Program-made: the position numbers and the translations under genes
Notes under the pieces: generated by a model
Databases searched by the model: none
What the model saw: only the letters and a program-made list of their open reading frames with translations
What the model was told of the DNA's origin: nothing
Shown: positions 1 to 64,000 of the stretch, one piece after another
Position numbering within the stretch: the first letter of the stretch is position 1
Layout of the letters: every line of letters starts with the position of its first letter
NCBI GenBank assembly: GCA_022393335.1
Contig: JAJEKB010021216.1
Span: 112,016 to 176,015, forward strand
Source: Macrotrachela quadricornifera
Lineage: Eukaryota; Rotifera; Eurotatoria; Philodinida; Philodinidae
Length of the DNA stretch: 64,000 bases
Direction of reading: 5' to 3'

Positions 1-147
1 TCATGTACGCTCTTATAATATTGATTGTTAGGTATGAGAAATTTTTTATTATTTATCAAATTAATCATTTTTTTTTTCTAATTAGTTTTAGTTTATTTGG
101 TAAGTCATATTTTATTTTCTATTATAAATATTTAATTATTAAACTAA

Positions 148-1404
148 GATCGCAGTAACGGTGAAGAAAGATGTAGTATAAATAGTTTACCATATGAAAA
201 ATGTTCATTAAATACAGCATGTGGTTGTTTTCCTCTTAGTTCCAATAATAAAAATTCTATTTGTGCATTTTTATATGTTACTTGTTCGGAATTATCATCC
301 TGTGCTTCAGATAATAGAACATGTTATCAACCAGGATATATTTGTGTACAACATTCTCGATGTCAAAATCGTCCATTATGTTATCCATTGAATATGGCAA
401 CACAATCAATATGTCCATTAATATCAACAACAAGTATTTGCTTTTTATTAATTTATATTTGTTTTTATTTTTATATAGGCATATCTCCAATACCTGATGA
501 TGGAATTTGTGATAATGCTAAATGGAATATTAATGGTATAACAGTAGCAGGAGGAAATGGAGCAGGAAGTAAATTAGATCAACTTCAATATCCATTTGGA
601 ATATTTTTAGATGATGATTCAAATCTTTATGTTACGGATTCATTTAATCATCGAATTGTTAAATGGGATTATGGATCTTCCATTGGTCAATTAGTTGCAG
701 GTGGAAATGACTTAGGAAATCGAACTGATCAACTTCGTTATCCCAATAGTGTAACTGTTGCTCAAAATGGAACAATGTTTATTTGTGATAGCGGAAATCA
801 TAGAATACAAAAATGGGAGAAAAATGCTCATGAAGGACAAACAATTCTCTCAAATATATCATGTCTCGGAATTCATATTGATAACCAAGGTCTATTATAC
901 TATTCTGATGGAAGTCAACAAAAACTAATAAAATGGCCAGAAAATGAAGTTGTTGCAGGTGGTAATGGAGAAGGAGACCAATTAAATCAATTACTATATC
1001 CGTATCATTTCTTTATTAAGAATAATAAATCAATATTTATAGCCGATGGAGGAAACAATAGAATCGTAGAATGGATTATCGGTGATAAACAAGGTACTGT
1101 TAGAGCTGGTGGAAATGGTGCTGGACATAATCTTAATCAATTTTCCCAACCAATGTCAGTTATTGTTGATCAATCAGATAATCTTTATGTAACTGATTAT
1201 AATAATAATAGAATTATTCGATGGTTGAAAAATAGTCAATCAGGCATCGTTATTATTGGAGAAGGAAGTGAAGGTCATGGAAGAGATCAATTACAGAAAC
1301 CAGTTCAATTATTGTTTGATAAAAATGGAAATTTATTGGTTAGTGATGAAATGGATCATAGAATTCAAATGTTTGCAATTGATAAAAGCGATTGTAAAAA
1401 ATAA
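148..1404 (+). CDS. NHL-repeat protein with cysteine-rich N-terminal segment (5' partial)
   Basis: The window opens inside this gene. From about base 148, after an acceptor-like 'actaag', one frame runs to the stop at 1402-1404. Bases 148-433 encode a segment with about a dozen cysteines (for example TACGCF, VTCSELSSC, RTCYQPGY), as in a secreted disulfide-rich domain. Bases 540-1370 encode about six NHL repeats with the recurring pattern AGGNGAG..LDQLQYP, LYVTDS.NHRIVKW, which form a beta-propeller that usually binds ligands outside the cell. Bases 434-478 form a 45-base GT-AG intron with no stop and a length divisible by three, so a naive reading adds a false hydrophobic stretch; removing it joins ISTTS to ISPIP. 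A poly(A) signal overlaps the stop. The family is common in bdelloids (knowledge); the ligand is unknown. The first 31 bases may be an earlier exon ending before 'gtatga'. Confidence 0.85.
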   Translation, partial: DRSNGEERCSINSLPYEKCSLNTACGCFPLSSNNKNSICAFLYVTCSELSSCASDNRTCYQPGYICVQHSRCQNRPLCYPLNMATQSICPLISTTSICFLLIYICFYFYIGISPIPDDGICDNAKWNINGITVAGGNGAGSKLDQLQYPFGIFLDDDSNLYVTDSFNHRIVKWDYGSSIGQLVAGGNDLGNRTDQLRYPNSVTVAQNGTMFICDSGNHRIQKWEKNAHEGQTILSNISCLGIHIDNQGLLYYSDGSQQKLIKWPENEVVAGGNGEGDQLNQLLYPYHFFIKNNKSIFIADGGNNRIVEWIIGDKQGTVRAGGNGAGHNLNQFSQPMSVIVDQSDNLYVTDYNNNRIIRWLKNSQSGIVIIGEGSEGHGRDQLQKPVQLLFDKNGNLLVSDEMDHRIQMFAIDKSDCKK

Positions 1405-1409
1405 ATAAA
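1404..1409 (+). terminator. poly(A) signal AATAAA of the NHL gene
   Basis: AATAAA starts on the last base of the TAA stop codon, so the 3' untranslated region would be very short. Confidence 0.5.
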
Positions 1410-2480
1410 GATTATCTTTGAAATAATAATCGTACTGTTTAGTTTAATATTATTAATTAATGAAGATCGATTAAAATGAATAATATTTCATTGATTTCAT
1501 TTACATATTATCCTGCTGCAAAACCATTTCTACCTTACTTCTTTTGATTGATACACATATATGAGACAGTTTTAAACAATTGTCTTTGTACTATAAAATC
1601 GCTTGTATGCAGAACATTTCTTACTGTCGACGAATAGAAAAGACAGTAAAAAGATAAAATTTTATATTGCTTACAGTCATGCTCCAATTCTTCTCTGTGT
1701 AATTCTTATATTCGCAAATTATATTTGATGGAAAATATCGAGTCTTTCATGTCGTTGTTTTTCCTTAGAATGAGAAAAGCAAGTCAAAATCATTCGACTA
1801 ACGTTCAATTCCGAACATCATGAATCTATAATGTCATTGAACTATTGGCTGAATGAAGAAAACGTGCAATTATATATTTTTTTGCAAGTAAATCATTTGA
1901 AAAAAATGTACACTAAACCAATATCTATTGTAAAATAAGCCTTACTAGATTAACCTTACGAGGAAACTCTCTTAAGATTATGAAAAGCTTTAGAAACGAT
2001 ATTTTGCCTATATATAAGATCTGATAAGGCTAAAAGGAATCCCAAAAATTACTGAAGGTTAACCGAAAGTTCCGATCCCAACTTTTAAAGTATCCTATTG
2101 AATAAGAAGAACTATTCGAAATTGAGAAACCGAATATACCACTTTGTACAGCAAGTCGAGACACGTCGGATGGCATATATTAAATCTGATTTTCATAAGA
2201 CTTTAGTGGAACGATAGTCATTCTACTAGTAGACGGTCATGTACTCAAAAGTACCATCAGTTATTGATCATTACGGATCTTCATGTCACTATTTCTAGGA
2301 AAATATTTTTATATACAGTTTTGTAGAGTTTTTCACGGGCTACTAATTGACATATTTGGCATCTCCGGTCGTTTTATCTCTCATAGAAAAAAATACGATT
2401 TTTGAACGATCTACGATTGTTTTTGTATGTACTATCTCGAACTTATTAGCAATATTTTTTTTCGATAAACTTTAATTCGA
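1410..2480. other. AT-rich intergenic stretch
   Basis: No reading frame or family match is visible. It may contain the 5' flank of the mariner relic that follows. Confidence 0.4.
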
Positions 2481-2489
2481 ACTAAAAAA

Positions 2490-3045
2490 AGTTTTTTAAA
2501 TGGACAGCGATACAATCGATATTATATAAAAATTCGAACTATTTTCGGGATAAATTCAAAGACAATACATGAACAAATTGCTACAGCTTTGGAAGCCAAG
2601 ACTCCATCATATCTAACAGTAACAGAGTGAGCAAAGCGTTTTTATGAAGAAAGAGAAGATGTCAATAATGAACCTCGATTTGGTCGACAGGTTTCCAAAT
2701 TTGCAGATGAAAATATTGAACTAGTACGACAGCTTACCAACAATAATCCACATTCAACTTATGATGAAATTATAGCTGAGACATCTCTTTCTCATGGTAC
2801 AATAGAACTAATTAACCACGATTGTTTTAAGATGACAAAAATTGCATTATGTTGAGTGCCTCACGAGCTGACTAATGAACAAAAACAAAAACGAATTAAA
2901 CTTTGTCGTGAAAATTTGGCAAAATTTTCAACTGGTTTCTGATGGTTATGTGATGTTATTATAGGTGATGAGATGTAGATTTATCATAGATAGATTGGTC
3001 ACAAGTTAACTAATGCAAGCTAGATTGGTGAAGGTAAATCATCAA
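2490..3045 (+). pseudogene. mariner-family transposase relic
   Basis: Three-frame reading of the plus strand gives a degraded mariner transposase. The N-terminal helix-turn-helix part reads IRTIFGINSKTIHEQIATAL, then PSYLTVTE, EPRFGRQ and DENIELVRQL. The linker reads VPHELTNEQKQKR followed by LCRENLAKF. The first catalytic block reads IIGDEM followed by a stop at the place of the usual Trp and then IYH. The copy carries at least five in-frame stops and a frameshift near 2540. It ends in NASWIGEGK near 3045, where sequence of a minus-strand retrotransposon takes over, so the C-terminal third with the last catalytic acid is missing. It is dead. Confidence 0.85.
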
Positions 3046-5640
3046 TTAGGCCAACTAGTTCACTTCCAATGTATATTCGATTCACCAAATATTGTAAGTC
3101 TTTTTCAGTTTCCGGTATCAGCACTATGTCGTCGGCATATTTTATGTTGTTCATTCAACGGTCATTAATTTGTATTTCTATTTCTTCGATCGCTAAGGAT
3201 TTTTCGAAGTTAATTTCCGAAGAAATGTTGAACAAAATTGGAGATAAAATACAACCTTGATGAACACCACGTCGAATTGGTATTTCAGATGTTAGCTCAA
3301 TTTCTTACTTGAGTACTACTTTCTGGTTCCAGTATAAGTTCTTTATAATTCAAATGTCTTTGCCGTCTACTCCACTACTATGCAATTCCTCTAGTAGTTT
3401 TTGATGTTGTACACTATTATAGGCTTTTTCGTAATCAATAAACCATAAATAAACTTTCTGTTGTTGATCTAGGCATCTTTGTAATAATACTAGTAGACAA
3501 AAGATTGCTTCTCTTCTGCAGAGGCCATTTTCGAAACCGAACTGTGTGCTTTACAGTATCTCTTCACATGTGTTATTGATTCTGTTTTGAATCATTTAAA
3601 AAAGATTTTTTAATGTGTGACTTATTAGACTTGCTAGTCCGTAGTCTTCACAGCAGCGACTGCTTTTTTTTCTTTGGTATTGTGAAAAATATTGATTTTA
3701 ACCACTCTGGTAGAATAATGTGCGTGTCATAAATTTTGTTAATTAATTGTATGACAACCGAAATGCTTTCCTCATGTGTTTTAAAAGTTCGATAAAGACT
3801 TCGTTTGCTTCTCTAGCTTTACCTATCTAAGGTTGTTTGATAGCATAAGCTATTTCATATTTTAAAATTGATGGTCCGGCTAGTTCGTAACTTATTGTAG
3901 GTTCTCTTCTATCATCGTTAAATGTATTGTGAACATAGTTTGATCAAGTTTCAAGTTTCAAGTTTTTTTGTCAAGATGACTCTGTTATCAGTACCGACCA
4001 TTGCTGTTGTTGGAAATTGTTTCTATATATTTGTAGCTTCTTTTAGTTTCTTATAGAGGTTGAACTTATCGTTTTTTTGCACTGATTCTTCAATTTCGTC
4101 TTATCGACTATTTAATCAAGTTTGTTTTGCTAGTTTTATTTTTCTTTTAATAAAGGTTTGACTTTCTTTGTATTTTTGTACGTCTTTGTTTTTACATTGC
4201 CTTCTTTCTTCCATAAAATGAAGTATTTCTCCTGTCATTCATTTTTGTTGTATTTTCTTTTTTATATCGTTTAATTCTTCTTTTTCTAACTTTAAAATAA
4301 TATTTTTTAATCAGCGACCATAGGTCATCGCTGGAATATGACCAAATTTGTGCTGAATTTACGACCTTTAAGTCGTCATTTAACTTCGTTTTGATGTTAT
4401 TTTTTCACGTCACTGTTGGTTTTTATTTTTTCATGTCAATTTTCTTATTCGTTCGTACTTTTTCTGATAGTTTTTAGTTTAATCCTCATTTCTGCAACTG
4501 CTGGATTGTATTTCGATGACACATCCGCTCCAATGCAGGTTTGTGTACTAAGTACGCTTGTTTTAAGCCGTTTGTTAATGAGGATACAACCAATTTGGTT
4601 TCTTGCAATTACATCTTTTTATCTTGAGGAGATTTCCAAGTGTAAAGTCTTCTCGGTGGTAATTCGAACTAAGTGTTTATTATGGTGAAATTTTCTTCAA
4701 TGCAAAATTGTAGCAATCGACCACCTCTCTTTTGTTCCTTGTTCCAAGTCTATAATATCTGCTATTCTATCTTTACTAGTTTTTCGTTAAAATTGCCCAT
4801 AACGATGTTAATATCTTGTGTTTTAGTAAAGGCTCCAAGTTGTTTTAGCTGATAGTAAAAGTTTTCTACTTCTTGGTCGCTTTTATTTGCAATTGGTGCA
4901 TATACTTGAATAGTATTGAAATTGATTTTATCACCAAATAGTTGAATCATTGTCATTCTTTCAGAAAACTACAAAATTCAAGACACTGTTCATAAACTAT
5001 TTTGGAATAATAATTGCTGTTCCATATGTTTGAGATTTGTTGTTTTTGCCTCTTGAGCAAAATATTATATGGTTCTTTGATTCGAATGTTAAAATTTTCG
5101 GATGTTAATAAAGTTCGGCCGTTCCATGTACTTATATTTAACATTTTCTTTTTAGCAAGTACGCAGCTTCTTCGCTCTCTGTCCCATTTAAGGAACGCCG
5201 TAACTCAGTACCGTTGATAATTTTACTTGCTATATGGAAAATTGGTTTTCTAGAGATAAATAACTAAAGTAATTTCTCGTAGCTTTCCTAAATTCACAGT
5301 ATATGGTAAGGTCATGTGAATGGCTTGGTTTTAAATCAGAGTTGTCCTTCTCTTAGATGAACTACCAATCAAGGCTAAAGAACTCCACCTACCTTGGCTA
5401 AGGCTTATGATGTCTAGTTCGGATGAGTCTAATTTCTAGCGGCCTACACTCGCCATGTTATGCTGCCATCTTTGAATTTCCGTAGCATCTTATAGGTGTT
5501 CTGGTGCTATCCAAAACTCTATCACACCCCAGTGGCAAGGTGGCCGAGTTGTCCGGGACTGCTTATTTAATCAATAACTGATCTTATTCGCAGCTAATCA
5601 TCGTACTAATGACCGTTCTACTATCCATAACAGGTGAATC
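3046..5640 (-). mobile_element. APE-type non-LTR retrotransposon (RTE/BovB-like), degraded and 3' truncated
   Basis: On the minus strand the order is endonuclease, then reverse transcriptase. The endonuclease starts near 5144 with ISTWNGRTLL (family: IGTWNVRTL) and continues with IQVYAPIANKSDQEVE and INIVMGNFNEK near 4780; the family has GDFN, so a catalytic Asp is Asn here. Reverse transcriptase blocks follow near 3470-3100: FIDYEKAYNSVQH, RRGVHQGCILSPILFN and IKYADDIVLIPETEKDLQ, with the YADD catalytic box at 3128-3139. Stops and frameshifts lie throughout. The endonuclease style matches the RTE/BovB group (memory-based). The roughly 500 bases above the endonuclease probably are its 5' untranslated region. 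The element ends about 30 codons after YADD, which is unusual because such elements normally lose the 5' end. Confidence 0.8.
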
Positions 5641-6379
5641 GGCTTGATGGCACTAAGCTATGCTCCAAGAATACCTCAACAAGAAAACAATTTCAAAATC
5701 TAAAAGTCTTGGTATTTTCTTGTGCGATAGCTCTTAGATGTTAATATTAAACTATCCTTATTTCTAACCCTGATACATCACTATAACTTTTTAAAAGAAT
5801 TATCTGCATACTTTACCTGTAACTTTTTGAGGCCTACCTACGAATTTTCTTCATAATTTCTTCCGACTTAACTAGAGTAAGAATAACATTTTAACTTGAA
5901 TTGTTAAATATAAAGTCATATACTTTGACATTTTAATTTTAAAAACATCAAAGTTAAAAATAATTAATTCATAGAATAGGTAAAAATTGTGCAGTTCAAT
6001 AAAGTTTAACACATTTGCTACGATGAAACCTTCCAGTGCTTCTCAGTTTATTTCTACAGGAAAGTTAGCGAAAAAACTTTTTTTTTTCGTTTTTTTCTTA
6101 GCCAGGGAATCGTGCATAATGTACCATTCACTTTGTCTCAGCTGTTGTTTAAAATATTTATTTCATCGTACAATGCTTCTTATTAAAACAATCGAGACAT
6201 AAAAGTTTCTCACGATCTGAATAGAAACCTCTTATTTTCTTTGCTATCACATGATTTGCCTCTCTTTGTTATTGTTGCCTGATTTTCTTGCAGCAGCAAG
6301 CTTAGCATCTTCGAATATCATGAGTAGATCCTTCCTCTTCTTCGATTTGATGATCAGCGAGTTTCTACTTCGAATGATT
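5641..6379. other. intergenic, nothing recognised
   Basis: AT-rich sequence with only short chance frames. Confidence 0.35.
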
Positions 6380-6838
6380 CATTGGTTGTTGACTGTAACC
6401 AGCTATATATGCCATAGATGAACTATACAATGGTATTAAAAGCTGGCATTAGAACTAATATTTAGAATAGCAATAGTTAATGCGTATTCGATTTACAAGA
6501 AAAGCTATGTTGCAAACAAAGTGACTATTCTTCAAACTCACGAAAGTTTTATATAATCTCTACTGACTGGTATTCCATTCGACAAGCTGAAACGTAGATC
6601 AAGATCAAAAATGAACAAGTCAAACGAAGCGCAACTTCACTAATCACAAGTTCAACAAAAAAGAAAAATCTGTTCGTGATATCCAAAGACGCTGTGCTAC
6701 CTGTTAGAAGAAAATCAGAGAATAACAATCAAAAGAAGCGAGTATTGTGGCAGTAAGGAAAATAAAAACTTTCTATTCTGATTGTAAGAAATGTTATTAT
6801 CTAGAATGTTTTAGTGGAAAGTATCGCGTTATGAAATA
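6380..6838 (+). pseudogene. piggyBac-type transposase, C-terminal relic
   Basis: The plus strand reads, over three frames, VDCNQ, then a stretch ending KLALELIFRIAIVNAYSIYK, then SLLTGIPFDKLK, which is the end of the catalytic core of PGBD-like transposases. It is followed by the C-terminal zinc-binding segment RRCATC...SDCKKCYYLECF with the spacing CxxC...CxxCxxxxC. There are several stops and at least two frameshifts. The N-terminal two thirds, including the catalytic Asp residues, are not present upstream. Confidence 0.75.
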
Positions 6839-8516
6839 AATGATTAAATAATAGCAGACGTAGAACAAAGGATAAATTCAGTGTGATATCTTAGCTAAGA
6901 AAAAAAAACAAAAAAAAGAGAATTTTTCAATTAAGTTTCATATTGAAAGAAAACAGAAGCCGCCTGTGCGTCCGATCGTGACGAGTGTATTTAAAAGGAA
7001 GACTATTTTTCGAAAATAATGATATCTTATAAAGTTTTATCAAAGATTTTTTATTTCCGGGAATCTAAGTTATACACTTCGTTCTGAAAATTTTCAGACT
7101 TAAGAATTTCATGATGAAAATGATGTTTTTTCTACGAAGCGATTTTTTCACAAGAAGAACTCATTTAAACATTTTAATTGAGCTGAACAGCAATATATTT
7201 TGCTCTTCTAATAGTCAAGAAAAATCTTACGTAAATTCAACTGAGTGTGCTCTTGTTACCTTAATCAATCAGATTTTAGCAAAGATTTTGTCAACTACTA
7301 TGAGGATAAGACATAGTATTGTCCAGAGCGTTCAGGAGATTAAAATGAATCTTTCTTTCATATCATTTGAACAATAATGTCGTGTTTTCTCGTTATTCTG
7401 AGTGTGCATGCGAGTATCATCCATTCCTACTTCATACATTAGGATATATTAGCAGTTTATTGTTGCATGTAGAATGAAAGAAAAAAAATTAGTCAGTTAA
7501 AGGCTTTCATCTCTGTTTTGTTGCACATGTTTTATTAATATAAAAGTATTGAATAATCTTTTTCGTTCTTATCCTTTCACTCATTCATACATACAGATAG
7601 CATATCTAATGACTCAATCGAGATAATGCTTTGCCTATCTATCGTTACAGTTGATTGCCTACTTATTTGATTGTTTAAACCATACACAAGCCATTTATAC
7701 TTCAATGATCACTATAATAAAATAGATAAAAGAACCGATTTTCATTTCATATTTATTTCGTTATTTATTTCGATTTCATCTACACTTAGTATATTCATTT
7801 ATTTTTCTTTATCGATTATTAGTGACCATTACTTAACGATAATTAGAATTATAATACTTGCATTTAAAGGGTGAGTACCATGCTTCGACTCCTCTCTGTA
7901 AATTGACGTTATTCATATAAAATACGTAGATTATTCAAAAAATTAATGAAAGTGATATTGCAGTACCTTATACAAAGCTTATAAAAAGTTTGTTTCTGTG
8001 TAGTCTGATAGAGAAAATCATGCTGTATTTTTCTCTACTATTTGATCATATTTCAAGTGACACTATAATAATAAAATTTTGATAAGATCTAGTTTCCTAT
8101 ATCATGCAGCGAATAAAGGAATGTGTATGTAGTGAATATTTTTTGAATAAGTTTTTATAGAAGCGAGGTTGAGAGCTGCGATTTTCACCGTTCCACAGAT
8201 GAAATAAAGATGCATTGAACCGTCTAATATACCTTTTTCTAGTGTGGTGTTAAAAAATTGTATAATCAATTTTGTAAATATGGGAAAATAGTTTCTTATC
8301 ACAGAAAAAACAGCCAGTAAAACGTTTTTTTTCTAGAAATTGCTAGAACAAATAGTTGGATTTTCAACTAGAATATCTATAACTCCTGAATGATTAATTT
8401 TAAATATTGAAACATTGCGTAGTTTTGCATATTCTCCACTGGCAGTTTGGATCCATGCCTGATAATTGTAAACTCACCATAAACACTGCAAAATTTTAGA
8501 TTGAGGAGTGGCCTTA
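6839..8516. other. intergenic, nothing recognised
   Basis: Contains a few frames of 60-90 codons (7111-7377, 7671-7874) with low-complexity, AT-driven composition and no family signal. Confidence 0.35.
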
Positions 8517-8696
8517 GGGCTAGGTCATAATAGAGCCTGATTTTTCAATTTTCCTTCCTTTAATTTTAAAAAAATTTTTCTTCAAATATTCTTGAGTTTA
8601 TGTTTAAAAGAAGAATTACTGATCCATGCGAAAGATCTATGATTTCTATTCAGCAAAAGAGAAATTCAAAAATCCGGCTCTGTGTTGACCTAGCCC
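8517..8696. mobile_element. 180-base MITE with 34-base terminal inverted repeats
   Basis: The left end (8517-8550) begins GGGCTAGGTCA and the right end (8663-8696) is its reverse complement, with 29 of 34 positions matching by hand. Both ends are flanked by TA (8515-8516 and 8697-8698), as expected for a target duplication of Tc1/mariner-type or other TA-targeting elements. The interior is AT-rich and non-coding. Confidence 0.8.
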
Positions 8697-9179
8697 TATC
8701 TGCCTACTATATATTAAAAAAATGATTCTTTCCATATCGAGTTATTATAAATAAAAGCTTACCCGCGCAAACTCTATGCCCGAGAAAAAATGATTTTGAG
8801 AAAAATGCTAAATAAGTTTCAGAATTTGATTTTTGAGAAATACACATGAGTTATATATCAGTGATTGAGTCAAGCTACATATTTATAATCTTTATCTTAA
8901 GTATTAGTAGTTTCATAGAAATTAATATAAAAACAAATTTTTACTCAGTACTGATACTAAGAGATATATAGCTTAAAAATCGAAAAAACGCGAAAAAAAT
9001 CACTAAAATATGTGGAAAAATTAGGTTCTCGATGGTAAGTCCGTCGAAATCTATTCGTTTTGCGAAATGTCATAGCTATTCTGGATAAAGAGACTTCAGC
9101 GGATCTTCCTAATATTAAAACTCGAACGTTACTTTTCAACGAAAAATAGGGTTTTCCGAGGGGGTCTCTTTTCATATGC

Positions 9180-9498
9180 ATGTAACAATACCAATACGGT
9201 ATCGAGGTATTGGTATTGCTATATAGTGTGGGTATCCATTAGTCATCAACTACTATATTTTGAGGGTATCCTTCGGTTCTCAAGTACTATATGCTAGGGT
9301 TATCCATAGATCTTCAAGTCCTATATACTGGGGGTCTCAGTACATAATGATTGAGGACTCAACAGTACCCTCAAATATAGAACTTGAAGACCTATGGGTA
9401 CCGCCAGTATATAGTATTTGAGTACTTATAGGTACCCCAGTATATAGCAATAACAATACCAATTGGTATTAGTATCGATGATATTGATATTGTTACAT
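9180..9498. mobile_element. foldback/MITE element with internal subterminal repeats
   Basis: The ends are the inverted pair ATGTAACAATA (9180-9190) and TATTGTTACAT (9488-9498), followed inward by repeats of 'accaatac/ggtattgg'. Between them, a unit of about 40-50 bases resembling 'actatatactgggggtatcc' followed by 'atagatcttcaagt' recurs at least three times in one orientation on the left and about twice inverted on the right, so the whole element can fold into one long hairpin. No coding capacity is seen. Confidence 0.75.
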
Positions 9499-9665
9499 CC
9501 CTATCCTTTAAGTATCAGTAAAATATGATCTTACCCATTTTAATGCACTCTGCGAACCACTTCAGTAGAAATTGATATTATATAGTCAACAGAACTTGAA
9601 ATTCCGAGTCTACTAAATTTTCTAGTAAATCATTGTGGAAAAATTATTGTAAGGAGAAAATGTAA

Positions 9666-9885
9666 CACTTGTTTAAAGTGGCTCACTCTAAGCGAAAAAG
9701 TTGAAATAGATTGATGTTGGGAAAAATGAAGTGAAATGTAGCTCTCCTATATATATTTTTATTGACTAGAGACATTCAGTTATTCATCACAACTTTATAA
9801 AAGGTTAGTTTTTCGACATTAATTTTATAAGCTTTTCATCGAGAATTTTCTTCAGGGAGGATCAGAGTGGATCACTTTAAACAGT
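9666..9885. mobile_element. small inverted-repeat element (MITE-like)
   Basis: TTTAAAGTGGCTCACTCT at 9672-9689 pairs with AGAGTGGATCACTTTAAA at 9864-9881 (15 of 18 positions). The outer bases (ACTTG and CAGT) extend the pairing imperfectly. The interior shows no gene. Confidence 0.55.
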
Positions 9886-10448
9886 TTTTTATATTGTATC
9901 TTCTTGATATTTTCTCTAGAAGGATTCACAGTAGAAGACTTGAAATTTCAAGTTTTATTGACTGGTATAAGTTCGTATCAAAACGGCGCTTGAAATAGCT
10001 CAGAGCATATTTTACTGTTATTCATAATATTAAAATGATATATTTTAATATATCAAAACTGTTTGTTCTACTGAAAAGTGTAGTTTCACATTTGTTTTTG
10101 TATTTTCGTTCTTGCCAACGAACTTGAAAAAGTAGCAGCTCACTAGCAAACCGAGAGAAAGAAAGGTATCTCTCACTCACTGACACATCCTGTAGAAGTT
10201 AGCTGAATGATTTGAATTTTGTGTACCAATGTTTGCACACATGTATGATGCATGATCCGTGCGATGGACTGTTCTTCAAATTTGAGTTCATGTAGCCCAA
10301 CCGGCTACCCTCTGGTCGATATTATTTTTGATTCAAGAAAAACGAGTTTTCAACTGTGAAAATTGTATATTTCAGCCTCATTTTTGTCTAGTTTATGCAT
10401 CGCTCAGATTCTTCTGACAATGTTTCATATAAAGTCTTCATCTAAATA

Positions 10449-10911
10449 TACTCGTATTTGTACACAAATCATTAGAAAAGCTCCATCATATGAAAGAAGT
10501 TTCTGTTGTGTGAAAACCAGCAAACAATCTTTTATTGAGTGACATATGAAACATCTTTGAGAATGACAAAAAATTCTTCGATCGGCAAAATCTCTGGATG
10601 AGGTATGGCAATTTCAAAATATAATTTTCTCAAACGACATTAAATGTTTTTCGAATCATATAGAGATCAATACACTAATTTCGTCTGGCTACTAAGAATT
10701 GGAATACAAAAGGTTTAAAAGAATACACAAAGAAACTAGTTTATGATTGTATTCCTGTTGTCTTCTCCAGCTCTCTGAGAGACGAAAACTTTTGCCATTA
10801 TAAGAGAAGTTTTATATATCACTCGATACAGGATTGTCTGCTGATATGTACAGAATAAAAACTTGTTTCGTATGGAGCTTTTCAAATAATTTATGTACAA
10901 ATATTAGTGTA
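10449..10911. mobile_element. 463-base foldback element with arms of about 150 bases
   Basis: The left arm (about 10449-10600) and right arm (about 10765-10911) are imperfect inverted copies. Matching landmarks are GTATTTGTACACAAAT/ATTTATGTACAAATAT, AAAAGCTCCAT/ATGGAGCTTTT and CAGCAAACAATC/GATTGTCTGCTG. The loop of about 165 bases has no gene. Confidence 0.75.
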
Positions 10912-11569
10912 TTACGATTGAACGTAAGAAATGATATTTGTTAAAGTACTCCTAAAAATATTTGAATATCTCGAGAATGGAACAATATTTTTAGGACAAT
11001 CTGCCTATAAGTTTATCGAACAATTGCTTCTATGAAATAGATGCGAAAATAGCTAATGGCTCGATGGCGTTAGTATTTAGTTCTAAATCGGAAATGTATA
11101 TGTCGATCATACACAATACAAAATCCTAATCACAAGATAAATGAAGCGTTTAAAACCTGTAAAATCTTACTAAACTACTCAACAAGACTAAGAATGGCTT
11201 TTAGCATATCAATATCTAAGGTATCGATGATAGTATATACCCACAAAATTTCAGGCCAAAAAGTTACGTTTGATAAATACATTGGTCATACTCATTTTTT
11301 ACCTGAGAGTGCCTATATTGTAGATTGAATATCTTAACAAAAAAAACAATTCTAGAAACTGACATTTTTGGCATTCTCACACCTTACTCAGAGCTGTGAA
11401 TTGCCAAAGTTTCATTGAAATCTAAGATGTCAATTGAGCACATGGCTCACTTTTGGAGCATCTCTATCGTTCGATAGCTCCTAAGTACCTATGCTAGAGA
11501 ACTATTCAATATAACCGAATGCATTAAGGTCTGAAAGAATTAGTCATTTAACTTTAATTTAAACATAAT
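10912..11569. other. upstream region of the fused oxylipin-type gene
   Basis: Nothing coding is recognised. No splice acceptor is seen directly before the ATG at 11570, unlike several other genes in the window. Confidence 0.35.
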
Positions 11570-14500
11570 ATGTCTCACACTTTTTCTACCATATGCATAG
11601 ATAGTACAATGACCTCGCTTTCGTTGGTAGCCGACGATGCATTCCTATTGAATAGTTTCATCATTCTGGGTTGGTTGGCACTTATACTTAGGCCCAGAGA
11701 TCGTCTTACTCACTACATTGTCATAGCATCCGGATTCCTCTTCATTTTGAGCTGTCTAATCATATTCTGTCAATTGGCTATCCAACGAACGATGAACACA
11801 TCACACCCACATTTTTTTAGTCTTAATAATTTAATGAGTCTATATCAAGATGCTTTGTCTACCGTAGCCAGCATGGCTCATTTTCGTATGGCTCAATTGT
11901 GGATCGGCCTCTGGATGGCGATGGACTTTCATAGACGATTCACATGCGCCTATAATCTACAACCGAATATGGACGGCAACATTCCACGCTATAACAATTG
12001 GAATGAAGAGAACGTTGTATTCACAGGTATTCTTATCATTACTTATTTTCTCGCACCAGTCGGCTTAATAATCTACTTTCTGGCTACTCGAACCTACTTC
12101 CATCGATTCACCGCTAGTGAGCCTATTAACATACGAAATCCTCAGGATTTGAAGATAAAGAAGATCAATTCAGCTGTTGACTATGAGTTGTTAAACACAA
12201 GAACTATTCGATTTGGTGATTCTCTTCCTAAAAACTTACGCATAATCTATCGATTCATTAGAGGATTGATTGGCATTACTATTGGTTTTATCGTCTTATG
12301 CTTCTATGCAGGATATGTCATGTACTGCCTCATTTTTCATCGCACAAAGATGAGCGTTGCAGAAGAATATCCTCGATGGCCTCCTGCTTCTGTTCGAACT
12401 CATACAACTGAATCCGTTTGGCGATCGATCATTACACCTATAGAAGATCGTGGTTGGTTATGGAAACTTAAGTCATATTGGCTACAAGTATGCACATTCA
12501 TCCTTTTTGTTCCATGTGGCGAGAATCCACTTAATCTTTTTCGTGCAATTCAACATGATTTCTCGGAGAAACTAGGAAAATCAAACACTGCTGGCTTCTT
12601 TCCTTTTGGAGATGGTATTGGTGTGGCTAGCCACAAGTACGTTAAAGCCTATTTGGAAAGTCGTGATCCAGTTATCGTCAAAGACTTCCAAACGATTGGA
12701 TGGTCTGTATCAAGTTCACTAATTAAATATTGCAATTTCAACAACATCTTCTTGCCGAATCCAACTCATCCTATGCCAGATCGTCTCTTACTTAGTCGCA
12801 AAGTTGTTCATCAATGGTTAGCAGCCTTTCCTCATACATTACCAAATCTGGCGGATTTAAAGTCTAAAGAAAACACAGCGACTTATAGCTATTTATTTCG
12901 TCTTGTTCCAAGACTACCAAACAAGGAGCCAAGCAAAGAAGCTGTATATCATGCTGTTGGTGAGACGCTCTTCTTTTTGGCCACTGGTGGTGCACTAACA
13001 CGTGAAGAGCGTGACGCTTATGTAGATTGTGTCACTAATCCCTCTACGTTCCTACCTGATTGGCTCAATTTCATGGTTGCAGGCAGTTACAAAGAAAATG
13101 TCGGTTATGCCAGCTATGGAAAATTTCAGGCGGCATTCGCTCGTCATGCTCATGGACCTGCACTACAAGCAGCTTTTGAAGCAGCTGAAGGACATATGTC
13201 TAAGGATGAAGTCCTTCGATTAATTGTCTGTTCTTTTTGTTTAGGTGCAGCACCTGCACCCGCGAAAATCACTGCAAACGCCGTTCATAGACTGTGGTCA
13301 GATCAATCAGATGAAATTCAAGTTGGGCAAGATGACAAGAAACATGAAAAAATGGTAGATTTATTCTATGAGAATCCACGAAATTTCATCAAAGAATGTG
13401 CTCGTCTTTATCCAGTTTTACCGATGGTTGGTGTTCTTTCCAATGCAAACATAGATCATGATGTCAAGACTCATACTGGAGTAGATTTACCGGCTAATAC
13501 ACGCATTCACTGTTCTCTCTTTGATGCCAATCAAGATCCAAATGAATTTACAAAACCAAATGAATTTAATCCTAGACGTTCACCCATCGAAATGGGGAAA
13601 ATAATCACATGGAACGCAACTGAGAGTGGGATCGAACAAAAGAACGAAGCATCCCGTCCTCCTCGTTACTGTCCTGGACATGATTTATCTTTACAAGTCA
13701 TGGAATTTGTAACTTCTAGATTTGCACCTCCTGTTCTCACCTCACGCAATCTTAAATCTTTGGATCTGATGCAGGCTAATAGTGATGAGTTGATATTACC
13801 TAATGATATTATTAAGTCTGAGGCAGAAGTCCTGCATTCCATTAATAAAAGTGTACATCCTGATGATGATGACTCTGAGGTTGTTCTGGCTATTCGCGAG
13901 TTATACAGCCGTAAGCATCTGGGTGCCAAGACAGACGCGTATTATGTTTCTAGTCTCGATGGCTATACTCGATTGTTCATGAAAATATCAGCAATGGTAT
14001 CAAGTGGCTGGAACGCAAATCCAGCTCGTGCTATCGATATAGTCGAACCTTCTAACTTACCTACACAAAATCTTCATCTCAGACGAGCTGATGGTGCAAG
14101 ATTCGTAGCGACATGGGACGAAGATGATCAAAGTCTTTGGCATTTTCTTCCTAGATTGGTGAACAAGATTTTGAATTCCAAGCTCTGGCCACTTGAAGAT
14201 CTTGAGTTGCAATTCAATTCTATAGATGATATGATCGCATGGAGGCATAAACATTTTCCTTCGATGCCTGCACCAAACAATCCAAATTGGTGCGGCGATA
14301 GTGATGAACTCATGAGTCGTTTTGCTTTTTATGGTTTGGCCTGCCATCATACTCGAAAACTCGAATCTGGTATAGAAAGTATGGAATTGTACACCGCAAC
14401 TCTGACACATCCAATACTTAAATCAGCTCGGTATGTGAATGATATGACTGCTTTATCATTATTTGCTGTTCGAGCTCCTTTCGATCGCTATGGTGCCGCA

Positions 14501-15799
14501 GCCTACTTCGATCATGAACGCCGTTTGATTGGTATTTATCTTTCTCATCATGATGAACTGATCATGCCTTCAAAAAATTCATATGGTCCTGATAAAGATT
14601 GGACTTATGCCAAATATATGTGGCGATCATCGGCCCTTGCCTTAGTAACCATAAGGGATCACCTACTGATCACGCACTTCATTGAGGCCAATACATTGAC
14701 AACTGTATCCCGACAATATCTTCCTGCAGCTCATCCTTTGCGTATCTTTCTTAAACCATTTACTTATCGTACAGTGACTATTAATCTTTCGGCTGCAACT
14801 TCACTGGTCAATGCGGGCGGCCTTTGTCATAGAATTTGGGCATTCGACCACGGTGAGTTTGTCAAATTCTGTGATTATGTCATTGCTCATTACCGATTTC
14901 GTATCATGCCTGATTGGATTCCTGATAGCATGAAGTTGAAGCAGAATGGACAGTCTCATACTGAATCAAGTAATCAACGATGTAATAATACACATGCAAA
15001 AGAAAATACAGACAGTTGTGCAGTAAAAGAGAAATGTCCAAAGTGTGGATACAGCCTGACAGACTCTACTGAACATCTTAATCAAAATAACGAAGCCAGT
15101 GAAATAAATGGAATACCTAATGAAAATGATTCTGAATGGATAAAACATTACCCTATTGCAGTAGACTTGCCTGCATTTTGGAAAGTCGTGCGTGATTATG
15201 TAAGGCGATTCTTCGACATCGAATATGGGAAAGAGGAGTTGACAGAGAACGAGAAAGAAGGTAAAATAAGTTCAAAACGCGCATTTATGACTAGACGTTG
15301 TGAGCGTCGATTTATCTCTGAATTATGTCAACCATTGGGACTAGATGGTATTCCTAATCGTACTCGTTTAATTGATGTGATCACACAGCTTATTTGTGCA
15401 TGCACTGGAATTCATGAACACGTTGGACATGTCGCCGATTATCTTTTTGATCCTACTTTTATTGGTACTAAACTAAGGCGAGATGTACCATCTTTGTTAC
15501 CATCCGTACAAAACTATAGTCTAATGCTTATTTTGACTGTATTGACTGCTATGAAGATGCCAGGCTTGATGGGAGATTGGAGTCATCTCATTCCACGTGT
15601 TGCTACTGATGATAAAGAAAGTAAATTAGTATCAACCATAACTGAAGATCAAGTCAAATCTCATCTTGACAATTATTATTTATTCAAACAACAATTAACT
15701 GAACTTACGGAGAAGATTGATGAGCGACATCGAATGCCAGACACTTTTCCATTCCAATCCTTCAATCCTAGTTTCATGGAATGTTCAGTATCAGTCTAA
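11570..15799 (+). CDS. Fused ABA4-like / cytochrome P450 / lipoxygenase protein (1409 aa), candidate oxylipin synthase
   Basis: A single intron-free frame of 1409 codons. Residues about 18-178 are an ABA4-like (DUF4281) membrane domain: GWLALILRPRDR, SMAHFRMAQLWIGLW, LAPVGLIIYF. A further membrane segment lies near 228-256. Residues about 320-720 are a P450: ExxR helix ECAR at 609-612 followed by LYPVLP, then DANQDPNEFTKPNEFNPRR, and heme-thiolate Cys701 in RYCPGHDL. The I-helix stretch (about 553-572, LGAAPAPAKI) lacks the acid-alcohol pair of oxygen-using P450s. Residues about 850-1409 are a lipoxygenase: HLLITH at 1031-1036, RQYLPAAHP to 1056, HEHVGH at 1282-1287 and a C-terminal SVSV. A CPKCG cluster sits in an insertion near 1156. 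Likely reaction (inference): fatty-acid hydroperoxide made by one domain and rearranged by the other. G+C is about 40-43% in two hand-counted lines against about 25-30% nearby. With no introns, this suggests horizontal transfer. Confidence 0.9.
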   Translation: MSHTFSTICIDSTMTSLSLVADDAFLLNSFIILGWLALILRPRDRLTHYIVIASGFLFILSCLIIFCQLAIQRTMNTSHPHFFSLNNLMSLYQDALSTVASMAHFRMAQLWIGLWMAMDFHRRFTCAYNLQPNMDGNIPRYNNWNEENVVFTGILIITYFLAPVGLIIYFLATRTYFHRFTASEPINIRNPQDLKIKKINSAVDYELLNTRTIRFGDSLPKNLRIIYRFIRGLIGITIGFIVLCFYAGYVMYCLIFHRTKMSVAEEYPRWPPASVRTHTTESVWRSIITPIEDRGWLWKLKSYWLQVCTFILFVPCGENPLNLFRAIQHDFSEKLGKSNTAGFFPFGDGIGVASHKYVKAYLESRDPVIVKDFQTIGWSVSSSLIKYCNFNNIFLPNPTHPMPDRLLLSRKVVHQWLAAFPHTLPNLADLKSKENTATYSYLFRLVPRLPNKEPSKEAVYHAVGETLFFLATGGALTREERDAYVDCVTNPSTFLPDWLNFMVAGSYKENVGYASYGKFQAAFARHAHGPALQAAFEAAEGHMSKDEVLRLIVCSFCLGAAPAPAKITANAVHRLWSDQSDEIQVGQDDKKHEKMVDLFYENPRNFIKECARLYPVLPMVGVLSNANIDHDVKTHTGVDLPANTRIHCSLFDANQDPNEFTKPNEFNPRRSPIEMGKIITWNATESGIEQKNEASRPPRYCPGHDLSLQVMEFVTSRFAPPVLTSRNLKSLDLMQANSDELILPNDIIKSEAEVLHSINKSVHPDDDDSEVVLAIRELYSRKHLGAKTDAYYVSSLDGYTRLFMKISAMVSSGWNANPARAIDIVEPSNLPTQNLHLRRADGARFVATWDEDDQSLWHFLPRLVNKILNSKLWPLEDLELQFNSIDDMIAWRHKHFPSMPAPNNPNWCGDSDELMSRFAFYGLACHHTRKLESGIESMELYTATLTHPILKSARYVNDMTALSLFAVRAPFDRYGAAAYFDHERRLIGIYLSHHDELIMPSKNSYGPDKDWTYAKYMWRSSALALVTIRDHLLITHFIEANTLTTVSRQYLPAAHPLRIFLKPFTYRTVTINLSAATSLVNAGGLCHRIWAFDHGEFVKFCDYVIAHYRFRIMPDWIPDSMKLKQNGQSHTESSNQRCNNTHAKENTDSCAVKEKCPKCGYSLTDSTEHLNQNNEASEINGIPNENDSEWIKHYPIAVDLPAFWKVVRDYVRRFFDIEYGKEELTENEKEGKISSKRAFMTRRCERRFISELCQPLGLDGIPNRTRLIDVITQLICACTGIHEHVGHVADYLFDPTFIGTKLRRDVPSLLPSVQNYSLMLILTVLTAMKMPGLMGDWSHLIPRVATDDKESKLVSTITEDQVKSHLDNYYLFKQQLTELTEKIDERHRMPDTFPFQSFNPSFMECSVSV

Positions 15800-16744
15800 A
15801 CTTATTATGATTATTATAAACCACAATAACTATTAATGTCGATCTGTTTCGATAATTATTTATCAAACTTTCTGTATTATTATAGACGTTTAGCTAAATT
15901 TTTTCTAGAAACAAGACTATGTCAAGCTGAGCATAAACATTTCTTACTCCTTATTTCATATATTATAATTTCATAATCAAATGAATTGCTTGTAAGTTCA
16001 ATGAATAGACACTTTATAATGATAAGCAGCTTATTCTTTGAACAAATGTTAGAGGTATTCTCAATCGATATTTATTGTGTTTGTTCCTCAATTGGAGTAG
16101 AGATGTGAGAGCACAAATGTTTTTGGTTCCGGTCCTCATTCTGGTACCGTTATCTTATTTTTCACTGGTCTCGGTCATAGCCATGGTGAAGGTAAACCAG
16201 CAACAGCCCGAGTTCTGGTAATTCTACTAACGAGAAAGAGTAAAATGTTGAAAACAAAAATATAGAGCAAAGTTCAAATTATAAGAGTGACGATAAGGGA
16301 ACATTTTAATTTCAAACACTTTTATTTCTAACATTTTAATCTTTTGCCATCTATAATATTTCTCTGCTTCTACCAAAATTAGGAAAACTATCAGTCCTAT
16401 TATTGCTTCTGACTTAAAGAAAAACATTTAACAAATTACTTGTGTCAACTTTATGTTATTTTGCAAATATCCATATTTTAGGATATAGATTGTTCAGTAA
16501 TTTACTAGAGAGAATAAGTTGATTATTTCTTTCTCGTTATATTTACACCACAGATGCATGTCTTGCTACTTAATGGGCAATAAATGTAACAGTAGCCATT
16601 ATTCATTGCTTCACCGTCATCGATTCATTAGTTCAAGCTGTGATTATCGATGAATCTCTTTAAATATGAATCTATATCGATAAATGTCGGTGAATACTAT
16701 ACTGCAAAGCTAACATCGTATCTAAATATAATCATTCATATGCA
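15800..16744. other. intergenic, nothing recognised
   Basis: AT-rich spacer between two convergent genes. No clear poly(A) signal is seen close after the 15799 stop. Confidence 0.35.
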
Positions 16745-16750
16745 TTTATT
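16745..16750 (-). terminator. poly(A) signal of the UNC93-like gene
   Basis: TTTATT on the plus strand (AATAAA on the minus strand) lies 91 bases past the stop of the UNC93-like gene. Confidence 0.45.
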
Positions 16751-16840
16751 TTATGCATGGATAATGTTACAATGCGAATATAGTATTAGGCAGATAGATG
16801 AATTTTTTTTAGTAAGATAGTGTTTAATGGCAAATGATTT

Positions 16841-19157
16841 TCACGACGGTGATACTTGATTGTTTTTAGCATTCTTTTCTTTTCTTTCGCTTGTTCGCCA
16901 TCGATACTCGGCCAATGCATAACCACTGATCCCTACTGAAAGAAATATAAGGAGAATAATAAGAGTAATTCGAGTACGTATACGAGGAATAAGAATATAG
17001 AAAAGAGCAAATCCAGCCGACTCCCATAGGCGATAGTTTGAAAATGCTGCTTCGTTATTATCAGTGAATAAGATACCGTACAAAGCACTAGTTTGTGATT
17101 GCCAAACGGCATCAGCTACTCCCCAAAGGCCGGCTATGATAAAAAGAACAACTATTTGATCGGCTGAAGGGCGCCAAATAAGCATGGTGATTATCATCGC
17201 ATAACTGATCAGTGAAGCAATTGCAAAACATGGCCAACGTCCGACTAGTTTAACGAGTTGACCAAAAACAAAACTACCAATAGAATCACATACTCCAAAG
17301 GCAATCATGATAAGACCGACATATTTAGCATTGATTGCACATGAAACAAAAGCCTAATTATAAAAATGAGCAAACCATTTATCATTTGCAGTAAGAAAAA
17401 TACGGACACTCACTTGGGTAAATTGTGCAAAAAGAAATGTTAACTCAAGACCTGCCCATATAGTCATTGGAATAAGAAGAAGTTGATTAATATGACGCAT
17501 ATGCTTGATGGTTGATATGAGCAATTTCACTGAATTACGAAGCATAATCGAAATTTTATCTACGGATACCAACGAAAGTTTTAAAAAAACATAAAGAAAC
17601 ATATCCTACCACGAGATACTATACGTCGTTGATCAAGCGAAATGACCAAAGTAATTATTGAGCAAACACCTATGCAAACGTAGATTATACAGAGAATATC
17701 AATCTGAAATAAAATTCTTTTTAAATATGTCTAATCGAATATCTAAGTTATACTGTTCTTCGATCAATCTTATTATCAACTTCGGAACTCTGATATTCTT
17801 GTTCACTAAAATCAGCTCCACATTTGTCATATGTTTTGAATCGTAGTAGTGTGTTGTTTTTTGTTCCATTGATAGTAAAATTTGCTTTGTTTTCTGGTGT
17901 AAGTACCAAATATGATATCATATTGCCCCAAATCTGGCCTATATAGTAATATGAAAATGAAACAAAATAATATAATGTGTATATACAAGACAAGAATAAC
18001 AGACATGATTGAAAGAACGTGAAGAAAATACCAAAAAATCGATTGATAACTGCATTCTTATCGAGATTCTTTTCAGAAGCATAAACAGAGCCTGAATCAG
18101 TTAAATAACTACCTTTTGATGCCCATAAAGGAGCAGCAGAAAGGCCAACAAGTGCCGCAGCTATAAATGAAAAAATTAAAGATAAAAGAAAATGAAAGTA
18201 TTTCTTACTTGGATACATCAGATATGCTTTCGGATAATAATTGGCAGCTACGAAAAGAACATAGCTAAAAAAAGAAGAGTGTACATGTACAGCTACTAAA
18301 GACAAAAGATTACTCTTTTCACTCTCTTTTCTGTAAAAATCAATAATCGTAATCGTGCTTTCATTGTTATAAATCATTTGTAAGATGTATACATTAGTCT
18401 TTTTTCTGGTTTCGTGTCGTTTCTATTGCTGTGTAAATTATTTATCAACGTTTACTATTCCATATAATAGAGAATATGTTGTATAACGGACTATGTTTTA
18501 TTCAAAACTAATACTTGAAATAATTCAAAAAACCGATTTTTATAAGAGATAATATGATGTTTTCATTCAATTATAAATGAGAATTCTCATGACGTTATTC
18601 ATTGTGTTTGTCTTGCAGTAAACTTTAACACTTGTTAGCAATCATCTTTCACAAAAAAAGGGATTATTTTTAAAAAAAATGCAAAAGAATAGATGAAATC
18701 ATGAATTTTCATTGCTGGAAATTACGCGAAAAAAATTTTAATCTTTTGTTTCTGCTATGAAAATCTTGAGACATAGAAAGATAGGTAGTTGTTTTACTAT
18801 TTTTACTTACGATATTTGAGAAATCACTAAAGTCCATTTAAGGCCAAAGATGGACATCAATGGATGTGGCAAAAATATAGATGAAATGATAAGAAAAACA
18901 TATATGATCGACGATGAATTGACGCCAATATTAGCCTCTGTATTGAGTGAACTTTGAAGATTTTGTATACCATTAAATGCAGTAAATTGAAGTAGAAATG
19001 CAATGCTGATCGCCAATAAATTTTTGTATGTTCGAAATCTTGATTGTTGTTCTTGTTGTTTTCCTGGTGAAGTTGATTCATCATTAGTAATAATATCATC
19101 ATCGGTGATTGTTCGACCCGTTTGTGTTTCCAACTCAACATTTGAGACTCCTGACAT
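16841..19157 (-). CDS. UNC93-like major-facilitator membrane protein (498 aa, 7 exons)
   Basis: Exons on the minus strand: 19157-18811, 18264-18209, 18160-18005, 17938-17754, 17703-17610, 17559-17414 and 17353-16841. They sum to 1497 bases in phase. Family landmarks appear in order: LSSIFLPHPLMSIFGLKWTL, SYVLFVAANYYPKAYL, ALVGLSAAPLWASKGSYLT, FFTFFQS joined to GQIWGN, LLLIPMTIWAGLELTF, GVCDSIGSFVFGQLVK, and GLWGVADAVWQSQ followed by EAAFSNYRLWESAGF. This is a polytopic membrane protein of the UNC93/UNC93A group, related to regulators of potassium channels or receptor trafficking; its cargo here is unknown. Introns are 546, 48, 66, 50, 50 and 60 bases. The 48- and 66-base ones are in frame and stop-free, so naive translation adds false hydrophobic inserts. 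It appears intact. Confidence 0.9.
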
Positions 19158-20530
19158 ATTGAAATTATAGAAGTGATGTGTAGAGAAAGAATCAATGATA
19201 ATTGTTTAGAATCTGATAAAATTAAACATTTTTCGTTCTATAAGAGAAAAGAAAAGATTTACTTATAATGGCAAATGTGAAGCCGTTCTCTTCGAATACA
19301 TGTGTGTACATGAAATAACCTTTGATAGAACCGATAAGACTTGCCGTTCGATGTGCCATTATGATTGTGAAAAAAGAATGAGTTTGTAAAAATGTCTTTT
19401 GTAGATGAGCTATGTCGCGAGAAGGCTAAGATTGCGAGAGAATAAATATATGCACCTTACATTGTAAAGAAAAAGGCAAAGAATAGTACATCTTTAAAGG
19501 GTATATTAAAGCCCAACATATAGAATAAACTCATTTTTTTGTCGTATGGATGAGTCAACAGGTGTATGATGATGAAATGAAATCGAAATTATTTAAAAAT
19601 GAATCTTGAGTGATCAAATTCTTATCGAGTAGTTGAAAATGTTTTTCAGATGGATCTCCACTTCTTAAATAGCTGAAAGTCTCGTAGAGTCTGAATGATC
19701 AACATGTGACTGTAAAATCGAAAATAATTGTACGATATGAAAAATTTTCAAAAGATTCAAAATTTGAACAGAACGGTATAGCCTTATACATATCGTTAAG
19801 TTTGGACCATTCGTCTTGTTTATATCCATTGCTAACACAGATAATTGTTTTCGAGCAGAAGACGTGAGTGACATAAAAACTCATATCTACACTTCTTTGG
19901 TATTAAATCCAAGATCAAAAAGTTACATAAAAAAAGACCAAAAATTTATAATATATTATGGTTGTCGAATCTCAAAATTTATCAGATACATTAATCAATT
20001 CAAACTTCTTTCATCAACCAAATACAGCTCACCTTTTGATCATGTATTTTGTAAATCCAAAGCTGAATAAGCGGAACATACTAGGTTATATTGACCTTGA
20101 GCTATAACATCATGTATATCTTTTATTTTATCAGCATTTTCAGATAATTGACCGTCCTCTTTCATACATTCTCTATGTACGAAATAATATGATTCAATAC
20201 AAGTAAAAGCAATAACAAATTTGGCATGATCGGTTACATGAGTCACCTTTTGTCAATTTTTGTTTTGCTTGTACTTTGGAATTTTTTTATTGGAATCAAT
20301 TCATAAACACCTTCGATGATCGTTTGATATTATCCTCCATTACCAACAATTCATCCAAACGCATAGTCTCGATTAATTTTAACGATTTCTACATCTGAGA
20401 GGTGTAGGTACAACCTAACTCACGAGAAAAATTATCATTGCTATATATTACGGGAGGCAAATAATCGATTACAGAACACCAGAAAAGTTTACTAATTTGA
20501 GTAAATTGTGTAGCTTGTGAGACAGAAGAT
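19158..20530 (-). other. upstream region with protein-like fragments, unidentified
   Basis: On the minus strand, fragments look coding in composition but no complete gene model works. They are MSLFYMLGFNIPFKDVLFF near 19520, TASLIGSIKGYFMYTHVFEE near 19320, and a 68-codon frame at 20246-20040 with IHDVIAQGQYNLVCSAYSA. Frames shift between fragments. They may be a decayed gene; I do not recognise the family. Confidence 0.3.
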
Positions 20531-20879
20531 TCTATATCATACGACGACTATAGTTGTGGTGACAGGTAATAAAAAAAAACAAATTGCATGCGATGAGCAG
20601 CTTCTTTCTAAGTCGATACTCGGGAATATAACTCGAGTCAAATCGCGACTATTTTGACTCATTTTGATCTCTGTTTCAAAGTTTATTCTTACTTGTAGTA
20701 ATATATATGAAAGCGAAAAAATGATTCTCAAATTAATACTTAATCTTTTTTCTATAGAATTCTATCTCCTTTCGCTTTTCTTTTATCTAAAGAGTAGACT
20801 AGGGTAAATGGACCTCTCAGTGTTTTGCATGCTTTTCATCTATAAGTTGGCATACAAAAAAATTTTTCTAGAAAACATA

Positions 20880-21660
20880 AATGTCTTTATTATCTTAAAT
20901 GATCTCCATTATTTTGGGAGATATGGTACCAATGATTGGCCTATGCAGCACAACTTTCAAAAACAAAATTTTTTCGAACTCTTTTACTGCACGTTTTGGT
21001 TATTGAATCAGTGTTACTTTGCATGTCATTCTATTCCAGTCAATGACCTTTATAAATTCATGCGAAATACAATAATCCAATGGATTAAGATCAGTACTGT
21101 TAGGTGGTCAGTGATCTGTGTCGATAAATGCTGGAAATTATTTCAACTTCCATTGTTGAGTTAACTGTTGAACATAAGATCTAGCGCCATCTTATTGGTT
21201 TTCACATTAAAGTGCTACTGGAAACCCCTCTTTAATGTATCGGTCATGATTGGCTATACTCTGATCAAATATTGTCAACAGAGATATACTTTTTGAATGA
21301 ACATCAAGCCAAATTATGACTCTCTAAGGAAATGTTGTTTTTCTGATGAATATCACTTTTCTGATTCGCTTCATCATGATTTACAGCTCAAACATGATCG
21401 TTTTGAGCATTGTAAGGTCTATCCATGTCGAGCATTCTTTGATCAGAGAACAGAGCTTTTAATGTTTTCTGCTCTGGGGATTTCGTTCGTATACATTATA
21501 GAGACGTGATTATGAAGGCTAATCTGATACAAATTGAAGGCAATTTGCATAACCTCTGCTAGTCTTCTAACCATCAAATCTAAACAAATTATAAGGATGA
21601 GGCTATAATAAAAAGTATTATAAAACAGATTGAGGATAAATCTGTAATTTTTCATCCTTT
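20880..21660 (-). pseudogene. Tc1/mariner-superfamily transposase relic
   Basis: One minus-strand frame from about 21260 to 20945 reads NHDRYIKEGFPVAL, DGARSYVQQLTQQW, FPAFIDTDH, a stop, PPNSTDLNPLDY, then VIDWNRM and KRAVKEFEKI. It carries six stops, at positions where the family has Trp, Gln and other residues. This is the catalytic core with the conserved DGA(R/P) and NxxDLNPLDY blocks. More N-terminal pieces (IHQKNNIS and others) are found to about 21660 in other frames. It is dead. Confidence 0.75.
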
Positions 21661-22479
21661 TTCAACCAGCTGGTCAAAAAAAGTCACAAAGATTCAGTTT
21701 AAAAAGCTATTTTGAAACAGAACATTATTATTAAAACTTCAATAATTATACAATATCTCGGTGTTTCGACTGAAAAAATTCACGACATTTTTTAATTAGT
21801 CATGAGAAAATTATTTTATGTGACATTGCAGTTTAACCAGATATTCAATACATCCATGTCCTTACATCCTTACGCTCTTAAAAGAAAAGTTTATTCAGTT
21901 TCACAAAAAGAAGTAATAATCATCATCGTCTATCTTTGTTATTAAATAAACTATATAACATGATTTTGAAATTATGGAGAAAAATAAATAATTTTTCTTA
22001 TTTCTATCATAAAAATATCTTTTCTTACAAGATCAAAAACTTCCATACCGATCTCAACTAGATTCTTAACTCGTCTATTACATATATGATGGCAAAGCAG
22101 TATTTCTCTTTAACCACAAACAAGCAAGTTATCGACTACTTCATAACATTGTAGAACATCAAAAAGAGTAACTATGTCCAACGTAGCTAATGTGGTACGA
22201 ATGTTTGATGAGTTAGTGAAGGAAAAGGATTCGGATTATAAAGAAGATAAACCATCTTCTCAGAATCATGCACCGCTGATCAACTCATTTTGATATTGCG
22301 TTTACTCACAACTTCATCCAAAATGATTGGTGTTGACATTTCGTTGAATACTGACGATTATTATGATGTTGATGATTCTTATACAATTGAATCAGATGAC
22401 ACCTGTATAATTGGTAATCCGTCTTACTCATATCAGGCTAAGTGTAAAAGAAACCAGACGACAGAAATTAGAACGACTT
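21661..22479. other. intergenic, possible 5' flank of the next transposase relic
   Basis: An acidic frame at 22290-22481 ends directly before the transposase relic and could be its decayed N-terminus. No domain is recognisable. Confidence 0.3.
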
Positions 22480-23480
22480 GATCAATCAGTTTTAAATGAA
22501 TTTAATGAAGTATGAATTAAATGTTTACCAATTCATGACCAAGATTTTAAGCGATGTGCCATCAGAAAAGTGTGAAAGATGAACTATGTTGCATCTTCTT
22601 TTTGATTATTTAACTACAAACATCGTCATCATGTTACAACATAAAAAGTAACAAAATTCGTTACGAAAAATTGTGTCGATGATATAGAATAAGTAATCAA
22701 GAAAGAAAAAGTATCCCTAAAAAAGGCTGAAGAAATTATTCCTCAATTTAAAGCTACACATGTTCTGAATGCTAATCAAAATTCTTTCAGATATGAGGTA
22801 TCATCGACGGGTACTCTTTCCATCTAGAGAGAAAAAATAATTTTAAGTAGACTTACTTCCTGAAGTGCCGTTATACATTCGCATGCAATCATATCTATCT
22901 TGAGCATGAACAGTGAACTTGTTAGACCAGTATTTGTATGTTTACAGGGGCCATTGAGAAAGTTTGGTCCACGAATATTACAAACCATTTATAAATCACA
23001 AAATATTCATGTCAAATTCAGTAAATCTCGGACGTCGATCGAGTCTCATATTAAATATTGAGTACAAGAAGTTTTGTGACCATATGTTCAAGAAAACTGC
23101 CTATCATTGCTCGTTTCTAGGTCCGGACAAACCGATCCGACAAATATTGAAGAAGCAATCGACGAAAATATTCAATGCCAACTTTTACAAATACCTCCTA
23201 AGACAATAACCAACAATCAGCCTTGCAATAAGTACTTGTTCAATCAATGCAAATATTTCTACCAAGGGTATTTTGACCATGTAGCGATTGATCAGCTAGT
23301 TATTAACCTAAGATTGCAAGCTGATATTTTGAAACGACATTCTCTAATCCACAATTAATTTTGTTCAAATCGTTTTCGTTTGATGATCGAGTATGCTCGG
23401 CACTCCTGTGGATATAGGAAGCAAAAACTCGGATAATTTCAAAATGTTGTTGATATTTGTTTTCCGTTTGATGTAGATAG
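22480..23480 (+). pseudogene. CENP-B/Tc5-type (pogo-like) DDE transposase relic
   Basis: The plus strand reads, with frameshifts, FLNEFNEV, VTKFVTKNCVDDIE, IIPQFKATHVLNANQNSFRYE and TGTLSI. From 22940 it stays in one long frame: VFVCLQGPLRKFGPR, NIHVKFSKSRTSIESH, LLVSRSGQTDP, LLQIPPKTI, KYFYQGYFDHVAIDQ, RHSLIHN. The order (CENP-B-type DNA-binding part, then a 'T(D/N)Q(S/N)' catalytic block, then LLV-SGQTD) is that of pogo/Tc5-like DDE transposases. At least two TGA stops interrupt the long frame. The expected Asp before the SGQTD block is not visible. Confidence 0.6.
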
Positions 23481-24202
23481 ATGTTCCATCACTGATTTTG
23501 AGGAGGAAAGCTTTACAACTTGTATTTGATGTGATGAAATTCTATATTTTCATCACCTTTTTGTTGCCGATCATACGCATTTTTTAGTTCATGTGGTTGA
23601 TTTTTTTGCATTGTTTTAGCTAATTGTTTTGAAATAAAATTTCTGATTCTTCTAACTAAATTGTTGGAATAACAAGTAATAATGCAGACAGATAATTATC
23701 TGCGAAACACATGTGCGATGCCCTTATTTATGACAGAAAAATATATGTTCGATATTAGATCCTGTTTACTATTTACAGTATTTTACAAAAAAGGAGAATA
23801 ATATAAGAGTCATATGTATAGTATATGAAAAATGAAAAAGTTTGATTTTCTGTTTTTTTTCAAACTAACACGAAAGCAGCTACTATATCGATATTAATGG
23901 TATGCATCCAGGTCTCTATAGGAAAGGTTGGTTTAAAACCTTTTCTCAAGAAAGAGGATGGTACTTAAATATATTCTCCCGTGAGTTAATTATGTTCACG
24001 TTTGATAGTGGACACATCGATATCGAGTGATCAAATTCATTACTACAGAGTATATCATCACAAAATTGGAATGAACTCACATTCAAAATTATTGTCAGAT
24101 GGCTTTGATAACAAAAGAACAGAAAAAATCAGTCCAGATGCATTATATTCCCACTTATTAGTCTTCTCCAATACATACACTCGTCATCGGTTCTTATTCT
24201 AC
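23481..24202. other. intergenic, upstream region of the GH31 gene
   Basis: No gene recognised. A splice-acceptor-like 'ttcttattctacag' ends at 24204, 8 bases before the GH31 ATG. Confidence 0.35.
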
Positions 24203-24212
24203 AGATTTCAAC

Positions 24213-25871
24213 ATGATAATAACACGTTTTCTTGAATTACTTCTATTTTGTCCTCTGTTCGTTCTATCATCCAACCTTCCGTATGCCGAATGGGCTCATT
24301 ATCACATGGTATGGTTGTCTAGTGGGGAAACAAATCAAACTAATATTCAAGCTATGTTCGATAGTTATTTTGCTCATCAAATTCCTGTCGGTATTCTTAA
24401 TATCGATGCGGGCTGGGCAACTCATCATAGTACATTCGTCTTCGATTCAAAAAAGTTTCCCACTCCACGAGAAATGCTCGATGGGATTCGAGCGAAAAAT
24501 GTTCATATTGTTCTTTGGTTATGTTCATTTATCAATATTGATTCGCCAAATTATCAATATGCCCAAGATCATGGATTTCTATTTAATAAAACAATCAAAT
24601 GGTGGTTGGGTCAAGGTCGATTATTAAACTATTTCAATGAAAATGCTGTTGATTGGTGGCATAGTCAAATTGAACAGCTTATTAATACTGTTGGACCTAT
24701 TCATGCTTTCAAAGTAAAATACTGATTAATTTGAAAAGATTTCATTGTTCCTTCTCTTTGAAAGGCTGATGGAACTGATCCATATATTATCGAAGTTCTT
24801 GATCGAAAGGTAACCTGGCAAAGCTATCGAACAGCTTATTATAACGATACATTTCAAATCTTACGTCGTTTAGTGGGTTCCGAAGCTCTCATTATGTCCC
24901 GTCCGGTCGACTACGATTTAGATTATTCACCTCATGACATTGTTTTCATGGGTTGGGTCGGTGATGAAGATGGCACTTACGATGGACTTCGAACCGCACT
25001 TCGTTACATGCTCGAAAGTGGTCGTCGCCATTATGTGGGCTTCGGATCGGATATTGGTGGCTATCGAACCGATCCTAATGCTGGTCCACTTGGCCGTACT
25101 AAAGAGGTGTTTCTTCGTTGGACAGCTATTGGTGCATTGAGTTCATTTATGGAGAACGGAGGCAATGGTGAGCATCTTCCATGGAATTTCGATGTAGAAA
25201 CAGTGGATATTTATCGATCTTGGGTCAATTTACATTACGGTCTCGTACCCTATCTATTTACCGAAGGTACCAAAGTCGCTCTTGCAGATAACGGTACTCT
25301 TATGCGACCGTGTGATGACATTGAAACTCTGTTTACTTATACGTATTTTCTCGGTCCGAAGATTTATGTTGTTCCAGTTTTACGTGACCCTACACCGAAT
25401 CAAACACAACGTCTTTGGCTTCCAGTCAGTGCAACAGGTAAATGGATATATACCTTCAATACATCACAAGTACATCCATCACACTCATTCATTAACGAAG
25501 ACACCAGTCGTTTGGATCGAATTCCAATGTACATACAACAGAGTTCATTGATAACTATGTACGATCTCGAACGAAGTCAATCACTCAATACTTTCAAATT
25601 TGTTCTTTGGGGTAAAGCACTCTTCGATAATCAATCAACATCACTATTTACACGCGATGGTCAAGAATGGCTATTAAAATTCGAACGTAGTCAAAAACGA
25701 TTAACGACATATTTTGTTCGTATGCACGAGTCAGACAACAATGAACAACAACATCAACCATTGGTTTGGATCTGGAGATTTTGTCAATATGCTCGAGGTC
25801 ATCAGATATGCTCTAAAACTTGGTCACAACTTCATGAAGGCGCATACAGTGAACTGGAATTTTTACTTTAG
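24213..25871 (+). CDS. Glycoside hydrolase family 31, secreted (535 aa)
   Basis: Two exons, 24213-24713 and 24765-25871, separated by a 51-base GT-AG intron; both are in phase. Residues 1-20 form a signal peptide (FLELLLFCPLFVLSS). The (beta/alpha)8 barrel follows: WAHYHMVWLSSG, VGILNIDAGWAT, IVLWLCSFIN, nucleophile Asp169 in HAFKADGTDPYI, and acid/base Asp263 in GFGSDIGGY. A C-terminal beta domain ends at TWSQLHEGAYSELEFLL. The enzyme should cleave alpha-glucosidic or related linkages outside the cell or in a vacuole; its substrate is not deducible. The usual N-terminal beta-sandwich of about 200 residues is missing, which may be a subfamily trait or truncation. Exon 2 is GC-rich (29 of 60 in one counted line). 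That, with a single intron, hints at a horizontally acquired gene. A poly(A) signal lies at 25984. Confidence 0.9.
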
Positions 25872-25983
25872 AATATTCTCCTGTTATATTTTTTGTTTTC
25901 TTCAAAAAATATTTAGTAGATTTTATCTGAATTAAATGTGTCATTTTTTGACTGCACATGCACGAGAAGCTTTCTTATCAATG

Positions 25984-25989
25984 AATAAA
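25984..25989 (+). terminator. poly(A) signal of the GH31 gene
   Basis: AATAAA 113 bases after the stop codon. Confidence 0.4.
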
Positions 25990-27428
25990 TTATTTCAAGT
26001 CAAATTGACTTTTCGATTTCTACACTACTGAAGGTGCGAATTAAAGGGTGAGACAATCTTCGAATAGATCTGAAAAAATTGAATTGTACTCAGTAAGTCG
26101 TGACTGTCGCACAGTGACTTTTGCAAGAAATTAAAATAAATCATGAAACATTCCTAGTTCATAATTTATAACAGTGCTTTTCAAGTAATGATGTTTGCTA
26201 CGAATTAATTTGATTTTGAACTAGAAATAAATTACACTAGAACTCATTTTCACACAAAAATCAAAATACGATATATGGAAAAGAAAAATGTATTATTTCG
26301 AAATGTATACAGGATCATTGAGGAAATCTGTATCTGGCACAGCAAAGAATTAGCTGGCCTTTTAGTTTCACTAAAGAAAATCTTTGATGTTTTAGCATCA
26401 AATTTTTGACAGACCTGATTAGAGTTCTGGAAAGTTTCGCTATTTTTGAAAGAAGTGTGTAACCGTGATGTCTAAGGATCCTGCCAGGATTTCAATAATT
26501 AAGAGAGCACCCATGAAATCATCGAGAAATCAAAGCACTCGATAAAATTTTGTCTTTTGATTTGATGTTCTTATCATGCTCAGCATCATTGAAAACCTTT
26601 AAATCCAAATTTTTAGCGCATTTGGTTGAGCTTGTGTAAAATTTAGCTCAATTTTACTATCGAGTACTTACACAAGGTTATTTGAAAAATATGATAAAAA
26701 ATCATCAATATAAAGTTATGTTATTTTAGCCAGCAAAAATTTACTAAAAGTTTTGGTGTAATATATTAAAAGATAGAGTGTCAAAAATTGAACAAGATGG
26801 CCATTTATGTGCGATTTTTTAATAGATTAAATCCATTTTATTTATCAAATAATAGCCGTATGCGGTCATCTTTCAAGCTATCATCGTGAATGTGTAAATT
26901 AGCATCTCATCAAAAACATCCTCAAAGGAAATAAATGTATACCAATGGAAATTAGCATTTTTAAAAAATATTTAATGTTAACTGTAGAAGTTCACACAAT
27001 CCGTCAGTAATTCTATTTATTGATATAATAGGATAACAGCAACGATGATCATTAATGCATAGGTTAAAATAAAAGATTCCTTTCGTGTATCTATAAAATA
27101 AATAAATATGACGTTCATTGATTTTTTTGTCGACTAGTATGAGTAGTATTTCCTTGTTTTCATATGGTTGCAAACTGAATGTTAATACCAGCTTGATGTT
27201 CAACCAGTATTGCTCGTCGAGTTGATATTGGCAAACATCGTGCCAAAACCATTGATTTCAAAAGAACAGAAGAACCATATTGACGGGCAACGTCTCATTT
27301 CGATATGAAATTTAGTTCCTCATAGAATGAAAATATAAAATCTAATAACAGGAACGGTATAGAGAAATATTCTAAAAAGATCAAATGCAAAAGTGAAAAT
27401 AAGTTATCCAGATGTTGAAAGTCTATAT
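25990..27428. other. intergenic, nothing certain
   Basis: An 80-codon minus frame at 27203-26961 follows the broken GPCR and could be decayed sequence from its C-terminal half, but no GPCR motif can be read in it. Confidence 0.3.
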
Positions 27429-28020
27429 TTAAGGATAGTTAACGCGAGTGTATTGTAAAAACTGAAAACACCAAAGATACAAGAAAATACTATATTCGTA
27501 TACAAAAATACTGCAACCGCTAACTTTGTGATTTGTTCTAGACTTAAAGAAAATTAGTATGTGAACATAAATTAAAAACATGAATATAATAGTAAATGCA
27601 ATAATCTTCCGAGTTATTGACAAGCGACTCAATCGGCGAAGTCGCACATTGCGTGAGCTCGAGAGAAAACGATCGATACTAGCAAGTGCGACAAACCATA
27701 AAACAAGAGAAGGAGTAGGATGTATAAATATGTTACGTAACTTACACAATATAGTATCCCGTAGTGTTGGATCTATATTTCAGCTGTCCGCAAGGTGACG
27801 TGTGAGTAAAGCTACATAGAGTACAAAAAAATTATTAATCGAACCGTCCAAAAAGTAAATCGAACATGGATTAATACGTAAAGAACGACGAGCGAATAGA
27901 ATGATATTGAATAAATTTCCAAATGTTCTAAAAAACGATTTGAAGAGGTGGACTAATGCGATTGAGCCAGAACATGGCAGCGTTTAAATTTTCAGCTAGA
28001 TTGGTGACTGAATTTGACAT
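27429..28020 (-). pseudogene. rhodopsin-type GPCR (FMRFamide-receptor-like), broken
   Basis: The minus strand reads MSNSVTNLAENLN, then RTFGNLFNIILFARRSLR (TM1), NPCSIYFLDGSINNFF (TM2), a TGA where a Trp is expected, then CKLRNIFIH and LWFVALASIDRFLSSS (TM3 with its ASIDR version of the DRY motif), then RLRRLSRLSI and a TM4-like stretch. A run of six T at about 27930 shifts the frame between the N-terminus and TM1. After TM4 the sequence decays and stops at 27429; TM5-7 are not found. Bdelloids have large families of such receptors, so this is a dead or truncated member. Confidence 0.7.
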
Positions 28021-28110
28021 GATCAGAAAAATAAATAACCGAAGACAACGTAAGATATAATTAAGAATTAAGTAGCTACGTAGTAAAGAATCATCTAAGA
28101 AATAATACAA

Positions 28111-31100
28111 GTATTAATATGATGTTCAATGGTTGATTTCTCTCTTTTCATAAAATACAGTTAGAGGAAAAAAGTTGAATTTATTAATATTTATCCCTGA
28201 CAATAAAATACCCGCAGCCTTTTTTTTAATATATCGCTACTATAAAAAAGATGTTTTTAAGACGATAATCATGCATTCTGAGATTGCTTGAAAATTCTTA
28301 TTATTCTATATGTTTAACGAAAAAATTTCAATAAATTTGTGTACTATTGTTGTATGTGAATGGCTTATGCACGTAATAAGAGCAGAGGGGGAAGGTTAAA
28401 AGGGCGAAAAAACAAAAAATAATCGTTGGACAAATAAATATTTGAGAAAATATTTTTTTTTATTAATTATATAGCCTTTTTAAAACTTGCATATAAACAG
28501 TGCGTGCCTTAGAATACTACTTATGGCAGTAGATTCAGTATGCAATATCGCAATTGTGTACCTTTCTAAGGAATGTATTTGTCTATACGTTGAACAGAAA
28601 AGAATTTATTAGATAATTATTTTATATAACTTTGGTTTGAAATACAACAAATAAACTAATTGTATTTTCTTTTAAGCAGACAACATTTTCTTTTTTATTG
28701 CCATGAATTAATTTGTTCTTTTTTATTTAAACCATTTAATAAACGAATAACTTTGTCAAATGTATCCATCAGTGATTTGGAAAATAATTCTACGTATCCA
28801 TCTAGTTTTTCTTGTTATTATAAAGCATTTCTATCATAACCACTCTTACAATCAAGATATACATATAATACCACTATTATCTGATTCACGAATAATTATT
28901 GATATTTTTTTTAAATCATGTTTTAATTGATAAATTTGTTTTCAGATCATTTCATATATGATATATATCTTGATAGGATAACAAAGATGAACATTGTGAA
29001 TTAAAAATTGTTTCAAGTTCATCACTTAATTGTTTTAGAAAAGATGTTGTCGTTAGATGACTACTCAATTGGCTATTCATTCAATAGTAAAATAGTAATA
29101 AATCGATCAAAAAACAAGATGTGATTGACAATATTGACGTTTCTTCTTTCCGTTTTTATCTGTTACTGTGTCCTCTTTGTAGTTCTATTTATTTCCATTT
29201 TTATTTTACTTCATGTTCCATTTTTATGCTTATTTATAATGCAAATCCATGATAAGTGGTTTTTTTTATATCATAATAAATAACACGAAACGCGTCGACA
29301 AATATTGAGCTCTGCATTTTGCTCATTATTAAAAAATACAACAACAATTAAATATTATTTAATTTCGACAAAACATCGATTACTAAAATGCAAACATTGA
29401 GAATAGTAAATTGACTTGTATTTAAGCGTACAGGTTCGTCTATTTTTCATTTGATTAATCTTCATCACAAAAAACAAATTTCCATTGTAAAAGTGCATAA
29501 ACTTCATTGAATGATCACAGTTTTCAATTGTACATCAATCCATTCTTATTAATGAAACTGAAAGAGATTAGCTCAAAGAACAGAAAAACAGCTTCAAACT
29601 CATTCACACAGTCACTATTTAAGCATCGTTATTTACTTTCATAATATCATCGGATGGCAATACGAATAATGTAGATCATATAATAACAAAAAAAAATTTA
29701 TTAATATCTTAAAAGTACCTGTACAGATAAAGTACATAGAGTCAATCAATAGCTTGTTACATATGAAAAGTAAATATTTTTTACAAGTTTTTTTCTTGCT
29801 TGGCTTATATTGAATATAAATGAATATTGTAATCAAGGAGAGAGTAGAGTCTTACAAGTCTCGATCGCTAATCAATTACTGTTCGCATAGTTGCACATAT
29901 TTTATACAACCATAGAACGATAGATGGACCATTTATGGTAATTATTCTTTTACAAGAAATGATTGCTTACCTCAATCCAAATAGAATATATTTGCTACGA
30001 TTAGATGGAGCCCGTCTTCGTTTCACATGCAAATACATCAGTCTCTACTCACATGACCAAAGCAAGATTTTAATACATTCTTTATTTACCTTGCATTATC
30101 CTCCAATATTTTAAACTTTTTTTTCTACATAAAACTTCAAATGAAACCACGACTACTTCGACAGGTATGAGTATTTAATATGGAAGATTATCTTTAGTAG
30201 ATCTCAACAGATGAATACAGTTAGTGCGTAAACAGAGGTCCAAATGATAATACACTACCGTCGAATGTTGATTAATATTCAGTGTTTTCTCCTGCCTTGT
30301 AGAGTACGATTTATTTCAAAGCAAGAAAAGAGGTACATTTTTATTTAAATAATTGGAAAGTTTACATAGAAGGAGACATACACTATTCATTTTTTGAAAA
30401 AGAATAAATATTCACAATAACCTCTAGAAAATTGAGGATAGTCTTGTGAAAATGAAGCATCTAGATTATAGTGGACTTTCGAGATCAGTGGATTTGACTT
30501 TGAAAGTCAAGATTCAGATAAATAATGAAAAAGTCTATTATAGTTTGAGTCTGATGTTTCACTTTTCCTTAACAAATGATGATGATCGTTTTTAGAGAAT
30601 TTCCGACTGTTGAGAAAGTATAAACGAGTTATGTGACAGAGATTTTATCGTGTAGTTCATACGATACCTTAGTATTTTTGATTCATACAAATTCTTTCCT
30701 ATTGAGATATTCATATTTACAGAGAATACATATTTACCATTGTCATACACAATCAGCTCATTTATGTAAAAAGTTAATATTTCAATGAGAGAAAGTTAAT
30801 TTTAGGTAAAAATTGTAGGTTTTTCTAGAAATCATATCATAAGATCAACCTGTCATATAATTATAGTTCAAAATTTTTTCGGTGAATTTTATCATAAAAT
30901 TCTTCTTATCGGTCGACAATGCTATAATATTATCATCTAATCACATGTGAAAAAACTGTTTTGTACTTGAAGAAAGTCCAATATTAATTAATGCCCGAAT
31001 GAACTGGATCAAATGACTATTTCAAAACTTTAATATGTGTGGATGTGGAATTCCATTTATTTTAACATTTAAATTGCGATAGAAAAGAAATTACGTAGTT

Positions 31101-31493
31101 CTGCGTTGGAATATATTCTCAGTAAAAAGAAAAAAAGGAGCAAACATTTCGAGACGCTCGATGCACACCCATCTGTCTATGTATGTGAAATTCTACGTTA
31201 GCCGGAAAATCATAGATAATACAATTATCATGTTTAAAATAAATCTAGAAATGAGACTAAAATTCAAGAGAAAAACTTCCTTGAATCGTGAATGGTAGCA
31301 CAAAAGAAAGCAGTAGATTTTAAGACTTCATGCAATTTGACGACTTTCACAAGCCATTTAGACTTGTCTCTCTCCTCTTGCTATGGACAATTACTATGCT
31401 AAATATTGATTGTATAAAGGAATTAATTACTAATTATACTCGAAACATTTAGAATAATTTTAGCAATTAGAATATCTGTGTAATCTGTTTTAG
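28111..31493. other. 3.4 kb gene-poor AT-rich stretch
   Basis: Only short chance frames are seen. A minus-strand fragment near 29040-28960 (LKQLSDELETIFNSQ) looks protein-like but is isolated. Confidence 0.35.
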
Positions 31494-31505
31494 ATATTAA
31501 TTGAT

Positions 31506-33777
31506 ATGATGGAATTGAACGCAAACGTTATTATTCAAGGAGTTAGTTCTCATCCTGTCATTCCTAAGGTGAATGGGAAAATAAAGTTTCGTCGACGTCG
31601 TTCAATCATTCGAGAATTTAGCTTGAATACATCAACTCTAGGTATTCCAGGCATTGTTCGAAGTGAAAGTATACACAATCGCATCTTCTGGTCTGCAGCA
31701 TTTTTGATATTTACAGGTGTCATGTTATATTTTGTTGTTGAGGCAATTCTTGCATATTTCCAATATCCAACACAAACAACAGTGAGCATTATTAGTGAAC
31801 GACAACAATACTTTTCAGCATTAACTTTTTGTAGTGCTGGTGGAATTCGGTACGATACTTTTACTGGGCCATTTACAAATTATATAAATAGTTTAAATTT
31901 GACAAATGTTAGTAATGAAAATTCATTCTCTTCAATTCAAGCCCAATTGATGAAAGCTTATGTACCAATGATTATTAATCAAGGAGGACCAATAGACCAA
32001 TATATGTATACATTGGATTCGTTAATGATGGACTGTCAATTCAATGAAGCTCCATGTTCGGCTAAAGACTTCATTTCATTTTATTCATTAGTACGTGGTC
32101 GCTGTTTCACATTTAATGCCAAAACAAAAAATGGCAGTATACGCTATAGTTATATGAGCACTAGTGCAAGTACGCTCAGGTTGCGTCTCTATCTTTACAC
32201 TTATCAATATATATCTTTCATTTCAGAAGGTAAATAGTAGTATGCGAATGAATTTTTTTCTTATATTTCTATACATTTAGGCGTCGCTATGATAGCGAGG
32301 GTACATGACAACACACAACTACCTCTTATTGAAAGAGCTGGTATGACCTTACCACCTGGTTTTAAACATAGATTGACCTATACGAAAAAATCAGTCTATT
32401 CTCTAACATCATCGAATTCATCATATACAAATAAAATTCCTCTTGCCATGAAAATCATGTTCGATGAATATGAAGGAGCCGATTATGCCTATTCAGAAGA
32501 TATCTGTTATATCTTATGTGCACAAGCATACATGCTCTGATAATAAATACATGATAATGCACATGCTTCACATCGTGATAAGCAGTTGCTCTTCAGTATG
32601 TATCAGAATCGTGTTTTCGGAGGAGAACTTGAAATAGTCTCACAAAATCCCAACCTTCAAAATTGACACAGATACCAAATCTCTGTGAAAGACTCGTTTT
32701 CAATACATACCTTTACATATGTCTCTTTATTTCGCAGATAAATAGTGCTTATTTGAGCTAGTAGCATCTGATTGCAAGATAAAGCAAAGAGTATATCATC
32801 GATGTCAAAATACCTTTCAATATCAAGATAAGGAGTGAGGAAAGGTGAGTGTGCTACTCGACAGCTACCAAATATAAAACAAAACCACCAGGAGCAGCAG
32901 TCATTAATTTTGTTCGATGTTCAAGTCATGTGCGAAGAGGATAATACTCTTATAAATGCACTCATTTTGCCCTAGTGATACGTGTGATTAAATAGCATGT
33001 GTCTACGTGAATAATGTGTATAATGTATATTGTGAAGAAACATTCATTGCTGTCTTAATACAAGAAAGTTACAACTAGTTTTTACTGTCTATTCACTGAC
33101 GGAACTGAGCAGAACAAGTATTCAATTTTACCTGTCTCGCACCACGTCGCCTTCTGTTCTACTTTACTCCGTTTATTTTCCGTTCCGTTAATCTTTGGTA
33201 GGCAGTTAATATTATTTGTATGAATGCTGATGGACAAAAACTTTTTCTTTTTGTTTTCAGCTATGCACAATGTGGATGTATATATCCTGGACAATGGAAT
33301 GCTTGTTCTATAGTCTTGCCGAGTACAAATAAAATTGTTAAAGCGTCTCTGTGTAATTCATCCAACAGCTGTTTTTTTAAAGCAATGAATACTTTCGATT
33401 CGACGCCATCTCTTCATGATCAGTATTGTTCATCCTGTTCACAACAATGTTCGATTACGAATTTTATTGTCAAATTATCACTATCAACCTCACCACCTGA
33501 ATGGCTTATGGGTAGCATTAAGAAATTCGTTGAGAATTCATCAATTCCTTTGCCCATTAATTGGTCGAGTCAATGGCGTGACTATATTCGTACAAGTTAT
33601 CTCTCATTAGAATTGATGGGCGAATCGACTCTAACTAAAAATTATACTCAAACGGCAACTTTGGGAATAGTCGATGTTATTTCAAATGTAAGTGGACAAA
33701 CAGGTCTTTGGATTGGTATTAGCTTTCTCTCATTAATGGAATTTATAGAAATTCTTTTATCGACTTATACGATATAA
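31506..33777 (+). CDS. DEG/ENaC (amiloride-sensitive) sodium channel subunit (497 aa)
   Basis: Exons 31506-32229, 32281-32533 and 33261-33777 sum to 498 codons in phase. The order is: cytoplasmic N-terminus with FSLNTSTLGIPGIVRSE (residues 38-54); TM1 (about 61-85, FWSAAFLIFTGVMLYFVVEA); a cysteine-rich extracellular domain with LTFCSAGGIRYD, ICYILCAQA, QCGCIYP and CSSCSQQCSI; and TM2 preceded by GGQTGLWIG-like SGQTGLWIGISFLS, where GIS is the selectivity-filter triplet. It would form a trimeric cation channel in the plasma membrane. The gating 'His-Gly' before TM1 reads Leu-Gly here. Intron 1 is 51 bases. Intron 2 is 727 bases and seems to use a GC donor (at|gctctg). A splice acceptor lies just before the start (gttttag ends at 31493). 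Confidence 0.85.
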
Positions 33778-33872
33778 CATTTATCTTGTTCGAGTAACTA
33801 TGAATAGAGATTGGCAAAAAACTCCAAAACCCGATTATGACGCTGACTCCATCACGGTCAAAGTCAACAAAA

Positions 33873-33878
33873 AATAAA
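33873..33878 (+). terminator. poly(A) signal of the DEG/ENaC gene
   Basis: AATAAA 96 bases after the stop codon. Confidence 0.4.
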
Positions 33879-36800
33879 CTTTAGAAATTGGAGTCAAACT
33901 TAAAGTCATTCTTGTTAACATTGTTTTTTTATTCACTAAGCCTTCGTTCTTGATATTAGCACATAAAAAACATAATAATAATATATGTAATCTGTCTTAT
34001 AGATCAATAATACAGGTAGGTATATTTTACAAGTAAAGATATGGGTTATTTACAACTTAGAACAGGTATTTTCTTTGGAAAAAGAATGAGTCTGAAGTTT
34101 CCAGACAAATTTATCGAATACCGCATCCAATCAGTCGGCGAAATCCATTGGGTATTCGGGTTATGAAATTACTGATTGTATATAAAAACAATGTTTCAGC
34201 TTTCTAACTTACATGGCCATGTGCCATGTGCAACACATTTAGTTGTGCTAGTTTACTTCCTAGTTATTCCCGTACACTGTTCTTACTGCTTATAGTTCTA
34301 TTCATATTACATCCTTTCATTCTTTTTCTCCTCGTCTCTGTGCATCGTATGCATCACTATCCGAGTAGGAGAGAATTCTTAAAATATAATAAGAGGAAGA
34401 GAAAGTGCGTTGGAATGGAAAAATATATGCATTTGTTTTTGCTTTTTGATATCAACATAATATTAATGTTTTCTTATCGAATAAAGGTGACTTTTTACAC
34501 TAGTTCGTAAAATGACAACAAGTCACGAAGTTGAGAGACTTTGAATCAGAGTTGTATTATTGTAGTTGACTTGATGATTAGGAAGGTTAAATAGTGAAGT
34601 AGTGAATCGCTAATCAGAAGATAGAGATTTAATTTCTATTCCAATACAATGATCCTTTGTATTGAATTGTTTGTACGAATAGTTTATACCATGTGAAACA
34701 CGTTTCTATCATCGATATTAATATTATTTTGTAGACATCTGAAATAGGATTTGGGTTTCCTTTTTAAAATTCTATCTTATCTTTCTCTCACTATTAAATA
34801 TTATTTGAATTTACCTCCACGTCCGCCTAAACATTGCTGCAATATGTTACAGATGAGACTAATAACTGAGGTTAGCTCAAAATTACAAAATGAATCCTGA
34901 TATTATCTTCTCTGCACACACAAATGGCAATATTATTTTACTGAGGTGTGCTTCTTCACTCAGTTTTGTGCATGATATAAACTACTCGAGCCTGATTTTT
35001 CACATTGTCATTTCTTTTGAGAAAATAACTTTTAAAACAATTTCTTTGTCAATGAGCATAACAATATTCAACATTTTTTCTCTTGTAATTGCAATAGAAT
35101 AATTTAGAATTTTCTAATAGACTCTCTTTCTCGTTTCGCTAACTTCTCATTATATACAACTCTGTTGCAAATGCTCATTAACCATGCATCAAATATCATC
35201 GTATCATGAATACACAATCTGCAGTAGTAGACAAGCTTCTTTTCCTTTCGTGTTTATTTCATTTTTCTTTTTCTTATGTTTTTTTTCTTCACTCATCGTC
35301 GTTTAGTTTCCTCACAACAATTGGAGTTATTTGCACTTAAAGAATTACAGTTGTTTTCCAAAGAAATATAGAAAGCAGTCATCAACGACAATTGTATATA
35401 TGCATATTTCTAGTTTCAGATTGTAGTACATTGATTCACCAGTTATATTTCGATTCTCAAGTAGGTGTATATGTCATTGAAATAAATGTGGAAACCTCGG
35501 ATTTAAATCCAAATGCTATGTGTACTTCAGAAAATGAGAAATAATGAATGACAGATTGATATTGATCAAACTGTCGAAAAAAAACTCATTCGTAAGAACA
35601 GTAAGGAACAGGAGTCAAGCAGCTCACGTTCACGAACTCTCTCGAAATGAACTAAAGAATAGCTTGAACAATACTTTTGAATGGACTAATTTTTTGTAAA
35701 CAGTTCTTTTCAAATGAACTAAACTTAAAGTTAGATTAGAAATCCAATTCAAAAGGGGATAAGTTGAATAATACATCTACCAATTGTTATCTTAATTGAT
35801 AATGACAGGTAGGAGATTCATCAATTGTCAGCGTCAATTCTGAAAAGATGAGGATCTTACTTCACCCCTCAACTAATCACTGTCACCTTGTGAGTAAGGA
35901 ACTACAAGAACAGCACTTGTATATGTGGGTCTCAGCAGTTATTGCTGACCTAGATGCTGAAATACAATGATCAGGTTAGACAGTTGAGTCATTATAAGCG
36001 GGATCAAAGGCCAAAAAGAACCATATCCTTATGGGAAGGTCAAAGGTAAAAAAAAGTATGTTTCTTTTGAAAAGGTTAAAGTTTAATCAATGGTCTGAGA
36101 AATTGATTGGTGTCATTAGTTTTTAAAAACGTTTTTCTTAGTGTTTTATATACCATTTTGTAGTCCGAGAAATTCTCTGTTGAATGTTGTATAATAGTTG
36201 AGGTTTTTATTTTGATTATGACAGAAAAAGTTTTTTACAGAAACCGAGATAGGTCAATGCTCGCGCACAAAACCACAGACAATCAGGGCATCTTTTGCGA
36301 TGGCTCAAAATTTTCTTGACAAATCATTCTTCACCGTCGGACTTGACCAAAATATTGATAAGATCGTGCTGTATGTAAAAATTTCATTAGAATCGAAAAA
36401 GTCTGTGAAGAATTATTGTGTGAATGAACGAACACACTGATCGATTCTATAGTGTACTCACTTTTTGAGTACACAAAAAGAAAAAGGAATCAATATCGAA
36501 CAAAAGTAATTATTTTTCTCTGAACACGAAGCCCACTTATATTTTATTATTTATGCTCTTAACATTCTGAGAATAATATTAAGGCTTACACAAGTGAATA
36601 AAGTCATTTCTCTTTTTGAAATAGTTGTTAATTCAGTGTCATTTTACAAAATATAAACGGAAAATCGTTGTCAAGGTCTAACTGATTGAGCTAGCTTTTA
36701 CATACTGATAAAAAAGTATTTATGACGTAAATTGATATGACCAATACTGATCAGAAAAACTATTCGAGTTTTGCTATCGCTAAAAGAGTCAGTTTTCGTC

Positions 36801-39800
36801 AGAATAATCAAAATTTAGATAAATAGATGAGGAGATAACTCGCCATTCACTCTTTCATAAACAATAAAACTTCTCTTCGATATCTCATCATTCTTCCAAA
36901 CTTTCTAAGATTTCTGACAACTTTCTTTCGGGAAACCAGAAAACCAGATCTGTTCCATATGTTTAGATTCATATTGTTTAAAAGAGTATATCAAAGAACA
37001 GTACATGATAGAGTGATTTTTAAAAAAGCTTTGTTTTTATTACATATACAGACGTCCAGTTTTTGTAAGTCATTTAACATGTGATTTATTTTTTCTTTAA
37101 AATAATAAGTATCTAAAAAAAACAAATTCTGTTATGCATTACATTCTGATATACTGTTCCAAAATACAGAAAAAATGGTTGGTAAATAAGCTATCTTTTA
37201 TTCTTGTTTGACGCATATCTCTGTCACACATCATAGTAGCAAGCTCAAAATTTTACTGTAGCCTCTGCACTACGGCTCTAATATATCCTGAAATGTTCAT
37301 GTGATTACGACATACTTTGACTGAGATTGACTTTTTAAGAGGCCTTTAAAGCAATGTTACAGATTTCGACAAGAAAAAATAACAATCTCTTATTAATTAC
37401 GACAAAACCGTGTAAGGTGATCAGAATTCAATTTAACCAGGTAATCTTCACTGTTTACTCTATTATATAAAGTCACTTATTAATATCAAAGCTGCTGAAA
37501 GTAGCATGTAACAAGTGAAATATCGATTCACTGATGAAAATATAACCTTCGTATTCTGTGAAGTTCCATGAAATTCAGTGGCTTTCCTCCCAGTTTCATG
37601 GACTCCAAACAAGTGTTCTGGGGCTCCTTGATCTTTTTAAAGGTCCTTCGGTATGTCATGTAATTTCGCCAAACCTTTTTAAGTTCCATGAAATCGTGAA
37701 ATCCTGCGAAGTCAGACAAAGTTTTAGGGAGTCTTTTAGACGTTTGTAAAATAACAAAATCTTTTTTGACTCTTTTGCACTTGCGCGGACACATTGAATT
37801 GCCGCAGAATAATTTAAAATATCGTCAGAAGTTAAAGTAATTATACCAGAAAATTGCTTGCGAAACTGTCTTTTATTAGTGTTGATACTGAGATTCTTCT
37901 AACTTGTAAAAACCTTTTTAAAATACATCAAAGTTAAACAGAAAAAAAGAATATGATTACATTCAGTTTTCTTTTTATTATATGTTGAATTCGTATGGAT
38001 ATTTCTAGAATATTCTTGGCGAATCCTTCTAGACATTTTGTATTTTACAATATAGAGCGGAGTGAGTCAAGTATTTTCGATTTACATCCTGAAGTATGGA
38101 ACGGAATGAAATATTTTTTACAAAAATCCTGTCTCGTTTCGTAACAGAACCTGTTCTCACTCTATAGCTAACAATAAACTCACTTATGTTTTCTGTGTCA
38201 TTTGTTATCTGTTTACTCCAGAAACTGCCTTTGAATCTTCTCCTAAATACTAAACATCAATAGCTAATAATTTCTTATCATTCAAGCAGTGTAAATACGC
38301 AATTAAATTTACTCGACTATTTGATATTGTTTAAATAATAGTTAGCAGGTTACAGGCCTTATAATTTCAGTGCTATTACCATTCGCAACGGTCCAAGCTG
38401 AACTGAGGACACATTCTATTCCGCAATTTTCAGTATTGCGGCATTAGTTCCGCTTCCGGAAGAAACTTCATGAAATTTCGAGAACTACATCGTTCTTCGG
38501 CAAGCAATGATTGTTCGACAACGACACAATTTCATTAATTTTTGGAATTAAGTTCATTCTGAACAACTTCTAATTTCAACAAATTCTGTTTGATTAAGAT
38601 CAGGAGTCAGTTCTTGGAATTCCATCCACTTTCAGTCCGAATCCATTTTCCAGAATTCTTTACTACCCTCACCATCATCCTTTGCCTTCACTCCAATAAC
38701 AAAGTATTAAAATTGAATTTTTAACTCTTCCAACGGTAGAATTCCGCGAATCGATATTGTCAATAATACATTAAAATAATTGATGATACATCTTTCAAAT
38801 ACTTTGATAATTTATTTCTTCTTTTTCAAACTGTTTCATACGAAAACTAAGAAATTATTACAATTTGTCTTCACATTCTTATCACTTGTTATGCTATGAC
38901 TATTGATGTTTTAATCATATTCTTCATGCTCGAAATCAAAGAAAACAATGAACAAGAGTTAAACTACATACACAATGAGAAATTAAATGTTTGATAAATG
39001 AAACTATCTACAGAGCGGAAATATTTCGATTCGCTGTCGCAACACTTTTTTTGACTATCATTTACTTTTTATCATATCTATCCTTTCACATATACGCTTG
39101 TAAATGCCAAATATAAAAGAATAATTGTTCGCACTTTTGAACGGAGTGAAATGAATATGTAATCAATGTTCATCTAAATATTCGTATTAGAATTGAAGAT
39201 GTCTGACGATTATCTACTTGAATAGAATCGATTCATTAGCTTTCTATGAAGACTTTATTGATAATTTGAAGTTGCCAATAAAATCTGAGTAAACGCCGTT
39301 CACGATGGCAGATATGGAGTTTCATATTTATTCGACTTCAGTTCAATTTTAGACAGATATCTGTTAGATTTGTTTTATTTATTTTAAAATTAAAACTTCG
39401 TAAACGAACTTTGTTGATGACTGCATTTGAGTTCATCAAACTTCGATAATTAATAGTAACATATCTAATAATAACTTTAACTACCTTTTCAACAGTCATC
39501 TTGAAAAAAGAATTTGTTATTATCATTTTTGTTTATTCTGTGAAGGTATACTCTGAAAATGAAGATATTTTACTGAATTCGTATTTGGGAGGAAAGTTTT
39601 TCGATTTCATACAAAAATTCTGAACTTAAAAATGCTTCATAGTTGTTATGGCGGACCAAAAAAGAGTAGAAAATTATGCAATTAACATTAATATGAATAT
39701 GATTTGATATATAGAAGTTACCTATTCTCTATTTCAGTCATGAACTCACTGCATTTTTTTTTATCTTCTCTCGCCATTTTAAGATCATTGCACAGATTTC

Positions 39801-39980
39801 AACATTATTCTGTTGCCATTCTCCAAAAAAAAAGCTCAATTTCCAGAAGAGATTAATTTTCTTATCTTATAGGTCAAAAGTCAAGCGACAGATAAAAGCG
39901 GATATCTATCTGGTAAATCATACACATTATAAGTGCTTGAAGGAAGCGTAAGAGAACACAAGTGAATTCAACTGTTCATA
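33879..39980. other. 6 kb stretch without recognisable genes
   Basis: Only short frames occur, for example 34226-34510 and 37528-37794, with no family motif. Around 37558-37720 short direct repeats of 'aagttccatgaaat' recur, which suggests an old repeat element. Confidence 0.4.
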
Positions 39981-39992
39981 ATCGTTTTCAGT

Positions 39993-42900
39993 ATGAAAAT
40001 CAGAGATTTACTTCGATGGTTTCATGAGCAAGTACATAATTACAATCTTTTTATTCCCGATGAAAATGAATATGATGATGAAAATGATCGAGAAGAAGAT
40101 CCGACAACAAGTATTAAACACCAAAAATATGCCACTCGATTGTATATTGTTCTATTCATTAGTAAGTAGACTCGTATCATTTGTTTTGAAGAACAGAAAA
40201 TCACATTTATCAATGAATTACCTGCAATACTTGTTAGATAATAAAACTTTATTAGCAACTTAGTGAAATAATTTAGATTTGTTCATACTATAATCATCTT
40301 TAATGAACTTCTGCTCTCTTCAAAAGGAAAACATTTCATTATGAAAGATCAGATAAAAACAGAAAAAGTTTTATTCTATTCTCATGAGGTTAATCATATC
40401 GAAGCCATCTACAATCGTCGTCTCATCATCTGCAAATCGTATCATTTTACCAGACAAATAATAAAATCTGAAATAAAATAAACTATATAGAAATATAGAC
40501 TTTGCCATGTGATGCGTATGAATCTGAAAAAAAGTTAATGGTTTATCTAAGCATATTAACAGCTAACCAAGTCTAAAACGAAATGTTATGTGTTTATTCG
40601 TAACTCTTGGTTTGATTCTGTTCTTCAGTTTTGTTTATAACTCGAGATCATTATCTAACAAAGGATGAGAGCAGAAAAGTAGAGTAAAAAACAACGATCA
40701 ATTGTAAGTAGGGAGTGTTCGAAGTTTTTTACAAAAAACTGATTCACGAAAAAATAAATGTCATATTCGAAATATATACGTTGAATAAGACAGTTGCAAC
40801 ACTTTACCATCTCTTGAATGTCCCTATGCATAAAACAAATTCTTCTTACACTTTTTGAAAAATCGCAGAAAATTTTCGGTGATTTCCGAAAAAATTTAAC
40901 GAATTTCTGTCGAATTTTGCAATGCTCCCTTCAGATTTTACACTCGCGCATTGTCTTTAGACCTAGAGCTAGTCTTCGATTCATAACTTTTATATGTAGA
41001 GTACTTGATAATCTCATTGTTGGAGGAACACAATAAGTGTTCCATCCAAAAAGTCCGAACATGTGACTGTTTTCTCAATAACTCAAGAACAAAAACAGAT
41101 AAAGACTTGAGATATTCTTTGTTATACTGAAGAAATTCTAGAGTATGAAAGTATGTGCAACTTTGATAAACAGCAATATTCTTTTGATCCAGGTTTCAAC
41201 GAAAATGTTGTAAAACGATGAGAGTGTTTAAAGAGAAATTTTTTTTAAAACTTCGAGATAATGTAGAGATAGTTCGAAGCATTCATGAAAGAGATTTATC
41301 CCAGTGATTATCAAAGCAACTCTTCAAGGCGATTTAGGTGTTAATCGGTACCCAAAAGGAAATAGATCCAAATGCATTTCGTAATCTGCAAGTTCGGTAA
41401 CTTATATGAAACCATAAGATCCTCTTTCTCCAATATATTAACGATGCAATGCTGGACTTTCTCGAAGAACACCGGGTAGCCCTGCTAGTTATAACTAAAA
41501 TTATTTATTAGTGACAGTAATGATTTAACAAAAAGACGTAAATCCCTTCTTCTCTTATAATATGTCAAGAAAGTAATCGATTTCATATAAAAACACCATT
41601 TTTGAAACTTTTAGACGCTCTTGCGTAATAAAAATGTGATAATCTTCTCATATAAGAGGTGTTTTAGTCGTTTTCATAACAATTATGTTTTGCTTATATG
41701 ATTTCAAAGGAGGACTTCAAGTAAACAAGTTGCATCAAATAAAAAACAATGCAAATTATCACAAAAAACAAGTCGTATCAGAAGAAAAAAAAAGCTGAAG
41801 AAAAAGGTTTTTTAGATATGGTAGTAGTGAAGTGAGCGCTACTCGATTGAACATATAAAAATTGTCAAAAGTACATGTGGGGGCAAAAGCATAATTAAGA
41901 TTACATCATATAACAATATCTCTTCTACCCTGATGAATAGGTACGATCAGATTTTAAAAGAGAGAACTAAAAACAGATCCGAAGGATAGAGATCGTTGAA
42001 TGAAAAATTTTGGACTCGAAATCGATTTAGACACTCTTAGTTAAACTGTTGCGAACCTGAAATCGCACCCGATTTGAAAGATATTTTTCCAATATAAATT
42101 TGTTTTGAAAAGTAAAATTAACTTTGAAGATGTAGGAGAGAATATTTCTTATTTTATTCGACCAGTGAAATACCTTGGAATGCCGATGTTAGCCTCTAGA
42201 TGAAAATTTTCTAGACTCATATCGGATTCGGGATCTGATATCTACTCAACAGTCCCAACTGACGAATGAACCATGGTTATTAAGTAGGTGCTAAGTAGTC
42301 CCTAGTGAAAATACAGAAAATTGGGTAAACATGCAAAACTCAAACTTCTACAGTATAATCCAATACAAACAAATATTATGGATCCGAATATCATTTCATC
42401 TTTTAGATTTCGACAGAATTTTGTTGTTTTGATAAAAATCCTACACAATGCAGTCACAATTCTACCCAAAAAATCGGTCCGTTTCGATTATCAGAATAAT
42501 ACTTTTAAATAGTTATTTGTGATATCAACAATACTGACTAAAGAGTCTTTCTCAAAATACTATTCATAGGAAGAAACGAACATGAATGTCCTGGGACAAT
42601 CTCTGTAATCTAGATAAGTCCTCTCTAATTTACAACAAAAGAAAAATTAGCAATTTGTTTTGACAATAATTTCAATCAACTGTAACTAGTCAATAATCGA
42701 AGAAAATAGGGAAAAAAGTTAGTGGGATAGATTATATATTTTTATTGTGTCTGTTGTATTGTTTACTTTCAGTAACATTTTATATTCTCTTATTCATCGC
42801 CTTAATGAATCCACAGCCTCAAATAATCACTGTTCAAGATATCACTTTACCTCTCTACGATCGACTTTATCGAGAACACGGCAAAACACTTTCATGTCCA

Positions 42901-45900
42901 TGTACGAATATTATCGTACCATATAATATCTTTGCTGACATCAATGTCTCTTTTCATCCGGTATGTTCGAGTGTTTTCGTCACTAAAGAATGGATTGAAG
43001 CACTTCGTCTGCCATATGCAAGTTCACTTTTGGTGATGGACTTTCGAACGACGGCTAGTTCTCAAGTGAGTAAATCTTTTTTGTTGTCAGATGTATGTCA
43101 TTGTTATCAAATGTAAGGTTCTCAAGTATAATGAAAAACAGCAACTTTATAGCAATTAATAGGTTATATTCGCACACCTTTTGCACTGTGAATAGTTTAA
43201 AATATGTCATAGATCGTAGCTTTGTAGATTAACCTTACAAAAACGATATGATATTGTTCATTCGACTAGTTTTGAGTTTCATAGCATCCATTGTACTTTA
43301 TCTATCTACGTACAACCATTTCAGTACCGTATGGTTGGATCTAAGATTTAAATAGAAGAAGCGATACTGGAACTTCAGAATCTTCTCTAAACAGTAGCAA
43401 GATTATATAAAGCAGCGTCTACTATATGTAATACTCACCAATGAGGAAGAAATAATGAATAAAATAATATGAAAACAAGTATATCATTTTTTAGCAAGTA
43501 CATAGATGTTTTCTTTTAAATCCACATACTACCAAGCAGGGTTATTTTCAATCCTATTCTCAAAATAAGTATAAGATGACAATATATTGAATCTCCTTAG
43601 ATAAGATAATTTTCAGTTACTTCAAATGTTTTCTTTTAAACACATATGTATCAACATTTTATTCATGATATTTAACAGAGAAATTAGGATTTTTAGATCT
43701 TTTTACTTGAAATAGGATCACTTGTAATATCCAATATACTAGACTCGGTAGTACAAGGATTAACTTTGACGAAATGTAACAAATAAATATTTTTAAAAGA
43801 TAATCTTGATACTCTCGGATAGAATTTGAGAAAAGCTATTGATTCATATATGAAATGGGTTAAATAAAGTGATAGGAACTTCACATGAATAAGAAAGAAA
43901 GAATTACAAAGAACAAAAAGTGACAAAAATAAGTTTTATCATGACGAGATTTCTTACGAGATCATTGTAACGTGGAAAAATTGGTGATGTTGGATTGACT
44001 TTTTGAAAACAATTGATTCTATACGCACAATTTTAGAATACTGTATGCTTACAGAACGAGTAGGAGACGGATGAGGAACATTTAGGTCGTTTCGTATATG
44101 AATCGATCTGGATGCATATAAAAATGTCTATGAAAAGTTTTTATAAAACAATGTAAAAACAGAGAGTAAATCGTTTCGATTATGCCACAACTTACGAGAT
44201 TCTGTAAGCCACTCCATAAGCGTTCTATAAATTATACATAACTATATCATAACCGAATCTCTATCAATCAGAGTTTATGAATCACCATAAAGACGCCATA
44301 TTTTAGTCGTTTTATTCGATATAGGTAATATTAATCTTATCTAATTGCATTACAACAGTTGAGCAAACACAAATACTACAAGTAGAAGTATTTCACTTGT
44401 ACTTTAGATATTGTATCTGTACTTAAGTACGAAAAAAAACTCGGTATTTATACTTAAGTAAAACTATGAAAGTATCTATTTTGAAATACAATTAATGATG
44501 ATAAATATTTTTTTTATTTGAAAACCTCTTAATACATTTCTCATAGAATTGAAATGTAAACCATGATATAAATGCTCTGTTTTGTTATCTAAAGAAAATG
44601 ATAAGAATGAACATTTATATGTACTTCCCTTTGAAATATCCCATACAATCACACATAATGAAATAATCCACCTCATCATTTTTATATCACATTTCTTTGA
44701 ACGATAAAAGTCAATGTTGTTTTTATTTCACACTTTGTTTTAATTGGAAGATAGAGTATAAACCACTGTTTTATTATATTTAACTATTCCTTACTGACGT
44801 CTCTCATGTCTATGGATGGCAGAAAATGATTTTAAATTTCTATATCTATGTTTTAACAGTTCTGCGATTTTAAAAATCTAGTCGATTTTATTCGAATACT
44901 CATTCATTAATTCATTTTTATGCTTATCTGAGACATTTTTTTGGAACAAAGAAATGAATTTCACGAATTTTTCTGCGTTGTAGCATCATTATTGATGAAA
45001 ATTCTAGAAAATTTGCCAGTTTTGTAAAGTACAAAATAGAAATGTTTGCAATATTGGAAAGATATTATATCTGTAACACTTTCGATCATGTCACCACTAT
45101 AAAATCTTTGAAAGATGGAATGAGAAAACCTTATTTATTCAGGAGAGAAAAGCAAACTATCTAGATCAAAGTAGATAATTTATGAAATCAATACTATATT
45201 TTCATCATAAACAACACATATCAATATTCGTCTGAAGGTTTTTCTTGCAAAAGTAAAAATACTAATTGTCAAAATACCCTCAATGATGGTTTTATCGAAA
45301 ATGATCCTTATCATCATCACAAATCTGATTACATTAAGGAGTTAAATATATATAGTTGCTTAGTTATCACTAATTTTAAACAATCATTAGCATCAATAAG
45401 AAGTAATTGTTATACATAAATAGTTTTATTTTGCACAATTGTGTTCAAGAGGAATCGTCATTTTTATCTATATTGTATAAGCTACTCGGGAGTCATTGCC
45501 TGATTCTGATTACCTAGTTCTCTTTATGGTTAATATTTTAATCAACTATAAATCGATTAAAACAATTAGAATCAAAACGGTAGCGTTCGAGCATTTAATA
45601 GAATACAAAACTGTCTCTCTTTATGTATAGTTTGAGCTTCTTGCCGCTATTTGTTCGGCTTGTCAAGATGCAGTTCTTCAAGCTGTGGTCGATTCTGGTA
45701 ACAACTACCTCGTTACCATTCAACTCCTACGAGAAAATCAAGTTCAACCTCATATTGATGCGAATGTTCAGATTGCTAAAACTAGCACACCTGTTCTAAT
45801 TACTTCACCATTAAAATTAATACAAACAGCAACACGCTCAAACTTTCTGATCTCGAGTCTCAATACAAACGTTATAATAACGATAACACCCCAACTATTC

Positions 45901-48900
45901 ACACCGAATTATCTAATGGAGCAATCAACGTATTATGTTAACAAAAATGTTTCCATTCAAGAAGCTGTTTATGGTTCACCTTGCTATTTAAGAGGACCTA
46001 CAGTTCCAGCTGGCTTCTATTCTTTACCATACGATGAAAGTGCGAATAACCATCAGTTCTGGCCCCAATTCCCGCCTAGCTTCGAACCCAATGCTTCTGC
46101 AATGATAGATGGATTCTTTGGAGGATGTGTTCTACTTGATGGTCTTCTTGCAAGTACATTTGATTGTCTTTACAATGTCAATTGTCTTCAATTATTTCCT
46201 CATTACTTTCCAGCTCTCAATCAAGTATGTATTGTACAGTATTATTTGTTTTCACATAAAAATTAATTTCATCTAGACAACTTTGAACTGGACTATCGGT
46301 CTTTCATCTTTAAACAAACCAAATATTTCTTTACAAGATAGTCTAGTTAATTTACTCACTGAAGAATGGTCAATCAAGATGAACTATTCAATGTACTTTG
46401 TCAAATGTGCTCCCAAACACTGCACATATACAAAAATAGATTATATGAATATTTCTTATACAATTACTTTATTACTTAGTTTATACGGTGGTCTCATAAT
46501 GATCCTACGTATAATTGCAGGTTTCTCAATTAAAACCTTATCAAAATTTAAATGCTGTTCATTCATCGATACCACTAAAAATAGTATGATTTTATTAAAA
46601 TGAGAAAAGAATGTTATTCTAATTTTGATTAATGTTTTAAATTTTAGTGCATCTCGCGATATGTATCCGAAAATTCATTCAATGGATGAAACAATTAAAC
46701 TTGTTCAAGTCGGCCAATCATCGAACAGAAAGTGATTTAGAGAAACAGCGTATTATCACACGCACATATTTGATTTTCCTTGCAAGTAAAGTACAAATCG
46801 AATAACTATGCGATATGATTAAGTAGCCAATTGTAGTTTTCGTTGTACAAAAGAAGAGAGTGATAGAAACATCGAATAACATTATAGTGTACAGATTATA
46901 TAGAAATCTCAATGTTTATTTAGAAATATACAGAGAAGTGTCGTCATTATTCACGACTCTCCCAAGTACAAGTAACTGTTTTTACCAGATATCGAAACGA
47001 ATAAGAAAACCTCGATTCAGTTCACAAAGGAAAAACATAGCTTTTCTAATGTATGACTAAAGTTTTTGCATCTCCATATGCTGAAAAATTTATAAACTCG
47101 AAAGAAACGCTATATGAATTAGCATAACCTGACAATAATAGATATGTGTATTCTCAGCAATAGATAACGATATTACTTTGTTAACTTAATTAATATTCAT
47201 ACAGCTATCATGTTGTAAAATAACAAGAGACGTATGAAGAAAAAGTAGTGAACTAAGATTTATTTTCACTCAAGCTCTAACAAGCATAGTGATCAAATTA
47301 ACTGTACATGTATTTATTCGCGTTTACGAGTTAGCAGTTACCGAATTAATGAAAAGTATCCTTTTTCAATGAAAATATATTGAGGTGAAAAGAGAAATGA
47401 TAGTAATTTTGGTGTTTTTATAATGATTAAATNNNNNNNNNNNNNNNNNNNNNNNNNNNNNNNNNNNNNNNNNNNNNNNNNNNNNNNNNNNNNNNNNNNN
47501 NNNNNNNNNNNNNNNNNNNNNNNNNNNNNNNNNNNNNNNNNNNNNNNNNNNNNNNNNNNNNNNNNNNNNNNNNNNNNNNNNNNNNNNNNNNNNNNNNNNN
47601 NNNNNNNNNNNNNNNNNNNNNNNNNNNNNNNNNNNNNNNNNNNNNNNNNNNNNNNNNNNNNNNNNNNNNNNNNNNNNNNNNNNNNNNNNNNNNNNNNNNN
47701 NNNNNNNNNNNNNNNNNNNNNNNNNNNNNNNNNNNNNNNNNNNNNNNNNNNNNNNNNNNNNNNNNNNNNNNNNNNNNNNNNNNNNNNNNNNNNNNNNNNN
47801 NNNNNNNNNNNNNNNNNNNNNNNNNNNNNNNNCCACTCCTAGGTATGCCCTATCTAACTATCATATCCTCGACCGAAAAACTTTTTATCACCTCGGGTGG
47901 TTCCCTCGTGAGAGAAACTGTGTATAAAATACTGGAATAAATTGGAAGGAGATTTCCACCATGTTGCTTCTCTACGTAGATTTTGAATTACGCATTTATA
48001 AGAAGATGCTTGACTTGTACCAAAGCTTGCTAATGATAAAAGTAAAATATATTCACGAAACTGTCTTGTATGCAAAAAACGGAATCTGTTTTTCTTCAGA
48101 TTAAATATACGACGATACATAATCTCCCTTTTTTATTTAGTTCAAATTCAATTTTACTAGCATGACTATGAATTCGACAGTTTCTAATTGCATCTGTGCT
48201 ACAAATCCTTATTGTCAAATTCCGGTCAGTGTTGAACTACCGTATCAAATCTCAGGCAGTCCGACTTATCATACTTATTACACAGCACCAGGCATGGTTA
48301 AAGGATGCTATACAATGGATACTCTTATGCTTTCAACACTTGAATGCTATCATTTAGACTCCTGTCTAGATATTGAATATGTCTTTATCAATCTATCACG
48401 ATATTATGCAATGACAGATTCTCCATTGTTCAAAATCTCTCCTCTCACTTATGAACCAGAGTCAAGTCGTTTTCCTCCAAATATTTCAGTGTCAATGATA
48501 GTTAAACAAATGATGGTTGAACAATGGAACCCTTCATCTTCGTATGATCATTATTATGAAGCCTGTGCACCGATTTCTTGCACATATTCTCAAAAAACAC
48601 GCACTAGTAATTTCATTGGAATCGTTATTAAGTTAGTCTCTATAATTGGTGGTCTTATTATGGCACTACGCTTAATTACACCTCAATTAATTAATATTAT
48701 TTTTAGACTACTCAGACCAAAGACCAGAAGGCAACGACAAGGTAATTAATGCGATGCAAAATAGAGCATTTTTATGAACGATGACGAGTTTTCCTTTTTT
48801 TTCTTTTCTCGATGTCGACATCAAAGGTTGGCATATTGGTAAGTAATGATCTCACCAACGAAAAGTCAGAAAATAGTCGTTGAAATGTGAGATCTAAGTT

Positions 48901-51900
48901 TTGAGATCCAGTGATTTTCATCGATTTTCAGATCTTCAACAGGTAGTTCCGTGCTTTTACAAAGCCTCACAAACTGACGATTTTTTGAAGATTTGAGACA
49001 ATTAAAATGTCTTAGCAATAAAAGTCGTTAAGATTTTAAAACCATTAATTGAATTAATTATTATAAAAACTACACACTTTTCATGGATATTGAATTAGAG
49101 CTTTGCAGCTTACCATCATACACGAGAGTATTTTTTTTAAATTTAATTGTTGTACCAGTGTGATACTGATGGGAATTTCGTTCTTATTATTATGTTTTAG
49201 TATGATTTCTAAGTTCTATAGTGTGTATACACAGGACTTCACCTTCTTCGAGCTGTAACACGTTCTTAATCAATGACTTGTCTTTCGGAATTCTAACAAC
49301 AGAGCACCCGAATAATAAATCTACCGATGCAAATTTCAAATCTAGCTATCAAATATTCAAAAATTATAGAAATTTGTACAAATATAGATGTTGAAAAATG
49401 GAAAATAATTATTTTAGAGTATTACTTGAATTGAGAATGAGCAAGAAAACAGCTATTCATTGTTGAGAATATGTAACTTACATTGACTAGAAGCGTAAAG
49501 AACAGTCTCTTCTCATATAATCTACAAAAAATAATAATTAATAAATATTTCAAGAGAACAAAGGCGAGATGTAGGAATAAAGATGACGGTAAACTGAAAG
49601 AATATTGACACAATAGAAGAGAAGTATTTCTTTTTCATAAGAAGATTCAGCCTCTTTTCTTTTCTTTTTTTTATAATTATCATTTTGAAGTAGGGTATGA
49701 ACGCGTTCGTGTTTTTTTTGCTGTATCTAAAGTTTACAATAATTTCTTTTGTTGAAAAACAAACATCGCACACTGACGATCAGAAATCTGCTTAAACGGG
49801 TTACAAAATGAGATTTGCTACGTTCTTAACAAATGACATTCCAAAATCTCAACAGTTTATGTTAACTTCTTCTAATTTGTCATGTAAACTTCATTGCGAT
49901 GCTAATATTACTCTAATGTTGAAAAACTTGAAAGATCTCTTTTCAAAGCTTTATTTTTCTTTTCTTTTTCAGAAGATGTGTCGGGAAATTTCGATAATAT
50001 GTCTTATTTTACGTGATTAAGATAATCTTAAGTATATTTGACAAGTCTAATAGATTTATCAGATGAACTTTTCTGTACTTAATACTAATCTTAAATGAAG
50101 CTTTTCCTTTTACTTTTCTTTATTTTTTTACAAAGTATTTTTAACTAAAAGTAATCTGTTAGTTAAATTCTTTTACGTTATAGAATGGTAAAGAGCACCT
50201 CTGTATAGAGATTTTACGTTAAAAAAATGAATAAAACTTGTTGTTTACATCAGTTTTATGTAATTAATATGGCTGTAAATCTTCTCAAATTGCTTGTGAA
50301 CATTTTGATTATGGATAACTAGTTTTATTCGTCTACTGTAACTTGATAAATTACTATTTCAAAATATCTGAAAGTCCTTTTAATGCATTTTCTATTTTAA
50401 CAATTGACAGATTCTAGTTATTTCATAGCAAGATACGAGCGAACACAAATATGTTTTTTACAGGTAATCCAAAACTGTTCGATCGAATCAAACAAGGGTT
50501 ACGTAAACTAGTGAAGCTCCTGTTAACTACACTAATCAATCTGAACATATTTTCAATACGGACGTTTGGAAGTAAAATCAATCGTATGAAAGCGAAGCGT
50601 CTTGGTCAATTGGCCACTCGATTCTACATCATTGCACTTATCATTGGTCTCACTATTCTCAATCTATATACTATCATTCGACCAGAAATTCTGACCAAGA
50701 CTTTTGCTAAACCATCTATCGATATCTACAACAGCCTCTTACTCGAACATGGTGATACACTTGAATGTCCCTGTTCCTCGATTTCGTCGATGTACGATCG
50801 ATTCATCGACATTGAACCTGTATTTCATCAAGTAAGTAAATAAAATCATTTTGAACTATTATAAAAAAGTGAAATTAAGTCTTCATCCCTACTTAAAATA
50901 AATTCTTTGGTAAATTTTGCTTCGTCATTTGTTTAAAGCATTCTGAGAATTTGACATCAGCTGTATTACATTGAATTGAACTGAAACTTTCTGTACCTAG
51001 ATAATAGTCATCCAAACGTCATTAAAAATTCCAGGCTTCATATTTCCAATTATATTCTATTACGACATTGAGATAGGTCGATTTTTTCTTATTCGAGAGA
51101 TCATCCTTAAATCTAAGGACACTCATAATTATTTTTTTGTTTTGAAAAAGTTGAAATAAAGAAGTTTTATTTTGATTATCTGTGCTTTGTCATGAAATTT
51201 CGCTATTTTGGTAGAACTTTGCATCTATCCTAATAATTTTGACTTAACACATAGCAAAACTGATTAGAAATGGAAAAAAAATCAAGAAATTGAGTGATGA
51301 ACATCATTGATTCTAAGATTCTTCGTTTGAATAAGATATAAATATATGATTGCATCTCCTACTGTAATCGAATTGCGTTAAAGATACAGAAAACCACAAA
51401 ACTGATCTTCGTTCTACAAATCAAGAGATGCAATGCTAAAATTTTCTTCCATATATATGACTACTCAGCTCTAATATTTGGAAAAAGTTTCAATTCGATA
51501 GCATGTTATAGCTCGGAAATCTTTTTTTAGGAAAGGATTTCAAATAAATTTCATTGAAAAATTATAATAGACATCATCATGATTTTAGAAAAGTTTGATA
51601 TCGTTTATCATAATTGTATTCCAAAGATGATAAAGATACTTTTCTATATAAGTTTTATTGATTGTAGGTATGTTCAAGTCCATTTGTCACAGATGAATGG
51701 CGGATGAATATCACAGCTGGTCTCATGCCTAATCTCTCTATTTATAATGTCAAAGACTATCGCCGTTTCCTGTCAGCTCATTTGCAATTTCTTTCTGGTT
51801 TATGTAATCATTCTATTCAATCAGTCATGAATTCTGTTAGTCAGTTTCTTTCGTCACTTTTCGTTACCGCTCAACTGCTACCCAAAACAATTTTTCATAC

Positions 51901-52759
51901 ACAGATTGACTTACTCATTGAACGTAGTAAATCAAATGCTCCTATAAGTTTTGCTCGTCTGCTTTCTCTACTTCGAAATACAAATCATGGAAATGCTATC
52001 ATAACAGCCTATGGAACAAATTTTGAATATATTGCTCCTTGGTATAGTGGAGTAAGTAAATCCACAGCAATTACCCAACCAATGTTGTATGACAATCAAT
52101 GTTCATGTGCATCATCTACAAATTGTACTATCTCAGCAGGTTTTATCAAAGAAAATTCATCTATTATTCTGGAAGTTAAGGGTTTAAAAATGGGTTGTAC
52201 ACCAACAGAATCATTACTTGCTTCAACACTTGAGTGTTTTTATGATCTATCATGTATTAGACTTATTCAAGAATTTACAAATAATATTGATAATAATAGT
52301 TATACTACAAATGTTTCTTTAAAACTTCCTGCAGACAAGAGTCGATTCTCAATCAACACTACTGTAGTTGATCTTGTGCGATATCTTTTCATTGAAAACT
52401 GGTTAGTAACAAGTAATTATTCAGCATATTTTCATCAATGTTCACCAATATTGTGCTCACATACTTATATTCAAAAGATTAATTCGCTTTATACAATAAC
52501 TATTCTACTTGGCCTTTATGGTGGTCTCACGTTTGCTCTTGAATGGATTTGTCCCAATCTAGTTTATCTTGCCAATAAAATTTATCAATGTCGAATGAAA
52601 CGAAGAAATGTTGTTGGCGTTGTATCTACTATTGAAATGACTGCGAGTGAGACAATCAATGCAACATTAACCTCCATAAACGTTCGCAACACCACTGCAG
52701 ATTTCAAGCCGATATCTCTAACTTCAACACCTACGTATACTGCTGTTTTAAATTTTTAA
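39993..52759 (+). CDS. Multi-module membrane protein: three tandem cysteine-rich two-TM modules (interrupted by an assembly gap)
   Basis: Exons fitted by phase: 39993-40161, 42773-43065, 45631-46224, 46277-46583, 46648-46785, (one or more lost in or near the N run), 48141-48741, 50464-50831 and 51668-52759. Each module has a basic cytoplasmic linker; a TM1 (TRLYIVLFI|ITFYILLFIAL, RTYLIFLA|, ATRFYIIALIIGL); a PSIDIYN...TLECPCSSIS...VCSSPFV block; an ectodomain with QCSCASSTNC, CTPTESLLASTLECFYD and ENWLVTSNYSAYFHQCSP; and a TM2 ITILLGLYGGLTFALEWI. Exon junction phases connect the end of one module to the linker of the next, so this reads as one gene. The family is abundant in bdelloids and otherwise unrecognised; function is unknown, and the architecture suggests a cell-surface receptor or adhesion protein. 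The very long introns (2611, 2565 and 1722 bases) are unusual here. Intactness across the gap cannot be judged. Confidence 0.7.
40800..41460. other. possible decayed transposon in intron 1 of the module gene
   Basis: Fragments such as LRDNVEIVRSIHERDLSQ and INDAMLDFLEEHR can be read near 41255-41475, near a motif 'ccatccaaaaagtccgaac' at 41043. The reading suggests a Tc1/mariner-like relic, but the frames are too broken to be sure. Confidence 0.3.
44350..44475. repeat. short palindromic repeat fragment in intron 2
   Basis: Repeats of 'acttgtactt' and the palindrome GTACTTAAGTAC with related 'tacttaagta' recur within about 120 bases, as in the ends of some hAT-like MITEs. No second end was found. 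Confidence 0.35.
47433..47832. other. assembly gap (400 N)
   Basis: Exactly 400 N, which suggests a placeholder or estimated scaffold gap. It removes the middle of module 2. Confidence 0.99.
47854..48120 (-). other. 88-codon minus-strand frame beside the gap, unidentified
   Basis: The frame reads MYRRIFNLKKNRFRFL, TRQFREYILLLSLASFG and so on to a stop near the gap edge. The composition is protein-like and REYILLLSLASF faintly recalls the FRRFLSAHLQFLSGL stretch of module 3, but inverted with respect to the gene. It could be an inverted duplicate, a mis-scaffolded piece or chance. Confidence 0.3.
48742..50463 (+). other. 1.7 kb intron between modules 2 and 3
   Basis: It starts gtaatt and ends ttttttacag. 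It joins 'caa cga caa g' to 'gt aat cca', restoring a Gly codon. Only chance frames are found inside. Confidence 0.6.
50464..52759 (+). repeat. Module 3 of the tandem-module gene (complete)
   Basis: The acceptor 'ttttttacag' precedes GNPKLFDRIKQGLRKL, then TM1 IIALIIGLTILNLYTII, LLEHGDTLECPCSSIS, an 836-base intron, VCSSPFVTDEWRMN and a long ectodomain exon. It ends with a cytoplasmic tail rich in Thr, Ser and Val (EMTASETINATLTSINVRN) and a stop at 52759. This tail looks like the natural C-terminus of the protein. Confidence 0.75.
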
Positions 52760-52785
52760 CCATAATTTATTAGTGTCTTTATTAG

Positions 52786-55203
52786 GGCAAAGTTCTTCTT
52801 CACATTAATGCGTTGTTTCATCTTTGGTATTATTCTCTTCATATTTATGATTATTTCTATCATTGTCACACCCCTTTATTTTAATTCGAAACAAGACAAT
52901 CACGCTGTATTGACAAGTATGACATTTTTTCATTATTTTTCTATTATTCAAAACTATTTCAGATGTATTATGTAGATACATAGTTTTTGTAAATGAATCA
53001 TTTTTTTTACATATCAGTTCTAAATATGAACAATAGATTACAAAATTGACTGAAATTCAGAGTTTCCATAATTTTCTTTTTTTTTCTATTAGTGCCCTCG
53101 AGAAACTCGACAATGATTACAATAACTAATGCAAGTGTTCCGACTACAACAGTTTCTATTTCTAAAGGTCTGTATGTTGCAACTGAATCACTTAATTTTG
53201 TCTATATCACCAAAATATTGAGTTTTTTCTCTCTAAGCTCTATCTATACATTCAAATCGATGATCAACAATAAAACAAATATCTGTTATTAATATCAAAA
53301 CTAGAAGAGTTTCATTGAGGCTGATTTTTATAAAATCTGGCAATTTTATTTTGTAAGACCTACATAGCCGCCATGATTGAGTGGTTACGTTGCTTGGCAC
53401 ACACCTACAGGGTACTGTGTTCAAACCTCAATAGCACCATTCATGGAATGCCTCTGGACAAGTTATTAATGGCTAAGTTATCTCAAATGATTCATTTCAC
53501 ATGATTGATTGGTGCTGACTATATCTTTAGTCAGTATGCTGGATGGAAGAGGATGCAGATACCGCCGTCTATAAAAAGAAAAGATGATAGAACCCGGCTG
53601 TACGTGGAAGACTAGTAATAATAACCGCGGCCGGCCCTAACAGGCGATAAGCCTACGAGATGTTATTTTTATTATTATGCGTTGTTGCGGCCCCATCATA
53701 AAAAGAACTGACATGAAAAAGGAGAGTCCAAAATTATTTTATAGTTAATTAAATAAATATTTCGATAAACTTTAAATCTTTGCTTACATTTTACCTATTC
53801 TTCAGTTGAATAAGAGCAGATAGAGCGTATAGAACGCATTTATCAATACATAACTATTTTTATCTTTACTAATGTTTTCAAATCGCAGCAAAATTGACGC
53901 TTTTATCTCGATAAGATCTCACAATTAATTGACATCGTGAATTACCATATACCCAACGATTTATTTTGAAAATCGATATTAATCGTCAAAAATCCTGCGA
54001 TCTCGGTGACATGGATGATGCCAAAGGAAAAACTTTACCATTTTCTTTGTTTTAGCACCAAGTTGTCAGCCTTTGTTTCAATTAATCATTTCATATCCTA
54101 CTGGTGTTCTTTACAGATCACAATCAATCACTGTTGCTGATTTAAACAATGATGATCATATAGATATTGCTTTCGTTAATGGTCAATCTAATAGTGTAGG
54201 TGTATTGCTTGGAATTGGTAATGGGACTTTCAAGACACAGATGACTTATTCCAGTGAAGTTGTTCTTCCAAATTCAGTTGTTGCTAGTGATTTCAATAGC
54301 GATAATTGCACAGATCTTGCTCTTGCTAACTATAATTCTGATAGCATAACTATACTACTTGGAAATTGCAACGGAACTGTTGCTACAAGAGTAGTATTAT
54401 CTACTGGACAGGATACTAGCCCGAGCTCCATCATTACCATGGATTTTAACAACGATAATCATTTAGATCTCGCTGTTGTCAATTATTTTCCCTATGGTGT
54501 AGGAATATTGTTTGGAAATGGTGATGGAACATTTGAAACACAAATAATGTTTTGTTCTAGAATTTGTCAGAATATACTGTCAATTGCTGTTGGTGACTTT
54601 AACGGCGACAGTCATCTAGATCTAGTTGTTACCGACACTACTCGGCTTGGTGACAATTCAGCAGATCATGTGTACATACTACTTAACGATGGTAGTGGAT
54701 ATTTCGGTGAACCAATAGAAATTTTTGCTGAACTTTACCATTATCCATACTCAGTGGCTGTTGGCGATTTCAACAATGATAATCATTTGGATCTTGCTAT
54801 TGCCAATTCAAACAAAAATAATATAGGTATAATGTTTGGATATGGTGATGGTACTTTTCAAGAACAAGTAACATTTTCCACTGGAGATTTTAGTAATCCA
54901 AAATCGGTTGCCATCGATGATTTCAATAATGATGGCGAAATGGATCTTGTTGTCAGCAACAGTTACGCACACAATATAGGTCTATGGCTTGGCATTGGTA
55001 ATGGAACGTTTTTAGCACAAACTACATTTTCGACGGGTGCTGGTAGTGTTCCAGTTAAAATTGCTTCTGCAGATCTCAATAAGGATGGTCATTTAGATCT
55101 TATTATCACTGATAACCAACTGAACACTATAGGGATCTTACTAAACTTATGTGATTGTTGCATGTCTGGACTGTTGCAGATAAATATATCAACTCATCAA
55201 TGA
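52786..55203 (+). CDS. Single-pass membrane FG-GAP/VCBS-repeat protein (443 aa)
   Basis: Exons 52808-52916, 53093-53167 and 54056-55203 total 444 codons in phase; the start given includes the short leader after a possible acceptor at 52784-52785. Residues 1-22 hold a membrane anchor (IFGIILFIFMIISIIVTPLYF). The short second exon is a Ser/Thr-rich linker (TMITITNASVPTTTVSIS). The third encodes about seven FG-GAP/VCBS repeats of about 50 residues, each with a calcium-binding loop such as DLNNDDHID, DFNNDNHLD, DFNGDSHLD or DLNKDGHLD, followed by GVLLGIGNGTF-type strands. These repeats form an integrin-alpha-like propeller, so an extracellular binding role is likely. The protein ends with CDCC and a short tail. 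Introns are 176 and 888 bases; the latter carries a SINE-like insert. The gene follows the module gene by 48 bases on the same strand. Confidence 0.85.
53365..53680 (+). mobile_element. tRNA-derived SINE (or tRNA-like pseudogene with tail)
   Basis: The head resembles a tRNA: box A TGATTGAGTGG at 53374-53384, box B GTTCAAACC at 53419-53427 (35 bases apart), and GCACCA about 12 bases later. A body of about 200 bases follows, with a GC-rich part near 53625, ending in a T-rich run 'ttatttttattattatg' that resembles a retrotransposed tail. It lies within intron 2 of the FG-GAP gene. The parent tRNA cannot be named. Confidence 0.55.
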
Positions 55204-55899
55204 CTTTTCTTATCTTTTCTTTCGAAAACTATCAAATTATATGAAATTTCGCAGGATTATTCTTTGCCTTTTACAAAAAAGATTGTAAATCTTCATCTAT
55301 ATTCGACTTTCTAATAACTATGATGATTTCAAAGAAGTTCTGATAAAGTGAAGTCGTTTATGATTCATTTAACTATTCTTAATCAGTTTTTTATATCCTC
55401 AATATGCTTGCATATGCTATAAACTTGTATTCGCTCGCTTAATGTGTGTATAAATTTCAAAATATAATGGAAACATAAAATGAGGTTCAAATAATTTAGA
55501 GGTAATCTTCTTCTTCAAAGGTTGATAGAGAGATGCGTGGGTGAAGACGAATAAATATAAATGGTGACCCAAAAGTTCTATCCGGATGAAATATTAAATT
55601 ATTTTTTAATAAAACATTTAATTGAAGAGTTGTCTCATTGACGTTTTGATTTCAATGAATAAATTTCTGTTAGTTTTCCTAATATAAGAGACTCATATCA
55701 TGCAGGAAAATACTTAGGTTAAATATAATCCCAGCAGCCTCAAGTCTTATTTGCACTTTGCTGGCATGTTATAGTTTTATATCGTCATGATTTTACTTTT
55801 GTATTCCTATTTTGATATAAATAGGCTATTGACATATCCGATTTGATAACAAACAAATTCTGAACGTTTTTCACACTTATTTGAAGGTTTTTTTACCTT
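55204..55899. other. intergenic, nothing recognised
   Basis: AT-rich. No reading frame of interest and no clear poly(A) signal close to the 55203 stop. Confidence 0.35.
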
Positions 55900-55979
55900 T
55901 AGAAAAATGGCAAAATGCGCATCGTTTTCACTTGGATTTTGTAGAATTTTCATTTGCTTCTGGTAATTCTTCATCTATC

Positions 55980-56798
55980 ATGGAATAGCTAAAAACAGCT
56001 AATGTGCTTTGAATGTCTTTGTGTAAATTTGTAAAGCTTTTTGAGCGATAATCCAGAAGAGATGAGATTAAACTCATTCCTAGTTCTTCAAGGAATAAAT
56101 GATGTTTGCATCTTTTATTCTGATTCCAGTTAGGATTTTTTTCTTTCTATATGATTAATGCGTTTATACCAGCAATATCTATCATTCCGTAAAGAATACA
56201 AAGTAGCCATTGTCTTGTACCTCTCTTCACGGTATGTTTATGGCACATCTCATCCAAAGTATCCACAACTCGTTTTGTTTTATTGTATTCCAGAATGATA
56301 TTCGATTTTCCGCTTTTCATGTCGACGACATTATCATGATGTTTCGAAGATAACAACGAAATTACTTTATTTTGTTTCGGAACAAATGAAACTAATGTTA
56401 AGTAATCCTGCAAAGCAAAAAGGGATGAACTAACTTAGCGACTTTTATTTGACTGGAACTCACTAGGAATTTCTAGTTTATTTTTTTCTATAACAGTAAT
56501 TTTCTTCGTTTGAAGGTCTTTAGCAAGTTGAACACTTGTGAAAAAGTTATCAAATGTAACAGTCCTGTTCGAATCGTACAATGATTTTAGCAAGTCTAAA
56601 ACTACATTGGCACCGATCTGCATTGAAAACATAATATGAACCTGATGTCATGAAAGAATAGATATAGAAGTGCATATGACGTAGTGGAAATAGAAGAATG
56701 TCACGTATAGAAGGACGCGCAAAGCGATCAATGATATTAGCTGATATCGAGTACTTTTTGAGTGTGGGTCAAAAATGATCCATTTGAGACTACTAAGG
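55980..56798 (-). pseudogene. piggyBac-type transposase, internally deleted copy
   Basis: The minus strand reads GANVVLDLLKSLYDSNRTV, TFDNFFTSVQLAKDL, KKITVIEKNKLEIPSEFQ, then after a break DYLTLVSFVPKQNKVISLLS, SKHHDNVVDM, YNKTKRVVDTLDEMCHKHT, RQWLLCILYGMIDIAGIN and, in another frame, RLFLEELGMSLIS-like sequence near 56090. These are the second and third catalytic regions (FDNFF and VDTLD) of the PGBD/DDE_Tnp_1_7 family. Only 160 bases separate the first block from a TTAA at 56799-56802 that follows an end-like 'ggatcattttttgaccc'-type sequence, so most of the N-terminal half is deleted. Frameshifts and stops make it dead. Confidence 0.75.
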
Positions 56799-57095
56799 TT
56801 AAATATTTAAGCACAATTACAAATGATTATTTAACATATTAATCAATAAGTGAAAGAAAACGATGCTAAATACATGGTACATTTACAAATATTCTACTTT
56901 TCTTTCGAAATTTTTTCCTTTACTGGCACATATAGTCTCATACATGGTTGATTACGTTAGTTTAGTATGGAAAAAAGAGAAAATGATTTTTTGTACTATT
57001 CGTTTTAAAATTGGAGTATATTTCATATGTTCTAATAAATTACAATAACAATTGGTTCTTCTAACTTATAATTTTATTTCCCTCTCCTTTTACTA

Positions 57096-57337
57096 CAGTG
57101 ATCAGCAAAAATCTATGGTTGCCCTCAGATACATCACGAAAATCAATTTTCGGGTTTCGACATGACACACTGTCTAAAGAAGAAATATTTAAAGATAGGA
57201 GCAAAAGGGAAATTTAAAACTTTCAGGATTAAGTGGCCTCATTGAGACATTTTTCAGAGTAAAGTTTCAAGTCGAAATTCGAGATCTATTTTTGTCAGAT
57301 GAATCTGAGGGAGACCACGGTTTTGTGCTACACAATG
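57096..57337. mobile_element. 242-base inverted-repeat element (MITE-like)
   Basis: Arms of about 70 bases pair imperfectly: AGCAAAAATC..TGGTTGCCCTCAGAT on the left against ATCTGAGGGAGACCACGGTTTTGTGCT on the right, with inner pairing of 'gggtttcgac' and 'gtcgaaattc'. The outer ends are CAGTGATCAGC-like, as in Tc1-type MITEs. Confidence 0.55.
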
Positions 57338-59448
57338 CCGTAAAAACCCAATGTCTCGACAAAGATTCAATATTATATCTTTATGCTTCTACCGAAGATA
57401 GGTTATGACATGCTCTATCAAATGATAAATTTAAACTCCTGCAAACGAGTTGCATTTTAGTCTAGTAACTATTTTTTCGTTATACTGCTGATAAATTTTT
57501 AATCTTACTATAGTTTAAATATCTTCAAAAAAATCCAAATGGCCTATAGTATATAATGAATACTTAACATTGTATAATTGCATGATAACTAACGAATATA
57601 ACTAGATTCTTAATCTACAACACACATTTTACTTATATGTGCTACAAGTGATATTCATCTATTTTACGTGCATTGTGATAGGTGCTATTTACTACATATC
57701 CTTTATAGAGCGGCATCCACGATGCAGTTAAATGTAGATCCATAGTAACTTCAATACTAGTTACGATATGGACTGGAATCTCAAAAATCAATTTGGTTGC
57801 CTATCTGATTACTGTATTCCCCTTCTCTAATATTACATGATCCTTCACTTATATGGCGTAAAAGCGTCAAAAATTCCAAAAATGGGCTTGCCATATATTC
57901 CACATTCTGTTTTTCATCGAAAAAAAAATATCCAAAATAATTATTTCCTATGAATACTATCTAGTTGGTCAACATCTAAGCCATTTTTCGACACCATTTC
58001 CACTTTTTTTTGAAAACTGTTTTGAACCATTTCGTAAGAGAGAGAAAGTTGTACAACAGATGTCAAATTCAACCTGGGTATTAATAAATGATTGAACGAC
58101 AAGCAATACGCGGCATAAAGTAACCCAGCTTTTACTAGAAAATAGCTAGTCATGAAGAGTATTAGATGAATAATTTCCAATTAGTACGCTGAAATGCAAT
58201 ATGTAAACAGCTAATTTTATTCAGCCTTCGATGATCCGTCTTTTGTCACATTACACGAAAAAATTTGTTAATGTATTATGATCTGAAAAATCTCAACTTT
58301 ATAGAGACGTTTTTTGATAATATTCTTCAAAAGCTCGCGTAAATACTCCGAAAGTCGAATCGGGCTAATTTTTCATCAGTTCAATCATATAATACAGTAA
58401 AATTTTGGATTTAAAAGTTTTCGATGATGCTGAAGAAAATGAGAATATCAAATCAAAAAACTAGATTTCGATGAGTACTTCAATTTCTCAATGGATTCGT
58501 GGTGCTCTCTTAAAAAGTAGCAACAGAAGAACTCTCAAAAAATCCTTTTCTTCAGAAATTTTTGATTATCATTGCTTAAAATATTTCGAGTCTAATTCTG
58601 TCGAAACAAAAGCGTTTTCGAGAAATCTTTTTAGAAAAATGCTCAGAATTAAAAGCTTTAAAAAAACTGAAAACGTCATCAACATCAAAGATTATTTTTG
58701 TACAACATAATTAAGAAAAACCAAAAACAGTCGATTTCACCAGAAACTGGTTGTGGGCCCAAATGTTTCCTAGAATGGATATAGTTTACTAAGCTCTACA
58801 AAATGTATCAACAAATAGAAGTGTTCCTTTGTAAGAAGTGATGAAAAATAAAGTTACATTATACTTATTGGTATCTGCAACTTAAATTTTAACAATATAA
58901 TTAACTGATGACAAGAAACATCGGGGAAATCAAAGAAGCTATTTAAATTAACAGTTAAATCTAGTTGAGTTTCGTCGTTCTATGTGAATGTTTAAAGATT
59001 GATAAAGAATCAGATCATGTATGAGACATGATTTGAAAAATCTATTTTTCGAAACTCGATTAATAAGTTTTTAAATAATTATCATAAGGTCTCTTGATAA
59101 AAACATTGGATATAACTGAAAATTTATTTTATTATTATACTTTTCATTCTAATTGAACTTATGTATCATTTAAAATCTTATGCAATTCGGTCGTAAAATA
59201 ATTTTCAAACGATAAAGTCTGTTTATCTTTGTTGTGCATAGTAGTTTTTATGGAATTGACAATTGCAAACATATTTGATTGATCAGATAATTCGATTTCT
59301 GAATCATTCAATAGGATCTGGGCCAAAACCGAAAGCAAGACCAAGCACTGCGATGAATATTTGTTCGACAAACGCTCTATATGAATCGACAATACAAAAG
59401 AGAAATTATAACGAGAGTAATTTTCAGACCTCATGATATTGAATATAC
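57338..59448. other. intergenic, nothing recognised
   Basis: Frames at 57941-58180 (minus), 58471-58710 (plus) and 59159-59434 (minus) show no family motif and no splice context. Confidence 0.35.
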
Positions 59449-59454
59449 TTTATT
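59449..59454 (-). terminator. poly(A) signal of the zinc-finger gene
   Basis: TTTATT on the plus strand is AATAAA on the minus strand, 32 bases after the stop at 59486. Confidence 0.55.
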
Positions 59455-59485
59455 GGCACCAATAGTTGACAATGCGTGCATGGAA

Positions 59486-61049
59486 TCACATAAACCACGT
59501 TTTGTTGATTCCTAGGTCTAAAAGTGAACAAAGTGAACTTTCTACTAGTTGAATAGAATGAGCTAACCGTGATTGCTCTTGTACACGTGGATATTCTTGC
59601 TCACGACAAACAATCTATTTGACAAAAATAAAAATGTAGAAATTTTCTAAAAAACCTACCGTATGATCCTGTATATGACGCCAATCGATTTGTTGCTTAC
59701 AATATTCGCAAGGAATTTGAACAATGTCATTGGAATCATCAAAATGGTCTAATTGATCTAAAATATAGATACAATGCTCACCAGTGCATTAATTAAAGGT
59801 GGAGATATGAAAAAGTATTACACAATACGAATTTGCTAGCAATAATGGTCATTTCTATGAATTTTATTGATCTGGAAGCAGTAGTATCGGATGTAGAGTT
59901 TAACAAAATTTTTATGTATCAAAAATGAATCCGCCTGCAAAAGTAGTCATTTCGAAAAGTAAGTAAAGTTCCTGTTGAAAGTAAATCTGAAGTTCACAGA
60001 AGTCTAATTGAACTAACTGGAACTGTAAAAATCTAGGAGTATCGGTATACTTTTCGAATATTTAAAAATATCTAAAATTTCACGGCATGTCTGATATTGG
60101 TCTTCATATTTTTCAGTAGATTAAAAAAAAAGCAAAAATTTTCTTTTGCCTTTAGGTATTAACTTGCTGAGTATATTAGTTTCAAGAGAATTGATTATAA
60201 TTAGATGAAACCAACTTGAAGACAGAATTATATTTCAAGGCTACTTTTTGGTTTCGAATCTATGAGAAATACGTTACATTATCGATAAAATAATATTAAT
60301 GTAAGATGAATGTAGTTGGAATGGTAACTCTTAGAAGTCTCTTCGAAACGAAAGTTGATCGAAGAATATCAATGAAGTTAAGAAACGATTTCTAGCATCT
60401 TTAAGCCTAAATTGATGCTACGTATATTTTTATGCTAGAGTTTCAAAACAGAGCGAACTATTATGATCTACAGCTGTCAAATGCCTGCGTTTTGATTGGA
60501 ATTTTCATTTGCAGATGAACGTTGTTTGATTCTAATATCCACAGGATTTTGAAGGCAGTTCTGCTATAAACGAAAAACCGAAGTGAAATTAATTTTCCAA
60601 AAGGAACTATTAATTTTGCAAATCATCACCTCATGCATTTTTCTATCAGTTTCATCATAATTGTAACCACAAAAGTTACATGTGACCATCACTCGTTCTC
60701 GAGATAAATTATTTTGATCAGATGTTGATGAAACATCAGGTCGATTTGACGCATGATTAATGGCAGAGTCGGTAGATTCATCAGGATTGGTACAATTATT
60801 TTCGTAGTGATAGGCAAAGATAGCTCGTCGAACGTATTGCTTACATTTGGGACATTGATCTGTCTTGTTACCACATAACATCAAATGATCTCTTATATCT
60901 ATCGCTGATGAAAATCGTTCGTTACAAAATGAGCACGAGATGAACTGTCTTGTCTCATTAATTATCTACAATTGAAAGATTTGTTAATCATGGAATAAGA
61001 TAAATGAGCCCATTGTTGAACAAGAATGTAAACTTACTTTTTCGTCCAT
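59486..61049 (-). CDS. C2HC (TRAF/XAF1-like) zinc-finger protein, about 205 aa
   Basis: Exons on the minus strand: 61049-61038 (MDEK), 60965-60630, 60563-60521, 59757-59660 and 59614-59486, together 206 codons in phase. Four fingers of the CxxC...H...C kind follow one another: CSFCNERFSSAIDIRDHLMLC, split here as CSFC and HLMLC; CPKCKQ to HYENNC; CNFCGYNYDETDRKMHEQNC; and CEYCKQQ to HTIVC. The third is completed only by splicing (HE joined to QNC) and the fourth spans a 45-base intron, which supports both junctions. Proteins with this finger type act in ubiquitin or innate-immune signalling (TRAFD1, XAF1), an analogy only. The exon 3 donor (c|gttcat) is weak; read-through would instead end the protein at a stop at 60477. 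An acceptor 'tttttctag' ends 40 bases before the ATG, so an upstream exon or leader is possible. Confidence 0.65.
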
Positions 61050-61089
61050 ATTTGCCTCTGAGTTACGTTTTATATTTCTTATCTAGAAA

Positions 61090-62277
61090 AATAAAATCTA
61101 ATAGAAATATACAATTACACTAAAGGAAATTTTAGAATTCAAAAGAGTCGTTAAATATATCCACAGTGTAAAATTAAATAAGTAGTTAGAGTTAGTCTGA
61201 TTAAATACGAACATGATAGCTGCGCTCATATCTAGCATTCATCACTGTTCTTCCTTGTATTATCATGTACGCTAAAAATTGACTCATTTGAAAATGTAAA
61301 GACGTCAGATCTTTAATTCGATTAATGTTACAATAGCGTTAAAATGGATTATAATCGATATTTATATAGAAGTAACACACTACTTTGGAGTATTAACATT
61401 TAATTTCTTATCAATAAAGACTAGTATCGTACAGTTGGGACATTATTCATGATCAGAGAGAACTTTATAAAATTCTATTGTCGGATTTTTTAATTGAAAA
61501 TATCTTGTACGTATATAATTAAATAAATTCTTATGTAGTGATCGACTGATATACAATTCTATCCACCTGAAATACTAGCTGTACGAAGAGAGATCTTATC
61601 ATACTTATCGATATTGTCGTAAATCTATTAAGTTAAGATAGTTCGAACACATTGTTATTTTCTGTAGGTAATCGGTAATTTTATGCGATTTGTACGTATG
61701 AACAACTTTATCAAACGAAACCTTCAAAATAATACGTGAAAATGAAGGAGCTGAGGTCACTATTTTCTTTCTTTCTCTGTCATTAAACGACATAAAACAG
61801 AAAAAAAATATAATTATTTATTCTGAGGTCAAAACGAACGCTGAAAAAGAAATTCATTACTTTTTCATTGATCAATATTGGTTTACATCGGCATGTTTTG
61901 TGACATTCTGATGTAGACCGTATTGACTCATTTCGATTGATAATAAAGATTGTTGTTTATGTGACGATGATCCGATATCTAGCAATTACTGATGTTCGAA
62001 GTGTGTGAGCTAAAGTAAGTAGTCCCGCAGCATTTGCTGACATAAGTACACAAAACTATGGTTGCAAAATTTTTCTGTTTTTTCGAAAATTTGACTATAT
62101 CATAAAGAAATTTAATACTCTTTCGTTTTGAAAAAAATTCCTAGTTTAATGTTCTTTAACATTGAACATGTATCCTAGTCAAAGAGTGACGATATTTGAT
62201 TAAATGAACATATAAAAATAGATACGTACAGTATTTTTTTTGTTTGGAGTATTCTCGAGGCCATTAGTGAATGAGTT
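61090..62277. other. intergenic, nothing recognised
   Basis: AT-rich, no coding or RNA signal seen. Confidence 0.35.
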
Positions 62278-62696
62278 TCTGTAAAATACGCGAACATCTG
62301 CGAAGACTCTGATAGGAGAAATAGTCTAGACTTTCATATACCAATAGACAGAGCTCACTAATTCATACTCACGAACACTGTATTACCTCCTTCCAAACTT
62401 TATGAGTACCGGTTATTTCGACGTTATTATCCTAGCCAAAGTGTTAGTCCTTGAAAATAAATACTTTGAAAGAATTGGGTTTTTCTATGTACTGACCGAT
62501 CAATGTGCTTTCACCAATCAACGCTTAGAAAGAGTCGATTTTTTCAAAGCATTTATTTTCAAGAACAAACATCTTGGCCAGGATAATAATGTCGACATAA
62601 CTGCAAATAATCGGTATTTGTGGCTGTTCACAAATACAAAACATTAGAGTTCTCTTTAATAAGTAATTCAAAAGTGGTGTTCGTGTATTTTACAGA
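62278..62696. mobile_element. 419-base foldback element
   Basis: The ends are the inverted pair TCTGTAAAATACGCGAACA (62278-62296) and the copy ending TTCGTGTATTTTACAGA at 62696. A second, longer inner pair runs from ACCGGTTATTTCGACGTTAT and ATTATCCTAGCCAAAGTG (about 62409-62485) to its mirror at about 62545-62625 (CATCTTGGCCAGGATAATAA). The 81-codon frame within it is a by-product of the hairpin arms. Confidence 0.75.
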
Positions 62697-64000
62697 TGCC
62701 CTTCTTGAATTGAATCTTCGTTAGAATTTTTGACTGTCTATGCATTTTTCAAATACTTTTTATATTTGTGAACTCGTCATGTTTTCATCAGACGATATCA
62801 GTCGCGAGATGACGCATGTTGAGTTATTTAGATAAGTATATATCAACAAGAACGAAATGAGTAAGCAAGAGCTAGTGTCGGTATTTTCATAAATAATCAT
62901 TGTAATTTATACAGATAAACACACATGTTTCTTTTGATGCTTAGTTATTAGTAAAGGTAATGTTTGTCACAATTCGTTCTTCAATATAGTGTAATTATAT
63001 GACACGTAGTATTTTATCGTTACTCATCTTTTTTTTCCTCTACAAGCAGCCATTATAACAACCTTCATTAAACCTCTAGAGTGAACATTTACGATACTCT
63101 TCAAAATTCCAAATACAAAGAAATATTCATTATAGGAAGATTAGCCATTTTTCAAAAAAGCAATTTTTGTCTCTATAGATAAAAAAATTTTTTTTTAAAG
63201 TCGAAAGAGTGAAAAGCCTACCAATCCAACAAATATTTTTATTTTTTTTGTTTCATACAATTTTAGGAATGAAGGAGAATATGTTTAATCTAAGTTCTTT
63301 TTGATAGTGTTTGTGTTGGCTATTATTAAATTCAAACAAATGTAATTAGCATGTTATTAGAAAAATAGTTCCTAAATAATGACAGCTTCTGACATTTCTA
63401 GTTTGCAATACATCACTTTTTTGGCAAGTTTTTCGTAACATAGCTTCATCAGGTATGTTCCACTGATCACTTATATTTCTTCAATGAATTGGAGATTATA
63501 TTTTTGTTGGCTGTATTAGTAGTCTACTTATAGATTACATTTTTCCATCGCTCTTCTTATTTGTCTACATGAACTGTAAAGCACATATTTTCCATTATGT
63601 CACCAAAGAACGCGATTGTTTGAAGATTGTCACACAGATACTTTGAGGAATCGTTATTGTAAGTGGAGCACTAATCACTTTCAGAAGTAAAAATGAGCAA
63701 AGTTTAAGCATGGATCTCAAACTTCAAATTAGCACTCTATTTTTTTGTACCCTCGATCGAGTAGAGTTTGTCGAGAAATTCTCTTTAAAAACGTTAAGCA
63801 AAAAGAATTAAAATTGAGATGTTCAAACACTTTACACGTATTTGGATGTAAACAGAGGCTACTGTAAATCTGACCTATTTCAAGGATCACTGGATTGTCT
63901 GACAAGTGTGGACATTGGTGTTGACCTTGTTGGTTTGATACGTGCTTGTTATTTGGTTAAAAGTGCATATCGAATTATTTATGTTACCAAAAGAAAAGAG
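62697..64000. other. intergenic end of window
   Basis: No gene, RNA or repeat was recognised. Confidence 0.35.

Follow-up and report, generated by a model that had tools for sequence, protein, structure and literature searches.

A single gene of Macrotrachela quadricornifera, one of the minute freshwater bdelloid rotifers, encodes an ABA4-like membrane domain followed in one chain by a cytochrome P450 and a lipoxygenase (LOX) (P0001; Table 1). We consider it probable that the product is a membrane-tethered bifunctional enzyme in which the LOX hydroperoxide is rearranged by the P450 without a reductase. The C-terminal LOX would oxygenate a polyunsaturated fatty acid, with an S-hydroperoxide as the probable product, and the adjoining P450 would accept this hydroperoxide and rearrange it to an epoxy alcohol, allene oxide or aldehyde. 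The peroxide itself would be the P450 oxidant, so that neither O2 nor a reductase would be needed. This reading is supported by Pfam matches of all three domains, the predicted folds, the kept ligands, selection and the homologues of the fusion, each of which is described below.

The fusion is a genuine rotifer gene

The gene lies in a 64,000-nucleotide stretch of contig JAJEKB010021216.1 (the window). A first-pass annotation had placed the three domains in one frame at 11570-15799, and the frame proved exact: on the forward strand, a single run of 1409 codons extends from ATG to stop with no interruption, and Pfam, fold, bdelloid conservation and selection on six copies all agree with the assignment. 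Given the local stop-triplet frequency, the log10 probability of such an open run by chance is about -42. The M. quadricornifera genome contains six intact family-I copies of 1409 amino acids each on four contigs, and dN/dS across their 15 pairs is 0.23-0.41 over the whole frame. Purifying selection acts on all three domains (same 15 pairs: P450, 0.10-0.47; LOX, 0.15-0.37; ABA4-like, 0.20-0.63).

Homologues of the fusion are found in Adineta (P0008 in Adineta vaga) and Rotaria, and four metagenome proteins, P0022-P0025, contain P450 and LOX in the same order. Because six intact copies are retained at these dN/dS values and homologues exist in Adineta, Rotaria and the metagenome set, the fusion is a genuine rotifer gene. 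An assembly or annotation artefact that merged separate genes could appeal to evidence that is wholly DNA-derived, but it is extremely improbable given the uninterrupted frame, the equal length of the intact copies on four contigs and the long homologues in several species. The Pfam scores of P0022-P0025 are weak, with LOX under its cut-off in 4/4, which weakens the bifunctional reading. In a 25-row alignment, every readable row retains the ExxR, the haem Cys and the three LOX iron His.

The P450-LOX linker is poorly conserved and modelled with low confidence across much of its length, and in none of the six family-I copies is its frame interrupted. Inside this linker, one family-II copy contains a short segment bounded by GT and AG that resembles an intron.

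Table 1. Features of the fusion gene, with positions in the window.
Feature	Position	Strand	Basis
Fusion gene P0001, single exon, 1409 aa, stop included	11570..15799	+	frame reading; six intact genomic copies
ABA4-like membrane domain, PF14108, residues 27-169	11648..12076	+	Pfam, hydrophobicity
Extra hydrophobic segment ahead of P450, residues 238-256	12281..12337	+	hydrophobicity
Cytochrome P450 fold, residues about 306-722	12485..13735	+	predicted-structure alignment
P450 I-helix region, residues 551-569, LIVCSFCLGAAPAPAKITA	13220..13276	+	sequence, alignment
K-helix ExxR, E609 and R612	13394..13405	+	identical in 25/25 alignment rows
Haem-cysteine loop RYCPGHDL, C701	13664..13687	+	C701 identical in 25/25 rows
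P450-LOX linker, residues about 723-780	13736..13909	+	alignment, AlphaFold model, copy comparison
Lipoxygenase catalytic fold, residues about 826-1409	14045..15796	+	predicted-structure alignment
First two iron His, H1031 and H1036	14660..14677	+	identical in 25/25 rows
A1075, stereochemistry position	14792..14794	+	invariant in 25-row alignment
Variable insertion in LOX, residues about 1122-1188, with CPxC motif	14933..15133	+	alignment; part of family I
Third iron His H1282, then G1286 at +4	15413..15427	+	alignment; G1286 opposite Asn of solved LOX 6ns2
C-terminal SVSV	15785..15796	+	sequence, alignment

Three domains, one of them a putative membrane anchor

The HMM check set in advance by the first-pass annotation found all three families above their Pfam cut-offs: PF14108 (E 2.9e-8, 34.6 bits against 27), p450 PF00067 at residues 605-670 (E 1.4e-6, 27.8 bits against 22.8) and Lipoxygenase PF00305 at residues 1008-1088 (E 8.3e-8, 31.6 bits against 23.6). 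The latter two matches span part of each profile, indicating that the P450 and LOX domains are divergent. The structure prediction it had proposed bore the assignment out as well, as the two halves of the AlphaFold model align with most of the P450 fold and most of the LOX fold, and all the motifs it had quoted are present (ECAR, DPNEFTKPNEF, RYCPGHDL, HLLITH, RQYLPAAHP and the terminal SVSV).

Hydrophobic peaks at the N terminus fall at residues 24-42, 49-67 and 154-172, and 16 of the 22 rows of alignment A1 match PF14108 at E <= 0.1. The ABA4-like helices would hold the enzyme at the membrane, the site of its lipid substrate. A membrane anchor fits a reductase-driven P450 equally well, and to that extent counts against the bifunctional reading.

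Profiles do not place the P450 in CYP74

The fold, the ExxR and the haem Cys of the P450 superfamily are all found in the domain. On reading the sequence, neither an acid-alcohol pair nor the FNxxGG of CYP74 was found in I-helix residues 551-569. P0001 has FCLGAAPAPA and other rows have FCVAGS and FAIAGA types, while CYP74A has FNTWGGMKILFP. CYP152 fatty-acid peroxygenases carry an Arg-Pro in the I helix; this hallmark is also absent from residues 551-569, and the NCBIfam CypC model scored the fusion at 22.4 bits, below its cut-off of 600. Pfam identified no reductase domain anywhere in the chain, which together with the missing acid-alcohol pair supports a reductase-free P450.

Membership of CYP74 had been suspected from the WNGxE...CPGxD loop but found support in neither the profiles nor the I helix. 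When the fusion P450 was compared by profile with solved structures, no CYP74 was among the best 60 of 188 matches, which included CypX, CYP150A6, other P450s and CYP152; CypX and CYP150A6 we take to be monooxygenases. Against the CYP74-like P450s encoded beside bacterial LOXs (see below), the match was weak (hhalign probability 15.8%), and a second hhalign comparison gave 28.6% for rotifer P450s and 1.1% for non-rotifer P450s. Fold searches with the predicted structure returned no CYP74 or CYP152 among the best matches listed, which excludes nothing since LOX rows crowd those lists.

The haem loop may resemble that of CYP74, which has nine extra residues (PMC10813956). In P0001 the loop ahead of the haem Cys is extended, with 18 residues separating position 683 from C701; its length differs between rows, and other P450s may also have an extended loop. 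The CYP74 clan (AOS, HPL, EAS, DES) includes animal CYP440 and CYP443 (PMC10813956), and the chemistry expected of the fusion, on LOX hydroperoxides, is likewise similar. In contrast, the clan members are described there as stand-alone enzymes, and the rotifer P450 has neither FNxxGG nor profile support.

These results bear on a first alternative, in which the LOX acts as proposed and the P450 is an O2-dependent monooxygenase that would hydroxylate the product of the LOX and be served by the cell's membrane P450 reductase, the fusion providing proximity only. The N-terminal membrane segments, the presence of CypX and CYP150A6 among the best solved matches and the missing Asn of CYP74 are all in its favour. 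We nevertheless regard it as rather unlikely, because the I helix lacks the acid-alcohol pair, the extended haem-cysteine loop is a trait of peroxide-using CYP74 P450s (PMC10813956) and the bacterial kin of the LOX accompany CYP74-like P450s.

A three-histidine LOX with glycine at the asparagine position

Fold searches identified LOXs as all of the best 50 of 1505 matches (Foldseek) and most of the best 50 of 1000 (VIA-align); no PLAT domain appeared in the Pfam result for the fusion. The domain has the LOX superfamily's fold, its HxxxxH pair of His (H1031, H1036) and its third His. In LOXs a further side-chain iron ligand, Asn (or His, Ser), lies four residues after the third His. While H1282 is kept in all 24 rows reaching that site, the usual Asn is replaced by Gly (G1286) in 24/24 readable rows, and an alignment to 12-LOX has a gap at this place. 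Since the fold and the other ligands hold, the Gly is, as judged from the alignments, a departure within the LOX superfamily and not an exclusion from it.

The main-chain carboxylate of the C-terminus is expected to be the last iron ligand, contributed in LOXs by a residue that is usually Ile. The 24 readable rows stop at the same column, and the profile runs to the end of 12-LOX. The last residue is Val in 18, Ala in one and Thr in one of the 20 rotifer rows, and Arg or Lys in the other four. A1075 presumably corresponds to the position linked to S/R stereochemistry in other LOXs, where we take Ala to indicate S. The bifunctional reading is weakened by the missing Asn ligand and the variable last residue, as it is by the lack of FNxxGG and the weak profile kinship to CYP74.

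A second alternative is that one half is dead or altered: the Gly-LOX could isomerise hydroperoxides or serve as a binding domain, or the P450 could be a scaffold. The invariant Gly, the variable last residue and the low Pfam scores of both domains would fit, but every readable row retains the three His, the C-terminus position, the ExxR and the Cys, and both domains are under purifying selection. Additionally, the same Gly occurs in 10/10 close bacterial LOXs covered by the motif script (11 in total; L043 was not covered), and in more distant bacterial matches this position reads as Gly, Ser or Ala, judged from motifs rather than from an alignment. We therefore judge a dead or altered half to be quite improbable.

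Bacterial relatives pair LOX with CYP74-like P450s

In the LOX tree, the LOX domains of twelve fusions group together (support 100/100), and their nearest neighbours are bacterial LOXs with the same Gly (91/90). The AU test rejected a topology that unites the rotifer LOXs with the close bacterial clade and leaves out P0022-P0025 (p 0.0004); this grouping was picked for testing after tree inspection, and long branches were flagged. A single origin of the fusion is most likely, predating the divergence of the two bdelloid gene families and of the P0022-P0025 lineage. A protein-database search with the LOX profile gave 21 matches, and the ten inspected (including P0020 and P0011) looked like the whole fusion or fragments thereof. 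Among those ten was no stand-alone LOX relative, an absence that says little since no match scored like the four bacterial query LOXs. Scanning of viral contigs yielded 20 pattern stretches and no relative, and a plasmid search yielded one weak match, to a LOX from Pseudomonas aeruginosa (E 1e-3, 30% identity, 38% coverage).

CYP74-like P450 genes are adjacent to the close bacterial LOX in 6 of 11 stretches and within 5.4 kb in 8 of 11 (L001-L004, L037, L042, L043, L045; Myxococcota by order searched), which supports the bifunctional reading. The best solved match of these neighbour P450s is CYP74A. One stretch encodes the neighbour P450 as a fusion with an epoxide hydrolase, which is what an epoxy-alcohol pathway would need. 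The bacterial loci resemble the rotifer fusion in their neighbouring LOX clade and in the HExVG iron-site motif common to both. They differ in that LOX and P450 are separate genes and that the P450, judged by profiles, belongs to another lineage. The ABA4-like domain is absent from the eight bacterial frames examined. A candidate bacterial fusion, a LOX match in a 1745-aa frame (G002 C343), was rejected as an ordinary-length LOX after a long open stretch with no homology recognisable by eye.

Discussion

To our knowledge, the only fusions in animals that join a dioxygenase to a haem enzyme acting on hydroperoxides are of the coral catalase type, and we know of no ABA4-like domain in coral AOS-LOX or HPL-LOX (Plexaura, Capnella). 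The coral haem domain is catalase-related, not a P450 (PMC5617202), whereas the rotifer fusion has a P450 and a LOX in which Gly takes the place of the Asn ligand. Fungal DOX-CYP enzymes likewise carry dioxygenase and P450 in one chain: the dioxygenase acts on fatty acids, and the self-sufficient P450 isomerises the resulting hydroperoxide (PMC13049297). However, the dioxygenase of linoleate diol synthase is an N-terminal cyclooxygenase-like haem enzyme (PMC9579011), while the rotifer oxygenase is a non-haem LOX C-terminal of the P450; no cyclooxygenase-like haem dioxygenase was among the six Pfam families matching the fusion at E <= 1. In plants, LOX2-AOS-AOC2 complexes channel between LOX and P450 (PMC6411374), but these are non-covalent assemblies of separate proteins rather than one chain.

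The first-pass annotation knew of no described P450-LOX fusion with an ABA4-like anchor, and we likewise found none in the open-access literature, a scope outside which most subscription papers fall. From the sequence, we also infer the self-contained oxylipin synthase function it had suggested. Tentatively, we propose that the fusion may be a further, separate natural invention of an oxylipin synthase built from a dioxygenase and a haem enzyme. It would be a membrane-anchored P450-LOX, EF-hands being present in one known member, that occurs in a perhaps microbial lineage and in bdelloids, perhaps through gene transfer, with a P450 outside CYP74, a three-His Gly-substituted LOX and bacterial kin paired separately with CYP74-like P450s.

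Rotifers keep several copies of a fusion that differs in design from the coral catalase type and appears to produce fatty-acid signals or defence compounds as a single protein. With LOX and P450 coupled covalently, substrate channelling, which plants achieve through complexes (PMC6411374), could be tested directly. The Asn-less iron site, the unplaced P450 and the bacterial LOX/P450/epoxide hydrolase locus are testable leads to new lipid chemistry, and one may speculate that the fusion helps bdelloids to tolerate desiccation or pathogens.

An uninterrupted frame encodes three domains in one chain

The first-pass annotation had read an ABA4-like domain, a cytochrome P450 and a lipoxygenase (LOX) in one chain, and both the frame and the architecture are borne out. 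The frame runs from ATG to stop over 1409 codons without a break, an open run for which the local stop frequency gives a log10 probability of about -42, and its GC content is 0.40 versus 0.31 in the 5-kb flanks. All three domains of the encoded protein, P0001, match Pfam above the curated cut-offs, and the three-part architecture is conserved and real. Neighbouring frames match UNC-93, amiloride-sensitive sodium channel, GH31, NHL and FG-GAP families; part of them are fragmented, as is typical of intron-bearing genes.

Features of the window, of P0001, of fusion copies in the same genome and of bacterial LOX stretches
Feature	Sequence	Position (strand)	Remark
Fusion gene	window	11570-15799 (+)	
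ABA4-like domain	P0001	residues 27-169	Pfam, above curated cut-off
P450 core	P0001	residues 605-670	Pfam, above curated cut-off
LOX core	P0001	residues 1008-1088	Pfam, above curated cut-off
UNC-93-like pieces	window	16841-18422 (-)	just downstream of fusion gene; second piece below Pfam cut-off
Glycoside hydrolase family 31 gene	window	24162-25871 (+)	two pieces
Amiloride-sensitive sodium channel gene	window	31494-33777 (+)	in pieces
Frames resembling sodium channel gene by eye	window	45631-52759	one frame, 51668-52759, without Pfam match above cut-off
N run	window	~47431-47840	masked or gap
Family I copies	C4582	123 kb (window), 237 kb	
Family I copies	C4245	358 kb, 452 kb	
Family I copy	C5058		
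Family I copy	C3697		
Family II copy	C2945		1232-codon open frame, uninterrupted
Family II copy (L012/L014)	C4691	73309-77194	two frames
Family II copy	C4691	123984-126677	internal stops
Family II copy	C4466	1606809-1608936	internal stops
Hydrolase-P450 fusion	L001	1657-4083 (-)	809 aa
CYP74-like P450	L003	5613-6981	broken over two frames
CYP74-like P450	L004	5589-6687	broken over two frames
CYP74-like P450	L042	8117-9727 (-)	interrupted by stop
Three consecutive LOX frames	L048 (G032 C340)	5533-11169	third-His site HHVVA, HKLVS in two

The fusion is present in several copies and is under selection

The window occupies C4582:112016-176015 in a genome of 450 Mb and 5695 contigs, where copies were sought with the Rotaria sordida protein P0012 as query. 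Six belong to family I, one of two bdelloid gene families of the fusion; each stays open for 1413 codons from one stop to the next, and the proteins, all of 1409 aa, are 87-96% identical to one another. Across the 15 pairs, dN/dS spans 0.23-0.41 over the whole protein; by domain, the P450 gives 0.10-0.47, the LOX 0.15-0.37 and the ABA4-like domain 0.20-0.63. It rises to 0.98 in the P450-LOX linker and to 1.46 in residues 176-284, where changes are few and the ratio is unstable. The fusion gene is under selection. Contigs C4582 and C4245 carry two copies apiece, in opposite orientation and ~100 kb apart, as would be expected of homologous segments, and part of the six copies may be alleles.

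Family II is represented by an uninterrupted frame and by three further copies. In one, the two frames are separated by a ~60-base gap with GT and AG ends that falls within the P450-LOX linker and looks like a short intron. The two copies with internal stops are probably decayed.

Two bdelloid families and a second lineage share the fusion

A protein search returned 21 matches at E <= 0.001, of which the ten that carry species names are all from Adineta or Rotaria, making a bdelloid rotifer the presumed host of the window. Families I (P0001-P0011) and II (P0012-P0021) separate in the LOX tree (built without P0021) and in the P450 tree (without P0011 and P0025); named members of family I are from Adineta only, those of family II from Adineta and Rotaria. 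Through an outlier, P0022, the search reached P0023, P0024 and P0025, the last a truncated sequence. These four non-rotifer proteins are placed with the fusion because of their long alignments to the rotifer proteins and their profile scores (LOX, 242-269 bits; P450, 231-259 bits in P0022-P0024). The Pfam LOX match is below cut-off in all four, and P450 is above it in P0023 and P0024 only. The region preceding the P450 is longer in P0022-P0024 than in the rotifer proteins. In P0024 it holds an EF-hand pair (residues 148-215), which suggests calcium control of the non-rotifer fusion, followed at residues 228-297 by an ABA4-like match that is weak and stays under the cut-off.

The LOX has bacterial relatives

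Prokaryote species genomes, scanned with two peptide patterns, yielded 31 stretches, four of which are relatives, with similarity over the LOX part. These score 257-275 bits with the rotifer LOX profile; the best solved LOX scores 64.6 bits with the whole-family profile, a different profile that allows a rough contrast only. In the order shared by the four relatives, L003 among them, 21 of 63 genomes (of unstated completeness) have a LOX match, distant ones counted. L003 is titled a Klebsiella pneumoniae MAG and is placed with Deltaproteobacteria MAGs; the title is doubtful and probably a mislabelling.

At the third-His site the close bacterial clade reads TGLHEAVG or TGLHEHVG (10 of 11 read, L043 not among them), and the rotifer counterpart is TGIHEHVG. 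Two distant bacterial LOXs, L031 and L032 (minus-strand frames), have HHKLVGG there, suggesting that LOXs without the Asn ligand may extend beyond the fusion's clade.

Sixteen bacterial stretches were examined for neighbouring P450s, 11 with a LOX near the fusion type and five with distant LOXs only. A CYP74-like P450 is present in 8/11 versus 0/5, respectively, in stretches of unequal flank length in which several contigs end close by. It adjoins the LOX in L001, L003, L004, L037, L042 and L043, lies one frame away in L002 and 5.4 kb away in L045, and is absent from L033, L044 and L046 as examined. The P450 profile behind these counts was built from four of the eight P450s and finds a P450 in four of the seven other close-LOX stretches. 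The broken genes of L003, L004 and L042 may reflect sequencing error or decay. Searched as a single sequence, one of the bacterial P450s has CYP74A as its best solved match (E 1.4e-5; P450 BM3 rows from 2e-5); as a profile they again find CYP74A (5e-8), then ferruginol synthase (4e-6). In L001, the CYP74-like P450 shares one chain with an alpha/beta hydrolase, and the gene for this fusion is divergent from a LOX gene; the hydrolase part best matches a solved epoxide hydrolase (E 2e-26), and the stretch is a possible epoxy-alcohol pathway locus.

Origin of the fusion

A tree built from 31 LOX domains, flagged for long branches and uneven composition, groups 12 fusion rows (taken from 24 available) in a single clade (100/100); its neighbours, supported at 91/90, are the 11 close bacterial LOXs. 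A grouping of the rotifers with the close bacterial LOXs that omits P0022-P0025, named after the tree had been seen, was rejected (AU p 0.0004). Together, the single clade and this rejection make one fusion event seem likely, after which the gene would have been inherited by, or transferred into, bdelloids.

Compared by hhalign, the fusion P450 and the bacterial-locus P450s score 15.8% (separately, 28.6% for rotifer and 1.1% for non-rotifer proteins), and the two fusion P450 profiles had no match at E 1e-3 among 1127 bacterial frames. As far as the profiles tell, the two sets are akin at superfamily level only; if so, such LOXs would have been paired with P450s twice.

Discussion

No LOX-P450 fusion was found described among the open-access titles and abstract starts listed, in agreement with the first-pass annotation, which knew of none with an ABA4-like anchor. 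The combination of parts was not found in the literature covered; the idea behind it, a dioxygenase joined to a hydroperoxide-using haem enzyme, is known. Coral fusions (PMC5617202) provide a model for LOX-haem enzyme coupling and fungal fusions (PMC13049297) for dioxygenase-P450 coupling, and CYP74 chemistry is described as requiring neither O2 nor a redox partner, with emphasis on the I-helix groove (PMC10813956). The Asn of plant AOS is apparently dispensable in the fungal partners (PMC13049297, 2026), so its absence from the fusion P450 is not decisive. By analogy with these models, the most likely route, and a plausible one, is that the LOX half would form a hydroperoxide which the adjoining P450 would then rearrange.
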